Positions 1 through 56,843 of a stretch of DNA of 56,843 bases are shown here, one piece after another (positions within the stretch are counted from its first letter, which is position 1; each line of letters opens with the position of its first letter). The notes beneath the pieces are model-generated. The model did no database searches. It was not told the DNA's origin and saw nothing but the letters and a program-made list of their open reading frames with translations. The DNA is from Thermoleophilaceae bacterium (GTDB taxonomy: Bacteria; Actinomycetota; Thermoleophilia; Solirubrobacterales; Thermoleophilaceae): positions 1 to 56,843 of the forward strand of contig JADGHQ010000009.1 of the NCBI GenBank assembly GCA_019683805.1, in the 5' to 3' direction. The position numbers and the translations under genes are program-made.

Positions 1-97
<97 letters not shown>

Positions 98-256
98 CGC
101 GATGGGTACACCGGCCCGTCTGGGGATGGTGTGCGGCCCTCGTGGGGCTAGGGCTCAGGTGATGACAGGCGGGCGGCGCGCGCCTGTCGTCGTTCAGGGG
201 CCGTTTTGGGCCGCCGGGCGGCGGCCGGCGCGGGCGCCGCCGCCCCGGAACGCGTG

Positions 257-288
257 AGCGCCCAGGGGCTCTCGGCACCCTGGGCGCT
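257..288 (-). terminator. hairpin after the transposase-like gene
   Basis: A perfect 11-bp stem AGCGCCCAGGG/CCCTGGGCGCT with a 10-nt loop lies 13 nt after the minus-strand stop at 302. There is no U tract. The same stem, one pair shorter, recurs at 17010-17040 after another gene that ends in almost the same residues. Confidence 0.6.
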
Positions 289-301
289 GGCTGGTCGTCG
301 T

Positions 302-2370
302 CTAGAAGGGCAGCTCGTCCGGGTCGATCGCCGGCGCGGGCGGCGGGTCTCCCGGCGGTTCAGCCGGCCGGTCGGGGCCGGATCCATCAGGCGACGCCGT
401 GGGCCTCTCGTTCTCGGCGGGCTCGTAGGCGTCGGGCATCACCGGCTGGTTGCGGGTGCGCGGCAACGGCAGCTCGGCGAGCTCGTCGGCGTTGACGACG
501 ATGTCGCCGGTGACGGGGTTGACGAGGTTGCCGGTCTTCAGATCGCGCATCAGCCCGGTGTCGGCGTCGGCGACGTAGCGGTAGCGCGGGCGCTTGGGTC
601 CGAGCCCCTTGGCGACGGCTGCGTCGCCGTACGGCCGCTGCAGGCCCTCGGCGCGACGCTTGGCGTTCATGAGCTCGAGGTGCTCGGCGGCGTCGATGAA
701 GTAGGGCTGTTCGTCGTTGCGGGCGGGGCAGCCGTCGATCCAGCCCTGGCGCCAGAGGATCTTGAGCCAGTTGAGGACGACCGAGCCGTGGGCGCGCAGC
801 TGCTGCCAGTCACGGCCGATCCGCTTCGGGCGGGTCTCGGCGTTCTTGCCGCCGTTCTTGTTGCGCGTGCGGGCGAGATGGTGGGCGCGCTCGAGCGCCT
901 GCGCCTGCGTGAAGAGCGCTTGGTAAGCGGCGGTGTTTCGCCAGAGCGGGAGCAAGTAGCGGGGATCGACCTTGCAGTAGATGGTCTGCTCCCTCGGCTG
1001 CTGGCGGCCGTTCTTGGACTGCTTGAGGCAGTCGGGCGTGGGGCGCTTACAGGTGAACCAGATCCGCGGCTTGCCGTCGTTCGGGCTGAAGCGCACGAAC
1101 TCGGTCTCACCGCCGCAGAACTTGCAGCGCGGATGCCGTCGCGGTCGAAGCGCTCGTAGTCCCGCGGCCGCCCGTCCTCGCCCTTGTAGGAGCGGAAAGG
1201 CATGACCGCGGTGATCCCCTTCTCGACGAGCAGCTGGCAGTTGCTCTTGGTCAGGAAACCCTTGTCGGCGCTCAGCGCGCGGATGTGACCGTCGCCGCAG
1301 ATCTCTGTCATCCGGTCGACGACCTCGGGGAGGAGCGTGAGCTCCTGCTCGTCGGCGGCTTCTACGAGGTTGAGGACCGGCTCCTGGAAGGTGTGGCAGA
1401 CGACCTTCAGGTTGTAGAAGCCGAGCCAGAACTTGATCGCACCCTTGGGCCCCTTGTAGGCGCGCGGGCCGGCGGTTGGGTCCATCACGCGCCACCAGTG
1501 CTGGCCGACGCGCATGCGGAGCGTGCCGGTGCCCTCGTCGTAGACGAGCCGCTCGGCTTCGCCGATCGACGGCGTCCCGAAGTCGTCTGCGAGCGGTTCG
1601 GCGTTGCGGCGCTTCCGGTCGGCTGCCGCCTCTTCGGTAGAGATGCGTGCGGGCGTCATCGCCTGGCCGTTCTTGCTGCGGATCCTTCTGCCGTGGCGGT
1701 CGACGCGTGGCTTGCCCCAGCCGGGGCAGCCTTCTCCACGCCGGCAGTCGTGGTGCATGCGCGCGTGCGTCTCGGCTTCGGTGCAGTCGATATGGAGGTC
1801 GAAGCAGACCCGGCCGCCTGTGCGCTTGATGGCCTCGCGGATCAGCAGCGCGCTCGCCTGGAAGAGCTCCTCCTGCGCGCACTGCTCGAGCTCGATGAAG
1901 CGGTTGCGGGTGGTCTCGTAGGAGGGCCGCTTCGAGAAGCCGGCCTCCCACCACATCAGCGGCGAGCTCTCCCTCCACCACGGCTGGATGTCGACGATGC
2001 CTGACTGCATGAAGGCGAGGAAGGCGAGGATCCACTCCCCCTGCTCGCGCGGGCGGCCGCCGCCGAAGTCGTAGTCAGTGCGCAGACGCAGGTCCGCGAG
2101 AAGGTCGCACTGCTTCGCGATCCGCACGATTTCGGTCTGGCTGAGGACGTCCTTGTCCTTCGAGAACTGCCCCACGCCGGGCCAGATCATGGGCGGGTCC
2201 GCCTTGCGCGGCTTCGCGGCGAGCGCCTTCTCGGTGACTGTGCGCTCGTGGCGCAGCGGTCCGCGGAGGAGCTGCTGCCGGTAGCGGCGCAGCTGGCGGC
2301 GCCGCGCGGCTGGGGTGAGGTCCGGCCGGTTCATGCGCTGCTTCCAGGTCTGTCCGCGACGACGTGCCAT
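302..2370 (-). pseudogene. frameshifted DDE transposase-like protein with SSB-like C-terminal tail
   Basis: Two overlapping minus-strand frames join into one protein of about 689 residues. The N-terminal frame runs from ATG 2370 (MARRRGQTWKQR) to about 1135, and the other continues to the stop at 302. The first half carries HIDCTEAETH and ALSADKGFLTKSN, which resemble the first two acidic motifs of IS1182/IS4-type DDE transposases. After the shift comes a zinc-ribbon-like CKFCGG...FTCKRPTPDC, then a proline-rich linker and the last residues DPDELPF. The break lies near DRDGI/RCKFCGG. The acidic tip resembles the C-terminal tip of bacterial SSB proteins (DDxPF type). No IS terminal repeats were found, so it may be a resident island gene rather than an insertion. 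It could also be a sequencing frameshift in an intact gene. Confidence 0.6.
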
Positions 2371-2426
2371 GCGATCTCTGCCGACACCATCTCGACGGTC
2401 GCCCGGACCGAGCCGGTCAGGATTGA

Positions 2427-2465
2427 ACAGTAAAAATCTGATCGCATACGAACATATGTTCGTAT
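2427..2465 (-). promoter_or_regulatory. LexA/SOS-type box over the promoter of the transposase-like gene
   Basis: The segment 2446-2465 is a perfect 20-bp palindrome, ATACGAACATATGTTCGTAT. Its core CGAAC-N4-GTTCG is the Gram-positive/actinobacterial LexA (Cheo) box. On the minus strand it overlaps the -35 position of a promoter whose -10 is TACTGT (2432-2427), about 57 nt before ATG 2370. LexA binding would block this promoter, so the gene is predicted to be induced by DNA damage. The divergent EVE gene starts about 145 bp to the right. Confidence 0.7.
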
Positions 2466-2610
2466 AGATCGCGGCGGCTGCAGGGAGCCGACAACGGCAC
2501 CCCTCCGGGTTTCCGCGCTGGCGCTTATCAGATCCAATCAAGTTGACAGAACCGCACTGCTAAGGGAACATCTGGCGCTCAGCTAACCAACGAAGCTCTA
2601 AAGGAGGACG

Positions 2611-3105
2611 ATGGCGCACGAAAGGTTCGGTACCGGGCCGTGGGCGTGGCTCAAAGGCGTCGGCACAGCAGAGGATCCGCTGGCGCGCGACTGGCGCATC
2701 GGCAACGAGTACCTCCTGACCAAGATCTGGTTCTCGAAGTACCCCCGCTCAGTACGCGCCGGCGACCTGCTCGTCTACTACGCGGCGCGCTGGAAGGTCA
2801 TGCCGGCGATCGTCGAGGTGGCCTCCGACACGGTGACCGACGAGAAGGATGGGCACCCGGAGCACGGCGAGCGCTTCCGCTGGATGATGCGCGTGCGCCC
2901 GCTGATCTCTGTTGACCTCGACGTCGCGCCGCATCTAACCCGTACGCCGATCAAGCCCACCAGGGTCAAGCGGCTCTCCCACCTGCTGCTCCGACCGGAT
3001 GAGTACGAAGCGATCCGCGAACTGCTGCTCGAGGCCGCGCACGCCGACACGCAGTGGAACCTGAGCGGTCGGTTCCCACTCGGCTCACAGCCGACGGCGG
3101 CGTAG
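2611..3105 (+). CDS. EVE-domain (PUA-like) protein
   Basis: This 164-residue protein fits the EVE/PUA-like fold. It has an aromatic N-terminal strand, then AGDLLVYYAARWKVMPAIVEV (residues about 50-70) matching the 'GD-vvfY...aigev' core, then an RFRWMMRVRPL strand. EVE domains bind modified bases and are often found beside restriction systems, which agrees with the type I RM genes downstream. Start ATG 2611 is preceded by a very strong Shine-Dalgarno, AAAGGAGG, 4-5 nt upstream. It is transcribed away from the SOS-box-controlled gene. The ligand is unknown; a role as a modified-base sensor is inference. Confidence 0.7.
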   Translation: MAHERFGTGPWAWLKGVGTAEDPLARDWRIGNEYLLTKIWFSKYPRSVRAGDLLVYYAARWKVMPAIVEVASDTVTDEKDGHPEHGERFRWMMRVRPLISVDLDVAPHLTRTPIKPTRVKRLSHLLLRPDEYEAIRELLLEAAHADTQWNLSGRFPLGSQPTAA

Positions 3106-3113
3106 CTGACGTC

Positions 3114-3545
3114 TTACGAGTCGTCGGTCCGCCACAGCCGCTCGCGGACGGGCGGCTTGTAGGCGCGGTAGCGGTCGAGCACCATCCACTCGCGCCACTC
3201 GTCCTCGATCAGCTCCTCGAGCGGCACGTCAAGTGCGATCGCACAGTTCGCCAGGTATCGGATCGGCGGGTTCGGCATCCTGCCAGTCTCGAGGCGCCGG
3301 TAGGTCGGCAGCGAGAGGCCGACCGCACGGGCAAGGTCATGCTGCGTTGCAACCCGCATCTTGCGGGCTGCAGTCAGTTTCGACGGGCGGCGATGCCCGC
3401 CGGGTCCGGCCGAGGGGTTCACGCGCCGGAACGCTACCCGCGCGAACGGCGGCGCTCCACACGACACGGAGTAGCCGTCAGCGGCCGGCCGTGGTACCAG
3501 GCCCGAGCCGGTCATCGCCGCGGGTGCACCGGAAAGCGCGCGCAA
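3114..3545 (-). CDS. XRE-type helix-turn-helix regulator
   Basis: The C-terminal 90 residues contain an XRE-like HTH (KLTAARKMRVATQHDLARAV, then GLSLPTYRRLETGRMPNPP). A short domain DEWREWMVLDRYRAYKPPVR follows. The start is uncertain: residues before KLTAARK look non-conserved, no ATG or GTG lies just before them, and 3545 is simply the first ATG of the open frame. The gene faces away from hsdM with about 106 bp between, a position typical of a controller of an RM operon. A broken copy of the same gene lies at 17854-18108. Confidence 0.65.
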   Translation of the reverse strand: MRALSGAPAAMTGSGLVPRPAADGYSVSCGAPPFARVAFRRVNPSAGPGGHRRPSKLTAARKMRVATQHDLARAVGLSLPTYRRLETGRMPNPPIRYLANCAIALDVPLEELIEDEWREWMVLDRYRAYKPPVRERLWRTDDS

Positions 3546-3651
3546 CAGCGGCTGTCGGAGGTAAGTTCCTAACGATGCCGATCAGGACTCGCAAGCTCGC
3601 ACCGCGTGCCAGCGGCGCTCGTACAGCAACCATGGGAGACGGGGGGCGCTC

Positions 3652-6600
3652 GTGGCGCTGAAGAAGTCAGATCTCTACCGCTCGCTGTGGGCCAGCTGCG
3701 ACGAGCTGCGCGGCGGGATGGACGCGTCCCAGTACAAGGACTACATCCTCACGCTGCTGTTCGTGAAGTACGTGACGGACAAGGCGAAGGCCGACCCGGA
3801 CAGCCTGATCGAGGTTCCCGATGGCGGCTCGTTCGACGACCTCGTCGCGCTCAAGGGCGACAAGGAGATCGGTGACAAGACCAACAAGGTCATCGCGAAG
3901 CTCGCCGACGCCAACGACCTGCGCAACGTCATCGACCTCGCCGACTTCAACGACGAGGAGAAGCTCGGCCGCGGCAAGGAGCTGGTGGATCGACTCGGTC
4001 AGCTGATCTCGATCTTCGCCGACCTCGACTTCAGCGGCAGCCGCGCCGAGGGTGACGACCTGCTCGGCGACGCCTACGAGTACCTGATGCAGCACTTCGC
4101 CACCGAGTCCGGCAAGTCAAAGGGCCAGTTCTACACGCCGGCCGAGGTCTCGCGCGTGCTCGCGAAGGTGGTCGGCATTGGCCCGCAGACGCGCCAGGAT
4201 CAGACGGTCTACGACCCGACGTGCGGGTCTGGCTCCCTGCTGTTGAAGGCGGCTGAGGAAGCGCCGCGCGGGATCACGATCTACGGGCAGGAGAAGGACG
4301 TCGCAACCTGGGCGCTGGCCAAGATGAACATGATCCTGCACGGCCGCCCTGAAGCCGCGCACGACATCGCCAAGGGCGACACGATCACCAACCCGCAGTT
4401 CACGCAGGGCGGCCAGCTCAAGACCTTCGACTTCGCCGTCGCCAACCCGCCGTTCTCGATCAAGTCGTGGAGCCACGGCCTCGAGAACGAGTACGGCCGC
4501 TTCGAGTTCGGCCGGCCGCCGGAGAAGAACGGCGACTACGCGTTTCTGCTGCACATCCTCAAGTCGCTCAAGCCGAACGGCAAGGCGGCGGTGATCCTCC
4601 CCCACGGCGTGCTGTTCCGGGGCAACGCCGAGGCGGTAATCCGCAAGGAACTCGTCAAGCGCGGCTACATCAAGGGCATCATCGGCCTGCCGCCCAACCT
4701 CTTCTACGGCACCGGCATCCCGGCGTGCATCGTGGTGCTGGACAAGGAGAACGCCCACGCCCGCACCGGCGTCTTCATGATCGACGCGTCCAAGGGGTTC
4801 AAGAAGGACGGAAACAAGAACCGCCTCCGCAGCCGGGACATCCACAAGATCGTGGACGTCTTCAACAAGCAGATCGAAATCGAGCGCTACTCGCGCATGG
4901 TCCCGGTCGCCGAGATCGCGAGCGAGGCTAACGACTACAACCTCAACATCCCCCGCTACGTCGACTCGTCCGAGCCGGAGGACATCCAGGATCTGCACGC
5001 GCATCTGCACGGCGGGATCCCCGAGCGCGACATCGACGCGCTCGCCGGCTACTGGGATGCGTTTCCGTCGCTGCGCTCGAAACTGTTCAAGCCGAACCGC
5101 CCCGGCTACGTCGACCTCGCCGTCGATGTGGCTGACGTTCAGCAGACCATCCTGGGCTCCGATGAGTACAAGCAGTTCGCCGACCGCGCACAGGCGGTGC
5201 TGCGCGATTGGTTCTCCGCGCACCGGGACACGCTGGCGGCGATCACGCCAGAGACGCGTCCGAACGAGCTGATCACCGAGCTTGGCGACGATCTGCTCGC
5301 CCGCTTCCGGTCATTCCCGTTGCTCGACGAGTACGACGTGTACGAGCAGCTGCTCAGCTACTGGCACGAAACCATGCACGACGACGTGTTCCTCGTCATG
5401 AACAGCGGCTGGCTTGAGGCGTCCCGCCCGCGGCCGGCGCGACTCGGAAAAGACAAGAACGGCAAGCCGAAGTACGAGGACGCCGACATCGTCACGGGCT
5501 CGGGCAAGTCGCTCGCGCGCTACGTCATGGACCTGATCCCGCCGAAGCTCGTGGTTGCGAGGTACCTAGCAGAGGACAAGGCGAAGCTCGAACAGCTCGC
5601 GCTCAGGGCCGAGCAAGCGACGCGCGCACGCGAAGAATATGTCGAGGAACACGCGGTTGAGGACGGCCTCTTGTGGGACGCGGTCGACGACAAGGGCGGT
5701 GTCACGCAGAAGACCGCAAAGGACGCGCTCAAGCAGGCGAAGGCGGACGGCGACCATGACGTCGTTGCCGCCCTGAAGCGGGCGCTTGACCTGTTCAAGC
5801 AAGAGGCCGACGCGAAGAAGGCGGTAAAGCAAGCGCAGACCGAACTCGACGCCGCCACAGTTGATAAGTACGGCGAGCTGTCCGGCGACGAGGTCATGAC
5901 GCTTGTTCTCGAGGACAAGTGGCTCGCGAGCGTCGAGACGCGGGTTCGCGCGACGGTCGACGTGCTGACGCTCGAGCTCGTAGCTCGTCTAGAGCAGCTC
6001 GGTGATCGGTACGGCGCCACAGTCGGTGCGCTCGAGTCGGAACTCGGGCTTGCGTCCAAGCGCGTGCAGCAACACCTCGCGGCCATGGGGGGTCCAATGA
6101 GTTCGCAACATGCCCCCCGCTCAAAAATCCGTGACCTCGCGGAACTCGTCACGAAGGGCACGACGCCGACTTCGATGGGCCGCAGGTTCACAACAAGCGG
6201 CGTCCGCTTCATCAAGGTTGAGACCATCACGCCCGACGGTGCGCTTGTTCCGAGCAAGCTCGCGTATATCGACCGCGAGACAGACGAGCTGCTCAGGCGA
6301 TCACAACTGCGTGAGGGGGACGTGCTGTTCTCGATTGCTGGAGCACTCGGGCGGTCGACGATGGTCGAGGCGTCCTGGCTGCCAGCGAATACAAACCAGG
6401 CCTTCGCGATCGTGCGACTGCGGAAAGGGTCTCACGTCCTAGCTCGCTACCTCTTGTGGGCGCTCCGTAGCCATGCGGTGCGATCGCGCATCGCGGAGAT
6501 CAACGTTCAGGCAGCGCAGGCGAACCTGTCGCTCGAGCAGGTGAACGACTTCGAGATCCCGATCCCGAGCCTGGCCCGCCAAGAAAAGATCGCCGGCGCG

Positions 6601-7347
6601 CTGGACGACGCTGAACACGAGGTCAAGGTTCTCGAGCGCCTCATCGCGAAGAAGGAGGACGTCAAGCGGGGGCTCATGCAGACCCTCCTCTCAGGGGAGA
6701 CGCGGCTGGCTGGTTTCAATCGCGAATGGTCGACGACGACGACGCTCGGTGATCTCGGCGAGTTCTTCAAAGGACGCGGGATCAAACGCGATGATGTTCG
6801 CCATGCCGGTGTCCCATGCATCCGCTACGGAGAGCTCTACACCACCTACAAGGGTTACACGGCGGAGACGGTGTCTTACGTCGATGAGGCAGTGGCAGCG
6901 ACTGCATTTGCGCTGCGTAGCGGCGATCTGCTGTTTGCCGGGTCTGGTGAGACTCGCGCAGAAATCGGCATGTGCCTCGCCTACACGGGTTCGGAGCCCG
7001 CGGTGGCCGGCGGAGATATCGTCGTACTTCGCCAGAAGCTGGCCAACCCGGTGTACCTAGCGTTGCTGATGAATACGCCGGCGATCGCCAGCCAAAAGGC
7101 GCGCATGGGACAGGGCGACGCGGTTGTTCACATCAGCAGCCGTGCACTTGCGGGGATCGAGGTGCGGCTGCCCGAACGTGCTGAGCAAGACGCGATCACC
7201 GCCGTCCTGATGGACGCGGATGCAGAGATCGAGCAGCTTCGGGCCCGCCACACGAAGGCACAGGCGATTAAGCAGGGCATGATGCAGGAGCTCCTGACGG
7301 GCCGGACGCGCCTGCCGGTGGACGATCGAGAGGCGGTGGCAGCGTGA
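3652..7347 (+). CDS. hsdM: type I RM methyltransferase HsdM joined in frame to specificity subunit HsdS
   Basis: This single 1231-residue frame covers two usually separate subunits. Residues 1 to about 815 are HsdM: an HsdM_N helical domain (SDLYRSLWASCDELRG), the SAM-binding DPTCGSGS motif (about 188-195), the catalytic NPPF (265-268), and a long charged helical extension. Residues 816-1231 are a complete HsdS with two target-recognition domains separated by a conserved helix (ALDDAEHEVKVLERLIAKKEDVKRG). The junction lies at a run of six G. With five G, HsdM would stop at a TGA overlapping the ATG at 6097, the classic ATGA arrangement. Start GTG 3652 follows a G-rich stretch. The complex would methylate adenine in a bipartite site and, with HsdR, cut unmodified DNA. 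Whether the fusion is biological is open. Confidence 0.9.
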   Translation: MALKKSDLYRSLWASCDELRGGMDASQYKDYILTLLFVKYVTDKAKADPDSLIEVPDGGSFDDLVALKGDKEIGDKTNKVIAKLADANDLRNVIDLADFNDEEKLGRGKELVDRLGQLISIFADLDFSGSRAEGDDLLGDAYEYLMQHFATESGKSKGQFYTPAEVSRVLAKVVGIGPQTRQDQTVYDPTCGSGSLLLKAAEEAPRGITIYGQEKDVATWALAKMNMILHGRPEAAHDIAKGDTITNPQFTQGGQLKTFDFAVANPPFSIKSWSHGLENEYGRFEFGRPPEKNGDYAFLLHILKSLKPNGKAAVILPHGVLFRGNAEAVIRKELVKRGYIKGIIGLPPNLFYGTGIPACIVVLDKENAHARTGVFMIDASKGFKKDGNKNRLRSRDIHKIVDVFNKQIEIERYSRMVPVAEIASEANDYNLNIPRYVDSSEPEDIQDLHAHLHGGIPERDIDALAGYWDAFPSLRSKLFKPNRPGYVDLAVDVADVQQTILGSDEYKQFADRAQAVLRDWFSAHRDTLAAITPETRPNELITELGDDLLARFRSFPLLDEYDVYEQLLSYWHETMHDDVFLVMNSGWLEASRPRPARLGKDKNGKPKYEDADIVTGSGKSLARYVMDLIPPKLVVARYLAEDKAKLEQLALRAEQATRAREEYVEEHAVEDGLLWDAVDDKGGVTQKTAKDALKQAKADGDHDVVAALKRALDLFKQEADAKKAVKQAQTELDAATVDKYGELSGDEVMTLVLEDKWLASVETRVRATVDVLTLELVARLEQLGDRYGATVGALESELGLASKRVQQHLAAMGGPMSSQHAPRSKIRDLAELVTKGTTPTSMGRRFTTSGVRFIKVETITPDGALVPSKLAYIDRETDELLRRSQLREGDVLFSIAGALGRSTMVEASWLPANTNQAFAIVRLRKGSHVLARYLLWALRSHAVRSRIAEINVQAAQANLSLEQVNDFEIPIPSLARQEKIAGALDDAEHEVKVLERLIAKKEDVKRGLMQTLLSGETRLAGFNREWSTTTTLGDLGEFFKGRGIKRDDVRHAGVPCIRYGELYTTYKGYTAETVSYVDEAVAATAFALRSGDLLFAGSGETRAEIGMCLAYTGSEPAVAGGDIVVLRQKLANPVYLALLMNTPAIASQKARMGQGDAVVHISSRALAGIEVRLPERAEQDAITAVLMDADAEIEQLRARHTKAQAIKQGMMQELLTGRTRLPVDDREAVAA
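6087..6092 (+). other. G6 tract at the HsdM/HsdS junction
   Basis: Six G residues (ATGGGGGGTCC) lie just before the HsdS start. Loss of one G changes the reading to ATG GGG GTC CAA TGA, ending HsdM at a stop that overlaps ATG 6097. The tract could be a slippage or phase-variation site, a fixed mutation, or a homopolymer sequencing error. Confidence 0.6.
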
Positions 7348-10300
7348 GCACCGTCGGTCAGCTCGAGCGCGAGGTTCAGCCGCGCGTCGTCAAGCTCTTC
7401 GAGAACCGCCTGAACTTTGTCTACCTCGGCGACTGGCAGTACCCCGCGCTGAACTCGAACATCGAGGTGCCGCTGCTCGAGGGCAACCTGCTCAACCGCG
7501 GCTATGACGACGACCTGATCGACAAGGCGGTCGAGAAGCTGAAGAAGGCCGCGGCAGTCGGGGGCGGGCGGCATCTGTACGAAGCCAACCGCGAGGTCTA
7601 CGAGCTGCTCCGCTACGGCGTGAAAGTCAAGCCGGGCGCCGGCGAGCACCAGGAGACGGTCTGGCTGATCGACTGGGAGACGCCGGAGGCGAACGAGTTC
7701 GCGATCGCCGAAGAGGTCACGGTGTACGGCCAGCACAGCAAGCGGCCCGATCTCGTGCTGTACGTGAACGGGATCGCGGTCGCGGTGATCGAGCTCAAGC
7801 GCTCGAAGGTCGCGGTGTCTGAGGGGATCCGGCAGAGCATCGGCAACCAGAAGCCGGAGTTCATCCAACCTTTCTTCTCGACCGTCCAACTGCTGATCGC
7901 CGGCAACGACGTCGAGGGCCTCCACTATGCGGTGATCGGAACACCGGAGAAGTACTGGCTCAGGTGGAAGCTGACTGACGACATCCACGCCGAGCTGCGC
8001 GCCGAGATCGAGCAGCAGTGCGAAGGCATCGAGGAGCCGCTCGACGAGGCGTTCGTGCAGCTGTGTTCGAAGCGGCGGCTGCTCGAGGTGATCCACGACT
8101 TCATCGTGTTCGACCGCGGCATCAAGAAGATCTGCCGGCCGAACCAGTACTTCGGCGTCAAGGCGGCGCAGGAGCGGGCCCGGCGGCGTGAGGGCGGGAT
8201 CATCTGGCACACGCAGGGCGCGGGCAAGTCACTCACGATGGTGTGGCTTGCGAAATGGCTCCGGGAGCATCAGCGCGACGCGCGCGTGCTGCTGATCACC
8301 GACCGCACCGAGCTCGACGAGCAGATCGAGGGTGTCTTCGAGGGAGTGAACGAGCAGATTTACCGGACCAAGAGCGGCAGGGACATGCTCGACACGCTCA
8401 ACAAGTCCGACCGCTGGCTGATCTGCTCGCTGATCCACAAGTTCCGCGGCTCGCAGGACGAAAAGGAACGCGACGCCGCCGGGGACGCGTTCATCAGGGA
8501 ACTCCAGGCTAGCCTGCCGGCCGGGTTCTCCGCGAAGGGCAACATCTACGTGTTCGTCGACGAGGCGCACCGCACCCAGTCCGGGAAGCTGCACGCGGCG
8601 ATGAAGAAGCTGCTGCCCGGCGCGATGTTCATCGGCTTCACCGGGACGCCGCTGTTGAAGGCGGACAAGCCCACCACGATCGCGACGTTCGGCACCTTCA
8701 TCCACACCTACAAGTTCGACGAGGCGGTAGACGACGGCGTGGTGCTCGATCTGCGCTACGAGGCGCGCAACATCGGGCAGCGGCTCAGCTCGCCACAGAA
8801 GGTCGACCAGTGGTTCGACGCGCAGACGAAGGGCATGACCGACGTTGCGCGCGCCGAGCTGAAGAAGCGCTGGGGCACGCTGCAGAAGGTCACCAGCGCC
8901 GAGCCGCGGGCGCGGCACATCGTCAACGACATCCTGCTCGACATGAAGACCCGGCCGCGGCTGGCGGATGGGCGCGGCAACGCGATCCTGGTCAGCGGCA
9001 GCATCTACCAGGCGTGCAAGTTCTACGAGCTGTTCTCCGCCACCGACCTCAAGGGCAAGGTCGCGATCGTCACGAGCTACCAGCCACAGGCGGGCGACAT
9101 CTCCAAGGAGGACACCGGACACGGCGCCACCGAGAAGCTGCGCCAGTACCAGATCTACCGGCAGATGCTCGCCGACCACTTCGGCGAACCGGCGGACGTC
9201 GCGATGAACAAGGTGGAGCTGTTCGAGGAGCAGGTCAAGGAGCGGTTCGTCAACGAGCCGGGCCAGATGCGGCTGCTGATCGTCGTCGACAAGCTGTTGA
9301 CCGGGTTCGACGCGCCGTCGGCCACCTACCTGTACATCGACAAGAAGATGCGCGACCACGGGCTGTTCCAGGCGATCTGCCGCGTGAACCGGCTCGACGG
9401 CGAGGACAAGACCTACGGCTACATCGTCGACTACCGCGACCTGTTCAAGTCGCTGTCGAGCGCGATCACCGACTACACCTCCGGCGCGCTCGACGGCTAC
9501 GACCCGGAGGACATCGACGGGCTGCTCAATGACCGCATTAAGAAGGCGCGCGAGGATCTCGACAACGCGCTCGAGAAGGTCGAGCTGCTGTGCGAGCCGG
9601 TCGAGCCGCCGAAGGGCACCGTCCAGTACCAGCGCTATTTCTGTGCCAGTGAGCCCGGCAACGCCGAACAGCTCAAGGCGAACGAGGCCAAGCGCGTCGA
9701 GCTTTACAAGGACGTCGCCGCGCTGGTGCGCGCGTACGGCGCGATCGCCAACGAACTCCCGGAAGCCGGCTACAGCGACACGGAAGCCGCGGAGATCAAG
9801 ATGAAGGTCGGCCATTACGCCGATGTACGCGACGAGGTCAAGCTCGGCGCCGGCGAGAACCTCGACCTCAAGGAATACGAGGCCGACATGCGCTTCCTGC
9901 TCGACACCTACATCCAGGCGGACCCCTCTGAGGTTGTTGCCGACTTCGAGGACGCGGGCCTGATCCAGCTGATCGTGAAGCTCGGAGTCGGCGCAATCGA
10001 CAAGCTGCCGACGCGGATCAAGTCCGACCCGGCGGCGGTTGCCGAGACAATTCTCGGCAACACCCGCAGGCTGATCATCGACCAGCGAGCGACCAATCCC
10101 AAGTACTACGACAGGATGTCCCAGCTGCTCGACGCGATCATCGAGGAACAGAAGAAGGGCGCGCTCGACTACAAGCAGTACCTCGAGCGGCTAATCGAGC
10201 ACGCGCAGAAGGTCGCGGCCGGCGAAGCGGACGGCCACTACCCGGACTGGGCGAACAGCTCCGCCAAGCGCGCACTGATCGACTTCGGCCTACCGGACGA

Positions 10301-10472
10301 ACTCGCCCGAACGATCGACCGCCTGGTGATGGAGACCAAGCCCGCCGAGTGGATCGGCACCGCGATCAAGGAGAAGAAGGTCCGCAACGCGGTGCGCAAG
10401 GCGCTCCCGGACGGGTACCAGCGGCTCGACGAGCTGATGAACCTGCTCAAGGCGCAGGATGAGTACCAGTAG
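7344..10472 (+). CDS. hsdR: type I restriction endonuclease subunit HsdR
   Basis: This 1042-residue protein has the full HsdR plan. The N-terminal PD-(D/E)XK nuclease shows RPDLVLY (D136) and VIELKRS (E150, K152). A superfamily 2 helicase follows, with Walker A TQGAGKS (from about 290), DEAH (406-409) and the FTGTPL motif. The C-terminal region is long and helical and should contact HsdM. It acts as the ATP-driven DNA translocase and nuclease of the HsdMSR complex. Start GTG 7344 overlaps the HsdS stop by 4 nt (GTGA), giving translational coupling. No defects are visible. Confidence 0.95.
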   Translation: MSTVGQLEREVQPRVVKLFENRLNFVYLGDWQYPALNSNIEVPLLEGNLLNRGYDDDLIDKAVEKLKKAAAVGGGRHLYEANREVYELLRYGVKVKPGAGEHQETVWLIDWETPEANEFAIAEEVTVYGQHSKRPDLVLYVNGIAVAVIELKRSKVAVSEGIRQSIGNQKPEFIQPFFSTVQLLIAGNDVEGLHYAVIGTPEKYWLRWKLTDDIHAELRAEIEQQCEGIEEPLDEAFVQLCSKRRLLEVIHDFIVFDRGIKKICRPNQYFGVKAAQERARRREGGIIWHTQGAGKSLTMVWLAKWLREHQRDARVLLITDRTELDEQIEGVFEGVNEQIYRTKSGRDMLDTLNKSDRWLICSLIHKFRGSQDEKERDAAGDAFIRELQASLPAGFSAKGNIYVFVDEAHRTQSGKLHAAMKKLLPGAMFIGFTGTPLLKADKPTTIATFGTFIHTYKFDEAVDDGVVLDLRYEARNIGQRLSSPQKVDQWFDAQTKGMTDVARAELKKRWGTLQKVTSAEPRARHIVNDILLDMKTRPRLADGRGNAILVSGSIYQACKFYELFSATDLKGKVAIVTSYQPQAGDISKEDTGHGATEKLRQYQIYRQMLADHFGEPADVAMNKVELFEEQVKERFVNEPGQMRLLIVVDKLLTGFDAPSATYLYIDKKMRDHGLFQAICRVNRLDGEDKTYGYIVDYRDLFKSLSSAITDYTSGALDGYDPEDIDGLLNDRIKKAREDLDNALEKVELLCEPVEPPKGTVQYQRYFCASEPGNAEQLKANEAKRVELYKDVAALVRAYGAIANELPEAGYSDTEAAEIKMKVGHYADVRDEVKLGAGENLDLKEYEADMRFLLDTYIQADPSEVVADFEDAGLIQLIVKLGVGAIDKLPTRIKSDPAAVAETILGNTRRLIIDQRATNPKYYDRMSQLLDAIIEEQKKGALDYKQYLERLIEHAQKVAAGEADGHYPDWANSSAKRALIDFGLPDELARTIDRLVMETKPAEWIGTAIKEKKVRNAVRKALPDGYQRLDELMNLLKAQDEYQ

Positions 10473-11187
10473 GAGCGGCTACATCACCGTCGGCGACCTG
10501 AACGTCGACGTCGTCTACAAGGACATCAAAAACCTGCACATCGGCGTCTATCCGCCGCTCGGACGCGTCCGCGTCGCGGCGCCCGCGCACCTCGACGACG
10601 ACGCCATCCGGCTCGCGGTCGTGCAGCGGTTCCCCTGGATCAAGCGTCAACGGCGTCAGTTCCAGGAAGCCGCCCGCCAGTCCGAGCGGGAAATGGTCAC
10701 CGGCGAGTCGCACTACGTCTGGGGCCGCCGGCTGCGGCTGAAGGTGGTGGAACGCCCAGGCCGGCCACACGTCGAGGTCGACGGCGGACGAGTGGTCATG
10801 TACGTGCCGCCCGGCACCGACACGGCGGATCGCACCAGGGTGCTTCAGCGCTGGCAACGCGAACAGCTGCGGCATGAGATCGCGGCGCTGATCGACAAGT
10901 GGGAGCCGCGGATCGGCCGCAAGGTCGCCGGCTGGAGCATTCGTCGCATGAAGACCAAGTGGGGTTCCTGCAACCGCGAGACGGCCCAGCTGTGGTTCAA
11001 CCTCGAGCTCGCCAAGAAGCACCCACGCTGCGTCGAGTATCTGGTCGTGCACGAGATGGTGCACCTGCTGGAGCGCGGCCACGGCGAACGCTTCACGACT
11101 CTCATGGACGAGTTCCTTCCGGACTGGCGCCAGCGGCGGGACGAGCTCAACGACGCCCCGCTCGCCGAGGAGCGGTGGGCGGCCTAG
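10459..11187 (+). CDS. YgjP-like (DUF45/M48-type) metallopeptidase
   Basis: The 242-residue protein carries HEMVH (198-202) in VVHEMVHLLERGHGERF, a zinc-metalloprotease HExxH motif with a further His in the ERGHGERF helix, as in the YgjP/DUF45 family. The preceding KTKWGSCNRE is also typical of this family. It overlaps the 3' end of hsdR by 14 nt, so it is the last gene of the RM operon. Family members frequently sit in type I RM loci, but their role there is not settled. Proteolytic control of HsdR is a plausible inference only. Confidence 0.85.
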   Translation: MSTSRSGYITVGDLNVDVVYKDIKNLHIGVYPPLGRVRVAAPAHLDDDAIRLAVVQRFPWIKRQRRQFQEAARQSEREMVTGESHYVWGRRLRLKVVERPGRPHVEVDGGRVVMYVPPGTDTADRTRVLQRWQREQLRHEIAALIDKWEPRIGRKVAGWSIRRMKTKWGSCNRETAQLWFNLELAKKHPRCVEYLVVHEMVHLLERGHGERFTTLMDEFLPDWRQRRDELNDAPLAEERWAA

Positions 11188-11472
11188 TACGTTCGTAACG
11201 CGCGGGGAGCACGGTCCAGTCGCTGGGACCACAGTCCGGCTCAAACCGGCCACACACCAGACTTCTGTCCAGCGGGACGCCGCCTGTGGGCGGCCAACTG
11301 CGTTCGGCGCCCAGTGCGCGCGCAACCATGGGACGGCGCGCGCTCGACCGCCCGGTACGCCCGAGCGCGCGGACTACGTTCGCGAGGCGCGGAAGCCGCG
11401 CTTGTCATGCTGGCGTTGAGGCTCCAAGTGTAAGCCGGGCTGCCTCCCGACCGAGGCGTCGGATCGACCTTC

Positions 11473-11478
11473 TAGCCT
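11473..11478 (+). promoter_or_regulatory. -10 element TAGCCT (leaderless start)
   Basis: TAGCCT lies 9 nt before GTG 11488, the spacing of a leaderless transcript. The 285 bp between this and the end of the protease gene at 11187 show no gene or obvious structure. Confidence 0.4.
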
Positions 11479-11487
11479 TGCGCCCGA

Positions 11488-11709
11488 GTGGATGAGTTCT
11501 TCAGCGACTCGCGAACCGGACAACTCCTTCCGGCCCATCCGCGCTACCGCGATCCCACCTGGTATGAGGAGCTCGCCGCGTCGAATGAGCGCGCGGCCGC
11601 TGATCAGTCGAAGTTCGTCGCCGCATCGTTGCAACGCTCCGCCGCAAGGTTCCGCCACGTAGCGCGCAACCTGCGCGCCGGGCTGCCGCATCGCCACGGG
11701 CTCGACTGA
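11488..11709 (+). CDS. small hypothetical protein
   Basis: This 73-residue, Arg- and Ala-rich protein (MDEFFSDSRTGQLLPAHPRY...) has no recognisable domain. The start GTG 11488 has no Shine-Dalgarno but has a -10-like hexamer nine bases upstream. The C-terminal half is basic (RSAARFRHVARNLRAGLPHR) and may form a helix. It lies alone between the RM operon and the nuclease-like gene. It could be a real small island gene or a chance frame. Confidence 0.4.
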   Translation: MDEFFSDSRTGQLLPAHPRYRDPTWYEELAASNERAAADQSKFVAASLQRSAARFRHVARNLRAGLPHRHGLD

Positions 11710-11818
11710 AGCCGCCTCAGCTCAAGGAGACAGCCGAGGTGCCGACGGCCTGGAAGCGCCGTGCGAGGGGACGAGCGCAAAGGCCAGAACGACCACGGAG
11801 AGCCATACGCTCAGATCG

Positions 11819-12472
11819 ATGAAACCAGTGCCACGCAACTCGACCCGCTTTCGCGCCAGCTACAGCGACATGGAGGTCGAGGAGATCGTGCGCACGGTCA
11901 CTCTGGAACTCCGTCCTGATACGCCCGAGAAGGCTCCGCCGGCGGAGTTCGACGCCGCCCTCGAGCACTCGAACTGGCCCGACGCGCCACGCTCGCAGGC
12001 GGTGCGCAGGCGCTTCGGCATGGGCTGGTACGAGCTACTTGAAATCCTCTTCGACCCAGAACGGGACCTGCAGTACAACGTCAGCCAGCGCAAGCGGCGG
12101 AAGCCTCGCGCGCGTCCGACGCGCGAGGAGATCGCCTACGCCCTGCGGCTCATGGCGGAACTGCTCGAGGTCGCCACGTTGAAGCCCGACCAGCACGACG
12201 CGGGCCGCGCGCAGCTGCAGCTGATTGCCGGCGCGCGCTGGCAACACGGCGACGATCGCGCCTACCTGCTCCCGACCTCCACCGAGATCCAGGTCGCGCT
12301 CGACCCGGCCAAGCACGCGGGCTGGGACCTGGCGCTGAAGCTTGCTGGCCTGGCACCGCGGCCGCAGACTGCAGGCCTGGCGGGTCTCCCGCTCGACGAG
12401 GCCTTCGAGGGCTTCCTGCAGGATGTGGGGTTGCCTCCCTTGGTCGCAGGCAGCATTCGACGGGTGGGCTAG
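11819..12472 (+). CDS. N-terminal part of a frameshifted HNR-/nuclease-like protein
   Basis: This 217-residue frame contains WPDAPRSQAVRRRFGMGWYE, resembling the homing-endonuclease-associated repeat (HNR), a DNA-binding module with an 'RRFG-W--al' signature. It stops at 12472 immediately after SIRRVG. Removing one G from the GGG at 12462-12464 instead reads SIRRWASARGISIERIRGGF and continues smoothly into the frame ending at 13520. I therefore think both parts are one gene of about 566 residues with a single-base insertion. The start ATG 11819 has only a weak ribosome-binding site. Confidence 0.6.
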   Translation: MKPVPRNSTRFRASYSDMEVEEIVRTVTLELRPDTPEKAPPAEFDAALEHSNWPDAPRSQAVRRRFGMGWYELLEILFDPERDLQYNVSQRKRRKPRARPTREEIAYALRLMAELLEVATLKPDQHDAGRAQLQLIAGARWQHGDDRAYLLPTSTEIQVALDPAKHAGWDLALKLAGLAPRPQTAGLAGLPLDEAFEGFLQDVGLPPLVAGSIRRVG

Positions 12473-13520
12473 CGCCAGAGGCATCAGCATCGAGCGGATC
12501 CGCGGCGGCTTCGCGAAGGCGCGCGCGTCACTCGCGGCTGAGCGACGCCGAAGAACTGGGCGCTGGACCCCAGACAGACCACCGCGGCAAGGCGAGCGGC
12601 CACCGATCGAACTCCACGCCGAGCTCAGCGAGCTCACCACCACGCGCCGCCGCGTTCGCTGGACCCGCCAGCGCCTCATCCACGGGCTCACTAAGGCATA
12701 CCTGCTCACGGATCCGTCCCACAGCCTCACGCAGCGTCGTCAGCGCCAGCTGGCCTCCCGGCACGCCGACATCCCTGGTCCCGCGCGGGTCCAGCGCTAC
12801 GCGGACAAGCACGACACGACCGCGAAGGCGCTGCGCAAGGAGGCAGCGACACTGGCGTCCAAGCTGAAGCACGATCCCGACCCATTCGCCAGCCTCGCGC
12901 AGTTGGCCACCACTATGACACCCCCCGAGTTGGCCGAGGCACTTGGGATCAGCACAGACACGCTGCGCGCCTGGCTCAGGACGACGTACCCACGCTCCCT
13001 CGAGCAGGCCTTCACAACGTGGGAGCTGACCGCCGACCAGATCGAGGCGGCGCGACAGTGGCGAGCTGCGCTTCCGAGGCAGCGAGCCGCCGGTGGACGT
13101 AAGGTGCGCGACGCGGACTACGTGCTCGATCTCTGCGACGAGATCCTCGGCGAGCACAGCAGCCGCGAACACACCTTCCCGTGGCTACGAGGCGATCCCA
13201 AGCCGAGCACCGGCAAACGCAACCGGCTGCCGGTCGACGCCTACTACCCCGAGCACCAGCTCGTGATCGAGTACCGCGAGCGCAAACACGATCAGCCGGT
13301 CCCCTTCTTCGACAAGCCCGGCAGGAAGACGATCAGCGGCGTAGGACGCCAGGAGCAGCGACGACGCTACGACGAGCGGCGCGACACACTGATCCCCCAG
13401 CACGGGCTTCGGCTGCTGATCATCAAGCCGGCCGATCTCGACGCCGACAGCCGCGGTCGCCTCCGCCGCAACGAGGACGAGGACCGACCGGTGCTCAGGA
13501 CGATGCTGAAGCCGTTCTGA
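12423..13520 (+). CDS. C-terminal part of the same gene: PD-(D/E)XK-like nuclease
   Basis: This frame continues the protein above. It has an HTH-like stretch (TPPELAEALGISTDTLRAWL) and ends in a nuclease-like domain, with VDAYYPEHQLVIEYRERKHD giving the spaced D and E of the PD-(D/E)XK fold, and GLRLLIIKPADL as a closing strand. ATG 12423 is the last start that would give a separate product, overlapping the first frame by 50 nt, but it has no good ribosome site, so a frameshifted single gene is more likely. In an island with an RM system, a DNA-targeting endonuclease or homing-type enzyme is a reasonable guess. The catalytic assignment is from motif spacing only. Confidence 0.6.
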   Translation: MWGCLPWSQAAFDGWASARGISIERIRGGFAKARASLAAERRRRTGRWTPDRPPRQGERPPIELHAELSELTTTRRRVRWTRQRLIHGLTKAYLLTDPSHSLTQRRQRQLASRHADIPGPARVQRYADKHDTTAKALRKEAATLASKLKHDPDPFASLAQLATTMTPPELAEALGISTDTLRAWLRTTYPRSLEQAFTTWELTADQIEAARQWRAALPRQRAAGGRKVRDADYVLDLCDEILGEHSSREHTFPWLRGDPKPSTGKRNRLPVDAYYPEHQLVIEYRERKHDQPVPFFDKPGRKTISGVGRQEQRRRYDERRDTLIPQHGLRLLIIKPADLDADSRGRLRRNEDEDRPVLRTMLKPF

Positions 13521-13561
13521 GGCCGACGGGGTCGCTTCTCTGACGCTCCTGGGTCAGCTCA

Positions 13562-13595
13562 CGGTGTCACCGTCACTTTCGCGACGGCGACACCG
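13562..13595 (+). terminator. hairpin after the nuclease-like gene
   Basis: CGGTGTCACCGTC and GACGGCGACACCG form a 13-bp stem with one mismatch and an 8-nt loop, 42 nt after the stop at 13520. No strong U tract follows. Confidence 0.5.
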
Positions 13596-13896
13596 TCACA
13601 TCGAACCGAGCTTCTCTGTACAGCCGGCGCGCCTACAGCAGGACGCCGCCAACTCCGTCGGATAGACCCAACGCCGACCGAGCGTCCCCATCGCTGTCTC
13701 GAGCTTCGGCGCGATGGGCACAGTCTCTCGCAGCTCGGACCTTACGGCCGGGGCATTGTTGTTTCGGCAGGTGAAGCAACGCCTCCCGGCCGCCCAACCC
13801 GTGGTGACCGCAACCCTGGCAGGACGTGCAGCTCACACTCGCATCGACCCCTGCTAATCCGCTTTAGCGCGGAGCGGCTTGAGGGCCGCCCTCCCC
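13596..13896. other. intergenic stretch, no supported gene
   Basis: This 301-bp stretch separates convergent genes. A short minus-strand frame (13633-13836) with a CTSCQGC start has no support from a ribosome site or family resemblance. Nothing else stands out. Confidence 0.4.
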
Positions 13897-14661
13897 TCAG
13901 CGTTCGGTGAGCCGTTCGAGTTCAGCTTGCTGGATCTCTGCGACCGCCGCGTAGCGCTCCTCCACCCTGCGCTTGAGGTCCTGCAGTTCAGCCGCGATCG
14001 CGCAGGTCGCGGCACTGATAGCCAGATACTGGTGCCCGTACACCACCGCGTTCACGCCTACGAGTTCGTTCGGCTCCATGCTGCCGATGCGCACTAGCGG
14101 CCCGTAGAAGCTCGGGTGCACGTGCTGTGAAGCCCACACGAAGTGGTCGGCATGGCTGACCCAGTACTCCTTCCCGCCTTCGGTGTTGCGCTCGATCTCG
14201 TCGAGGTCCTTGAGCATCTGCTGGAAGGCGACCGGCCTGCGCGCCGCACTGCCGGTCGTCTCAGCCAGCAGCTTCTCTGCGTCCGGCGGCAGCTCCGCTC
14301 CGCGATTGCGGGCGTCGCGGTAGCCCTGTAGCAGTAGCCTGATCAGCCGCCGGCGTTGCTCGGCGTCGTTCGGCGTTGAGAAGGGCCAGGCGAGCCAGGC
14401 GGTCATCTCCAACACCGGCCTGACCAGTGCCGTCGCGACGCTGAACCGGCCCGAGCGGAAGGCGTCCACGACGCCGCGCCCGAACTCCGACTGTTTGGCG
14501 GCGACGTGCGTCACCAGCTGACCGATCCGCGGCTCCTCGAAGCGCTCTCCTGCGGCCTCGTACAGCCGCTGCAGCGTGGTGTGCCGGCCGAGGAGCTGAG
14601 CGTTGCGGGAGAACGCGTTGGCGATCGTCCGCTGCTCCGGCGTCGGCTGAAAGCGAACCAC
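13897..14661 (-). CDS. hypothetical protein, DUF5677-like
   Basis: The 254-residue soluble, helical protein contains ATALVRPVLEMTAWLAWPFS (about 77-96) and a His-rich HADHFVWASQHVHPSFYGPL (about 169-188). The pattern of a helical 'alvR-llE' segment followed by conserved His is similar to DUF5677-type proteins, which are common in accessory regions and of unknown function. Start GTG 14661 has -10-like TACCAT six bases upstream and no Shine-Dalgarno. It stands alone, convergent with the nuclease gene. The family assignment is tentative. Confidence 0.55.
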   Translation of the reverse strand: MVRFQPTPEQRTIANAFSRNAQLLGRHTTLQRLYEAAGERFEEPRIGQLVTHVAAKQSEFGRGVVDAFRSGRFSVATALVRPVLEMTAWLAWPFSTPNDAEQRRRLIRLLLQGYRDARNRGAELPPDAEKLLAETTGSAARRPVAFQQMLKDLDEIERNTEGGKEYWVSHADHFVWASQHVHPSFYGPLVRIGSMEPNELVGVNAVVYGHQYLAISAATCAIAAELQDLKRRVEERYAAVAEIQQAELERLTER

Positions 14662-14667
14662 GAGGTG

Positions 14668-14673
14668 ATGGTA
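14668..14673 (-). promoter_or_regulatory. -10 element TACCAT (leaderless start)
   Basis: On the minus strand, TACCAT lies 6 nt before GTG 14661. The remaining 164 bp up to the next gene show nothing else. Confidence 0.45.
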
Positions 14674-14837
14674 TGCGGCTCGCCGGTCGACCGCCGGCCG
14701 CTACGGAGCGGGGTCCTGCACCACCGCGCGGTGTAGAGGCCGGGCTCGACTAGTAGCCGCGGGCAGCGCGCGAGCATGAAGTCCGCACGCGGGCATGTAC
14801 GAGAGAGTGCGCCGCTGCTGGGGCGGTCAGACCCCGG

Positions 14838-15992
14838 CTAGCCCGACTCCGCCTCCTCGAGCCTGAGCTGTCCCGGATCGCTCAAGACCCAGTTGCGGCC
14901 GCGCTTCGCGAGCGTCCCGCGCACGCGAACCGGCTGCCGCTCATCGTGAGCCCTGATCGCAAGGTGATACTGCTCGTCGGGCAGCTGGACGTGGACGTTC
15001 CGCCTTGCTCCGTGCGCGGTGCCCTCGATCACGATCGAGCCGATCGCTTCCTCCTCCTTGCCGCGGTTCAGGCGGATCACGAAGCCCTCGATGAGCTCGT
15101 CCTCGAACGGCCCGAGCTGTCGGAGGGCGTTGACTGCCTCCTCGAGCACCGGCAAGGTGTTGGACTCGAACATGACCGTTGACGGGCGGTCGAGGGTTGG
15201 CGGCCGCGACGCTGCCCAGTTGACGCTGATCTGCACCTGGGCTGCGACCTGCTCTTCCGCGATCTCGGTGATCGCCCCACAGAGATTGGCGCTGACGCCG
15301 CGGTCGATGGTCTCCTCGAAGGTCGACGCGACGTCCGCCTGCTCGGTCAGCACGCGCGCGGCCGCGCTCCGGGTGGCGTCGAGGGCCTCGACGAGCTTGG
15401 TGGTGACTCGCCGCTCGAACGGCACGTCGAGGTGGGCGGCCTCTTCGGGGAGCAACGCCTGCTGCTCCGGCGGCGTGACGTCAGAGATGACGGTGACGAC
15501 GTAGCTGCCTCGCTCGGTCTGCCCGAGACGGACACCGTCCAGGTAGTCCTTCACCGGGGCCGGCGCGCGCGGGCCGTAGTTCGCACGCGGTTGCACGGCG
15601 GCGCAAGCGGCTGCCCACATCATGTCCCTGGTGCCCTCGAACAGCTTGCGGCCGTCCTCGATCGGCAGCTCGCCGGCGCCAACACGTGGGCTCACCAGCC
15701 GCACGCGCACCAGGTCGGCGGTGGCGTAGCGCAGGTTAGTGGTCACCACCTCGAGGTCGCGGTGCTCGAAGCTCGCAAGCTGGACCACGAGCTCCTCGAG
15801 GCGATCGTCGAAGTCCGCCGGCCGCCTCGACAGCGGCACGAATAGATGCACTCGCTCTGCTCCGTCGCCAGCGTGGGTCCAGATGGAGAACTTGTCGTTG
15901 CGCGTGCGCACGTCCCAGCCGTGGGCCATCAGGTAGACCTCGATCATCTGCGGATCGAGGTACTCGCTCAGGGGCTCACGATCGGGGCTCAT
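14838..15992 (-). CDS. unknown 384-residue protein, operon partner of the DUF4365 gene
   Basis: I do not recognise the family. The N-terminal 130 residues read like a compact alpha/beta domain (EVYLMAHGWDVRTRNDKFSI, then VHLFVPLSRR...FDDRLEELVVQLASFE). The middle has a regular GQTERGSYVVTVISDVTPP strand pair. The C-terminal about 90 residues look like a small beta-barrel (VRVRGTLAKRGRNWVLSDPG). No transmembrane segment or signal peptide is present. Its start ATG 15992 overlaps the stop of the DUF4365 gene by 4 nt (ATGA), so the two are co-translated and probably act together. The island setting suggests defence, but that is inference. Confidence 0.65.
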   Translation of the reverse strand: MSPDREPLSEYLDPQMIEVYLMAHGWDVRTRNDKFSIWTHAGDGAERVHLFVPLSRRPADFDDRLEELVVQLASFEHRDLEVVTTNLRYATADLVRVRLVSPRVGAGELPIEDGRKLFEGTRDMMWAAACAAVQPRANYGPRAPAPVKDYLDGVRLGQTERGSYVVTVISDVTPPEQQALLPEEAAHLDVPFERRVTTKLVEALDATRSAAARVLTEQADVASTFEETIDRGVSANLCGAITEIAEEQVAAQVQISVNWAASRPPTLDRPSTVMFESNTLPVLEEAVNALRQLGPFEDELIEGFVIRLNRGKEEEAIGSIVIEGTAHGARRNVHVQLPDEQYHLAIRAHDERQPVRVRGTLAKRGRNWVLSDPGQLRLEEAESG

Positions 15993-16480
15993 AGGCTTGC
16001 TCCCGGCGGCTTGAGGTTCTCGAGAAGCGCATCTGGATCGAACACTTGTTCGGTGGGAACGTTGACACGTACGGTCGACGTGTTCTCGGTCTCAGGCGCC
16101 CCGGCCAGACTCATCCAGTAGGCGCACCGCTTCACCACGATCTGATCAGGATCACACGCCAGCCACTCCGCCGGATCCTCGGGCACATGGACCACGATCA
16201 GGATCCGCGGCACGTATAGCTGGTCCGCCGGCCAGCGCAGGTCGTCGTAGTTCTTCACCGGCAAGTCGTAAGGGAAGCTGTCACCTGACGGGTCGATGTT
16301 CTGCGAGCACTTCAGCTGCCCGTCCAGCTTCGCGCCGGGCGTGTCGGTGTCCGGCGCCGCGAAGTGGACATCCTCACTGTTCTGGTCGAGCTCCGGGATG
16401 CTCGCCCCCACGCCGGCCGCGGCTGCGATCGCGCGCACCACCGCGCGGCTGAAGTGATCCTTGCGGGAGTTCAGGTCCAT
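15989..16480 (-). CDS. DUF4365-family protein (nuclease-fold candidate)
   Basis: The 163-residue protein starting at ATG 16480 (MDLNSRKDHFSR) matches the DUF4365 plan. A helical start is followed by D-rich EDVHFAAPDTDTPGAKLDGQ, then LDGQLKCSQN as the Q-x-K strand, PYDLPVKNYDDLR, the strand ILIVVHVPEDPAEW, and the closing YWMSLAG...TSTVRVNVP. DUF4365 proteins are often predicted to have a PD-(D/E)XK-like fold and are frequent in defence islands. A longer reading from 16570 adds a basic segment that is probably not translated. It is the first gene of a two-gene operon and lies next to the right island repeat. Confidence 0.75.
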   Translation of the reverse strand: MDLNSRKDHFSRAVVRAIAAAAGVGASIPELDQNSEDVHFAAPDTDTPGAKLDGQLKCSQNIDPSGDSFPYDLPVKNYDDLRWPADQLYVPRILIVVHVPEDPAEWLACDPDQIVVKRCAYWMSLAGAPETENTSTVRVNVPTEQVFDPDALLENLKPPGASL

Positions 16481-16820
16481 CAGTCGAGGGTCCGCGCGCA
16501 GTCTGCGCGGCCTAACCCTAGGCTGACCACACCCAGCGCGCCAACGCGGTGCGCAGGTCGCCGCCTCCACGGTCGACGGATGTCGTCGCGACTACACCGG
16601 GGCCGTCCGCATTGCAAGCTAGGTCATCTCGAACGCGACTTCGTGACGCAGAGCCCCCGCCAAGCCAGGGTCCGCCGCCCGGTTCGCAGCAGCGGACCGT
16701 CGGCAAGCAAGTCTTGGAGCGAAAAGAGCCCAGGATCGTGTACAGAACTCCGGTACCAGCGTGTACAACGCGTGCCGGAGCTAGCGTGCATTCGGGCTCT
16801 GGAGAGCCTTTTTTCAGCTC
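16481..16820. other. non-coding stretch next to the right island repeat
   Basis: No gene is supported here. GTGTACA occurs at 16738-16744 and 16761-16767, and an inverted repeat GGAGAGC/GCTCTCC with a T6-containing loop (16801-16823) runs straight into the att-like repeat. These could be recombinase arm sites or a terminator; there is nothing to decide between them. Confidence 0.4.
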
Positions 16821-16860
16821 TCCGCATCGAGGAGATTTAGTTCTCGCTGCAATAAGTGAC
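16821..16860 (+). repeat. right att-like direct repeat
   Basis: This copy of 58-97 shares TCCGCATCG, TTTAGTTCTCG, TGCAATA and GTGAC with the left copy. It keeps only nine bases of the tRNA part. It separates the main island from a decayed second unit whose left end repeats the layout found just inside 58-340. Confidence 0.6.
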
Positions 16861-17009
16861 TGCCAGCGGAGGCAAGGCTCCTGAAGGGGGATGGTGCAGC
16901 GGTGATGTTTGATGCCATCCCTCCTTCAAAGTCTGTTGATCGGTCCTTTCGGTGCCGTGGGCGGGCGGCGGAGCGCTTCGGCGCTCGTGCTGACGCCCTC
17001 GCACGCGAA

Positions 17010-17040
17010 AGCGCCCAGGGCCGGTCGGCGCCTGGGCGCT
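17010..17040 (-). terminator. hairpin after the DUF3800-like gene
   Basis: A 10-bp perfect stem AGCGCCCAGG/CCTGGGCGCT with an 11-nt loop lies 13 nt after the stop at 17054. The stem is the same as at 257-288, and the flanks up to the last seven codons of the gene are similar too. Confidence 0.6.
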
Positions 17041-17053
17041 AGCCGGTCGTCAT

Positions 17054-17611
17054 TCAGAAGGGCAGGTCGTCCGGGTCGACGCGGAAGTCGTGTCCCTGGA
17101 CATCCGGCACCGGCGCAGTCACCGCGAGCTCGCTTGCGAGCTCCGCACCCCACGTCTCCGGATCCAGGTTCAACGTACGCGCTTCATGGCCTGCTGAGCA
17201 ACGGACCGACCGCCGCGTCCTTGCAGCCGTCTGAGAGTGGACGTGGCGTCGTCGATGTTTGACGAAGACCTTGCCGAAAAGCGGCGTGCGGAACTCCTCG
17301 AGCAGCGACACCACGCCCTCGGTGACCGCCGCCGCGAGTTGCTGCGTCGCGACCGGCGCATTGGCCCGCCATCCGGACCGCAGCGACGATCCCTTCAAGT
17401 CGCAGTCGATGCGGTCAAGCACCCGCGACGAGTACCCACGCACATGCGGCCACTTGCTCTTGAGCTCGAGCAGACGACGAGTGACGAGCCGCAGGTCGTC
17501 GGCTCGGATCGCAACGGCCATGAGCACCAGCAGCGCGGACGGATCCCCCTTTGCGGGCGCGGAAGGGAGGACGCCGGGGTCGCCGCTCTCATCGACGAAA
17601 CAGATCCACAC
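17054..17611 (-). pseudogene. DUF3800-like protein, probably internally deleted, with SSB-like tail
   Basis: The start (GTG 17611) gives MWICFVDESGDPG, the hallmark N-terminus of DUF3800 (RNase-H-like fold). It is followed by LLVLMAVAIRADDLRLVTRRL and CDLKGSSLRSG, matching the next conserved strands. The catalytic-looking downstream segments of full DUF3800 proteins are absent. After FGKVFVKH the sequence turns into Arg-rich residues of odd composition, then ends GHDFRVDPDDLPF. It therefore looks truncated or shifted internally, with a foreign-looking tail nearly identical to that of the transposase-like gene at 302. At 185 residues it is shorter than usual for DUF3800. Confidence 0.55.
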
Positions 17612-17674
17612 GCTGCACCAGTTTGGCGTTCGGCGCGGCGGTTTTGAGGTTCAGGCACAATCGGCGGCTGCCGA

Positions 17675-17819
17675 TACAATGGTTGAGACAGGTCCTCGCG
17701 GGCCTGGGGGTGTAGCGTTGCGACGCACGCTCTTGAGGGGTAAACTGACCCCGTCCTGAATATTTTCGGCGGCCGACACGGTCGCCACGGCGAGCGGTCC
17801 GCGGGCCGCTCGTTTTTTT
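17675..17819 (+). ncRNA. candidate small RNA with promoter and intrinsic terminator
   Basis: A -10 hexamer TACAAT (17675-17680) would start a transcript near 17687. The next 130 nt hold no open frame but several short stems, including GGGGT/ACCCC around 17737-17752. They end in a textbook intrinsic terminator: CGAGCGG (17791-17797) pairs with CCGCTCG (17806-17812), followed by seven T. There is no good -35 at standard spacing. The terminator is the only one in the window with a long U tract. It could instead end a decayed plus-strand gene. Confidence 0.45.
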
Positions 17820-17853
17820 GGGTTCGGCACCCCCTATCGCGAGGCGGGCAGGC

Positions 17854-18108
17854 CTAACGGTTCTCCGACCCGTCGATCCGCCAAAGCCGCTCCCGGACGG
17901 GCGGCTTGTAGGCACGGTAGCGGTCGAGCACCATCCACTCGCGCCACTCGTCCTCGCTCAGCTCCTCGAGCGACACGTCGAGCGCGATCTCGCAGTTCGC
18001 TAGATAGCGGATCGGCGGGTTCGGCATCCTGCCAGTCTCCAGTCGGTAGGTCGGCAAGAGAGGCCTACGGCGTGGGCGAGGGTCATGCTGCGTGGCACCG
18101 CTGCGTGA
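17854..18108 (-). pseudogene. broken copy of the XRE regulator at 3114
   Basis: From ETGRMPNPPIRYLANC to the end (DEWREWMVLDRYRAYKPPVR and ERLWR) the protein is nearly identical to the regulator at 3114-3545. Upstream of that, small insertions and deletions disrupt the helix-turn-helix: the stretch after ATQHD reads PRPRRRPLLPTYR instead of LARAVGLSLPTYRR. The DNA-binding helix is therefore lost. The copy supports a duplication of the whole element rather than of one gene. Confidence 0.75.
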
Positions 18109-18429
18109 TGCGCCTTCCGACACACGGCCGGGCTTCACATCTCCGGAGAAGCGACTGCGGGAGCACCACTTTCCCGATGGAGACTCCCGCGCGGACCGCG
18201 ACCTGATCAGCGTGCTGGCGTGATCGGCGCCGAGCGGGTCCACTCATCCGGGCCTCGCGCCAGTAGCCCATCGCATCCACCCCCGCCCGCTGCACGCATC
18301 TCGACCACTCCGGTCAACCCGTTCAGGGTCGGCGCCTGAGTGCGTCCCGCGAGCCGCTCACGTCAGGCTGAGGGGACCGGGCCGAGCGTCGGGGCGCGAG
18401 GGGGTGCGCGCCCGGAGGCGGCGCGCCTG

Positions 18430-19236
18430 CTACGGGCGTGCGACCGCGCGCCCGGCTTCGGCGACGCGCCGGCGCGGCGCCGCGACGCTCACGCGGACCC
18501 GGCGCTGGCGGCGCACGGCGGGCGCGCCGGCGAGGTCGTCGAGCGTCGCGAGCACGCTCTCGCGCAGCCCGTCGTCCGATCCGAGCACCACGGCCGCCGC
18601 CTCCCGGCGCGACCTCACGTGCAGCCTGCGGAACGCGGAGGAGAGGTGGTTCTTGATCGTGCTCTCCGCGAGGTAGAGCCGGTCGGCGATCTCGGCGTTG
18701 CTCAGCCCGGCGGTCACTAGCCCGAGGATCTGCCGCTCGCGGTAGGAGAGCGGCGGCGCCTCGATCAGGTGGCGGAGCGACCGCGGCAGCGAGATCTGGC
18801 TCGCGCAGGCCGCGCGCACCACGGCCGCGAGCGACCGCTCGAGGTCGTCCGCCAGCGCCAGCCCGTCGGCGCCCGCTCCGATCAGCCCGCGCGCGACGGC
18901 GTCGTCGCGGCGCGACAGCACGACGACGACCGCGGCGTCCGGCAGCCGCGCACGGATCGCCTCGACGGCCGCGACCGCCCGCGAGCCCTCCCGCCGCGGG
19001 ACGAGCAGCACGACGTCCGAAGGGCGGTCCAGGCCCCACCCCGCCGCCGCCGCCGCCGACGGATCGGCGAGCGCCGCCTCGACCTCGAGCCCGTCGAGCT
19101 CGAGGATGCTCTCGAGGCGCTCGGCCAGCGCCCGGTCCGCGCCGGTTCCGGCGATCGCGACGCGGAGGCGCCGCGGGAACGCCTCCGACGGGTCCCACGA
19201 AGCCATCGCCATGTGAGAAGAACGTGCAGCCACCAT
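18430..19236 (-). CDS. LuxR/NarL-type regulator with atypical receiver domain
   Basis: The 268-residue protein has a receiver-like N-terminal domain (about 23-140) and a C-terminal LuxR HTH (LSYRERQILGLVTAGLSNAE, then IADRLYLAESTIKNHL). In the receiver, the usual 'D(V)(V)LLDxxMP' strand reads SDVVLLVPRREG, so the phospho-accepting Asp is missing; activity is probably not controlled by phosphorylation. The tail after the HTH is Arg-rich. Start ATG 19236 has AAGG a few bases upstream; ATG 19212 is an alternative. It is divergent from the PAS-SARP gene with a 246-bp shared upstream region. It probably regulates the polysaccharide locus or its SARP neighbour. Confidence 0.8.
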   Translation of the reverse strand: MVAARSSHMAMASWDPSEAFPRRLRVAIAGTGADRALAERLESILELDGLEVEAALADPSAAAAAGWGLDRPSDVVLLVPRREGSRAVAAVEAIRARLPDAAVVVVLSRRDDAVARGLIGAGADGLALADDLERSLAAVVRAACASQISLPRSLRHLIEAPPLSYRERQILGLVTAGLSNAEIADRLYLAESTIKNHLSSAFRRLHVRSRREAAAVVLGSDDGLRESVLATLDDLAGAPAVRRQRRVRVSVAAPRRRVAEAGRAVARP

Positions 19237-19350
19237 CGAACCTTGCGCCCCCGAGCCGCGACCTGCCGGGCGGCTCGAGGCGCCCGGCCAGCGTGCACCA
19301 CCAGGGTTTGATGCGCTTTAGGGTGGCTGTTAAATGCTGGTTTTGGGTTA

Positions 19351-19379
19351 TTGCTCAGGACGGTGGCCTGGGCTACGCT
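19351..19379 (+). promoter_or_regulatory. promoter of the PAS-SARP gene
   Basis: TTGCTC (19351-19356) and TACGCT (19374-19379) are separated by exactly 17 bp on the plus strand. Transcription would begin near 19386 and leave a leader of about 97 nt before GTG 19483. Confidence 0.55.
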
Positions 19380-19482
19380 CGTGTGAAGCTGCGCACACAA
19401 GCTTTGTAGATCGGTCCTCGATGGGATCTCGGCTCCGGCCGCTCGTGACTTCCTGATCCAGGCTCTCCGCCGTCGGCGGGCA

Positions 19483-20745
19483 GTGTCGACTCTGGGTCCG
19501 CCGTGGCGGACGCGCCGGCAGGCATTGGGAGCATTGCGCCCTCGTCAGAACCCCAACGGCGAAAAGCACCAGGCCCTCAGCGGCCCCCCGCTCGACGGCC
19601 AGCCGCGCTCCGGGCGCCGGAGCGAGCTGCTCGGCGAGGTCTTCGACCTGCTCCCGTCCGGGATCGTGCTCGCCTCGAGAGCCGGAAGGCTGATCGTCTG
19701 GAACAAGTCCTTCGAGGAGATGAGCGGCATGGACGGGAAGCTCCGCGCCCGGACCTGCTGCGAGCTCTTCGGCTGCCGCGCCGACGGCGGTCCGCTCGCC
19801 GGCGCGTGCCTGAGCGAGCTGGCCGTCTCCCTCGGCACGCGCACGCCCGAGCTGCGGCTCGAGCTGCGCGGGGCGCCGGGCCGGGCGTTCTGGGTGGCCG
19901 CCTCGCCGCTGTACAAGGGCTCGGCGGGAGTCGTGTTCCAGGTGCGCCCCGCGACGCGGGAGGCGGACGCCCCGGAGCGCGCGCAGGTCCCGCGGCTGCG
20001 GATCTTCCTGCTCGGCCCCACGCGCGTGGAAACCCCGGAGGGCCCGCTCGGCGGCGACTGGCTCAACCAGCGCGCGGGGCAGCTCCTGAAGTACCTCGCA
20101 TGCGAGCGGCACCGCATCGTCCCCACCGAGGAGATCGCGGAGGCGATCTGGCCCAACCCCCACCCGATGACGCCGAACACGGTGCGCCACTTCATCCACG
20201 CGCTGCGCGAGAAGCTCGAGCCCGAGCGGCCGAAGCACGACCGCTCCTCGCTCGTGCTCGCTCACCGGGGCGGCTACAGGCTCGACGGGGACAGGGTGTG
20301 GGTCGACGCCGACGAGTTCGAGTCCGGCGTGCGCGCGGGCCTCGCCGCTTTCGCCGAGGGCGAGACCGGGGCGGCCACCCAGAAGCTCGAGCACGCGCTC
20401 TCGCTGTATCGCGGGCACTTCCTGGCCGACGAGCCCTACGCGGAGTGGGCGCTGAACGAGCGCGAGCGCCTGCGCTCGCTCGCCGAGAGCTCCCTGCGGG
20501 CCCTCGCCGAGCTGAGCGCGGACGACATCGGCGCCGCCACCGGCTACCTCGAGTGGCTCGCGGAGATGCTCCCGTTCGACAGCGAGATCCACCGCCGGCT
20601 GCTCGAGCTCTGGGTGGAGCAGGGCTACCGCAGCAAGGCCGTGCGTCACTACCACGCCTTCCAGCTCCGCCTGCTGCGCGAGTTCGGCGAGCAGCCGAGC
20701 TTCAGCCTCTCGGAGCTCGTCGCTTCGAGGAGCCGGCGCGGCTGA
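19483..20745 (+). CDS. PAS domain-SARP transcriptional activator
   Basis: The 420-residue protein has a PAS domain (about 45-160; LGEVFDLLPSGIVLASRAGR, VWNKSFEEMSGM). An OmpR-type winged helix follows (about 170-270; LRIFLLGPTRVETPEGPLGG, then RAGQLLKYLACERHRIVPTE), and then a bacterial transcriptional activation (BTAD) domain of TPR-like helices. This is the SARP plan with a sensory PAS in front. SARPs activate biosynthetic and polysaccharide clusters in actinobacteria. A Cys-rich loop in the PAS (RTCCELFGCRADGG) could hold a ligand or metal. GTG 19483 was chosen to keep the whole frame; GTG 19503 is possible. Confidence 0.85.
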   Translation: MSTLGPPWRTRRQALGALRPRQNPNGEKHQALSGPPLDGQPRSGRRSELLGEVFDLLPSGIVLASRAGRLIVWNKSFEEMSGMDGKLRARTCCELFGCRADGGPLAGACLSELAVSLGTRTPELRLELRGAPGRAFWVAASPLYKGSAGVVFQVRPATREADAPERAQVPRLRIFLLGPTRVETPEGPLGGDWLNQRAGQLLKYLACERHRIVPTEEIAEAIWPNPHPMTPNTVRHFIHALREKLEPERPKHDRSSLVLAHRGGYRLDGDRVWVDADEFESGVRAGLAAFAEGETGAATQKLEHALSLYRGHFLADEPYAEWALNERERLRSLAESSLRALAELSADDIGAATGYLEWLAEMLPFDSEIHRRLLELWVEQGYRSKAVRHYHAFQLRLLREFGEQPSFSLSELVASRSRRG

Positions 20746-21075
20746 GGCCCGGCGCGCCCCCGGCGAGGCCCGGCGGGCGCCCACCCCGCGTGACGAACCC
20801 GGTCTTTCCGGGAATTTGCCGCGCACGGGGCCTCCGACCCGTGGAAGAAGCGCGCCGCCGCCGCCGTTTGCTGTGTGGGCCGGGGCGGTCGCCCGCCGGC
20901 CGACCGACCCTGTGGGCCATGCCGCCCCGGCTCCATCGCGAGCCGCCGCGCGCGCTCGCTCTCGATCGAAGCAGTGAGACCAGCCGATAGGACATCGACC
21001 GACCGTTCCTCCCTGGCCGTCGCGCGCGGCAGGGTCGACGCCGCGGGGATCGGCAGGGGCTGAGGACGGCCCGGG
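20746..21075. other. 330-bp intergenic region, no gene seen
   Basis: The stretch holds a small CCCGG/CCGGG hairpin near 20805-20820 and otherwise GC-rich sequence with no clear promoter. I see no gene in it. Confidence 0.4.
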
Positions 21076-21339
21076 TTGGGACACGAAGTCCGCGTGGAGC
21101 TAGACGAATTCGGCTGGTCGCGACTTCGCGCCGAAGCCGAGCGCCAAGGCACCACGGTCGAGGAGCTGCTCGTCCACGCGGCGCTCTACTTCCTCGCCGA
21201 CCTGGACCGGGGGCGCTTCGCGAGCCGCGCGCTCGGGGAAATCGCGCTCGCGCCCTCGCACAGCGACCGCTCAGGCGGGCTGACAGGGAGCGGCGCCGTC
21301 CCGAGCGCCGGCACCCAGGACGAATCTCATCCCTCCTAG
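21076..21339 (+). CDS. small ribbon-helix-helix-like protein
   Basis: The first 50 residues of this 87-residue protein (VRVELDEFGWSRLRAEAERQ, then GTTVEELLVHAALYFLADLD) have the strand-helix-helix pattern of RHH/CopG-like DNA-binding proteins. The rest is Ser/Gly-rich and disordered. Start TTG 21076 follows AGGA about 10 nt upstream. It precedes the ECF sigma gene by 90 bp in the same direction and may be co-transcribed. An accessory regulator is plausible. Confidence 0.5.
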   Translation: MGHEVRVELDEFGWSRLRAEAERQGTTVEELLVHAALYFLADLDRGRFASRALGEIALAPSHSDRSGGLTGSGAVPSAGTQDESHPS

Positions 21340-21429
21340 CTCTCGCCTAACACGCATCTACAGGTCGCGGACACAGCTCGGGTCTAGAAGGGAGGCTCGA
21401 ACCCGAATGGATCGCCCGAGAGGAGAGTC

Positions 21430-22128
21430 ATGGTCCGCATCCCGGATCGAGGCACCATTCCGGCTGCACGTCGGCTCGACTGCGAGCGGGGCGCGTCCGC
21501 CCGCTTCCAGATCCGGCGCAACCTCGAGGAGACCCGGGACGAGGCCGGGGTAGTGGCGCGCGCGGTCGAGGCCGCGAAGCGCGGCGATCGCGACGCCTTC
21601 CGGTACCTGTACGTCCGCTACGCCGACAACGTCTACGGCTACGTCCGCAGCATCGTCGGCGACGACCACGACGCCGAGGACGTCACCCAGCAGGTGTTCA
21701 CCAAGCTGATGACGAGCCTCGACAGGTACGAGCCCCGCGCGGTGCCCTTCTCCGCCTGGATGCTGCGCGTCGCGCGCAACGTCGCGCTCGACCATGTCCG
21801 CCAGCGCAGGCTCATCCTCTGCGACGAGGTGCACGCCTCGGAGGCGGACGTCGACGATCGCGCGCACCACAGCTCCATGACGGTGCGGGAGGCGCTCGCG
21901 TCGCTGCCCCACGACCAGCGCACCGTGCTCGTCCTGCGCCACGTGCTCGGGCTCTCGCCGCCGGAGATCGCCCGCTGCCTGGGCAAGACCGAGGGCTCGG
22001 TCCACGGTCTGCACCACCGCGGCCGCGGGGCGCTGCAGAAGGCGCTCGCGCAACGCGGCACCGCGCCCTCGACGCTCGCGCGGCGCAGGCACCCCGCGCC
22101 CGAGGCGCTGCCGGCGCCCACGGCCTGA
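21430..22128 (+). CDS. ECF-type RNA polymerase sigma factor
   Basis: The 232-residue protein shows sigma-70 region 2 (DAFRYLYVRYADNVYGYVRS, then DAEDVTQQVFTKL) and region 4 (REALASLPHDQRTVLVLRHV, then LGLSPPEIARCLGKTEGSVH). An extra N-terminal stretch of about 35 residues and a Pro/Ala-rich tail flank the core. Start ATG 21430 is preceded by GAGAGGAGAG. No anti-sigma gene is adjacent, which is unusual for ECF factors and suggests control by other means. It faces the polysaccharide locus convergently. Confidence 0.9.
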   Translation: MVRIPDRGTIPAARRLDCERGASARFQIRRNLEETRDEAGVVARAVEAAKRGDRDAFRYLYVRYADNVYGYVRSIVGDDHDAEDVTQQVFTKLMTSLDRYEPRAVPFSAWMLRVARNVALDHVRQRRLILCDEVHASEADVDDRAHHSSMTVREALASLPHDQRTVLVLRHVLGLSPPEIARCLGKTEGSVHGLHHRGRGALQKALAQRGTAPSTLARRRHPAPEALPAPTA

Positions 22129-22139
22129 CGAGCGGCCGC

Positions 22140-23090
22140 CTACCGGCTCGGGGCGACGCCCCAGGAGCGCAGCGCCTCGTCGAGGCGGCCGAACGGGAAC
22201 TCGCGCAGCAGGCGCGTCAAGCGCGTGGCGAAGGCACCGCGTCCGAGCCCCTGGGACAGTCGCCGGCGGCGCCCGACCTCGCCGCGATAGTCGTCGAGCT
22301 CGCGGGGGTTGAGCTCGTAGGGGTGGCAGTAGAGCACCGCAGGCCGCCCCTCCGCCCGGATCGCCCGGATTCCGTGCCGGACGAGCCGGGGGGGCAGCGC
22401 CCTGAGGTAGCCGCCGCCCGCGACCGGCACGGGCACGCCCGCGACAGGCCAGATCGCGACCGGCACCTCCAGGAGCTCCGCGCCGCTCGCGAGCCGAAGC
22501 CTCTGCGGCGCGCGCGCCCACCCCCGGATGCCGTAGCGGCGCGAGTAGCCGGGGAAGATCGACGAGTCGACCTCGAACCCGGCCTCCGCGAGCGCCTCGA
22601 GCGCCCACAGGTTCGACTCGCGGATCGAGAAGTCGGGCGCGCGGAAGGCGGTCACGCGCTGCCCGCAGGCGTCCTCGACGGCCCTGCGCGCGTCCGCGAG
22701 CTCGCGGCGCAGCTCGTCCCTCGTCAGCGCCCACAGCGGGCGATGGCTGTGGCCGTGGGACTGGATCTCGTGGCCCGCGTCCGCGAGCTCGCGCACGAGG
22801 CCCGGATACGCCTCCGCGACGCGCCCCTGGACGAAGAAGGTCGCCTTCACCCCGGCCGCGTCGAGCAGCCGGGCGAGGCGGCCCACGTTCCGCACCACCC
22901 GCCCACTGATCGGCGCGTCGAGGTCGACGCACGACTGGTACCAGTCCTCGACGTCGACGGTGAGCGCGTTCAGCGGGACCGCGCCCTCGGGCCTGCGCGC
23001 GGCGCCGTCGAGGGCGGGCAGAGCCTCGAGCACGACGCGCGCGGCGCCCCCGGCGCGCCGCGCCGCGAGCGCCTCAGGTGAGGGTCGCAT
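22140..23090 (-). CDS. polysaccharide deacetylase (DUF3473/XrtA-type)
   Basis: The 316-residue NodB-fold protein has the metal site TVDVEDWYQS (VDxxD-like) and HGHSHRPLW (SHxxxH-like). AFRAPDFSIRESN is the RAPxFS motif, and IFPGYSRRYGI with AVLYCHPYELN closes the DUF3473 region that marks the subgroup linked to exosortase/EPS loci. It should remove N-acetyl groups from a glycan. Its start overlaps the aminotransferase stop by 17 nt, so it is the last gene of the operon. No signal peptide is evident. Confidence 0.9.
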   Translation of the reverse strand: MRPSPEALAARRAGGAARVVLEALPALDGAARRPEGAVPLNALTVDVEDWYQSCVDLDAPISGRVVRNVGRLARLLDAAGVKATFFVQGRVAEAYPGLVRELADAGHEIQSHGHSHRPLWALTRDELRRELADARRAVEDACGQRVTAFRAPDFSIRESNLWALEALAEAGFEVDSSIFPGYSRRYGIRGWARAPQRLRLASGAELLEVPVAIWPVAGVPVPVAGGGYLRALPPRLVRHGIRAIRAEGRPAVLYCHPYELNPRELDDYRGEVGRRRRLSQGLGRGAFATRLTRLLREFPFGRLDEALRSWGVAPSR

Positions 23091-24252
23091 CGCGGGGGGC
23101 GGCGGGCCGACCCGCCGCCCGGAGGCTCGCCAGCGACTCCCGCAGGCTCTCGACGACCACGTCCTGGTCGCTCTGCGAGAGGTGCGGGTAGAGCGGCAGC
23201 GTGAGCTCGGTGCGCGCGGCGAGCTCCGAGCGCGGCAGCCGCGTGCGCGCGCAGCCTCGGTAGGCGCTGAGCTCGTGGATCGCGGGATACAGCACGCTCG
23301 TCTGCACGCCGCGCTCCTGCAGCAGCTCCCGCAGCGGGTCGCGCAGCTCAGGGTCGTCGACCATCACCGGCATCACGTAGCAGGAGGAGTGCTCGACGTC
23401 CTCGTCCCGGTAGGGCACGGTGACGCCCGGAACGCCCGCCAGCAGCTCGCGGTAGCGGCGCACGATCCGGCGGCGCGCCCCGATGTCGTCCTCGAGCGCG
23501 GGCAGGCGCGCGTGCAGCAGCGCCGCGCGCAGCTCGTCGAGCCGGTAGTTGAAGCCGAGGCCGGCCACGTCGTAGCCCGAGGCGTGGCCGCGGTGGCGAT
23601 CCCACGTCCCTGAGGTCATGGCGTGCGAGCGGCGGCTGCGCACGAACCGCGCGACGTCGTCGTCGTCGGTCGCGACGAGCCCGCCCTCGCCGCATCCCAG
23701 CACCTTGTTCGAGAAGAAGCTGAAGGCGCCCGCCGTCCCTCGCGTCCCGAGCTTCCGGCCGCCGCTCGCGGGCGTCGCGCTGGGGCTGTGCGCGGCGTCC
23801 TCGATCAGCGCTAGCCCGTGCCGCTCGCAGAGCGCGGCGAGCGTCTCGACATCGGCGGCGTAGCCGCCGTAGTGGACGGCGACCACCGCCCTCGTGCGCG
23901 GCGTGATCAGCCCCTCGACGTGGTCGGGGTCGATGCCGAGATCGCGTTGCCCGACGATATCGGCGAGCACGGGCCTCGCCCCGCAGTAGCGGACCGCCGC
24001 GGCGGTCGCTACGAAGGTGATCGCGGGGACGATCGCCTCGTCTCCCGGGCCGACGCCGGCCGCGAGACACGCCAGGTGCAGCGCGGCCGTGCCGCTCGAC
24101 ACCGCGATGGCGTGCCGTGCCCCGAGGTGGTCGGCGAAGGCCCGCTCGAACGTCTCGGTCCGCGGGCCCATCGTCAGCCAGCCGGACCGCAGCGCCTCCT
24201 CGACGGCCGCGACCTCGCGCTCTGAGAGGCGGATGTCGAAGAGCGGGATCAA
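23074..24252 (-). CDS. DegT/DnrJ/EryC1-family sugar aminotransferase
   Basis: About 392 residues. SEREVAAVEEALRSGWLTMG is the family start. SSGTAALHLA is the PLP phosphate loop, AIVPAITFVATAAAV follows, LIEDAAHSP holds the PLP-ring Asp, and FSFFSNKVLGCGEGG holds the Schiff-base Lys (SNK). It should install an amino group on a 4-keto or 3-keto nucleotide sugar. TTG 24252 is chosen because it is the first start after the upstream stop at 24264 and gives MIPLFDIRLSE. With the dehydratase upstream it forms a LegB/LegC-like pair. Confidence 0.9.
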   Translation of the reverse strand: MIPLFDIRLSEREVAAVEEALRSGWLTMGPRTETFERAFADHLGARHAIAVSSGTAALHLACLAAGVGPGDEAIVPAITFVATAAAVRYCGARPVLADIVGQRDLGIDPDHVEGLITPRTRAVVAVHYGGYAADVETLAALCERHGLALIEDAAHSPSATPASGGRKLGTRGTAGAFSFFSNKVLGCGEGGLVATDDDDVARFVRSRRSHAMTSGTWDRHRGHASGYDVAGLGFNYRLDELRAALLHARLPALEDDIGARRRIVRRYRELLAGVPGVTVPYRDEDVEHSSCYVMPVMVDDPELRDPLRELLQERGVQTSVLYPAIHELSAYRGCARTRLPRSELAARTELTLPLYPHLSQSDQDVVVESLRESLASLRAAGRPAAPRDATLT

Positions 24253-24263
24253 CGGCCGGGCGC

Positions 24264-25244
24264 TCAGATCGCGTACTCCGCCACCCGCTCGCGCGGAGCG
24301 TGGCTCTCCATCCAGGCGATCGTGCGTCGCAGGCCCTCCCGCAGGTCGACCTGCGCGGACCAGCCGGTCAGCTCGCGCGCGAGGCGCGGGCTCGAGATGA
24401 GCCGCATCACCTCGCTGCGCTGCGGCCGCAGGCGCCGGGGCTCGACATCCACACTCAGCTCCCGGCCGAGGAGCTCGCCCACCAGCTCGACGATCTCGCG
24501 CACGGACACGTCGTGCCCCGTGCCGAGCTGCACCGTGCGCCCCACCGCCGCCGGCGACTGGGCGGCGGCGATGAAGCCGCTCACCGTGTCGGAGACGTAG
24601 GTGAGGTCGCGCCTCGGCTCGAGCGCGCCCAGGCGCAGGCGGTCGCCCGCGAGCGCCTGGGCGACGATCGTCGGCACGATCGCGCGCCGCGACTGGTGCG
24701 GCCCGTAGGTGTTGAACGGCCGCACGACCGTGACCGGCAGCTCGTAGGAGCGGTGGAAGCTGTCCATCAGCTTGTCGGCCCCGAGCTTGCTGGCGGCGTA
24801 GGGCGACTGGGTCTCGAGCGGATGGTCCTCGCTGATCGGGATCGTCTGAGCGGTGCCGTAAACCTCGCTCGTCGAGGCGTGGACCACGCGCGCGCCCTCG
24901 GCGAGCGCCGCCTGCGCGACGTTGAGCGAGCCGATCACGTTCGTCTCGAAGAAGCTGCGCGGGTTCAGGTACGAGTACGGGATCGCGATCAGCGCGCCCA
25001 GGTGGAACACCATGTCCGTCCCCGCGCAGGCCTGCCGCACCGACTCGGCGTCCCTCAGGTCGCCGAACACCACCTCGATCTCGCGCACGGCCTCGGGGTC
25101 GAACCACTCGAGCGTGCCGCGGTCGCCGCGCGAGTTGTAGTGCAGGAGGGCGCGCACGCGGGCCCCGAGCCGCGCGAGCTCGACCGCAAGATGGCCGCCG
25201 ATGAACCCGCCGGCGCCCGTGACGAGTACCCGCCGCCCGAGCAT
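24264..25244 (-). CDS. NAD-dependent sugar 4,6-dehydratase, LegB-like
   Basis: This 326-residue extended SDR has VTGAGGFIGGHLA for NAD binding, STSEVYG (Ser/Thr), and YAASKLGADK (YxxxK). The segments LLHYNSRG, IPYSYLNPRSFFETNV and RPFNTYGPHQSRRAIVPT are characteristic of LegB-type nucleotide-sugar 4,6-dehydratases (UDP- or GDP-GlcNAc). The product would be a 4-keto-6-deoxy sugar for the aminotransferase downstream. The gap to the next gene is under 12 nt. A plain UDP-glucose epimerase is less likely given these motifs. Confidence 0.85.
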   Translation of the reverse strand: MLGRRVLVTGAGGFIGGHLAVELARLGARVRALLHYNSRGDRGTLEWFDPEAVREIEVVFGDLRDAESVRQACAGTDMVFHLGALIAIPYSYLNPRSFFETNVIGSLNVAQAALAEGARVVHASTSEVYGTAQTIPISEDHPLETQSPYAASKLGADKLMDSFHRSYELPVTVVRPFNTYGPHQSRRAIVPTIVAQALAGDRLRLGALEPRRDLTYVSDTVSGFIAAAQSPAAVGRTVQLGTGHDVSVREIVELVGELLGRELSVDVEPRRLRPQRSEVMRLISSPRLARELTGWSAQVDLREGLRRTIAWMESHAPRERVAEYAI

Positions 25245-26186
25245 CTACCTCGCGGGCCTCCGAGCCGGCCCGGCGCCCGCGCCCACCGCCGGCTCGGGCG
25301 CCGCGGACGCGCCGGGCTCCCCGCCCGGCGCGAGCAGCGCGTCCTTGATCTCGTCGTAGCGCTCGATCGCCTGCGCGTAGTCGTCGAAGCGCCCGACGTC
25401 TAGCCAGAAGCCGTCATAGGAGTAGGACCCGACCCGCTCGCCCGCCTCGAGCAGCCGCCACACGAGGTCCGGCAGGTTGAACGGCTGCCCCGCCGGGATG
25501 TGCTCGCGCACGCGCCGGTCCACGACGTACACGCCCATGCTCACGCGATGGTCGATCGCGGGCTTCTCCCGGAACCCCGTCACGCGCAGCGTCGCCCCGT
25601 CGCCGCCGCCCAGCTCGAGCACGCCGTACTCGCTCGTCACGGTGCGGACGTGTGTCGCAACCGTGAGCGCGTTGCCGGATGTCACATGCGCCCTGTACAG
25701 GTCCGTGTAATCGAGGGTGGTGAGGATGTCACCGTTCATCATCAGGAAGGTGTCATCCAGGTGGTCCATCGACGCCAGCGGGCCGACCGTGCCCAGCGGC
25801 TTCGTCTCCTTGCGGTAGCGCAGTGACACTCCGTGCTGCGAGCCGTCCTGCAGCACCGCCTCGATCAGATGGGCGAGATAGCCGACGGCGAGGGTGATGT
25901 CGACGAACCCGCTGCGCGCGAGCTGCCGGATCACGAGATCGAGGATCGGCTGGTCGCCGATCGGCAGCAACGGCTTGGGCAGCACCGTCGTGTAGGGGGC
26001 GAGCCGCGACCCGCGGCCGCCCGCGAGGATCACGGCCTGCCTGCGCGAGCCGTTCCCGCCGTTCGCGGACGCTGCGCTCGCGCCGTTGCGCGACGCAGGC
26101 TCCGCCGGCGCGTCCGGCGGGCGGCCGCCGGACCGGACTCCGTGTCCGTCGATGCGATTGCTGCGCGTGCTCTCTCCCCACTCCAC
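25245..26186 (-). CDS. sugar-phosphate nucleotidyltransferase
   Basis: The 313-residue protein has the signature AVILAGGRGSRLAPYTTVLP-KP and LMMNGDILT for the metal-binding Asp, GFREKP, and a final FWLDVGRFDDYAQA. It belongs to the RmlA/ManC/HddC class and makes an NDP-sugar. About 45 low-complexity residues precede the catalytic start. GTG 26186 is supported by GGGAGG seven bases upstream. It directly abuts the dehydratase gene. The base and sugar used cannot be read from the sequence. Confidence 0.85.
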   Translation of the reverse strand: MEWGESTRSNRIDGHGVRSGGRPPDAPAEPASRNGASAASANGGNGSRRQAVILAGGRGSRLAPYTTVLPKPLLPIGDQPILDLVIRQLARSGFVDITLAVGYLAHLIEAVLQDGSQHGVSLRYRKETKPLGTVGPLASMDHLDDTFLMMNGDILTTLDYTDLYRAHVTSGNALTVATHVRTVTSEYGVLELGGGDGATLRVTGFREKPAIDHRVSMGVYVVDRRVREHIPAGQPFNLPDLVWRLLEAGERVGSYSYDGFWLDVGRFDDYAQAIERYDEIKDALLAPGGEPGASAAPEPAVGAGAGPARRPAR

Positions 26187-26198
26187 TGTGTTCCCTCC

Positions 26199-26996
26199 CT
26201 AGCGGCGCCGAAGCCTCATGCGCGCCGACTCGCGGTCCACCGCCACCGGCCGGCGCAGGAGGACCGTCACGCAAGCCCAGAAGAGGATCCGGAGGTCGAG
26301 CCCGAGGCTCAGGTCGCGCGCGTACATGCGGTCGAGGCGGACCTTCTGCGGGAGGATCCGCTCGACGTAGCGCGCGATCGGGTCCTTCGAGTCGAGCAGC
26401 CGGCTCTCCTCGGCGAAGGCGATCTGCGAGAGGCCGACGATGCCCGGCCTCACCTCGAGGATGCCGCCGTAGTAGTCGTCCGCGTGGCGGCGCACGAACT
26501 CCTCGCTCTCGGGCCGCGGCCCGACAAGGCTCATCTCCCCCTTGAGCACGTGCCAGAGCTGGGGCAGCTCGTCGAGCTTGTACTTCGCCAGCCGGCGACC
26601 GATGCGGGTGAAGCGCGCGTCGGCCGCGGAGGTCAGCGGCGCCCCCGTCGCGTCAGCGACCATCTTGCGCAGCTTCAGCATCCGCAGCGGCCGGCCGCGG
26701 TAGCCGACCCGGGCGCAGCGGATGAAGGCAGGCCCCGGGGAGTCGAGCCGGACGAGCAGCGCGAGAGCGGCCAGGGCCGGCAGGAGCGCCAGCAGCAGCA
26801 GCGCGGACACCGTGACGTCGAGGCCCCTCTTCACGGCCCTGAGGACGGCGAGCCGGACGCGGCCGCCCCCGGCGCTCCCGCGCAGGCCGTCGACGAGACG
26901 TCGTGTTCGCCGCGGACGCGCACCGGCTCCGACCCGCGGAGCCGCGTGGAAGCGGCCCCGCTGGTGAGTTGGCTGGCTCTGGGATACCGCCCTCAC
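26199..26996 (-). CDS. priming sugar transferase (undecaprenyl-phosphate sugar-1-P transferase)
   Basis: This 265-residue bacterial sugar transferase has KRGLDVTVSALLLLALLPAL (re-entrant membrane helix). It also carries the basic KLRKM, KYKLDELPQLWHVLKGEMSL, VGPRPE, and RPGIVGLSQ motifs of the PglC/WcaJ family. It would transfer a phospho-sugar to undecaprenyl phosphate to begin the repeat unit. The first 50 residues are Arg-rich and poorly conserved. It is the first gene of the minus-strand group running to 22140. Confidence 0.9.
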   Translation of the reverse strand: MRAVSQSQPTHQRGRFHAAPRVGAGARPRRTRRLVDGLRGSAGGGRVRLAVLRAVKRGLDVTVSALLLLALLPALAALALLVRLDSPGPAFIRCARVGYRGRPLRMLKLRKMVADATGAPLTSAADARFTRIGRRLAKYKLDELPQLWHVLKGEMSLVGPRPESEEFVRRHADDYYGGILEVRPGIVGLSQIAFAEESRLLDSKDPIARYVERILPQKVRLDRMYARDLSLGLDLRILFWACVTVLLRRPVAVDRESARMRLRRR

Positions 26997-27063
26997 TAGG
27001 CAAGTAACGACTGGAGGAAGCGCAAACTTGTCATGGTCCTTCCACAGCTCCGCTGGGCCTGCC

Positions 27064-28428
27064 TCAGCGGGCGATGGTGTAGGAGTCGATGACCTGGCCC
27101 TGGCGGCAGCTCGTCTCGTCGTCCGACGTCGGCGGCCCGCACACCGCCTGCACGCGCAGCGCGCGCGCGCTCACGTCGACCCTGACGTGCTCGAGGTGCA
27201 TCGCCCGGTAGGCCGTGCGCGGATCGGTCCCGGACCACGGCTCGAGCTCGAAGCCGCCGCCCGCCGCGGTGATGTGCACCACGTGATGGATCGGGCGGAA
27301 GCGCTCGTAGTCGTGGGAGTGGCCGTTGAGGTTCAGGACGTACTTGGAGTAACGGTCACCGAGGGCGTCGAGGATCGAGGCGAGCTCGGGATCGCCGTCG
27401 TGGTAGCCCGTCGAGTAGGCAGGCCGGTGGCCGAAGGTGACGATGAAGTGGATCCGCGGGCTCGCCTGCGCCGCCTGCATCAGCCGGCCGGCCTCCCTGC
27501 CCCACGCGCGCCACGCGGCGTCCGTATACGGCTCGGGGTACGAGACGAAGCGCACCCCGCCGGCGTCGAACCAGCCCCAGTCCTCGCCGCAGCAGCCGCG
27601 CGCGGGCGCGCCGGGCGAGGCGTGCGCGTGCGGGATCGCGAAGCGGCCCTTGTAGTTGCGCAGGTCGTCCGTCGGCTCGTCCCACTCGTGGTTCCCCCAG
27701 GCCGGCATGTACGCGGCCCGGACGCTCCACGCCATCGTGTCGTCGAAGTGGCGCTCGACCGCCGCCTGGCCGTCGTCGTTGCCGTAGGTGAGGTCGCCCG
27801 CGACGATCACGAACGCGGGGCGGTCGGCCGCGATCTGGGCCTGGGTCGCGCGCACCCGGCTGGCGCTGCGCGAGTCGCCGACGTCCGCCTCGACGTCGAA
27901 GCGGAACGGGCCCGTCGGCGGCGTGCCGAAGGTGTGATCGCGGCCCGCGCCGATCGCGTAGTGGTAGGTGGTGCCGGGCGCGAGCCCCCCGATGCGGGCT
28001 TCCCGGAACGGGCCGCGCGAGGAGATCGGGCGCGGCCTGGGGGTATGGGCGGTCGCCACTGCCCCGTAGCGGGAAGTTCGCCCGTAGCGGATCGTGGTGG
28101 CTGTGCCCTTCCAGTCGAACACGACCGCGCGTGGCCCGGCGTAGGTGTAGTGGACCTCGTGCGCCGTCCCGCGCCCGCGCGCCGCGGCACGCCCCGCCGG
28201 GGCGGCGCCGCGCGGTGCTGCCTCCGGCCGAGCCGCGCCCGTGACCCTGTCGGCCGGGTCCCCTATCGAAAGCAGCGCGACCGCGAGCGCGATCGCGGCG
28301 GCGCAGGCCGCGAGCGCTGCCGCGGCGAGCGCCGCGCTCGGGGCGAACCGCCTCAGGGAGCGCGCCGGAGCGCCGCCGCGGGCCGGCGCGCGCGGCCGCT
28401 GGAGCAGGGCTTGCGGGAGGCGGCGCAC
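27064..28428 (-). CDS. secreted purple-acid-phosphatase-like metallophosphoesterase
   Basis: About 454 residues. An N-terminal hydrophobic segment (AALAAAALAACAAAIALAVA) anchors or exports it. A fibronectin-like domain follows (HYTYAGPRAVVFDWKGTATT ... GLAPGTTYHYAIG). The metallophosphoesterase domain shows VAGDLTYG, WGNHEWD, VTFGHRPAYS and NGHSHDYERF, the metal-ligand motifs of purple acid phosphatases. Its target is unknown; a phosphorylated glycan or released phosphate are options. GTG 28428 begins just after the upstream stop at 28440. Confidence 0.85.
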   Translation of the reverse strand: MRRLPQALLQRPRAPARGGAPARSLRRFAPSAALAAAALAACAAAIALAVALLSIGDPADRVTGAARPEAAPRGAAPAGRAAARGRGTAHEVHYTYAGPRAVVFDWKGTATTIRYGRTSRYGAVATAHTPRPRPISSRGPFREARIGGLAPGTTYHYAIGAGRDHTFGTPPTGPFRFDVEADVGDSRSASRVRATQAQIAADRPAFVIVAGDLTYGNDDGQAAVERHFDDTMAWSVRAAYMPAWGNHEWDEPTDDLRNYKGRFAIPHAHASPGAPARGCCGEDWGWFDAGGVRFVSYPEPYTDAAWRAWGREAGRLMQAAQASPRIHFIVTFGHRPAYSTGYHDGDPELASILDALGDRYSKYVLNLNGHSHDYERFRPIHHVVHITAAGGGFELEPWSGTDPRTAYRAMHLEHVRVDVSARALRVQAVCGPPTSDDETSCRQGQVIDSYTIAR

Positions 28429-28439
28429 CTGCCGGGCCG

Positions 28440-29396
28440 CTACGCGGCCCCCCCGCCCACCAGGCGCTCCGCCCCCATCGACTCGATGGTGAGCGCGAGG
28501 CCCTCGCGCAGCTCTACGGTCGGCTCCCAGCGGAGCAGGTCGTGCGCGAGCGAGATGTCCGGGCGGCGCACGCGCGGGTCGTCGGTGGGCAGCGCCTCGT
28601 GGACGATCTCGGACGAGGAGCCCGTAACCTCGATGACGGTCCTCGCGAGCTCGAGCAGCGTGAACTCGCTCGGGTTGCCGATGTTCACGGGCGCGTGATA
28701 CCCCGACTCGGCGAGGCGGATCACCCCGTCGACGAGGTCGGACACGTAGCAGAACGACCGTGTCTGCGCGCCGTCGCCGAACACCGTCAGCGGCCGTCCC
28801 TGCAGCGCCTGGCGCAGGAAGGTCGGGATCGCGCGGCCGTCGTTCGGGCGCATGCGCGGGCCGTACGTGTTGAAGATGCGCACGATCGCCGTGTCGACGC
28901 CCTGCTGCCGGTGGTAGGCCATCGTGAGCGCCTCCGCGTAGCGCTTCGCCTCGTCGTAGACGCCGCGCGGGCCGATCGGGTTCACGTGGCCCCAGTAGGA
29001 CTCGGGCTGCGGGTGGACCTGCGGGTCCCCGTAGACCTCGGACGTCGACGCGAGCACGAAGCGCGCCCGATGCCGCTTCGCGAGCCCGAGCGCGTGGTGC
29101 GTCCCGTACGCGCCGACCTTGAGGGTGTGGAGCGGGAGGCGCAGGTAGTCGATCGGCGAGGCCGGCGACGCGAAGTGGTACACGAAGTCGACGGGCTCGT
29201 CGACGTGCAGGGGCTCGATGATGTCGGCGTGCAGGTGCCTGAACTCCGGGACGCGGATGTGCGCGATGTTCGTGAGCACTCCGGTCTCGAAGTTGTCGAC
29301 GCAGATCACCCGGTTCCCGCGCCGCAGCAGCTCGTCGCAGAGGTGAGAGCCGAGGAACCCGGCGCCACCGGTCACAAGGCATGTGGGCATGCGCAC
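28440..29396 (-). CDS. UDP-glucuronate decarboxylase-like SDR enzyme
   Basis: This 318-residue protein has [13 protein letters not shown] (NAD binding), [56 protein letters not shown] (YxxxK), and [18 protein letters not shown]. These are the diagnostic segments of UDP-xylose synthase. It would convert UDP-glucuronate to UDP-xylose for the glycan. It is divergent from the leaderless gene at 29495. An alternative is a dTDP-glucose 4,6-dehydratase, but the SPASP motif argues for UXS. Confidence 0.9.
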
Positions 29397-29481
29397 CGCC
29401 TCACTTGGTCGCTTGCGGTCTGGTCAACAACGGCACGGCGGGAGCCGTTCTTGCGCTTTGACCGCGGCGCCGGCGCCCGCC

Positions 29482-29487
29482 TACACT
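29482..29487 (+). promoter_or_regulatory. -10 element TACACT (leaderless start)
   Basis: TACACT lies 7 nt before GTG 29495, which has no Shine-Dalgarno. Confidence 0.5.
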
Positions 29488-29494
29488 CGGCCGC

Positions 29495-30346
29495 GTGACC
29501 CTTCCGCGCCTGGTGCTCGCCGCGCTGGCGGCCGGCGCGGCGCTCGCTGCGGGCGCGAGCGCGCCCTGGCAGGCGCCGCCCGGACACGACGCCGCGACCG
29601 GCGACGGGCGCGGGCGCGCGAAGCCGCTGGAGCGGCCGCGCTACCGCTACGTCTTCGACTCGAGCTCGGCCCAGGCCGCGGCGGCCCGCGCCGGGTGGAA
29701 CCTGCTCGACGTCGGCTCGCGCTGGGAGGCCGACCGCCTGCCGCAAGGCGCACGGGGGCTCGTGTGGGTCGGCGACTACGACAACTCGACCTGCGCCTGG
29801 GAGATCTCCGACGCCGAGCTCGCGCGGGAGCTTGGGCCGATGCGCGGCGACCGCAAGGTGGCCGGCTTCTTCTTCTCCGACGAGCCGGACCCGTACGCCT
29901 GCCCCGCGGCGCCGGCGCAGCACCGGGCCCGGGCCGCCCTCATCCGCAGGCTCGCCCCGGGCAAGCTCACGGTGATGGTGATGGACTCGAACTCGGGCCG
30001 CACGAGCCTCCGGCAGATGCCGCTGTGGTCCGGTGCCGCCGACTATGTGGGGCTCAACCCCTACCCGTGCTACCGCGGCAAGCGCTGCGACTACGCCTGG
30101 ATCCGAGCGATCGTCGCGGCGGCCGACCGGGCCCGGCTTCGGTACTGGGGCGTCGTGCAGGCGTTCGCGGACTCGGAGTGGCGCTGGCCGACGGCGCGCG
30201 AGGAGCGGCGGATGCTCTCGCTCTGGGCCGCCTCGCGGCAGTCGGGCACGATGACCTTCGCGTGGCGGTGGAGCGGCCACGCGCTGTCGAGCCGCCCCTC
30301 CCTCCTCCGCGTGCTCGAGCGGTTCAACCGCGGGGCGCTGCGCTGA
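29495..30346 (+). CDS. secreted glycoside-hydrolase-like protein
   Basis: This 283-residue protein has a signal peptide (LPRLVLAALAAGAALAAGAS). The rest reads like a TIM barrel: VAGFFFSDEPDPYACP (acidic pair), LTVMVMDSNSG, YVGLNPYPCYRG, YWGVVQAFADSEW, and MTFAWRWSG. This order, with acid residues at strand ends, fits a glycosidase-like fold; the exact family is not recognised. It is the only plus-strand gene inside the polysaccharide locus. Extracellular trimming of the polymer is a possible role. Confidence 0.6.
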   Translation: MTLPRLVLAALAAGAALAAGASAPWQAPPGHDAATGDGRGRAKPLERPRYRYVFDSSSAQAAAARAGWNLLDVGSRWEADRLPQGARGLVWVGDYDNSTCAWEISDAELARELGPMRGDRKVAGFFFSDEPDPYACPAAPAQHRARAALIRRLAPGKLTVMVMDSNSGRTSLRQMPLWSGAADYVGLNPYPCYRGKRCDYAWIRAIVAAADRARLRYWGVVQAFADSEWRWPTAREERRMLSLWAASRQSGTMTFAWRWSGHALSSRPSLLRVLERFNRGALR

Positions 30347-30361
30347 GCCGGCGGCTCAGCG
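30341..30361. terminator. hairpin spanning both stop codons of convergent genes
   Basis: CGCTGAGCC/GGCTCAGCG forms a perfect 9-bp stem with a GGC loop. It contains the TGA of the plus-strand gene (30344-30346) and the TGA of the minus-strand flippase gene (30356-30358). Confidence 0.5.
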
Positions 30362-31672
30362 AGCCGCCGCCCTCGGCAGCGCCTCCCCCTCCCACTGCCC
30401 GCTTGCCTTCGCGGCGCGGCCGGCGCGGCGGGTCACGCGCGCGAACAGCCAGATCAGCACGAGCGTGCTCGTCGTGTAGGCGACGGCCGATGCCGCGGCG
30501 GCTCCCACCGCCCCGAACGGTGGGATCAGAAGGAGGTCGAGCAGCACGGTCGCGACGAGGCCCGCGGCCATCGCCCACGAGTTCAGGCCCGGCCGCCCTG
30601 CCCCGTAGAGGAACGCCGTGATCACCCCCGCGACGCCCTCGAGCAGGAGGCCGAGCAGGATGATCCGCGCCGGGGTGACGGCCGCCTCGAAGGACGCGCC
30701 GTAGACGCCCGGCACCACGAGCCCCGCCGTCGACCAGAGCGGAACCGCGAGCGCGACGGTCAAGAGGGCTGCCCGCGGCAGCACCCTGCGGGCGCCGACG
30801 GCCGCCTTCGCTGGCCCGTCCCGCGCGAACTTCGGGTAGAGGACGTAGGTGAGCGCCATCCCGACGAGCTTGATCAGCTCGGCGAACTTCGAGGCGACGG
30901 CGTAGCCGCCGAGCACGGCCGGGCCCGCGAACAGCGTCAGGACGATGTAGTCGAGGCGCAGGTTGAGTTGGGAGATCAGGCCTCCCACCTGGGCGCGCAG
31001 CCCGTACGCGGCGATGCGGCGGGCGAGCCGCAGCGAGGGCGGCGCCGCGCGCCTGAGGAAGCCCTTTCCAAGGAGTCGGCGCCACGCGAGGGCGGCGGTC
31101 GCGCAGTCGGCCGCGATCAGCGCCGCCACGACCGTCGCCGCCCCGCGCGTGCCCACCGCCCACAGCGTCCCGTAGGCCGGCAGGAACATGAGCTCCTCGG
31201 TGAGGATCACGAGGTTCGAACCGGGCAGGTCCTCGCTCCCCTGGCAGCACGACTTGGCGGTGATCACGACGACCCGCGTCAGCACCGCCGCACCCGCCAG
31301 CAGCACGAGCCCCAGGGAGAGGTCCGGGAATAGCACGGGACCGAGCAGCGGAGAGGCCGCCGCCCAGAGCGCCGCCCCGGCCGTTCCCCCCGAAAGCGCC
31401 ATCGCGACGAGCGTCAGGGGCAGGCGCCGGTCGTCGCGATGCGGACCGGCGAGGAAGTAGGCGGCGGAGACGGTCAGCCCGCAGGAGGCGACGGTGCCGA
31501 GCATCCCCGGGAGCACGTGCAGGAGCGCGTAGACGCCCACGAGCCCCGGCCCGCCCTGCCAGGCGAGCACCACCGTCGCGAGCAGCGCCGAGCCGAGGGC
31601 TCCGAGGCGGGCCGCGACGTTGCCCGCGAGGGCCCCGTACACGCCGTGGCGGAGCTGCGCGAGCCTGCTCAT
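30356..31672 (-). CDS. Wzx-like polysaccharide flippase (MATE/MOP superfamily)
   Basis: This protein of about 438 residues has roughly 12-14 hydrophobic segments. Examples are GALGSALLATVVLAWQGG, LTLVAMALSGGTAGAALWAA and LGLVLLAGAAVLTRVVVITA. It also has the typical YAVASKFAELIKLVGMALTY core and a short basic C-terminus. It should flip lipid-linked repeat units across the membrane. ATG 31672 overlaps the stop of the polymerase gene by four bases. Confidence 0.85.
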   Translation of the reverse strand: MSRLAQLRHGVYGALAGNVAARLGALGSALLATVVLAWQGGPGLVGVYALLHVLPGMLGTVASCGLTVSAAYFLAGPHRDDRRLPLTLVAMALSGGTAGAALWAAASPLLGPVLFPDLSLGLVLLAGAAVLTRVVVITAKSCCQGSEDLPGSNLVILTEELMFLPAYGTLWAVGTRGAATVVAALIAADCATAALAWRRLLGKGFLRRAAPPSLRLARRIAAYGLRAQVGGLISQLNLRLDYIVLTLFAGPAVLGGYAVASKFAELIKLVGMALTYVLYPKFARDGPAKAAVGARRVLPRAALLTVALAVPLWSTAGLVVPGVYGASFEAAVTPARIILLGLLLEGVAGVITAFLYGAGRPGLNSWAMAAGLVATVLLDLLLIPPFGAVGAAAASAVAYTTSTLVLIWLFARVTRRAGRAAKASGQWEGEALPRAAAR

Positions 31673-33012
31673 TCCCTGCCCCAGAGCGCGAGCGCCGCGA
31701 CCAGGGCGAAGAGCGCCCAGACGTGGCGGACGTGGAAGAGCTCGTAGACCGTCCCTGCCGCCATCGTGCCGACGACCGCGCCGAGCATCGCGTTCGGCCT
31801 CGGGACGACGGCGCCGAAGCCGCGGGCAAGCGGCCGCGTCGCCGCCTCGAAGGCGCGGATCGCGATGCTCGAGACGAGCAGGAGGACGCCGACGAAGCCG
31901 ACCGCGCCCCGCTCGGTCAGGGCGGCGAGGTAGTCGTTGTGCGCCTCCTTCTCGAACGGCGCCATCTCGTTCCGAAGCCGCGTCTTGGTCGACACCGGCC
32001 CCTCGCCGAGCGGGCTCCCCTCCCGGTACAGCCGCAGGCTCTCCTGCAGGAGCATGCCGCGCTGCTCCACGCTCGTCTCGCGCCCGATCCCGTCGCGCAG
32101 GAACGCGACGCGACTGTTGTGCGCCCACTCCTCGACGCTCGGGAGGCTGACGCTCGAGGCGACGAGGTACACGCCGAGGACGAGGAACGCGAGCGCCGCG
32201 ACCAGCGCCGCGCCGCCGAGGCGCCGCCAGACCCCGAGCAGGCCGGCCACGGCGACGCCGATCGCTAGCGACATGGCGCCGCTGTTCGAGCCCGTCAGCA
32301 CGATCCCGGCCACGAGCAGCGCAGACGCGACGAGCCGCGCCCCGCGCCGCCGCGGCCGCCCCGTCGCCCAGATGACCATGATCGAGACGAAGAAGTAGTT
32401 CGCGGCGTAGCTCGGGTCGGCGAGGGTGAGCTGCACGCGCGCCCCCTGGCGCGCCGTCTGCCCGGTTAGGGACGGGTCGCCGAGGGCGAGGCCGACGTAG
32501 AGCAGGACGACCCAGCAGATCGAGCTGTAGGCCCAGGTCGCGAGCAGGACGCCGAGGTTCCGGGACGAGCGGCCGATGTTGACCACCGCCCAGCAGAGCG
32601 CGAGCAGCCAGAGGTCCTGCACGAGCGCGACGGCGCCGGTCGTCGGCACGGGACCGATCATCGCCCCGAGCGCCCCGCCCACCGCCAGCAGGCAGAAGGG
32701 CGCGAGGTACGGGAAGCGCAGGCGCTGCCCCGTGCTCCCCGCCCACACGAGGCAGCTCGAGACGGCGACGGCGATCAAGAGGTCGGCCGGAGCCGTGTTG
32801 GCGGCGCCCGTGGGGACGAGCAGGGGTGCCAGGGCGATCGCGGCCGCCGTGGCCCAGAGCGCGAGACGCTCCTCGGCGAGCGTCCTCGTCGGGGGCGCCG
32901 CCGGCGCGGGCGCCGGACCGCGGACGGCCGCCGCCTCGGAAGCCGCTGCTCCGCCGCCGGGCCACGGGCGGGCGGCGACGGGCGACCGCGTACTGGCTTC
33001 GGCGGAGCCCAT
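31669..33012 (-). CDS. O-antigen ligase/Wzy-like polymerase
   Basis: The 447-residue protein has about 10-12 membrane segments and a large periplasmic loop (QRGMLLQESLRLYREGSPLG ... EKEAHNDYLAALTERGAVGF). The H-N-x-Y/L core is the Wzy_C/O-antigen-ligase signature. It would polymerise or ligate flipped repeat units. A Pro/Ala-rich cytoplasmic stretch of 45 residues precedes the first membrane helix. It is coupled to the flippase gene (ATGA overlap). Confidence 0.85.
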   Translation of the reverse strand: MGSAEASTRSPVAARPWPGGGAAASEAAAVRGPAPAPAAPPTRTLAEERLALWATAAAIALAPLLVPTGAANTAPADLLIAVAVSSCLVWAGSTGQRLRFPYLAPFCLLAVGGALGAMIGPVPTTGAVALVQDLWLLALCWAVVNIGRSSRNLGVLLATWAYSSICWVVLLYVGLALGDPSLTGQTARQGARVQLTLADPSYAANYFFVSIMVIWATGRPRRRGARLVASALLVAGIVLTGSNSGAMSLAIGVAVAGLLGVWRRLGGAALVAALAFLVLGVYLVASSVSLPSVEEWAHNSRVAFLRDGIGRETSVEQRGMLLQESLRLYREGSPLGEGPVSTKTRLRNEMAPFEKEAHNDYLAALTERGAVGFVGVLLLVSSIAIRAFEAATRPLARGFGAVVPRPNAMLGAVVGTMAAGTVYELFHVRHVWALFALVAALALWGRE

Positions 33013-33025
33013 CAGAGCCGGCGGC

Positions 33026-35737
33026 TCAGGGGAGCGCGAGGGACGCGTCGTCCACGTACAGGCACACGCCGGGCACCGCGTCCACGACGTACACGTTGTA
33101 GTCGAGCGTCGAGCCGGGCGACCCGATCGTGTACTGGACGCTCAGCCGCTGCCAGGACGTCGTCAGCGTCGCCTGGGCGACCGCGCTCCCCACGGCCGTG
33201 CTCCCGCTGTACTCGCGCAGCCTGAGCTTGACGGTGGCGCCGGCCGCCTCCCCGCGCGCCCAGACCGCACCGGTGTAGGTGCCGGCCGAGGTCACGAGCG
33301 CCCAGTTCGGCGAGTCGTTGAGCGCGCAGGTGCTGCGCGCCGAGCTCGTGTTCGTCAGCCTCGCCGCCCAGTCGCCGCTGTGACCGCCCGAGACCCTCTC
33401 GAGCGCGATGCCGCTCCCCGAGCCGCTCGTGTTCCAGCCGGAGAGGTCGCTCTCGAAGCCGAAGTTGCGCACGAGGTTCGCCCGCACGTCGACCCGCGCC
33501 GTGGCCTGCGATTCCTGTCCCAGCGAGTCCTTCACGGTGACCGTCAGCGTGTAGCTCCCGGCCGCCGTGTAGGTGTGCGTTGCGGTCGCGCCGCTCTGGG
33601 GGCCTGTCGCGGGCGAGCCGTCGCCCCAGTCGAAGCTGTAGCTCTGGATGTCGTTCGAGGGGTCGGTCGAGCCCGAGGCGTCGGCGGTCACGGCCAGCGG
33701 CGCCACACCCGAGTCGGGCGCCACCGATAGCGCGGCGTCGGGCGGCGGGTTGGCCCCGAAGGCGTCCACCTTCGCCGTGGCGCTCGAGCTTTGCCCTGCC
33801 TCGTCCTTGACGGTGACGGTCACCGTGTAGACGCCCGGCGTCGCGTACGAGTGGTGCGCGGTGGCCGCGCTCTGCGGGCCTGTCGCGGGCGAGCCGTCGC
33901 CCCAGTCGAAGCTGTAGCTTGCGATCGGCGTGCCGTCCGAGTCCGTCGAGGCGGACGCGTCCGCGGTCACATCGAGCGGGACGTGGCCCAAGGCGGGTGT
34001 CGCCTCGAGGCGCGCGTCGGGCGGGTCGTCCGTGACGGTGACGGTGTGGCTCGCGGTCGACGAGAGGCCCTTGGTGTCGGTCACGGTGACCCTCACCGTG
34101 TAGGAGCCCGCGGCGCGGTAGGTGTGGGTCGCGGTCGCGCCCGGCTGCGGACCGACCACGGGCGACCCGTCGCCGAAGTCGAAGCTGTAGCTTGCGATCG
34201 GGGAGGTCCCATCGAGATCGGTGGAGGCCGAGGCGTCGGCCGTCACGGCAAGGTCGACGACGCCCGAGTCGGGCGTCACGTCGAGCGCGGCCTCGGGAGA
34301 GGAGTCGCCGAGCTGGCGCTCGAGGGCGCCGCGGTCGTCGTAGGGCCGCGGCCCCGCGCCGGTGTTCGGCACGCCCGGGTCGTCCACCCGGGGCTCGTCC
34401 TCCGCGTCCGTGCCCGGCTGCCCGCTCACGCCGGAGTTGGCGGAGTCGATCGCGGGCGAGCGCGCGGTGAGGTGGAGGTCGCCCGCGGCCGGGTCGACCC
34501 ACGCGGGATCCGCCTCGATCCCGTGCTGCTCCTGTCCACTCGCCGCCTGGAACTGAGCGAGCGTCGCGGCCCCCAGGCCGCGCCACTCGTAGTTGCGGCC
34601 GGGGCCGTGCTGGAACACCACGTTGTAGTCGACGACGGCGCCGATGCTCGAGGGCGAGTCGACGCGGATGTTGCCGGTCGTCCGCGGGCTCGACGAGGTC
34701 GCGTTGTCGACGCTGATGTTGTTGACGACCGTGGCGTTCGGGGAGGTGCCCTCGACGTTGATCCCCGCGGCCGTCGGGTTGTTGTAGACGCTGTTCGAGA
34801 TCAGCCGCTGGCCGGACGAGTTGTAGACGTCGATGCCGTGGTCGCCGTTGCCGTAGGAGACGTTGCTCACCGCCAGGTTCGAGTCGGCGCCCGAGGCGAA
34901 CTCGATCCCCGAGTCCTCGTTGTCGTGCGTGACGTTCGAGGAGATCGTGTTGGCGGTCGAGCCGTGGACCCGGATCCCCGACGCCGCCCGCTCGAAGCCG
35001 CGGGCCTGACCGTAGACCGAGTTCGACACGACCTCGTTGCGCGTGCTGCCGCTCCTGAGGTAGATGCCGTAGTCGGTGTTGTGGTCGACGGTGTTGGTGG
35101 CGATCAGGGAGTCGGTCGTGTTCTCGATCCGGATGCCCTTCGCGGTCCTCCCCGACACCGGATCGCCTGAATTGCTCACCCGGTTGCCGCGCACGGTGAT
35201 GTGCGACGAGCTCTTCACGACGATGCCGTCCCCGCTCGTCCCGGTGACCTTGAAGCCCTGGATCGTCACCCAGCTCCGCCCCGAGAGGTAGAAGCCGTCC
35301 GAGCCGCCGGCGACCGTCACGTCGGCGCCCGGCTCGGCGGTGAAGTTGATCGGCGCGCTGGCGGTGCCCGAGCTCGACACCGTGACCGTCTCGTTGTAGG
35401 TGCCCGAGCGCACCAGCACGGTCTGGCCCGCGACCACCCTCGAGGCCGCGGCCCCGATCGAGCAGAACGGCTGCGTCGCCGTGCCCGCGCCCGCGTCGGA
35501 GCAGCGCGAGTCGTTCTTCGCGACGTAGAGCGTGGGCGCGGCGCCGGCCGCAGCCGCGACGGGGCCCGCCGCCGCGACGAGCGTGGCGAGCACCGCGGCG
35601 AGCAGCCCGACGGCCGGGCCGATCGCGCGCCGGCGCGGGGAGCTCACTGGCTCGGTCGGGGCGGCGCGCCGTGGCGTCGGGGCGCGCCTCGACCTGCGCT
35701 CGCTCCGGCCTGGAGGAATGCTCGCGTCTGGTCCCAT
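33026..35737 (-). CDS. secreted parallel beta-helix protein with three PKD domains
   Basis: About 903 residues. A long Arg-rich N-terminus leads to a hydrophobic export segment (AVGLLAAVLATLVAAAGPVA). Residues about 70-440 are a right-handed beta-helix of the NosD/pectate-lyase type (HITVRGNRVS, NTVDHNTDYGIYLRSGS, NTISSNVTHDNEDSGIEFAS). Three PKD domains follow (each with SYSFD(F/W)GDGSP and a closing TVTVTD-like strand), then a jelly-roll carbohydrate-binding-like domain. Such proteins bind or cleave extracellular polysaccharide. ATG 35737 is chosen; TTG 35746 is possible. Two PKD copies are nearly identical in DNA. Confidence 0.8.
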   Translation of the reverse strand: MGPDASIPPGRSERRSRRAPTPRRAAPTEPVSSPRRRAIGPAVGLLAAVLATLVAAAGPVAAAAGAAPTLYVAKNDSRCSDAGAGTATQPFCSIGAAASRVVAGQTVLVRSGTYNETVTVSSSGTASAPINFTAEPGADVTVAGGSDGFYLSGRSWVTIQGFKVTGTSGDGIVVKSSSHITVRGNRVSNSGDPVSGRTAKGIRIENTTDSLIATNTVDHNTDYGIYLRSGSTRNEVVSNSVYGQARGFERAASGIRVHGSTANTISSNVTHDNEDSGIEFASGADSNLAVSNVSYGNGDHGIDVYNSSGQRLISNSVYNNPTAAGINVEGTSPNATVVNNISVDNATSSSPRTTGNIRVDSPSSIGAVVDYNVVFQHGPGRNYEWRGLGAATLAQFQAASGQEQHGIEADPAWVDPAAGDLHLTARSPAIDSANSGVSGQPGTDAEDEPRVDDPGVPNTGAGPRPYDDRGALERQLGDSSPEAALDVTPDSGVVDLAVTADASASTDLDGTSPIASYSFDFGDGSPVVGPQPGATATHTYRAAGSYTVRVTVTDTKGLSSTASHTVTVTDDPPDARLEATPALGHVPLDVTADASASTDSDGTPIASYSFDWGDGSPATGPQSAATAHHSYATPGVYTVTVTVKDEAGQSSSATAKVDAFGANPPPDAALSVAPDSGVAPLAVTADASGSTDPSNDIQSYSFDWGDGSPATGPQSGATATHTYTAAGSYTLTVTVKDSLGQESQATARVDVRANLVRNFGFESDLSGWNTSGSGSGIALERVSGGHSGDWAARLTNTSSARSTCALNDSPNWALVTSAGTYTGAVWARGEAAGATVKLRLREYSGSTAVGSAVAQATLTTSWQRLSVQYTIGSPGSTLDYNVYVVDAVPGVCLYVDDASLALP
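33593..33919 (-). repeat. near-identical DNA of two PKD repeats
   Basis: The stretches 33593-33642 and 33869-33919 match at nearly every base over about 50 nt, while the third PKD copy near 34145-34200 has diverged. This indicates a recent duplication or gene conversion between the two C-terminal PKD modules. Confidence 0.7.
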
Positions 35738-35794
35738 CCGTACCAAGAACGGCGAAGCCGGCAGAGAAATTCCGGGGCGCGGCCGTCCGGCCGC

Positions 35795-36850
35795 TTAAAG
35801 ATCTGCGCGCGGTCGCCCCGCGCGGGCGAGCCGGCGGAAGAGCTCGAGGTGGGCGCGCGCGAAGCCCGGGTCGTCGGTCAGCGCCGCGATCTCCGCGATG
35901 CCCGCGAGCGCCGCGTCGCGCCAGAGCGTCCGCGGCGCTCCCAGGCGCGCCAGGCCGTCGGCGAGGAAGCGGCGGACGAGATCCGGGAACCAGCCGCTGG
36001 CGTCGAGCGCGTACTCGACCCCGGCGCCCCAGCGATCCGCCCGCAGCCCGGGATGGCCGGGCACGCGCCGACCGCTGCGCGTGCGGCGGTCGAGGAAGAG
36101 CGCGTAGGTGAGCGCGAAGCGCGCGAGGTCGCGTAGCGGCTCGCCCGACCCCGCTCCCCCCTCCCAGTCCACGACTCCCGAGACGCGCTCGCCGTCGAGC
36201 AGGACGTTCCCGACCCAGAGGTCGCCGTGCACCGCCGTGCGCGGCGTCGCGCTGCGAGCGAGCCTCGAATGGATCTCGGCCAGGGCGGCGAGGTCGTCCG
36301 CGAGCCGCACGTCGCTCCAGAAGCGCGACGCGAGCCGGGACGCGACGCCCCCGTCCATGTCGATCCTCGCCGGCGGCCCCGCCGTCGCGCGCTGCAGCTC
36401 GGCGAGCCAGCCGCCGACCGCGGCGAAGTGCCGCGCGACCCGCTCGCGCCGGGCGGCGTGGCGGCGGCGCAGGTACGACGTCGTCATCGGCGTGCCGCTC
36501 GCCGCGGTCATCACGATGCCGGGACGCCCGCGGAACTCGACCGAGCCGACGACGCGCGGGATCGTCGCGCCGACGGGCGCCCCGAGCCGGGGAAGCTCGG
36601 ACAGGACGCGCGCCTCGCGCGCTACCGCGCGGGCGGCCGCGTCCGTCGTGGGGACCTTCACGGCGAGCACCGGCCGCCCGCTCTCGGGGGAGACGAGCAG
36701 CGTCGTGATCTTCGCGTTCGGATCCTTCGACGCACCCAGGACCAGCGACCGAAGCCCCGAGGAGCGGACGAGGTCCCACAGCGTCTGCGGCGGTGGCGCC
36801 TCGGCCGCGCGTCCCGGAGGGCCGCCCGCGACCCCTACGCCCGGCCTCAC
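35795..36850 (-). CDS. aminoglycoside-phosphotransferase-fold (APH) kinase
   Basis: This 351-residue protein has AVHGDLWVGNVLL (the catalytic HGDxxxxN loop) and GVVDWEGGAGSGEPLRDLAR (the metal-binding D in the DFG-like position), as in APH/choline-kinase fold enzymes. The upstream LAVKVPTT strand holds the ATP-binding Lys. Resistance is an unlikely role here: within a glycan locus it more probably phosphorylates a sugar, alcohol or other small molecule. GTG 36850 overlaps the stop of the preceding gene (GTGA), so the two are coupled. Confidence 0.8.
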   Translation of the reverse strand: MRPGVGVAGGPPGRAAEAPPPQTLWDLVRSSGLRSLVLGASKDPNAKITTLLVSPESGRPVLAVKVPTTDAAARAVAREARVLSELPRLGAPVGATIPRVVGSVEFRGRPGIVMTAASGTPMTTSYLRRRHAARRERVARHFAAVGGWLAELQRATAGPPARIDMDGGVASRLASRFWSDVRLADDLAALAEIHSRLARSATPRTAVHGDLWVGNVLLDGERVSGVVDWEGGAGSGEPLRDLARFALTYALFLDRRTRSGRRVPGHPGLRADRWGAGVEYALDASGWFPDLVRRFLADGLARLGAPRTLWRDAALAGIAEIAALTDDPGFARAHLELFRRLARAGRPRADL

Positions 36851-37287
36851 CTGCGCCTCCCCACGCTGATCCGCCCCGGGCACAGCGCCCGCACGAGCCG
36901 CCGCGAGCCGAGCCTGCGCAGCACCGCGATCCCGGCCCCCACGAGCATGCCCGGCAGGCCCGCGCGGGGCGGCGGCGCGAGCACCGAGCCCAGGAACGCC
37001 GCCACGGAGGCCGGCGCGTCCTCGACGAGGTAGGCGGGCGCGGCAGCGGAGGGAAGGGCGAGGTACTCGCGCTCGAGCTCTAGCTCCGCCGCGCGCGCGA
37101 ACGCTTGCGAGCGGCGCAGGGCGCCCGGCGCCGAGGCGAGCAGCACGACGGGCGCGCCCGGCGGCAGCGCGCGCACCGTACGGGCGAGCGTGCGCCCAGC
37201 CGCCCGCCCGCGCCCGAGCCGCACAGGCGCCGCGCCCGTGGGGCTGACGGCGAGCCAGTTGTCCCGCCAGCGCTCGGCCCCCGTCAC
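36847..37287 (-). CDS. unknown 146-residue protein
   Basis: I do not recognise this protein. It reads as one small alpha/beta domain (NWLAVSPTGAAPVRLGRG, PGAPVVLLASAPGALRRSQA, ELELEREYLALPSAAAPAYL) followed by an Arg-rich C-terminus (LRRLGSRRLVRALCPGRISV) that could lie on the membrane. It sits 10 nt downstream of the RtcB-like gene and overlaps the kinase gene, inside a five-gene block. It probably cooperates with that block. Confidence 0.55.
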   Translation of the reverse strand: MTGAERWRDNWLAVSPTGAAPVRLGRGRAAGRTLARTVRALPPGAPVVLLASAPGALRRSQAFARAAELELEREYLALPSAAAPAYLVEDAPASVAAFLGSVLAPPPRAGLPGMLVGAGIAVLRRLGSRRLVRALCPGRISVGRRR

Positions 37288-37297
37288 GCGCGCCTCC

Positions 37298-38734
37298 TCA
37301 GTTCAGCACCGCGATCGGCCGCAGGCGCGCGACAGGGCGCGCGATGTCGTGGCGGACGAGCGTGCCGAGCGCGTCGTCGACGCCGCGGTCGTCGAGCTGG
37401 CCCACCTCGGTCGGCCCGCCGCGCGAGTAGTCGAACCTGAGGGTCGTCCGCCCGCGCGGGTCCGACCCCGAAAGGCCGCGCTCGACGAAGTGCTTGATGC
37501 TCGAGCCCGCACCGTGGCAGGCCGAGTAGACGCTGTCGCGCGCGCCCTCCCCGGCGACGCACAGGTACGAGGAGGTGCGGTTCGTGCCCGGGAGCAGCAG
37601 CGCCTGGCCGATCTTGCCGAACACCGGATGGCCCGCCATGCGCGACGCGGGGTAGGCACGGGCGGCGTTGTGCCGGTGGACCACCGCGGTCTCGCCGTCG
37701 ATCTCCTCCTCGTAGATCGAGTTGTGCGGCGAGTCGACGATCAGCCGGCTGCCGGTCGCGCCGAGCGTCTGGGCGGCGAGGCGGGTGAGGATCGCGTAGA
37801 CGGCGACCCTGAACGCGAAGCCGTAGTTCATCGCCATGACGTTGGCGAGCGTCAGCCGCTCGCCCTCGCCCCCGTCGCGCTCCACGGGCCTGAACTCGCC
37901 CGAGAAGTACAGCCTCTTGCGGAGGCGGAGCTCCTCCAGCGAGCGCGCGCGCGCGAAGTGGTACAGGGGCCTCTGCACCGCCATCTGGATGCGCAGCTGC
38001 CGCGTGTAGCGCTTGCGCGGGCCGAACAGGACTCCGAGCTCCCCGGTGAGCGCGCCCCCTCCCCCGTGGTACTGGAGCGTCACCTGGCCCGCCTCGACGC
38101 CGAGCAGCGCCGCCGCCTCGGGGTCGAGCACCTCCTCGACCTGCTGGAGCTCGATGAAGTGGTTGCTCGGCCCGATGTTCGCGAAGCGCAGGCGGGATGC
38201 CTGCTTGACCGACCAGGGCAGCTCGCGCCGGATCCGCTCGATCCCGCCATAGGGCTCGGTGTCGAGCCTCCCGCCCTCCTCGATGCGCGCGAGCACCGCG
38301 GGATCGACCGCGAAGCGCTCGACGGCGAAGCGCGCGCCCTCGCCGGCGCAGCGGACGACCTCCCCGGGGGTGAGGTCGCGGCGCCACGGCGGCGGGAAGG
38401 GCAGCCGCTCCCGGACGCGGTCGTAGAACGCGGAGATGCGGCCCTCGTCCGGCCGCTCGAGGTCGAGCGCGACGAGCGCCATCCCGCAGTTCAGCGAGCA
38501 GCTCGTCAGCGTCGGCCGGATGGTGTCCCGGGTGGCGACGGCGATGCTCGAGGGCATCTCCTTGTCGCCCTTGAAGTGGAAGTCGGGCAGCACCGCGGGC
38601 GGCGCGGCGAGGTCCGCGTCCGCGAGCCCCTCGCGCATCGCGGCGAGGCCGACGGGGTCGGCCGGCGCCTCCGCGCTGTCGAAGATGCGCAGTCCGGGCG
38701 CCTCGGCGCCCACGTTCGTCGTCGTTGTGCTCAT
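37298..38734 (-). CDS. divergent RtcB-like protein (RNA-ligase homologue) in a glycan locus
   Basis: The 478-residue protein follows the RtcB plan from end to end. LPDFHFKGD (50-58) stands for PDVHxGKG, and LNCGM keeps the metal Cys (C83). SNHFIELQ keeps N191 and H192, YHGGGG keeps H223, PHN keeps H337, and LLPGTNRTSSY and ACHGAG keep the His that carries GMP (H407). Lost or changed are the Asp three residues before the Cys (VDIGCG becomes CSLNCG), the SGSRG Arg after H223, and the RKGA motif (HRHNAARA). Metal binding may survive while ligation is doubtful. It overlaps the HprK-like gene by 4 nt (ATGA). An RNA-ligase relative inside a Wzx/Wzy locus is unexpected. Confidence 0.8.
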   Translation of the reverse strand: MSTTTTNVGAEAPGLRIFDSAEAPADPVGLAAMREGLADADLAAPPAVLPDFHFKGDKEMPSSIAVATRDTIRPTLTSCSLNCGMALVALDLERPDEGRISAFYDRVRERLPFPPPWRRDLTPGEVVRCAGEGARFAVERFAVDPAVLARIEEGGRLDTEPYGGIERIRRELPWSVKQASRLRFANIGPSNHFIELQQVEEVLDPEAAALLGVEAGQVTLQYHGGGGALTGELGVLFGPRKRYTRQLRIQMAVQRPLYHFARARSLEELRLRKRLYFSGEFRPVERDGGEGERLTLANVMAMNYGFAFRVAVYAILTRLAAQTLGATGSRLIVDSPHNSIYEEEIDGETAVVHRHNAARAYPASRMAGHPVFGKIGQALLLPGTNRTSSYLCVAGEGARDSVYSACHGAGSSIKHFVERGLSGSDPRGRTTLRFDYSRGGPTEVGQLDDRGVDDALGTLVRHDIARPVARLRPIAVLN

Positions 38735-39705
38735 GCGGCGACCTCCAGCGTGTCGAGCAGGACAGCGAGGCGGCTCTCCGTGGCTCGCCCTACGCTCAGC
38801 GAGAAGCAGGGCAGCGTCGCTGCGAATGCGGCGGCGACGTCCTCGACCGGGGGATGGGCCGGGCCGACGCCCGTCCCCGCCGAGAGCGCGGCGGCGAAGC
38901 TCCAGTAGCGGCGCAGCTCCCCGGCCATGTAGGTGCTCGTGACGAGCGCGCGCGTCGCCCGCTGCGCGCTGCACGCCTCGAGCGACGGCTGCTCGGAGCG
39001 CCCGCGCTCCAGCACGACGAGCCTGTCCGGCACGAGCTTCGGCACCCGGCCCGGCATCGGCGCCTCCTGCCGGCCGTGCGGCATCCGGCGCCCCCCGGCT
39101 CGCGCGACCCGCAGCGGCTCGACGAGGCCCCAGATCGTCGTCCCGTCGCCCACTGCCAGGTTGTCGCCGGTCGCCCGGGAGCCGTAGGCGACCTCGCCGA
39201 GCAGCACCGTCGAGCGGCCGATCCCGCTCTGGGCGGTGAGGAGCGGCGTCGCGTTGCCCGCCGTGCACGCCGACGCGTGCAGCGGCGCCCGGCCGCGGGT
39301 GCCCGCCCGCCAGAGGGCCGGGTACTGGATGAGCACGGCGCGCGCGAGCAGATGGAAGCGCGATCGCAGCGCCCAGGCGGCGGCCCGGTCCCGCGCCGGC
39401 GGGCGCCAGCGGTAGGTGAGCTCGATCCGCTCCGGCACGCGCCGGACGTGGACGTCGAAGCCCGCCGTGCACGGGTTCTCGAGCACCACCTCGCCGTTCC
39501 GGCGCCAGGCGCCGCGCGCGAGCAGCTCGAAGCGGCTCGTGTCGAAGCCGCTGCGGCTCGCCTCGACGCGCACGAGCACGGACGCGTCGCATGTCTCGTG
39601 CGGGCGGAGCTCGCCCGCCGCGCCCTCGGCAATCAGGTCCATGACCCAGGGGAGCGAGCAGTCGATAGAGAGCCGCTCTCCAGCCGTTTCGAGCGTCGCG
39701 CGCAT
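38731..39705 (-). CDS. HprK-like P-loop protein with altered Walker A
   Basis: The 324-residue protein has an N-terminal beta-rich domain (to about 135). The P-loop domain has the pattern of HPr kinase/HprK-related proteins (SACTAGNATPLLTAQSGIGR-ST, then GDNLAVGDGTTIWGLVEPLR). The Walker A Lys is replaced by Arg (SGIGRST, R164), so nucleotide binding or hydrolysis may be altered. HprK-like proteins are known from exosortase-linked polysaccharide loci and peptide-maturation clusters. It lies between the GT4 glycosyltransferase and the RtcB-like gene with overlapping stop/start codons at both ends. Its substrate could be its RtcB-like neighbour. Confidence 0.7.
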   Translation of the reverse strand: MRATLETAGERLSIDCSLPWVMDLIAEGAAGELRPHETCDASVLVRVEASRSGFDTSRFELLARGAWRRNGEVVLENPCTAGFDVHVRRVPERIELTYRWRPPARDRAAAWALRSRFHLLARAVLIQYPALWRAGTRGRAPLHASACTAGNATPLLTAQSGIGRSTVLLGEVAYGSRATGDNLAVGDGTTIWGLVEPLRVARAGGRRMPHGRQEAPMPGRVPKLVPDRLVVLERGRSEQPSLEACSAQRATRALVTSTYMAGELRRYWSFAAALSAGTGVGPAHPPVEDVAAAFAATLPCFSLSVGRATESRLAVLLDTLEVAA

Positions 39706-40931
39706 CAGCGGCCCGCCGCCTCCGCTCGCGCCTGCCGGGCGGGCGCGTCGAGCGCCGCCTCGTAGACCTGCATCAGCTCCCGGCCGAGCAGGTCGGCGCG
39801 GTACTGCTCGCCGACGCTCGCGCGCGCGTTCGCCGCCATGCGGGCCGCGTCGGCCGGGTGGTCGAGCATGTACGCGAGCGCCCGTGCCAGGGAGGCCGGA
39901 TCCGCGGGGCGCGCGAGCAGCCCCGTCCTGCCGGGCACGACCACCTCCGGGACGGAGTTGACCGCGGTCGCCACCACCGGGATGCCGCAGGTCATCGCCT
40001 CGACGACCGAGCACGGGAGCCCCTCCCAGAGGCTCGAGAGGGCGAAGACGTCGAACGCCGGCAGGAGCCGCGGGGCGTCGTCGCGGTCGCCGGCCAGCAG
40101 GAAGCGGCCGCGGAGCCCCTCCCGCTCGATCCGGCGCTCGGTCTCCGCCCGCAGCTCGCCGTCGCCGAGCCAGACCATGTGGACGTCGGGCCGGCGCAGC
40201 GCGGCGATCGCTGCCACCATGTCGAGCGGCGCCTTCTGGCGGGCGAGGCGCGCGGCCGTGCCGACGACCGTCGCGCCGTCGGGGAGGCCGAGCGCGCGGA
40301 GCGCGGCGCGGCGGGCGGCCGCGGTGACCGGCGGGACGCTGTCGATCGGGCTGACGAGGGCCCGGACGCGGTCGGGGGGCGCGATTCCGAGCCTGACCGC
40401 CTCGGACGCCACGAACGTCCCGTCGGTGAGGAACCAGTCCGTGATCCGTCCGAGCGCGCGCTCGATCGCCAGCAGCGTTCGCCGGGTGGCCGGCGACTGG
40501 AACTCGTTGAACGGGAAGCCGTGCAGGGTGTGGACGACCGCGCGCACGCCGGCGCGGCGCGCGGCCAGCCTGCCGATCGCGCCCGCCTTGCCCGCGTGCG
40601 TGTGGACGAGGTCGAAACGGCCCGCGCGCAGGAGCCCGGTGAGCTCGCGCAGCGCGTCGGCGTCCGACCATGGGCGAACGCGGCGCCCGCCGCTCATCCG
40701 GCGCAGCCGAACCACCTCGAGCCCGGCCTCCTCGGCGCGGGCGAACAGGGTCCCCTCCTCCGGCGCGAGGATCGTGGCCGCATACCGCTCCGGGTCGACC
40801 GCCAGAGCCTCCCGCAGCGTGATCCCGCCCGACCCCGCCGTGAAGTTCGCGTTGACGTGCGCGACGCGCAGCCGCCGGGCGGCGGCCCGTCGCCCGGCGC
40901 GCTCGTCAGCGGTTGGGACCGTGACAGCCAC
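39705..40931 (-). CDS. GT4-family glycosyltransferase
   Basis: This 408-residue GT-B enzyme has N-terminal RVAHVNANFTAGSGGITLRE and LVHTHAGKAGAIGRLAARRA. The C-terminal half has VGTAARLARQKAPLDMVAAI (nucleotide-binding), FALSSLWEGLPCSVVEAMTC (the EGxPxxxxE-type motif) and GIPVVATAVNSVPEVV. It should transfer a hexose from an NDP-sugar to the lipid-linked glycan on the cytoplasmic side. Start GTG 40931 lies 15 nt after the Wzz-like gene, and its stop overlaps the HprK-like start (ATGA). Confidence 0.9.
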   Translation of the reverse strand: MAVTVPTADERAGRRAAARRLRVAHVNANFTAGSGGITLREALAVDPERYAATILAPEEGTLFARAEEAGLEVVRLRRMSGGRRVRPWSDADALRELTGLLRAGRFDLVHTHAGKAGAIGRLAARRAGVRAVVHTLHGFPFNEFQSPATRRTLLAIERALGRITDWFLTDGTFVASEAVRLGIAPPDRVRALVSPIDSVPPVTAAARRAALRALGLPDGATVVGTAARLARQKAPLDMVAAIAALRRPDVHMVWLGDGELRAETERRIEREGLRGRFLLAGDRDDAPRLLPAFDVFALSSLWEGLPCSVVEAMTCGIPVVATAVNSVPEVVVPGRTGLLARPADPASLARALAYMLDHPADAARMAANARASVGEQYRADLLGRELMQVYEAALDAPARQARAEAAGR

Positions 40932-40945
40932 TGCCTGCGTCCGTG

Positions 40946-42331
40946 TCAGGACCGGGGCTTCCGGGCGTCCGCACGCCGTCTCCGCGCCGCCCTGCGGCGC
41001 ACGCTCAACGGCCCCTGCGGCGGCGCGCAGGCGATCACCCCGACGAGCGGCGCCGCGGTCAGGCTCACGGTGCGCCGGGCCTCGGCGAGCACGCGCTTCT
41101 CGACCGTCGCCGGCGACACGACGACGACCCCGGACGGGGTCCCGTTGCCGGCCGCCGCGCCCTCGCTCGTGAAGGCGCGAACGCTCACCGGAGGGAGCCT
41201 GCTCGCCGCGGGCGCCTCGAGGGCGGCCTGCTCCGGGGTCGCGAGCGACCCGGCCCCGACCTCAGCCGGGGCGCGCGTCGGCGCCGCGCGCTCGGCGCCC
41301 GCCTCGAACTCCGTCGCGGCGAGCGCCTCGCCGAGCCGGTCCGCGAGCCGGCGAGCGTCGGCGCCCTCGCCGACCGCCAGGAGATCCACGCGCCTCACCC
41401 CGGACTTCCGCGAGGCGAGCCGCAGCCGGGCGGCGAGCGGGCCGAGGTCGTCCGCCGCCGGGTCCTCTCCGGGCCGGATCGGGAGGGCGCCGAGCAGGGG
41501 CGCCCCGAGCTCCGCGGCGACGGCGTCGCCGCCGACGAGTGTGGGCCGGAACGTCTCGCGCAGCCCGGCCAGGCCGACGCCGAGGACCCCGCCGAGGATC
41601 GCGCCCAGGACGAGCCGCGCCGTGAGGCCCGACGGCTCACGCCGGCGCGGCGGGCTCGCCGAGCTGATGATCGTCGGCGTGGGCCGCAGCGCGGCGGTCG
41701 AGAGCAGGCTCACCTCGCGCGACTCGAGGACCGTCCGGCGCGAGGTGAGCAGGCTGCGCCGCCGCAGGAGCTCGTCGCGCCGGGTGCGAGACGCCTGCGA
41801 CGCCTGCCCTCCCGCTCCCGCGGCCTGAATCTGCGCGTCCAGGTTCGAGATCTGTCGGTTGACCGACGCCATCTCCTTGTCGAGCGCCTCCAGCGTCTGC
41901 CGCATGCCGTTCGAGACGCCCGTCCGCACCCGCAGCACGTTGCGGGCGAGCGCGTTGGCGATCGCCGCCGCCACGCGCGGGTCGCGGTCGCTGACGGTGA
42001 GCTTGAGCACGCCGGAGGTTCCCAGCGCCCGCACCGCGATCCGCTTGTCCGCGAGCTCCGTGGGGTCGCGCCCGACCGCGTGGCTCGCGGCGATCGCCGC
42101 CTTCACCTGCGTCGGGCTCGTCGCGATCGCCCGCGCGGTGTCGGCGATCGCCGACGACTCGGCCTGGGACTTCGGGTCCTCGGTGTCGAGGACGAGGCGT
42201 GGGGGGGCGGCGTACATCGCGCCGCCCCCGCCGCGGATCAGCGCCGCCACCGCCAGGCCGAGGACTAGACAGCAGGCGATCAGCGCCCAGTGCTGGCCGA
42301 CGATCCTGCGCGTGACGTCGCCAACTTCCAT
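40946..42331 (-). CDS. Wzz/BY-kinase-type polysaccharide co-polymerase (no kinase domain)
   Basis: The 461-residue protein has two membrane helices (HWALIACCLVLGLAVAALIR near the start and ARLVLGAILGGVLGVGLAGL in the middle) around a helical extracytoplasmic domain. This is the arrangement of chain-length determinants. The cytoplasmic C-terminus resembles the BY-kinase P-loop region only in outline (VDLLAVGEGADARRLADRLG) and has no Walker A, so it is not a kinase. The tail is highly basic. It should set polymer length with the Wzy-like protein. It is the first gene of the block ending at 30356 and is divergent from the gene at 42440. Confidence 0.8.
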   Translation of the reverse strand: MEVGDVTRRIVGQHWALIACCLVLGLAVAALIRGGGGAMYAAPPRLVLDTEDPKSQAESSAIADTARAIATSPTQVKAAIAASHAVGRDPTELADKRIAVRALGTSGVLKLTVSDRDPRVAAAIANALARNVLRVRTGVSNGMRQTLEALDKEMASVNRQISNLDAQIQAAGAGGQASQASRTRRDELLRRRSLLTSRRTVLESREVSLLSTAALRPTPTIISSASPPRRREPSGLTARLVLGAILGGVLGVGLAGLRETFRPTLVGGDAVAAELGAPLLGALPIRPGEDPAADDLGPLAARLRLASRKSGVRRVDLLAVGEGADARRLADRLGEALAATEFEAGAERAAPTRAPAEVGAGSLATPEQAALEAPAASRLPPVSVRAFTSEGAAAGNGTPSGVVVVSPATVEKRVLAEARRTVSLTAAPLVGVIACAPPQGPLSVRRRAARRRRADARKPRS

Positions 42332-42439
42332 CTCAGCGCTTGGCCCGATACCGCATGTCTCGTATCAACGGGCGGCTCGGCGCCGTTCTTTCGGCGACCG
42401 CGGGCACGCGCGCGGGATGCCGCCCAACGTTGTTTCGCC

Positions 42440-43516
42440 ATGAGGGGCACCAAGGCCGTGGTCGTGGCGCTGCCCTCCCCGCGCGCCGGGCGCTGGCCGC
42501 TCGCACCCCTGCCGCGGGAGCTCGCGCCGGCGGCCAACACCCCGGTTCTCGTCCGCCAGCTCGAGGCGCTGCGCGACGCCGGGATGAGCACGATCGCGGT
42601 CGTAGGCGCGCAGGCTCTGACGGACGCGGTCCGCGGCCTCGTCGGCGGTGGCGAGGACCTCGGCGTCGAGGTCGTCACGATCGCGGTGCCGGCCGGGGCG
42701 GGTCCCGCGGAGAGCCTGCTCGGCGCGGAGCCCTTCGTCGAGCGGGAGCCGTTCGTCCTCGAGATCGCCGGCAGCCTGGTCGAGCACGACCTGCGCGGCA
42801 CCGTGGAGGCGCTCGACCGCAGGCGCCGGCGCGGGATCGTGGTGACAGCTCCGGAGCCGCTCGACGAGGAGCGGGTCGTCGAGCTCGAGGAGCGCCGGGC
42901 GGGCGGCCCGCCGCGGATCGCCGGGCTGCGGCCGGCGAGCGTGGACGCCGCCAACCTGCTCGTGCTCGACGCCGCGATCTTCGCGGCGATCCGCCGCCTG
43001 CTCGAGCGGAGCGACCGGCCGGAGCCCGGCCTCGCGGAGGCCGTGCAGGCGCTCGCGGAGGCGCACGGCGGAGTCGAGGCGCAGCCGGTCGGCGCGTGGT
43101 CGCTGCGCATCGACGGCATCGACGACCTGCTCGACGCGAATCGGCGCGTCCTGGGCGGGATCGCAGCAGATCACCGCCCCGAGTCGTTGCACGAGAGCAG
43201 CGTGGTGGGGACGGTCGCGATCGGCGAGGGCGCCAGGGTCGAGTACTCGCTGCTGCGCGGGCCGATCGCGGTCGGGCCGGGCGCCCGCGTCGCCGACGCC
43301 TACATCGGCCCCTACACCTCGATCGGAGCCGGCGCCACCGTCGAGGGCGTCGAGCTCGAGCACTCGATCGTCCTGCCGGGGGCGTCCATCGAGCAGCTCC
43401 CGGCTCGTCTCGACGGAAGCGTGATCGGCGAGAACGCGCGCGTGTGCCGTCGGGTCGGCGTGCGCAGGACCGTCTCCATCCGGATCGGCGGCGACGCGGA
43501 GGTCGCGCTCGGCTGA
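42440..43516 (+). CDS. degenerate sugar nucleotidyltransferase with left-handed beta-helix
   Basis: The 358-residue protein follows the RmlA/GlmU plan: a nucleotidyltransferase-like N-terminal domain and a C-terminal hexapeptide beta-helix (VVGTVAIGEGARVEYSLLRG, then PIAVGPGARVADAYIGPYTS). The nucleotide-binding GGxGTRL loop is replaced by ALPSPRAGRWPLAPLPRELA, and the NGD metal site is replaced by EIAGSLVEHD, so it is unlikely to be catalytic. It might regulate or scaffold an active partner such as the enzyme at 25245. Start ATG 42440 has no clear ribosome site. Confidence 0.75.
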   Translation: MRGTKAVVVALPSPRAGRWPLAPLPRELAPAANTPVLVRQLEALRDAGMSTIAVVGAQALTDAVRGLVGGGEDLGVEVVTIAVPAGAGPAESLLGAEPFVEREPFVLEIAGSLVEHDLRGTVEALDRRRRRGIVVTAPEPLDEERVVELEERRAGGPPRIAGLRPASVDAANLLVLDAAIFAAIRRLLERSDRPEPGLAEAVQALAEAHGGVEAQPVGAWSLRIDGIDDLLDANRRVLGGIAADHRPESLHESSVVGTVAIGEGARVEYSLLRGPIAVGPGARVADAYIGPYTSIGAGATVEGVELEHSIVLPGASIEQLPARLDGSVIGENARVCRRVGVRRTVSIRIGGDAEVALG

Positions 43517-43533
43517 CGTCGGCCGGAGCCCGG

Positions 43534-43740
43534 CTACTGCTCGGTGACGTAGGCGACCGCCGACGGGTTCACGAAGACGTGCCGGCCGGCCGCCTGGAAG
43601 GGCACCCAGCCGATCGGGAGCACGCCGTTCGGGCCCTCGAAGCGCTCCCGGTTCTTCCCGGCGTTGAGGTCGGTGAGCACGCTCTCGGCCGGCCCGGGCA
43701 CGGCGAGCCGCTCGCCCCCGGAGAAGTGGATCACAGCCAT
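43534..43740 (-). CDS. small conserved-looking protein
   Basis: This 68-residue protein (MAVIHFSGGERLAVPGPAES ... FVNPSAVAYVTEQ) reads as a short all-beta domain. ATG 43740 is chosen because minus-strand TACCCT lies 5 nt upstream, the spacing of leaderless genes here, and the upstream extension of the frame is only Arg/Ala-rich. It is alone between divergent and convergent neighbours. The function is unknown. Confidence 0.65.
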   Translation of the reverse strand: MAVIHFSGGERLAVPGPAESVLTDLNAGKNRERFEGPNGVLPIGWVPFQAAGRHVFVNPSAVAYVTEQ

Positions 43741-43838
43741 GGCGCAAGGGTAGGCGCGGCGCGCGACGGCCCGCGACGACGTCGCCGCGCCGGAGCGGCC
43801 CTCTCGAGCTGCGCGCGAGGCGCGACGGCCCGCGGACG

Positions 43839-44207
43839 ATGAGCGCACGCCAGGCGATCCAGCGGCGCGGCCTGCTGCGGCCGCGCGGCCGGCTCTACTT
43901 CTACCCGATCCCCGGCCAGTACAGATACTGGAAGTTCCGCGACGCGGCCCGCTTCGAGCTCTGGTCGATCGACCGCCACGGCAGGCCCGCGAAGCTCGTG
44001 CGCCGCGGGCCGAAGGTCTTCTACTGCTTCGGCGACCTGCGGCGCACCTTCCCGAGCGGCCGCTCGCCCGAGCGCTTCCGCTACCCCGGGTGCGGCCAGG
44101 ACGCGAGCGCGCGTCGGCTCGTGCTCGGCACCTCGGTGGGCTGGGCGGATATCTACCCGCCACACGGCTCGCCGCCCGCGGCTGCACGCGTCCCGACCGG
44201 CGGTTGA
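43839..44207 (+). pseudogene. lysyl-oxidase-like fragment
   Basis: The 122-residue frame has YRYWKFRDAARFELWSIDRH, KVFYCFGDLRR, FRYPGCGQDA and LVLGTSVGWADIYPP. These match, in order, the 'HwH..dfarYeL', 'K.gFCL.D', 'Y.C' and 'GiSvGWsDvY' segments of bacterial lysyl-oxidase-like proteins. The His-rich copper site is absent (YRYWKF in place of HxHxH), as are the N-terminal domain and the C-terminal 'QwIDIT' segment. It is either a truncated remnant or a non-catalytic domain. Neither flank continues the homology in another frame. Confidence 0.5.
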
Positions 44208-44268
44208 GCCGCCCGGGCGGCGGGTAGCCGCGCCCGCAACGTCAAACGACCCGCAAGGGAGCGAACGC

Positions 44269-44769
44269 ATGTTCGAGAGGCTCAACACCCCGCAGGAGCT
44301 GTTCGACTACCAGCTCGGCGCTGCGCTCACCATGGAGCGCAACGTGCTCGAGATGCTCGGCGACCTCGAGGAGAGGACGCGCAGCGACGAGCTGCGGCGG
44401 CAGTTCCACCACCACGCGGACGAGACGCGACAGCAGATCGGCAACATCGAGGAGTCGTTCCGCGCGCTCGGCGAGGAGCCCGACGACAGCCCCTGCCCGG
44501 CGATCCAGGGCCTCGAGAAGGAGGCGAAGGCGAACATCAAGAAGGCCGACGACAGCGTGCTCGACGCGGTGATCCTCGCCGGCGCGGCGGAGACCGAGCA
44601 CCACGAGATCGCGGTCTACGAGAGCCTGATCGGGCAGGCCCAGGCGATGGGCCGGCAGCGGGTCGTGGACCTGCTCAGCCAGAACCTCGAGCAGGAGCAG
44701 CACACGCTCGACGAGGTCAGGCAGCACGCGCGGCGGCTGGCCCAGTCGATGCCGGGCACGACGGCATAG
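44269..44769 (+). CDS. ferritin-like DUF892 (YciE/YciF) protein
   Basis: The 166-residue four-helix protein has repeated Glu/His pairs (FHHHADETRQQI, AAETEHHEIAVYE, LEQEQHTLDEV) suited to a di-iron site, and the start MFERLNTPQELFDYQLGAAL typical of DUF892. Members are linked to stress responses, but the reaction is not established. Start ATG 44269 follows AAGGGAG. It is convergent with the antiporter gene across a strong hairpin. Confidence 0.85.
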   Translation: MFERLNTPQELFDYQLGAALTMERNVLEMLGDLEERTRSDELRRQFHHHADETRQQIGNIEESFRALGEEPDDSPCPAIQGLEKEAKANIKKADDSVLDAVILAGAAETEHHEIAVYESLIGQAQAMGRQRVVDLLSQNLEQEQHTLDEVRQHARRLAQSMPGTTA

Positions 44770-44773
44770 GGGC

Positions 44774-44824
44774 CGCGGACGCGCGGGCGGCGGCCGGTCC
44801 GGCGCCTCCCCCGCCCGGTCCGCG
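44774..44824. terminator. bidirectional hairpin between convergent genes
   Basis: CGCGGAC (44774-44780) pairs with GTCCGCG (44818-44824), and inside it CGGGCGG (44784-44790) pairs with CCGCCCG (44811-44817). The structure fills nearly all of the 58 bp between the two stop codons. Confidence 0.65.
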
Positions 44825-44827
44825 ACC

Positions 44828-46096
44828 TCAGCGCAGCCGCTTGACGAGCGGCGTGGCCGTGAGCCCGTGCACGACCACGGAGACGAGCACCGCCGCCATG
44901 ATCGTCCACGCGACCTTCCCCTCCTCGGCGGCCGGGAACGCCCCTGCGCCGACGATCAGCGCAAGGTAGTTGAGCGACGCGATCCCCTTGACGCCGAACC
45001 AGGCGAGGTAGACGCGGTCCCTGGGCGTCAGCGGCGTGCCGGCCAGCGACAGGAACACGAGCAGCGGTCGGATCACCACGATCAGCAGCGGCACGAGCAG
45101 CCAGCCGGCCGCGCCCGGGGCGCCGAAGTCCCCCCACGTCAGCATCGCGCCGAACAGCGCGAGCGCCACCAGCTCGGCGAAGGTCTTGACCACCTCGGCG
45201 CCGTCGTGGACGCGCCGGTTGTAGGCGTGCTCGAACTCCTGCTGCCGGAAGCCCACGCCGCCCGCGAGGACCGCGAGGAAGCCGTAGAGGTCGAGCGCCT
45301 GCGCGGCGCCGTAGATGAGCAGCGCGCCCGCCACGCCGAGCCAGCCGTCGAGCTCCGGGACGAGCAGGCCGCGGCGCCTGAGCGCGAAGGTGACCTGACC
45401 GAACAGGTAGCCGAGCACCCCGCCGAAGAGCAGGCCGCCGGCCGCGCCGTAGAGCACCTCGGTGCCGATCCACTTCCCGAGCCAGCCCGTGCCCCCCTCT
45501 GCTGCGATCAGCGTGCCGAGCACGACGAACGGCACGCCCAGCCCGTCGTTCAGGCCCGCCTCGCTCGTGAGCGCGAACTCGGCCTCGCGCTCCTCCTCCT
45601 CGGCCCCGGGCGGGCCGACGCCCAGGCCGCCCGCGAGCACGGGGTCGGTGGGCGCGAGCGCCGCGCCGAGCGCGACCGCGGCGCCGAGCGAGAGCCCCAT
45701 CGGGCCCGCGCCCCAGGCCGCGACCGCGGCGATGGTCGCCACCATCGCGAAGCCGAGCAGCCTGATCGGCGAGCTCCAGCCGCGCAGCGTGAGCCGGCGC
45801 CGCAGCCGCAAGCCGGTGGCGAAGAGAGCGAGCACCATCGCGGCCTCGCTCACCCGCTGGAGCAGCAGGTGGTCGTCGATCGGGTCGAGCGGGCCGCGAT
45901 CGTACAGGCGCAGACCGAGCCCGAGGACCGCGCCCACCGCGATGTAGAGGACCGCGACCGAGTAGGCGCGCTCGTGCTCGTGCGGGAGCGCGGCCACCGC
46001 CGCGACCAGGACGACGCCCAGGAACGCGAGGCCGACGTCGAAGGGGTCGCCGAGCGAGAAGCCGGCGGCGGCGAGCGGGGCCACCCCGCCCGTCAA
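44828..46096 (-). CDS. CPA1-family Na+/H+ antiporter
   Basis: About 422 residues with 12 or so membrane helices. ALAPTDPVLAGGLGVGPPGA holds the CPA1 T-D-P motif, and ALTSEAGLNDGLGVPFVVLG holds the ESxxND-like motif (SEAGLND). FGVKGIASLNYLALIVG is the late conserved segment. It exchanges Na+ or K+ for H+ at the membrane. TTG 46096 overlaps the stop of the upstream gene (TTGA); GTG 46084 is an alternative. It is the last gene of an operon of membrane and hydrolase genes. Confidence 0.85.
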   Translation of the reverse strand: MTGGVAPLAAAGFSLGDPFDVGLAFLGVVLVAAVAALPHEHERAYSVAVLYIAVGAVLGLGLRLYDRGPLDPIDDHLLLQRVSEAAMVLALFATGLRLRRRLTLRGWSSPIRLLGFAMVATIAAVAAWGAGPMGLSLGAAVALGAALAPTDPVLAGGLGVGPPGAEEEEREAEFALTSEAGLNDGLGVPFVVLGTLIAAEGGTGWLGKWIGTEVLYGAAGGLLFGGVLGYLFGQVTFALRRRGLLVPELDGWLGVAGALLIYGAAQALDLYGFLAVLAGGVGFRQQEFEHAYNRRVHDGAEVVKTFAELVALALFGAMLTWGDFGAPGAAGWLLVPLLIVVIRPLLVFLSLAGTPLTPRDRVYLAWFGVKGIASLNYLALIVGAGAFPAAEEGKVAWTIMAAVLVSVVVHGLTATPLVKRLR

Positions 46097-46986
46097 CCGG
46101 CCTCGCGCAGGAACGCGAGAACCGCCTCCGCGATCCGCTCGCCCGCGTCCTCCTGCAGGAAGTGCGCGGCGTCCTCGATCGCGACCTGCTCGCCCGCGCC
46201 GGGGATCAGGTCGCAGAGCACCTGCCCCGAGCGCGGGAACGGGAACACCGGGTCCGAGTCCGAGAAGGCGACGAGCGCCGGCTTCTCCCAGCGCGAGAGT
46301 GCGTCGCGCACCGCCCGCATCTCCGCGGCTCCGGGATCGTCGTCGGAGAGCGGGACGAGCAGCGGGAACTGCGCGGCGCCGGCCTTCGACTCGGGCGTCG
46401 GGAAGGGCGCCTCGTAGGCGGCGATCACCTCGGGCGGCACGTCGGTCGCGGTGGCGCCGGAGATCACGAAGCCCACCGGCAGGTCGGGGTTGCGCTCGGC
46501 GAACGCCCGCCAGGCCATGAACCCCTTCGACACCCGCCCGTTGAAGAGCCCCGTGTTGAGGATCACGAGGCGGGCGACGCGGTCGTCGTGCTCGACGGCC
46601 CAGCGCAGGCCGATCGGGCCGCCCCAGTCCTGCACCACCACCGTCGCGCCGCGCAGGTCGAGCGTGTCGAGGACGCGCGACACCGTCTCGACGTGGCGGT
46701 CGTAGCTGTACCAGCGCCGGTCGGTCGGCTTGTCGGAGCGCCCGAAGCCGGCGTAGTCCGGGCAGATCACGCGGTAGCCGGCTCCCGTGAGCACGCGCAG
46801 CATCTTGCGGTAGAGGTACGCCCAGGTCGGCTCGCCGTGGAAGCACACGATCGGCTCGCCGTCGCGCGGGCCCTCGTCCACGTAGTGCATCCGCAGGCCG
46901 TCGAGGTCGACCCAGTGGGGGGCGAAGTCGTAGCCGGGCAGGCCCCGGAAGCGCTCCTCGGGCGTGCGGTACAGCTCGGGCATCAC
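46093..46986 (-). CDS. haloalkane-dehalogenase-like alpha/beta hydrolase
   Basis: The 297-residue protein has CFHGEPTWAYLYRKM (oxyanion and halide-stabilising Glu, as in HGEPTW enzymes), DYAGFGRSDKP, VVVQDWGGPIG (Asp nucleophile with the neighbouring halide-binding Trp), FSDSDPVFP and EDAAHFLQED (catalytic His). These match haloalkane dehalogenases of the DhlA-like subgroup. GTG 46986 or ATG 46983 is the start; the stop of the HlyIII gene overlaps it. The natural substrate is unknown. Confidence 0.85.
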   Translation of the reverse strand: MMPELYRTPEERFRGLPGYDFAPHWVDLDGLRMHYVDEGPRDGEPIVCFHGEPTWAYLYRKMLRVLTGAGYRVICPDYAGFGRSDKPTDRRWYSYDRHVETVSRVLDTLDLRGATVVVQDWGGPIGLRWAVEHDDRVARLVILNTGLFNGRVSKGFMAWRAFAERNPDLPVGFVISGATATDVPPEVIAAYEAPFPTPESKAGAAQFPLLVPLSDDDPGAAEMRAVRDALSRWEKPALVAFSDSDPVFPFPRSGQVLCDLIPGAGEQVAIEDAAHFLQEDAGERIAEAVLAFLREAG

Positions 46987-47657
46987 AGCACCGCGTAGGC
47001 CGCGACCGCCGCGTAGTGCAGCGCGGCGGCGGCGAGCACGAGCATGTGGAAGATCTCGTGGTAGCCGAAGACGGCGGGGTTGGGGTCGGGCCGGCGCGTC
47101 GCGTAGACGATCGCGCCCGCCGTGTAGAGCAGGCCGCCGCCGACCAGCAGCGCGAGCGCGAGCGGCCCCGCGCTCGAGACGATCTGCGGCACCGCGACGA
47201 CGGCGACCCAGCCGAGCGCCAGGTAGACCGCCGCCGCCACCGGCTTGGGGGCGTCAATCCAGACGAGCTTCAGGAGCGTCCCGCCGGCAGCGCCGCCCCA
47301 GGCGACCGCGAGCACGGCGTTTGCCAGCGCGCCGTGCAGGACGAGCAGGCAGAACGGCGTGTAGGTACCGGCCATGAGGATGAAGATCATCGAGTGGTCG
47401 AGCCGGCGCATCCAGCGGCGGGCGGACACGCTGCGCCAGTTCACGCGGTGGTAGAGCGCGCTGGTCCCGAGCAGCGCCGACAGCGAGCCCGCGTAGACCG
47501 CCGCGGCGACCAGCGCGCGGGCGCCCTCGGCGAGCGCGACCAGCGCGGCCCCGGCGGCGAGCGAGCAGAAGAAGGCCCACTGGTGCGACACGCCCCGCAG
47601 GCGCGGCTTGGCGGGGACGGGCGAACGGTCGATGCTGCGCGCGGCGACGGTCGGCAC
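46983..47657 (-). CDS. hemolysin III/PAQR-family membrane protein
   Basis: About 224 residues with seven membrane helices. The family His sites are present: LGTSALYHRVNW, RRLDHSMIFILMAGTYTPFC, and GYHEIFHMLVLAAAALHY near the C-terminus. PAQR-like proteins are membrane hydrolases or receptors, and the bacterial role is uncertain. GTG 47657 (MPTVAARSIDRS) is chosen because minus-strand TAGGGT lies 7 nt upstream; GTG 47666 would overlap that hexamer. Confidence 0.85.
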   Translation of the reverse strand: MPTVAARSIDRSPVPAKPRLRGVSHQWAFFCSLAAGAALVALAEGARALVAAAVYAGSLSALLGTSALYHRVNWRSVSARRWMRRLDHSMIFILMAGTYTPFCLLVLHGALANAVLAVAWGGAAGGTLLKLVWIDAPKPVAAAVYLALGWVAVVAVPQIVSSAGPLALALLVGGGLLYTAGAIVYATRRPDPNPAVFGYHEIFHMLVLAAAALHYAAVAAYAVL

Positions 47658-47662
47658 GACGG

Positions 47663-48529
47663 TCACCCTACCGGCGCGCCGGACGCGATCTCGCCGTCCG
47701 CGCGAGCGCCCACCGCTGCGAGCGCCCCGAGCAGGACGGGCACGAACTCGTCCGCGTTCACGACCACCCCGGCGTGGTCGCAGGCCACCTCGAGCTCGCG
47801 CGCGCCGAGCAGCCGCGCCAGCTCGCGCTGGCGGCGCGGCGGCACGCTGCGGTCGCGCGTCGTCACGATCACCGCGGCAGGCACGCCGAGCGCCGGGGCC
47901 CAGGCGCGGCTGTCGAAGCGCCCGAGCTCGCGGCCAGCCTCCGCGATGTCGAGGCTCGACCCGCGCGAGAGCTCGGACGCGACCCAGGTCGTCGCCTCCG
48001 AGTCGGGGAAGCCGAGCCCCCGCAGGCCCGCGCGCCAGGCGCCCCGCGGAAACAGGCCGAGCGCGAGGCGCAGCGCGCCCATGGAGCGCCAGAGCCAGCG
48101 CATGCGCGGCTCGCGCCAGCACGCGGCGGTGCCGGCCGGGACGAGCGCCGCGACCGTGTCGCGATGGTCGCGCGCCATCAGCTGCGCGATCGACCCGCCC
48201 ATCGAATAGCCGACGACGGTGACGGGCCCGACGCCGAGCTCGCGCACCAGCGCGGCAGCGTCGGCGGCGCAGCGCTCGAGCCGGAAGGGCTCGGGCGAGC
48301 GCAGGCCGCGGCCGTGCCCGCGGTGGTCGATCGCGAGCACGCGGTGGCCGGCCTGCCGGAGCGGCTCGTACACGCGCCACCAGTTGAGGTCGCTCGGGAA
48401 CATCCAGCCGTGCAGGAGCAGGACCGGCGGCCCGTCGCCGCCCGTGTCGCGCACGAACATCTCCCCCACGCCGGGGACGTGCACGAGGCAGCCGGGCGGG
48501 AGCCTCAGCGGCGGCTCGGGGGGCCTCAC
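47663..48529 (-). CDS. alpha/beta-hydrolase-fold protein
   Basis: This 288-residue protein has LLLHGWMFPSDLNWWR, VLAIDHRGHGRG, and VVGYSMGGSIAQLMA with a Ser nucleophile (GYSMG). The Asp is in TTRDRSVPP and the His in CDHAGVVVNADEF. It is probably an esterase or lipase-like hydrolase of unknown substrate. GTG 48529 overlaps the stop of the TetR gene by four bases (GTGA), so the regulator is likely to control it. Confidence 0.85.
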   Translation of the reverse strand: MRPPEPPLRLPPGCLVHVPGVGEMFVRDTGGDGPPVLLLHGWMFPSDLNWWRVYEPLRQAGHRVLAIDHRGHGRGLRSPEPFRLERCAADAAALVRELGVGPVTVVGYSMGGSIAQLMARDHRDTVAALVPAGTAACWREPRMRWLWRSMGALRLALGLFPRGAWRAGLRGLGFPDSEATTWVASELSRGSSLDIAEAGRELGRFDSRAWAPALGVPAAVIVTTRDRSVPPRRQRELARLLGARELEVACDHAGVVVNADEFVPVLLGALAAVGARADGEIASGAPVG

Positions 48530-49206
48530 CGCTCGAGCTCCTCCACGGCCTGCTCGTGGCCCGCCAGCAGCGCCACCTCGAGGTAGGCGATCACGGGCGC
48601 GAGGTCGACCAGCTCGTCGAAGCGGTCCTCGCGCACCCGCTCCCAGGTCAGCTCGTGCACGGCGCCGACGATCGCGCTGAACACCTCGGCCGGCGGCTCG
48701 GGAAGCTCGGGATGCTGCTCGCGCGCGCGTGCGTACAGCTCCCGCAGCTGCTCGGCGAAGCGGCGGTGGACCTCGGCCCGGCGCTCGAGCGCGGCCGGCC
48801 CCGCGGCCAGCACCTCGATCATGAACGTGCGCGCGAAGGCGGGCTCGGCGGAGAGCGTCTCGAGGTACGCGCGCACCCCGGCGCGCAGGCCCGCGCGCCA
48901 GTCGTCGGTCTGGGTGGCATCCGCGATCGCGTCGAGGAGCATCTGCACGCCGACGTCCCAGGCCGCGAGGAAGCACTCCTCCTTGTCGCGGAAGTGCTCG
49001 TAGAAGGTCTTGCGCGACACCCCGGCGCGCCCGACGACGTCGGCGACCGTCGTCGCCGCGTACCCCTTCTCCGCGACCGCCTCGGCCATCGCGCCGAGCA
49101 TGCGCCCGCGCTGCGAGGCGAGCACGACCTCGCGCGCCAGCCGGTGCGGGCCGCGCGGCAGCCGTTCCGGCGCCTCCGGGAGCGAGTGCAGTGGTCCTGG
49201 CGCCAT
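48526..49206 (-). CDS. TetR-family regulator
   Basis: The 226-residue protein has an N-terminal HTH (MLGAMAEAVAEKGYAATTVA, then DVVGRAGVSRKTFYEHFRDK) after a 30-residue basic leader, and a helical ligand-binding domain with a Glu-rich C-terminus. ATG 49206 is chosen since a near-perfect inverted repeat begins 9 nt upstream and longer readings are low-complexity. It heads the operon with the hydrolase, and its gene is divergent from the cyclase gene. Confidence 0.9.
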   Translation of the reverse strand: MAPGPLHSLPEAPERLPRGPHRLAREVVLASQRGRMLGAMAEAVAEKGYAATTVADVVGRAGVSRKTFYEHFRDKEECFLAAWDVGVQMLLDAIADATQTDDWRAGLRAGVRAYLETLSAEPAFARTFMIEVLAAGPAALERRAEVHRRFAEQLRELYARAREQHPELPEPPAEVFSAIVGAVHELTWERVREDRFDELVDLAPVIAYLEVALLAGHEQAVEELER

Positions 49207-49214
49207 AGTGGGAA

Positions 49215-49224
49215 ACGGTACCGT
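49215..49224. promoter_or_regulatory. palindrome ACGGTACCGT, likely TetR operator
   Basis: The 10-bp perfect palindrome ACGGTACCGT sits 8 nt upstream of the TetR start codon, in the region shared with the divergent cyclase gene. Binding there would repress the TetR operon. It is short, so chance cannot be excluded. Confidence 0.4.
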
Positions 49225-49297
49225 ACCCCCGGGCGGGGCCCGGCAGCCCCGCGCGCGAGGCAGGCTGACCCGGGTGGACGGCGCGAAAGGCGGGTCT

Positions 49298-50425
49298 GTG
49301 AGGCGAGGCGGCGTGGACTTCGATGGCGAAGGGCTGGTCGGCGGACTCGAGGGAGCCGCGCGCGAGGCTCGCGTCGCGCTGCTCGAGCAGCTCCTCGCCG
49401 ACGGCGTGCCGCTCGACGAGCTGCGCCGGGCGGTCGCCGAGGACCGCCTCGTGCTGCTGCCGGTGGAGCGCGAGCTCGAGGGGCGCGGCGAGCGCCTCAC
49501 GGCCGCCGAGGTCGCGGAGCGCGCCGCGCTCGAGCCCGAGCTCTTCGAGCGGATCGGCCGCTCGCTCGGCCTCGCGCTGGCCGAGCCGGGCGAGCGCGTC
49601 TACGGAGAGCTCGACGTGGAGGCCGCCCGCGCGGTGAAGCGCTTCATGGACGCGGGCTTCGACGAGCGTTCGATCCTCGAGGTGAACCGCGCGATGGGCC
49701 AGGCTCTGAGCCAGCTCGCGCGCACCGTGGCGGAGGCCACCACGCGCCTGCTGCTGCGCGAGGGCGGCACCGAGCGGGACATGGCGCTGCGGCTCGCGGC
49801 GGCGCAGCGCGAGCTCTTCCCCGTGCTCGGCTCGGTGATGGAGTACGTGCTCCGGCGCCACCAGCTCGAGCTGGCGCGGCAGGAGGCGGTGACGGCGGCC
49901 GAGATCGCCGAGGGCAGGCTCGCCGGCGCGCGCCGGACGGCGGTCGCGTTCGCGGACCTCGTCGGCTTCACGCGCCTCGGCGAGGAGCTGCCGCCCGAGG
50001 AGGTCGGCACGCTCGCCGAGCGCCTCAACGATCTCGCGCTCGAGGCGGCCACGCCACCCGTGCGGCTCGTGAAGATGATCGGCGACGCCGCGATGCTCGC
50101 CTCGCACGACCCCGACGCTCTGCTCGAGGCGGCCCTCGCGCTCGTGGAGCGCGGTGAGGAGGAGGGCGGCGACTTCCCGCAGCTGCGCGCCGGCGTGGCC
50201 TACGGCGAGGCGCTCGCGCGCGCCGGCGATCTCTACGGGAGGCCGGTGAACCTCGCGAGCCGCGTGACCGCGATCGCCCGCCCCGGGAGCGTGCTGGCCA
50301 CGGCGGAGGTGCGCGAGAGCGTGCGTGGCGAGTACGCCTGGTCCGCCGCCGGGCGCCGGCGGATCAAGGGCGTGCGCGGGGCCGTGTCGCTCCACCGCGT
50401 GAGGCGGGCGAGCCCGCGCGGCTAG
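49298..50425 (+). CDS. class III adenylate/guanylate cyclase with regulatory N-terminus
   Basis: The 375-residue protein has a helical N-terminal domain of about 210 residues (the adenylate cyclase regulatory domain of actinobacterial cyclases). The catalytic domain has AFADLVGFTRLGEELPPEEV (first metal Asp), KMIGDAAMLAS (second metal Asp) and GDLYGRPVNLASRVTAIARP. Both metal ligands are present, so it is likely active and soluble. GTG 49298 has AAAGG eight bases upstream; GTG 49274 is possible. Confidence 0.85.
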   Translation: MRRGGVDFDGEGLVGGLEGAAREARVALLEQLLADGVPLDELRRAVAEDRLVLLPVERELEGRGERLTAAEVAERAALEPELFERIGRSLGLALAEPGERVYGELDVEAARAVKRFMDAGFDERSILEVNRAMGQALSQLARTVAEATTRLLLREGGTERDMALRLAAAQRELFPVLGSVMEYVLRRHQLELARQEAVTAAEIAEGRLAGARRTAVAFADLVGFTRLGEELPPEEVGTLAERLNDLALEAATPPVRLVKMIGDAAMLASHDPDALLEAALALVERGEEEGGDFPQLRAGVAYGEALARAGDLYGRPVNLASRVTAIARPGSVLATAEVRESVRGEYAWSAAGRRRIKGVRGAVSLHRVRRASPRG

Positions 50426-50503
50426 CCCTGCCCGGCGGCCCGCCAGGCCCGCCGCGCGTCGCCGCCCCGGGGAGTCGGCCGACTGCCTTAAGCTGCCCCT
50501 GCC

Positions 50504-51130
50504 GTGACTTCCGCACAAGAGGAGCAGACCCGCAGCCGACTGACCGCCGCCGAGCGCCGCGCCGAGATCCTCGACGCGGCGATGGAGGTATTCGGGCGGC
50601 ACGGCTACCACGGGTCCTCGATCGACGAGATCGCCAAGGCCGCGGGCATCTCGAAGGCCCTGATCTACGAGCACTTCCCGTCGAAGCGCGAGCTGCACGC
50701 CTCGCTGCTCGAGCACCACGTCGACGAGCTGATCGAGCGGCTGACCGCGAGCGCCGGCACGGGCGAGCCGGGCGAGGTCCGGCTGCGCGCGGGCGTCGAC
50801 GCGTTCTTCCGCTTCGTCGAGGAGCGGCGCGAGGCGTGGCGGATGCTCTTCCGCGACTCCGCCGACCCCGAGCTCGCGGAGACCTACGCGCGGCTCCAGA
50901 CGAGCTCCACGCTCGCGGTCGCGGACCTGATCGCGACCGACCCGGCCGCGCGCGACAAGAGCAGCGAGCGCACGATCGAGATGCTGGCGCTGCTCCTGTC
51001 GGGCGCCGTGCAGTCGCTCGCGAACTGGTGGCACTCGCACCAGGACGTGCCGCGCGAGGAGCTCGTCGACCGCGTCATGGACTTCTGCTGGGTCGGCCTG
51101 CGCCGCCTCAGCGGCTCGGATCGGGACTGA
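50504..51130 (+). CDS. TetR-family regulator
   Basis: This 208-residue protein has a canonical TetR HTH (RRAEILDAAMEVFGRHGYHG, SSIDEIAKAAGISKALIYEH-F) and an all-helical effector domain (MLFRDSADPELAETYARLQT). GTG 50504 has TAAGCT nine nt upstream and no Shine-Dalgarno. The neighbour downstream is an AhpD-like gene, but 220 bp separate them, so its target cannot be read from position alone. Confidence 0.9.
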   Translation: MTSAQEEQTRSRLTAAERRAEILDAAMEVFGRHGYHGSSIDEIAKAAGISKALIYEHFPSKRELHASLLEHHVDELIERLTASAGTGEPGEVRLRAGVDAFFRFVEERREAWRMLFRDSADPELAETYARLQTSSTLAVADLIATDPAARDKSSERTIEMLALLLSGAVQSLANWWHSHQDVPREELVDRVMDFCWVGLRRLSGSDRD

Positions 51131-51352
51131 GCGCGCGCCCGCTCCGCCGCGCGGCGACGCGCGGCCGCGGCCGCCCATCGTCCGCGCTTTACCCGCTTCA
51201 TGCCCGGGAGTACGTTGGTGGGAGGACTCGCGGTGCATCCCGACGGCAGCGACGCCTCCCGCGACCCCGCAGAGGAGGTGAGGCACCAGCGCAGGCGGCG
51301 GCGGCACCGCGCTCGCCGCTCGACACCCTTTTCCCGCGCCCCTGGAGGCGAG

Positions 51353-51760
51353 ATGGACCGCATGACGATCGACCACGAGATCGAGGAGACCCTCGGCCTC
51401 GTCCCGACGTTCTTACACGACGTTCCCGACTTCCTGATCGAGTCCGAGTGGCAGAGCTTCAAGCTGCTCGAGCTCGCGGAGACGGCGATCCCCAACAAGT
51501 ACAAGGAGCTGATCGGGCTCGGCGTCTCGGGCGCCACGCGCTGCCGCTACTGCGCGTACTTCCACACCGAGGCGGCGCGCCTCTTCGGCGCGACCGAGGC
51601 GGAGATCGCCGAGGCGTCGCTGATGGCGAAGCACACGATGGGCTGGAGCACGTACCTGAACGCGAAGCAGTTCGACTACGACGAGTTCAAGGCGGAGTTC
51701 GACCGCATCGCAGAGCACGTGCGCGCGCAGATGGCCGCGCAGCAGCCCGCCCACGCCTGA
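51353..51760 (+). CDS. AhpD/carboxymuconolactone-decarboxylase-like protein
   Basis: This 135-residue protein has ATRCRYCAYFHTEAARLFGA, the CxxC-x3-H motif of AhpD-like alkylhydroperoxidases, in the usual helical setting. ATG 51353 is chosen since GGAGG lies 7 nt upstream; an extended frame from 51200 adds only Arg-rich residues. It would reduce peroxides or act on a small electrophile. The 222 bp upstream of it contain no gene I can support. Confidence 0.85.
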   Translation: MDRMTIDHEIEETLGLVPTFLHDVPDFLIESEWQSFKLLELAETAIPNKYKELIGLGVSGATRCRYCAYFHTEAARLFGATEAEIAEASLMAKHTMGWSTYLNAKQFDYDEFKAEFDRIAEHVRAQMAAQQPAHA

Positions 51761-51769
51761 CCGCCCGAC

Positions 51770-51796
51770 GGGCGGGCGGCTCGGGGCCGTCCGCCC
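51770..51796. terminator. bidirectional hairpin between convergent genes
   Basis: GGGCGGGCGG (51770-51779) pairs with CCGTCCGCCC (51787-51796) over ten pairs with one G-T, and a 7-nt loop. It lies between the AhpD-like stop and the stop of the small gene at 51803. Confidence 0.6.
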
Positions 51797-51802
51797 GCCT
51801 CC

Positions 51803-52006
51803 CTACCCGCGCTCCCGGGCGCGCGCGAGCGCGCGGTCGAAGTCGTCGAGGACCGCGTCGAGCGCCGCCAGCGCATCCGCGGTGGCCCCGCTCTCGTCGG
51901 ATCGCATCAGCGCCTGGGACATGCGCGCTCCGGCGAGCAGGACCGAGAGCTCGTGGGCTGTCATCGTCGCCCGGAAGACGCCCGGGCGCGTCTGCTCGAG
52001 CCTCAT
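51803..52006 (-). CDS. small helical hypothetical protein
   Basis: The 67-residue protein (RLEQTRPGVFRATMTAHELS, VLLAGARMSQALMR, ALAALDAVLDDFDRALARAR) is a helical single domain without known family. ATG 52006 has minus-strand TAGAGT 6 nt upstream and no Shine-Dalgarno. It is divergent from the MBL-rhodanese gene, with only 34 bp between the two start codons. Confidence 0.65.
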   Translation of the reverse strand: MRLEQTRPGVFRATMTAHELSVLLAGARMSQALMRSDESGATADALAALDAVLDDFDRALARARERG

Positions 52007-52012
52007 CGACCG

Positions 52013-52034
52013 ACTCTAGCCCAGGGTGTACGCT
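52013..52034. promoter_or_regulatory. back-to-back -10 elements of two divergent leaderless genes
   Basis: Minus-strand TAGAGT (52018-52013) lies 6 nt before ATG 52006, and plus-strand TACGCT (52029-52034) lies 6 nt before GTG 52041. The two promoters share a 34-bp gap, so each -35 region must lie inside the neighbouring promoter or gene. Confidence 0.55.
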
Positions 52035-52040
52035 CGCGAC

Positions 52041-53474
52041 GTGATCTTCAGGCAGATCACGCACGACGACCTCGGCTGCGCCTCCTACTTCATCGGCGAC
52101 GAGGACGCGGGCGCAGCGGCCGTCGTCGACCCGCGCTTCGAGATCGACGAGTACCTCGAGCTCGCCCGCTACCTCGGCGTCCGCATCGAGCACGTGCTCG
52201 AGACGCACAACCACGCCGACCACGTCTCGGGCCACGGGCGGCTGCGCGCGGCGACGGGCGCGACGATCCACGTGCACCGGCAGGCCGGGGTCGCCTACGA
52301 GCACGAGCCGTTCGACGACGGCTGGGAGCTTGCGCTCGGGGCCGTGCGCGTGCGCGCGATCCACACGCCCGGGCACCGGCCCGAGCACACCGCCTTCGCG
52401 CTGATCGACACCGCGCGCGGAGAGGAGCCGTGGGCGGTGCTCACGGGCGACACGCTGTTCGTGGGCGACATCGCCCGGCCCGACCTCGCCGTCGAGAGGG
52501 AGGAGGGCGCGCGCGGCATCTTCCGCTCGCTGCACGGGCGGCTGCTCGCGCTGCCCGACGAGACGGAGGTGTGGCCGGGGCACCTCGGCGGATCGCTGTG
52601 CGGCGGGCCGGCGATGGACATGAAGGTCGCCTCCACGATCGGCTACGAGCGCCGCCACAACGCGATGCTCGCGGTGACGGACGAGGACGAGTTCGTGCGC
52701 CGGGCGACCGCCGCGCTCCCGCCGCAGCCGCCCAACTTCCAGGCGATCGTGGAGCTCAACCGCGGGCCGCTGCTCGTGTCCGGCGTCGAGGTCGGTCCGC
52801 TGACCCCGCGGCAGGTCGAGCAGAAGCGCGCGGCCGGCGCCCTGATCGTCGACGTCCGCACCGACCTGCAGTTCGACGACGCGCACGTGCCCGGCTCGGT
52901 CAGCAACACGATGCTGCGCTCGGGCTTCGGCACCAAGCTCGCCTGGATCGCGGACCGCGACCAGGAGATCGTGCTCGTGGGGCGCGACGACGAGGACGGC
53001 CGGCGCGCGGCGCGCCTCGCCGTGTCGGTGGGGATCCGCAAGCTCGGCGGCTACCTCGCCGGCGGCTTCACGAGCTGGCGGGTCGAGCACGGCGAGGTGG
53101 AGAGCATCGAGCGCGTGACGGTCGACGAGCTCCACGACCGCATCGAGCGCGGCGACGCGGTGCAGGTGCTCGACGTGCGCGAGGAGGCGGAGCGCCGCAG
53201 TAGCCGGATTCCGGGCTCGCTGTTCGCGCCCTACCACGACATCCACTCGCTACCGCAGGGGGTCGACCCCGACCTCCCGGTGGCCGCGATCTGCGAGTCC
53301 GGGCAGCGCTCGGGCGTGGCCGCGAGCCTCCTGAAGCGCTACGGCGCGCCGGAGGTGTGGCACGTCGTCGAGGGCGGCGTCTCGACCTGGGAGCGGCGCG
53401 GCTACCCGATCGAGCGCCCCGACGCGGACGCCGTCGCGCGTGACCAGCCGCGCCGTGGCGCGGCAACTGGCTAG
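52041..53474 (+). CDS. metallo-beta-lactamase-fold protein with tandem rhodanese domains
   Basis: The 477-residue protein starts with an ETHE1/persulfide-dioxygenase-type MBL domain: ETHNHADHVSGHGRLR (HxHxDH), HTPGHRPEH and GDTLFVGDIARPDL. A first rhodanese domain follows with VLVGRDDEDGRRA at its active loop, lacking the catalytic Cys. A second rhodanese domain has AAICESGQRSG, keeping the Cys. Such fusions oxidise and transfer sulfane sulfur. GTG 52041 (MIFRQITHDD) is chosen over GTG 52026 because the -10 TACGCT lies between them. The inactive first rhodanese is typical of structural tandem copies. Confidence 0.85.
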   Translation: MIFRQITHDDLGCASYFIGDEDAGAAAVVDPRFEIDEYLELARYLGVRIEHVLETHNHADHVSGHGRLRAATGATIHVHRQAGVAYEHEPFDDGWELALGAVRVRAIHTPGHRPEHTAFALIDTARGEEPWAVLTGDTLFVGDIARPDLAVEREEGARGIFRSLHGRLLALPDETEVWPGHLGGSLCGGPAMDMKVASTIGYERRHNAMLAVTDEDEFVRRATAALPPQPPNFQAIVELNRGPLLVSGVEVGPLTPRQVEQKRAAGALIVDVRTDLQFDDAHVPGSVSNTMLRSGFGTKLAWIADRDQEIVLVGRDDEDGRRAARLAVSVGIRKLGGYLAGGFTSWRVEHGEVESIERVTVDELHDRIERGDAVQVLDVREEAERRSSRIPGSLFAPYHDIHSLPQGVDPDLPVAAICESGQRSGVAASLLKRYGAPEVWHVVEGGVSTWERRGYPIERPDADAVARDQPRRGAATG

Positions 53475-53581
53475 CTTCGAGAGACCGCGTCCGCGCTGAA
53501 AGATCGCGTCCGGGGCGCAACCGGCCGCTCCCTGCCCTGTTGAACCAGTCAGCAGGGATCTCGCAAGACAGAGGAGGGTTC

Positions 53582-54325
53582 GTGCGTCTGATTCGTCGCA
53601 TCACGATCTCCGCGGTGGTCGCCGGCGCCCTGAGCGCCGTCGTGAGCGCCGCGCTCTACGGAAGCCCGCTGGCGCTCGCCGCCAGCACCACGACCTCGCT
53701 GCACGACGTGCTGGTGCAGCTCCGCCGCAACTCGAAGGTCTCCGAGCGCCTCAACGCCGGGTTCTTCCGCGCGCCGCAGACCCGCTCCTACGTCGGCTCG
53801 GCGTTCCACCCGACGAGCTCGAGCGTCGCCTACGTGGCCGACCGCGGCGACTCTTCGCTCAGCCTGGCGCCGACACGCCCGACGACCGACACCGAGACCG
53901 ACACGAACGGCGAGGTCAAGGTGAAGACCGAGCCGCAGACCACCGGCACCTTCGAGCTGCCCCTCGACGTCCCGAACCGCGCGAAGGTCGTGAAGGTGCA
54001 GGCCTCCTACCGCGACGCGACCGGCGGCAACACCACGACGAACGGCACGCAGGCGCCGAGCGGCTTCGACTTCGAGGTCGTGCGGCTCGGCCTGCTCGGC
54101 GACGGCCCCACGGAGCTGCTGTCGCAGCCGAGCGGGGTCCGCTCGCGGGACGGTCAGGCCGAGACGCTCAACCTCCCGCTCGCCAACAACGGCTTCCAGG
54201 TCGACAACAGCCGCAACCGCTACGTGCTGCGGGTGACGATCGACGACGTGCAGCCCGACACGCGCTTCTACGGGTTCACCGTGCAGTACGTGATCGGCAA
54301 GGGCGTGCCGGGCGCGCCCTCGTAG
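53582..54325 (+). CDS. secreted protein of unknown function
   Basis: The 247-residue protein has a signal peptide (RRITISAVVAGALSAVVSAA and a cleavage-like AALYGSPLALAAS). A Ser/Thr-rich beta domain follows (KTEPQTTGTFELPLDVPNRA, VVKVQASYRDATGG, YVLRVTIDDVQPDTRFYGFT) that may be a jelly roll. GTG 53582 follows AGAGGAGGG. No catalytic motif is evident. It lies between the MBL-rhodanese and hydrolase genes. Confidence 0.75.
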   Translation: MRLIRRITISAVVAGALSAVVSAALYGSPLALAASTTTSLHDVLVQLRRNSKVSERLNAGFFRAPQTRSYVGSAFHPTSSSVAYVADRGDSSLSLAPTRPTTDTETDTNGEVKVKTEPQTTGTFELPLDVPNRAKVVKVQASYRDATGGNTTTNGTQAPSGFDFEVVRLGLLGDGPTELLSQPSGVRSRDGQAETLNLPLANNGFQVDNSRNRYVLRVTIDDVQPDTRFYGFTVQYVIGKGVPGAPS

Positions 54326-54384
54326 CGCCGGGCCGGGGCGGGGCGTCCTTGCGGGCGTCCCGCCTCGCGCGCTAGCTTGGGCGC

Positions 54385-55242
54385 ATGGCGGAGATCCGCG
54401 AGGGAGAGCTGCGCGCCCGCGGCGTGCGCGCGCCGTTCATCGAGGCGGGCCCGGCCGACGCCCGCGACGCCGCCTTCTTCGTGCACGGGAACCCGGGCTC
54501 GCGCGAGGACTGGACGCGGCTCGTCCGCAGCGTCGGCGACGTCGGCCGCGCGGTGGCGGTCGACATGCCCGGCTTCGGCCGCGCCGACAAGCCGCGCGAC
54601 TTCGACTACACCGTCGGCGGCTACGCCGCTTTCATCGAGGAGGCCCGGCGGGAGCTCGGCATCGAGCGCATGCACATCGTCGGGCACGACTTCGGCGGGC
54701 CCTTCGCGCTCATGTGGGCGCTCCAGCACCAGGACGCGTTCGCGAGCGCCGTGCTCATCAACACCGGCGTCCTGATCGGCTACCGCTGGCACCGCATGGC
54801 GCGCCTCTGGCGCACTCCGGTCGTCGGCGAGATCGTGCAGATGCTCGTCACGGAGCGCGGCTGGCGCCGCACGATGAGGTCGCTCAACCCGCAGCCGCTT
54901 CCGCCCGAGGACGTGGCGCGCATGTACCGCGACTACGACCGCGACACCCGCCGCGCCGTGCTCAAGCTCTACCGCGCGACCGGCGAGGTGGGCGCGCTGG
55001 GCGACGCGCTCTCCGCCGCCTTCCGGGCGCTCGACCGCCCGGCGCTCGTCGTCTGGGGCAGGCAGGATCCCTTCATCGGCGTCGAGCAGGCCGAGCTGCA
55101 GCGGCGCTCGTTCCCCAGCGCGCGCGTCGTCGTGCTCGACGACAGCGGCCACTGGCCGTTCCTGGACGACCCCGAGCGCGTGGCCGCCGAGATCGTGCCG
55201 TTCATGCGCGAGCAGCTCGGGACCGCCGCCCCCGCCGGCTGA
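54385..55242 (+). CDS. alpha/beta hydrolase with Asp nucleophile (epoxide-hydrolase/dehalogenase-like)
   Basis: The 285-residue protein has FFVHGNPGSREDWTRLV, MPGFGRADKP, HIVGHDFGGPFALMWA (Asp in the nucleophile elbow), VVWGRQDPFIG and LDDSGHWPFLDDPERVA. An Asp nucleophile points to epoxide hydrolase or dehalogenase chemistry rather than ester hydrolysis. ATG 54385 has TAGCTT 6 nt upstream. It is convergent with the GST gene. Confidence 0.85.
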   Translation: MAEIREGELRARGVRAPFIEAGPADARDAAFFVHGNPGSREDWTRLVRSVGDVGRAVAVDMPGFGRADKPRDFDYTVGGYAAFIEEARRELGIERMHIVGHDFGGPFALMWALQHQDAFASAVLINTGVLIGYRWHRMARLWRTPVVGEIVQMLVTERGWRRTMRSLNPQPLPPEDVARMYRDYDRDTRRAVLKLYRATGEVGALGDALSAAFRALDRPALVVWGRQDPFIGVEQAELQRRSFPSARVVVLDDSGHWPFLDDPERVAAEIVPFMREQLGTAAPAG

Positions 55243-55264
55243 GTCCCGCGGGCGCAGAGGCGGC

Positions 55265-56005
55265 TCAGCCCGAGAGCAGCGCCCGCTCGTCGTCGCGCAG
55301 CACGCTCGAGACACGGCCGGGGAAGCGCGGCGCGACGCGCAGCGCGAGCTCGGCCGCCGGCCGGCCGTCGATCAGCGGGCGCAGGTCGTCGAGGCACATG
55401 AGCAGGCGCACGCTCGGCGCGATCTGGAAGTCCGCGGCGTTCGGCTCCGTGCCGCCGATCGTGCCCTCCTCGACGTACCGGTCGACGCGCTCGAGCAGCC
55501 CCGGGAGCGCCGCCAGGTCCGCGCGCTCGCGCTCCTCGCTCACGCCGTTGATGCGGGCCGAGGCGGCGATCAGCGGCCCGGCGGTCCTCGCCGCGAGCCC
55601 CGGCGGGACCGGCAGCCGGGCGTCCTCGAGGAAGCCCCGCACGCAGGCGAGGTCGCGCCGGATCGCCCACAGGGCGAGCCGGCGCACGACGGGCTGCAGC
55701 TCCTCGTCGCCGAACCGCTCCGCCTCCTCCACCCGCGCCCGCTGCGCGGGATCGCGCGGGAGCAGCGGCGGGTCCGGGCGCTCCACCTCGAGCGCGCGCG
55801 CGATCGCGCGCGACTCCTGGATCGCGCGGCCGTTGAGCCTGAGCGCCGGGACGGTCGTGCCCTGGAAGCCGAGCAGCCGCAGGAGCGGCTTGTGCAGGGC
55901 CGGGAGCAGGTCGACCCGCCGGTAGGGGATGCCCTTGTGCTCGAGCATCAGCCGCGCGGCGTAGGCGGGGTGCGAAGCCGGAAGCGTGTAGAGCGTGGCG
56001 GTCAC
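55265..56005 (-). CDS. glutathione-S-transferase-like protein
   Basis: This 246-residue protein has a thioredoxin-fold N-terminus (TLYTLPASHPAYAARLMLEH-KG, TTVPALRLNGRAIQESRAIA with the cis-Pro and SRAI ligand site) and an all-helical C-terminal domain (GGTEPNAADFQIAPSVRLLM). Actinobacteria generally lack glutathione, so the thiol it uses is unclear. GTG 56005 has TACGAT 8 nt upstream. It is divergent from the repeat protein at the window edge. Confidence 0.8.
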   Translation of the reverse strand: MTATLYTLPASHPAYAARLMLEHKGIPYRRVDLLPALHKPLLRLLGFQGTTVPALRLNGRAIQESRAIARALEVERPDPPLLPRDPAQRARVEEAERFGDEELQPVVRRLALWAIRRDLACVRGFLEDARLPVPPGLAARTAGPLIAASARINGVSEERERADLAALPGLLERVDRYVEEGTIGGTEPNAADFQIAPSVRLLMCLDDLRPLIDGRPAAELALRVAPRFPGRVSSVLRDDERALLSG

Positions 56006-56183
56006 CCGACGTCATCGTAACCGGCACGGCCGACCGGGCTTTGCCCGATTTGCTGGGAAAACGCGCTAAAGCGGGCGCGGCCGCGGTCGATCAAGCAGGC
56101 GTGGGAGATGCCGATATGCGCTCCACGACGTTCCATTCCACGCGGCGCACGCCGCCGCTGAGCCCGAGCGGGGTGCCGCTGCG

Positions 56184-56843
56184 ATGACGCGCGCGCGGAT
56201 CCTCGCCCTGGTCGCGGCGCTGGCGCTCTGCGGCGTGATCGCCCCCGTCGCGGCGGCCAAGAAGAAGAAGGTCGACGTCGTGACGATGGTGCGGCGCGCC
56301 TTCCACATCTCCGCGCGCGCCGACCGCAACGCCCGCGAGGCGGTCGCGGCGGCCGCCGCCGCGCACGTCCACGACGGCGAGGTCACGACCTCGAAGCTCG
56401 CCGACGGGTCGGTGACCGGCGCGAAGATCGCGGACGGCGCGGTCACCGCCGCGAAGATCGCGGCCGGCGCCATCGGCTCGGCCCAGATCGCGGACGGCGC
56501 GGTCACCGCCGCGAAGATCGCGGCCGGCGCCATCGGCTCGGCCCAGATCGCGGACGGCGCGGTCACCGGAGCCGACATCGCCGACGGCTCGGCGACCGGC
56601 GCCGACATCGCCGACAGCTCCCTCACGGGCGCCGATGTCGCCGACAGCTCCCTCACGGGAGTCGACGTCGCCGACGGCACCCTCACGGGAGTCGACGTCG
56701 CAGACGGGTCGCTCGGCGGCGCCGACATCACCGACGGGTCGCTGAACGGGGTGGACATCGCTGACGGCGCGGTCACCGGCGCCGACATCGCCGACGGAAC
56801 GGTCGGGGCCGCCGAGATCGCGGACGGCGCCGTGACGAGCGCG
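56184..56843 (+). CDS. secreted pentapeptide/decapeptide-repeat protein, runs off the window
   Basis: The frame is open from ATG 56184 to the last base, about 220 residues so far. It has a signal peptide (RARILALVAALALCGVIAPV) and a Lys run, then an Ala-rich helix. After that come about 16 repeats of the type ADGSLTGADI/ADGAVTAAKI, with a hydrophobic residue every five positions, as in pentapeptide beta-helices. The repeated region is DNA-repetitive too, including an exact 60-bp period. Its function is unknown; a surface fibre or adhesin is possible. The C-terminus is not in view. Confidence 0.75.
   Translation, partial: MTRARILALVAALALCGVIAPVAAAKKKKVDVVTMVRRAFHISARADRNAREAVAAAAAAHVHDGEVTTSKLADGSVTGAKIADGAVTAAKIAAGAIGSAQIADGAVTAAKIAAGAIGSAQIADGAVTGADIADGSATGADIADSSLTGADVADSSLTGVDVADGTLTGVDVADGSLGGADITDGSLNGVDIADGAVTGADIADGTVGAAEIADGAVTSA
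56425..56568 (+). repeat. exact 60-bp tandem repeat inside the repeat protein
   Basis: The sequence has an exact period of 60 bp over about 144 nt (for example 56461-56508 equals 56521-56568), coding for two 10-residue units. Such exact copies can change number by slippage. Confidence 0.85.

Follow-up and report, generated by a model that had tools for sequence, protein, structure and literature searches.

The window, a stretch of 56,843 nucleotides from a Thermoleophilaceae bacterium, carries four closely packed genes between one for a GT4 glycosyltransferase and one for a secreted beta-helix/PKD protein (Table 1). In the direction of transcription they encode an HprK-related P-loop protein, an RtcB-fold protein, a protein of unknown family, and an APH-family kinase. 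The original prediction had the four chained by stop/start overlaps. This applies to the junction of the HprK-like and RtcB-like genes (ATGA, 38734-38731) and to that of the unknown and APH genes (GTGA, 36850-36847, with the GTG at 36850 as the APH start), but the RtcB-like and unknown genes are separated by a 10 nt gap, and the ATGA placed at 39705 is in fact a 1-base TGATG overlap between the GT4 and HprK-like genes. Because the junctions we inspected either overlap or leave gaps of no more than 10 nt, no hidden small ORF could fit within the block. The GT4 gene is the first of the conserved series; in the window and at seven other loci the HprK-like gene follows it directly. Its best NCBIfam match was the XrtA-type glycosyltransferase TIGR03088 (2.4e-40), under the cut-off.

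Table 1. Genes of the block and of the polysaccharide locus around it, with positions in the window.
Feature	Position	Strand	Basis or remark
Wzz-like chain-length protein	40946..42331	-	EpsF 1.3e-6, under cut-off
GT4 glycosyltransferase	39705..40931	-	Pfam Glycos_transf_1 4.6e-31
HprK-related P-loop protein, 324 aa	38731..39705	-	Family profile and weak structural matches
RtcB-fold protein, 478 aa	37298..38734	-	Pfam RtcB 2.6e-39
Protein of unknown family, 146 aa	36847..37287	-	Conserved 'APAYLVED' motif
APH-family kinase	35795..36850	-	Pfam APH 2.5e-23
Secreted beta-helix/PKD protein	33026..35746	-	Recurrent block neighbour
Wzy-like polymerase (O-antigen ligase family)	31669..33012	-	Wzy_C 5.5e-12
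Wzx-like flippase	30356..31672	-	Polysacc_synt 7.3e-9 (longer ORF)
Sugar-nucleotide and initiation genes	22140..28428	-	Pfam

Wzx, Wzy, and an initiating sugar transferase are all present at the window locus, with corresponding genes at loci of relatives. The sugar-nucleotide and initiation genes comprise a deacetylase, a DegT aminotransferase, an SDR dehydratase, an NTP transferase, an initiating sugar phosphotransferase, and a phosphoesterase, all identified with Pfam. In most relatives the Wzy-like gene lies immediately 3' of the APH gene, and at five loci Wzx homologues come after Wzy. Homologues of the Wzz-like protein and of the beta-helix/PKD protein were found at five loci each. With genes for export, polymerisation, and precursor supply all present, the locus resembles Wzx/Wzy-dependent exopolysaccharide loci (XrtA-type GT4, Wzz, Wzy, Wzx, and initiating sugar transferase), but differs from them in its four additional coupled genes, which have no described role. 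The most complete locus (genome G285, L101 and L084 together) encodes a single glycosyltransferase apart from the initiating one. A search of open-licence papers for RtcB-like or HprK-related genes in polysaccharide or exopolysaccharide clusters returned no relevant paper, in agreement with the earlier statement that no described pathway joins these genes.

The RtcB-like protein matched PF01139 with 136 bits (cut-off 27), far past chance, and a family profile of its clade matched RtcB in the PDB at 7e-44. This clade has 12 members and is separate in the tree (support 100/100); its members are 54-73% identical to the window protein, compared with about 22% for other RtcBs. We compared residues between the 12 members and 52 canonical RtcBs using the numbering of Pyrococcus horikoshii RtcB (PhRtcB). 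The metal A ligands Cys98, His234, and His329 are present in all 12, as are His203 of metal B and the nucleophile His404 (C83, H223, H337, H192, and H407, respectively, in the window protein). Asp95 of metal B is found in none, the position being Ser in eight members and Ala in four. Arg238, Lys351, Arg408, and the C-terminal Lys480 are likewise absent from every member and Arg412 is kept in only one, whereas the four residues other than Lys480 occur in 52/52 of the other RtcBs and Lys480 in 51/52. The window protein had been described as keeping the Cys and most His ligands, including the HGAG His, which understates the case, as none of the His metal ligands has been lost. The losses described for the first Asp, the SGSRG Arg, and the RKGA motif are real, extend to Arg408, Arg412 (with the one exception), and the C-terminal Lys, and leave no clade member with a complete canonical active site.

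In human RTCB, the ligands of metal A are C122, H259, and H353 and those of metal B are D119, C122, and H227, and a D119A mutant is weak in guanylylation and does not ligate (PMC10944509). GMP is contacted there by E230, S409, K504, N226, and H428 (PMC8668186). Most of this pocket is retained in the clade, including the base-contacting Glu and Ser; K504 alone is missing from all members, and N226 is replaced in one. As judged from tree and alignment, the clade is established as a separate branch of RtcB with one full predicted metal site (Cys and two His), a third His ligand, and the nucleophile His. It thus shares fold family and much of the catalytic centre with the RtcB 3'-phosphate RNA ligase (P. 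horikoshii RtcB, human RTCB), but differs in the residues lost and in its context, which is a polysaccharide operon instead of archease, RtcA, and RNA repair. Many RtcBs, but not all, depend on archease. Neither archease nor a second RtcB was found in the host genome, which is 95% complete, and the plasmids of PLSDB held distant RtcBs only.

The HprK-like protein was harder to place. In the window it had no Pfam match, its sole NCBIfam match was ScmC (0.23), and a profile search of the PDB reached HprK at the P-loop with an E of only 0.5. Its predicted structure is of low confidence (pLDDT 62, P-loop unresolved); Foldseek alone returned no match, and VIA-align ranked HprK chains 1-3 (Z 6.7-6.2, 95-105 residues, 3.1-4.3 A). 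HprK-related kinase A (HprK_rel_A, TIGR04352), the best NCBIfam family for the group, matched 5 of 10 members (best E=3.5e-5, far under the 200-bit cut-off). The putative HprK assignment, although weak on the window protein alone, is supported by these family matches. Members share with HprK-related kinase A and with HPr kinase/phosphorylase an aligned P-loop, an LHA motif before it, and an Asp after it, but differ in the Arg in Walker A of most members and in the RtcB-like partner, and no HPr was found in the host genome. The Walker A of the window protein reads AQSGIGRST, and GDN stands at the position of the HprK DD. The Arg-for-Lys replacement noted earlier is thus present here and in most members, but is not a family trait, as three members have Lys. 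Elsewhere in the class, by our own reading of locus L120, HprK-related genes adjoin asparagine-synthase-like, transglutaminase-like, and PqqD-like genes.

Neither the 146-aa protein nor its longer counterparts at two other loci matched a Pfam family. Its model (pLDDT 78) resembles half of a methyltransferase fold (best VIA Z 7.5, 104 residues, 2.6 A), short of the decisive level, and no SAM motif was seen in it. The last protein of the block, predicted earlier to have a kinase fold, belongs to the APH family and has complete catalytic motifs (VHGDLWxGN, DWE, and Lys65), which correspond to motifs invariant in eight aligned relatives (HxDxxxxN, DxE/D, and the ATP-binding Lys). LicA-type choline kinase and other small-molecule kinases of this family also occur in glycan loci with the same fold and intact motifs. 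LicA-type loci differ in that no LicC or LicD is among the annotated genes here, and the partner is an RtcB-fold protein.

Genes for the RtcB-like, HprK-like, and unknown proteins were found in the same 7 of 399 genomes of the class (Fisher p about 3e-15), and a search for the RtcB-like gene without its HprK-like neighbour turned up no case there (7/7). Wzx, Wzy, and/or sugar-nucleotide genes marked every RtcB-like locus of sufficient length as one for a polysaccharide. Nine loci have the genes in the order HprK-RtcB-unknown-APH, with junctions that are mostly overlaps of 4 bases or gaps of at most 10 nt; the order differs at L008 and L081. The clade is carried by soil bacteria and extends over several actinobacterial lineages and bins labelled as other phyla. 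No HprK-like gene was found with two more distant RtcB-like members, G447 and G458, whose assemblies are 82% and 62% complete. A weak HprK match on contig C65 of G447 and a weak match to the unknown protein in G033 were apparently spurious, judged by neighbouring or containing genes.

The four genes are best explained as a conserved module within a compact exopolysaccharide pathway of the Wzx/Wzy type, given the separateness of the clade, its residue losses, the co-occurrence, and the absence from the host of any other RtcB, of archease, and of HPr. On the same grounds, which are those of sequence, the RtcB-like protein appears to be an RtcB-derived metalloenzyme for which RNA ligation is very unlikely. 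We put at roughly 0.8 the probability that it has a dedicated role, other than RNA ligation, in making this polysaccharide, whether through catalysis or control; there are no activity data. One coupled system in which the RtcB fold is reused on a glycan had been proposed, to be refuted if the gene lay mostly outside such loci without the HprK-like gene or if a complete canonical active site were present. Neither arose and the proposal is supported, except that a nucleotide- or phosphate-containing glycan as substrate is unproven.

Since the metal and nucleophile residues have been kept, ligase residues dropped, and the polysaccharide operon fixed across lineages, the clade points to a second function of the RtcB fold and an undescribed step in glycan assembly. 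A specific phosphoryl- or nucleotidyl-transfer mechanism is inferred only, its substrate and activity unknown, and we offer it tentatively, with the odds somewhat against it. The enzyme, no longer a ligase of RNA, would carry out the transfer with a single metal ion and the His that formerly bound GMP. Its acceptor may be a sugar intermediate or repeat-unit precursor in the cytoplasm, small and either soluble or lipid-linked, before Wzx exports it. Phosphate would be supplied or placed by the APH kinase, perhaps together with the HprK-like protein, and the end product would be a repeat unit with a phosphate or phosphodiester. The most explicit version, in which the His of a single-metal enzyme is covalently joined to a sugar precursor bearing nucleotide or phosphate, and the enzyme, together with the APH and HprK-like proteins, introduces a phosphodiester into the exopolysaccharide repeat unit, is more doubtful again. 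To our knowledge RtcB acts solely as a ligase of RNA (and nucleic-acid ends), and we know of no earlier chemistry of its fold outside nucleic acids; if true, such a reaction would be the first, and a new one in glycan building.

It is also conceivable, though unlikely, that the RtcB-like and HprK-like proteins regulate the polysaccharide through a phospho-switch, with the RtcB fold sensing nucleotide and not catalytic. HprK is a protein kinase, the Walker A Lys has become Arg in most HprK-like members, and RtcB sites for the full chemistry are gone, all of which would fit. However, invariant metal and nucleophile residues are unexpected for a purely structural role, the genome lacks a detectable HPr, and translational coupling is to GT4 and Wzy, which are not regulators. 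A regulatory or structural role is not excluded. Less likely still is a covalent-His nucleotidylyltransferase that converts a sugar phosphate made by the APH kinase into an NDP-sugar for the single GT4. Such an enzyme could use the retained nucleophile, metal A, and the Glu and Ser that contact the base; an intact kinase is encoded next to it, and the most complete locus has one glycosyltransferase, but the gamma-phosphate/metal-B side is lost (Asp95, Lys351), which speaks against a triphosphate donor, and the locus already has a standard NTP transferase. HprK-related kinases act in lasso-type clusters, and the neighbours read at L120 would suit a block that makes or modifies a small peptide, but this is hardly credible, since none of those genes was seen in RtcB-like loci and the overlapped block leaves no space for a precursor gene.

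Compared with the preferred role in polysaccharide synthesis, there is only a slight chance that the RtcB-like protein has kept a function in RNA ligation or repair and lies in the operon by accident. It has the ligase fold, with five metal and nucleophile residues and the greater part of the GMP pocket retained, but 12/12 members lack Asp95, Arg238, Lys351, Arg408, and the C-terminal Lys, 11/12 lack Arg412, the homologous human D119A mutant does no ligation (PMC10944509), the genome is without archease, and the partner genes and loci are those of polysaccharide synthesis. Annotation pipelines will label genes of this clade as RNA ligases, and such labels should be read with caution.

The RtcB-like gene lies in a polysaccharide locus, among HprK-like, unknown and APH-family kinase (APH) genes that follow a GT4 glycosyltransferase gene. 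The flanks encode Wzz-like, Wzy, Wzx, initiating sugar transferase, NTP transferase, dehydratase, DegT aminotransferase, deacetylase and beta-helix/PKD proteins. The coordinates and residue notes of the original prediction, which treated the four genes as one overlapping system, hold, but two junctions required correction. The HprK-like and RtcB-like genes share ATGA and the unknown and APH genes GTGA; the GT4 and HprK-like genes overlap by one base only (TGATG), and 10 nt separate the RtcB-like and unknown genes. ARAGORN predicted a tRNA-Arg (CCG) within the Wzy-like gene, probably a false positive because Rfam gave no match at gathering scores.

Features of the block, the predicted tRNA and the restriction region
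Feature	Position	Strand
GT4	40931-39705	minus
HprK-like gene	39705-38731	minus
RtcB-like gene	38734-37298	minus
Unknown gene, 146 aa	37287-36847	minus
APH-family gene	36850-35795	minus
Predicted tRNA-Arg (CCG)	32897-32971	minus
Type I restriction system	3652-10472	plus
180-nt direct repeat, copy 1	3117-3296	
180-nt direct repeat, copy 2	17866-18045	

The RtcB-like, HprK-like and unknown genes occur in the same 7 of 399 Thermoleophilia genomes (Fisher p ~3e-15, a test assuming independent genomes, which these are not; they cover seven genera in three families). The HprK-like gene also occurs in genome G251, where the match reaches the contig end and GT4 is upstream. A weak eighth match to the unknown gene (G033) looked spurious. 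The expected pairing of HprK-like with RtcB-like genes was thus borne out in these seven, but not in two incomplete assemblies (G447 and G458) with RtcB-like, GT4 and APH genes, where no HprK-like gene was found. The order HprK-RtcB-unknown-APH recurs in nine loci (the window, L002, L003, L009, L004, L005, L006, L007 and L084; L003 and L009 are near copies), with GT4 directly upstream in eight and 4-base overlaps at most junctions. A frameshift breaking the L003 APH gene is possibly an assembly error. Family members were also present in metagenome bins with the unverified labels Dormibacteraeota (L006), Gemmatimonadetes (L007) and Nocardioidaceae (L008), and block genes are ordered differently in L008 and L081. 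Judged by gene content and order, the block is a conserved module.

Pfam places the RtcB-like protein in its RtcB family (E = 2.6e-39). Scanning 84,980 species genomes gave eight contigs with relatives at 58-72% identity, the other 26 matches being other RtcBs at 20-25%; class-wide and phylum-wide searches added further members. A score gap from 1e-207 to 1e-28 separates them from other RtcBs, and in a tree with 52 of the latter the 12 members form a single branch (support 100/100, ~3 changes per site), although composition and long branches make its length and placement rough. By sequence, they constitute a separate RtcB clade.

Compared with the same 52 proteins, all 12 retain equivalents of Pyrococcus horikoshii RtcB (PhRtcB) Cys98, His203, His234, His329, His404, Glu206, Ser385 and Asp65, and 11 retain Asn202. 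Asp95 is replaced by Ser or Ala, Arg238 by Gly, Lys351 by His or Tyr, Arg408 by Ser, Ala or Thr, and the C-terminal Lys480 by Asn, Thr or His; Arg412 is substituted in 11 of 12. Human RTCB coordinates metal A through Cys122, His259 and His353 and metal B through Asp119, Cys122 and His227, and its D119A mutant guanylylates weakly and does not ligate (PMC10944509); GMP is contacted by Glu230, Ser409, Lys504, Asn226 and His428 (PMC8668186). The clade is therefore predicted to keep metal A and the monophosphate side of the GMP pocket, and to have lost metal B, the phosphate-binding Lys375 (PhRtcB Lys351) and conserved arginines. That these arginines bind RNA or triphosphate is our inference only.

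Among the partners, APH is likely a working kinase, as its catalytic motifs are invariant among aligned relatives. The window HprK-like protein alone had no Pfam match; HprK-related kinase A matched 5 of 10 family members (best 3.5e-5). The three top PDB matches of the family profile were HprK, at the P-loop (E 0.5-1), and HprK chains led the structural comparison (Z 6.7-6.2 over 95-105 residues), with the model's P-loop region unresolved. No family was found for the unknown 146-aa protein, whose model, of moderate quality, resembles part of a methyltransferase. Longer proteins (211-232 aa) at L081:6690-7388 and L082:6432-7067, sharing 'LNWRxVxPSEPxGLLLL' and lacking a Pfam family, may be its counterparts.

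The most complete locus (G285, L101+L084) encodes, in order, deacetylase, formyltransferase-like protein (family assigned via the L005 homologue), initiating transferase, Wzy, Wzx, dehydratase, NTP transferase, aminotransferase, Wzz, GT4, HprK-like, RtcB-like, unknown and APH proteins, then, after one intervening gene, the beta-helix protein. No glycosyltransferase beyond GT4 was recognised there, so the pathway is short and the four block genes belong to its core. We favor the reading that the block is a module dedicated to the polysaccharide, and that its RtcB-derived metalloenzyme does not act as an RNA ligase (probability about 0.8). The most likely step, proposed only tentatively, is phosphoryl or nucleotidyl transfer onto a sugar precursor, which His407 (equivalent to PhRtcB His404) and one metal would carry, with phosphate supplied by the APH kinase. 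A regulatory role is the main rival to this step and seems to us unlikely. The host genome (95% complete) lacks a second RtcB, any archease and any HPr, so the obvious job of the block is neither RNA repair nor the phosphorylation of HPr. The folds and kind of locus behind the proposed polysaccharide module are already known; our literature search found no paper describing this gene combination, and combination and inferred function appear undescribed.

Many genomes of the class (48 of 199) carry genes resembling HprK-related kinase A (loci L118-L123). One such locus, L120, resembles a lasso-type peptide cluster and includes a candidate precursor of 61 aa (10226-10408). Elsewhere in the window, the Type I restriction system has its methylase (N6_Mtase) and specificity (Methylase_S) domains fused in a single protein of 1231 aa; HsdR (1042 aa) and a YgjP-like metallopeptidase come next. 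The 91% identical copies of a 180-nt direct repeat, 14.7 kb apart, flank this region, each overlapping a short predicted gene, and may mark an inserted island.
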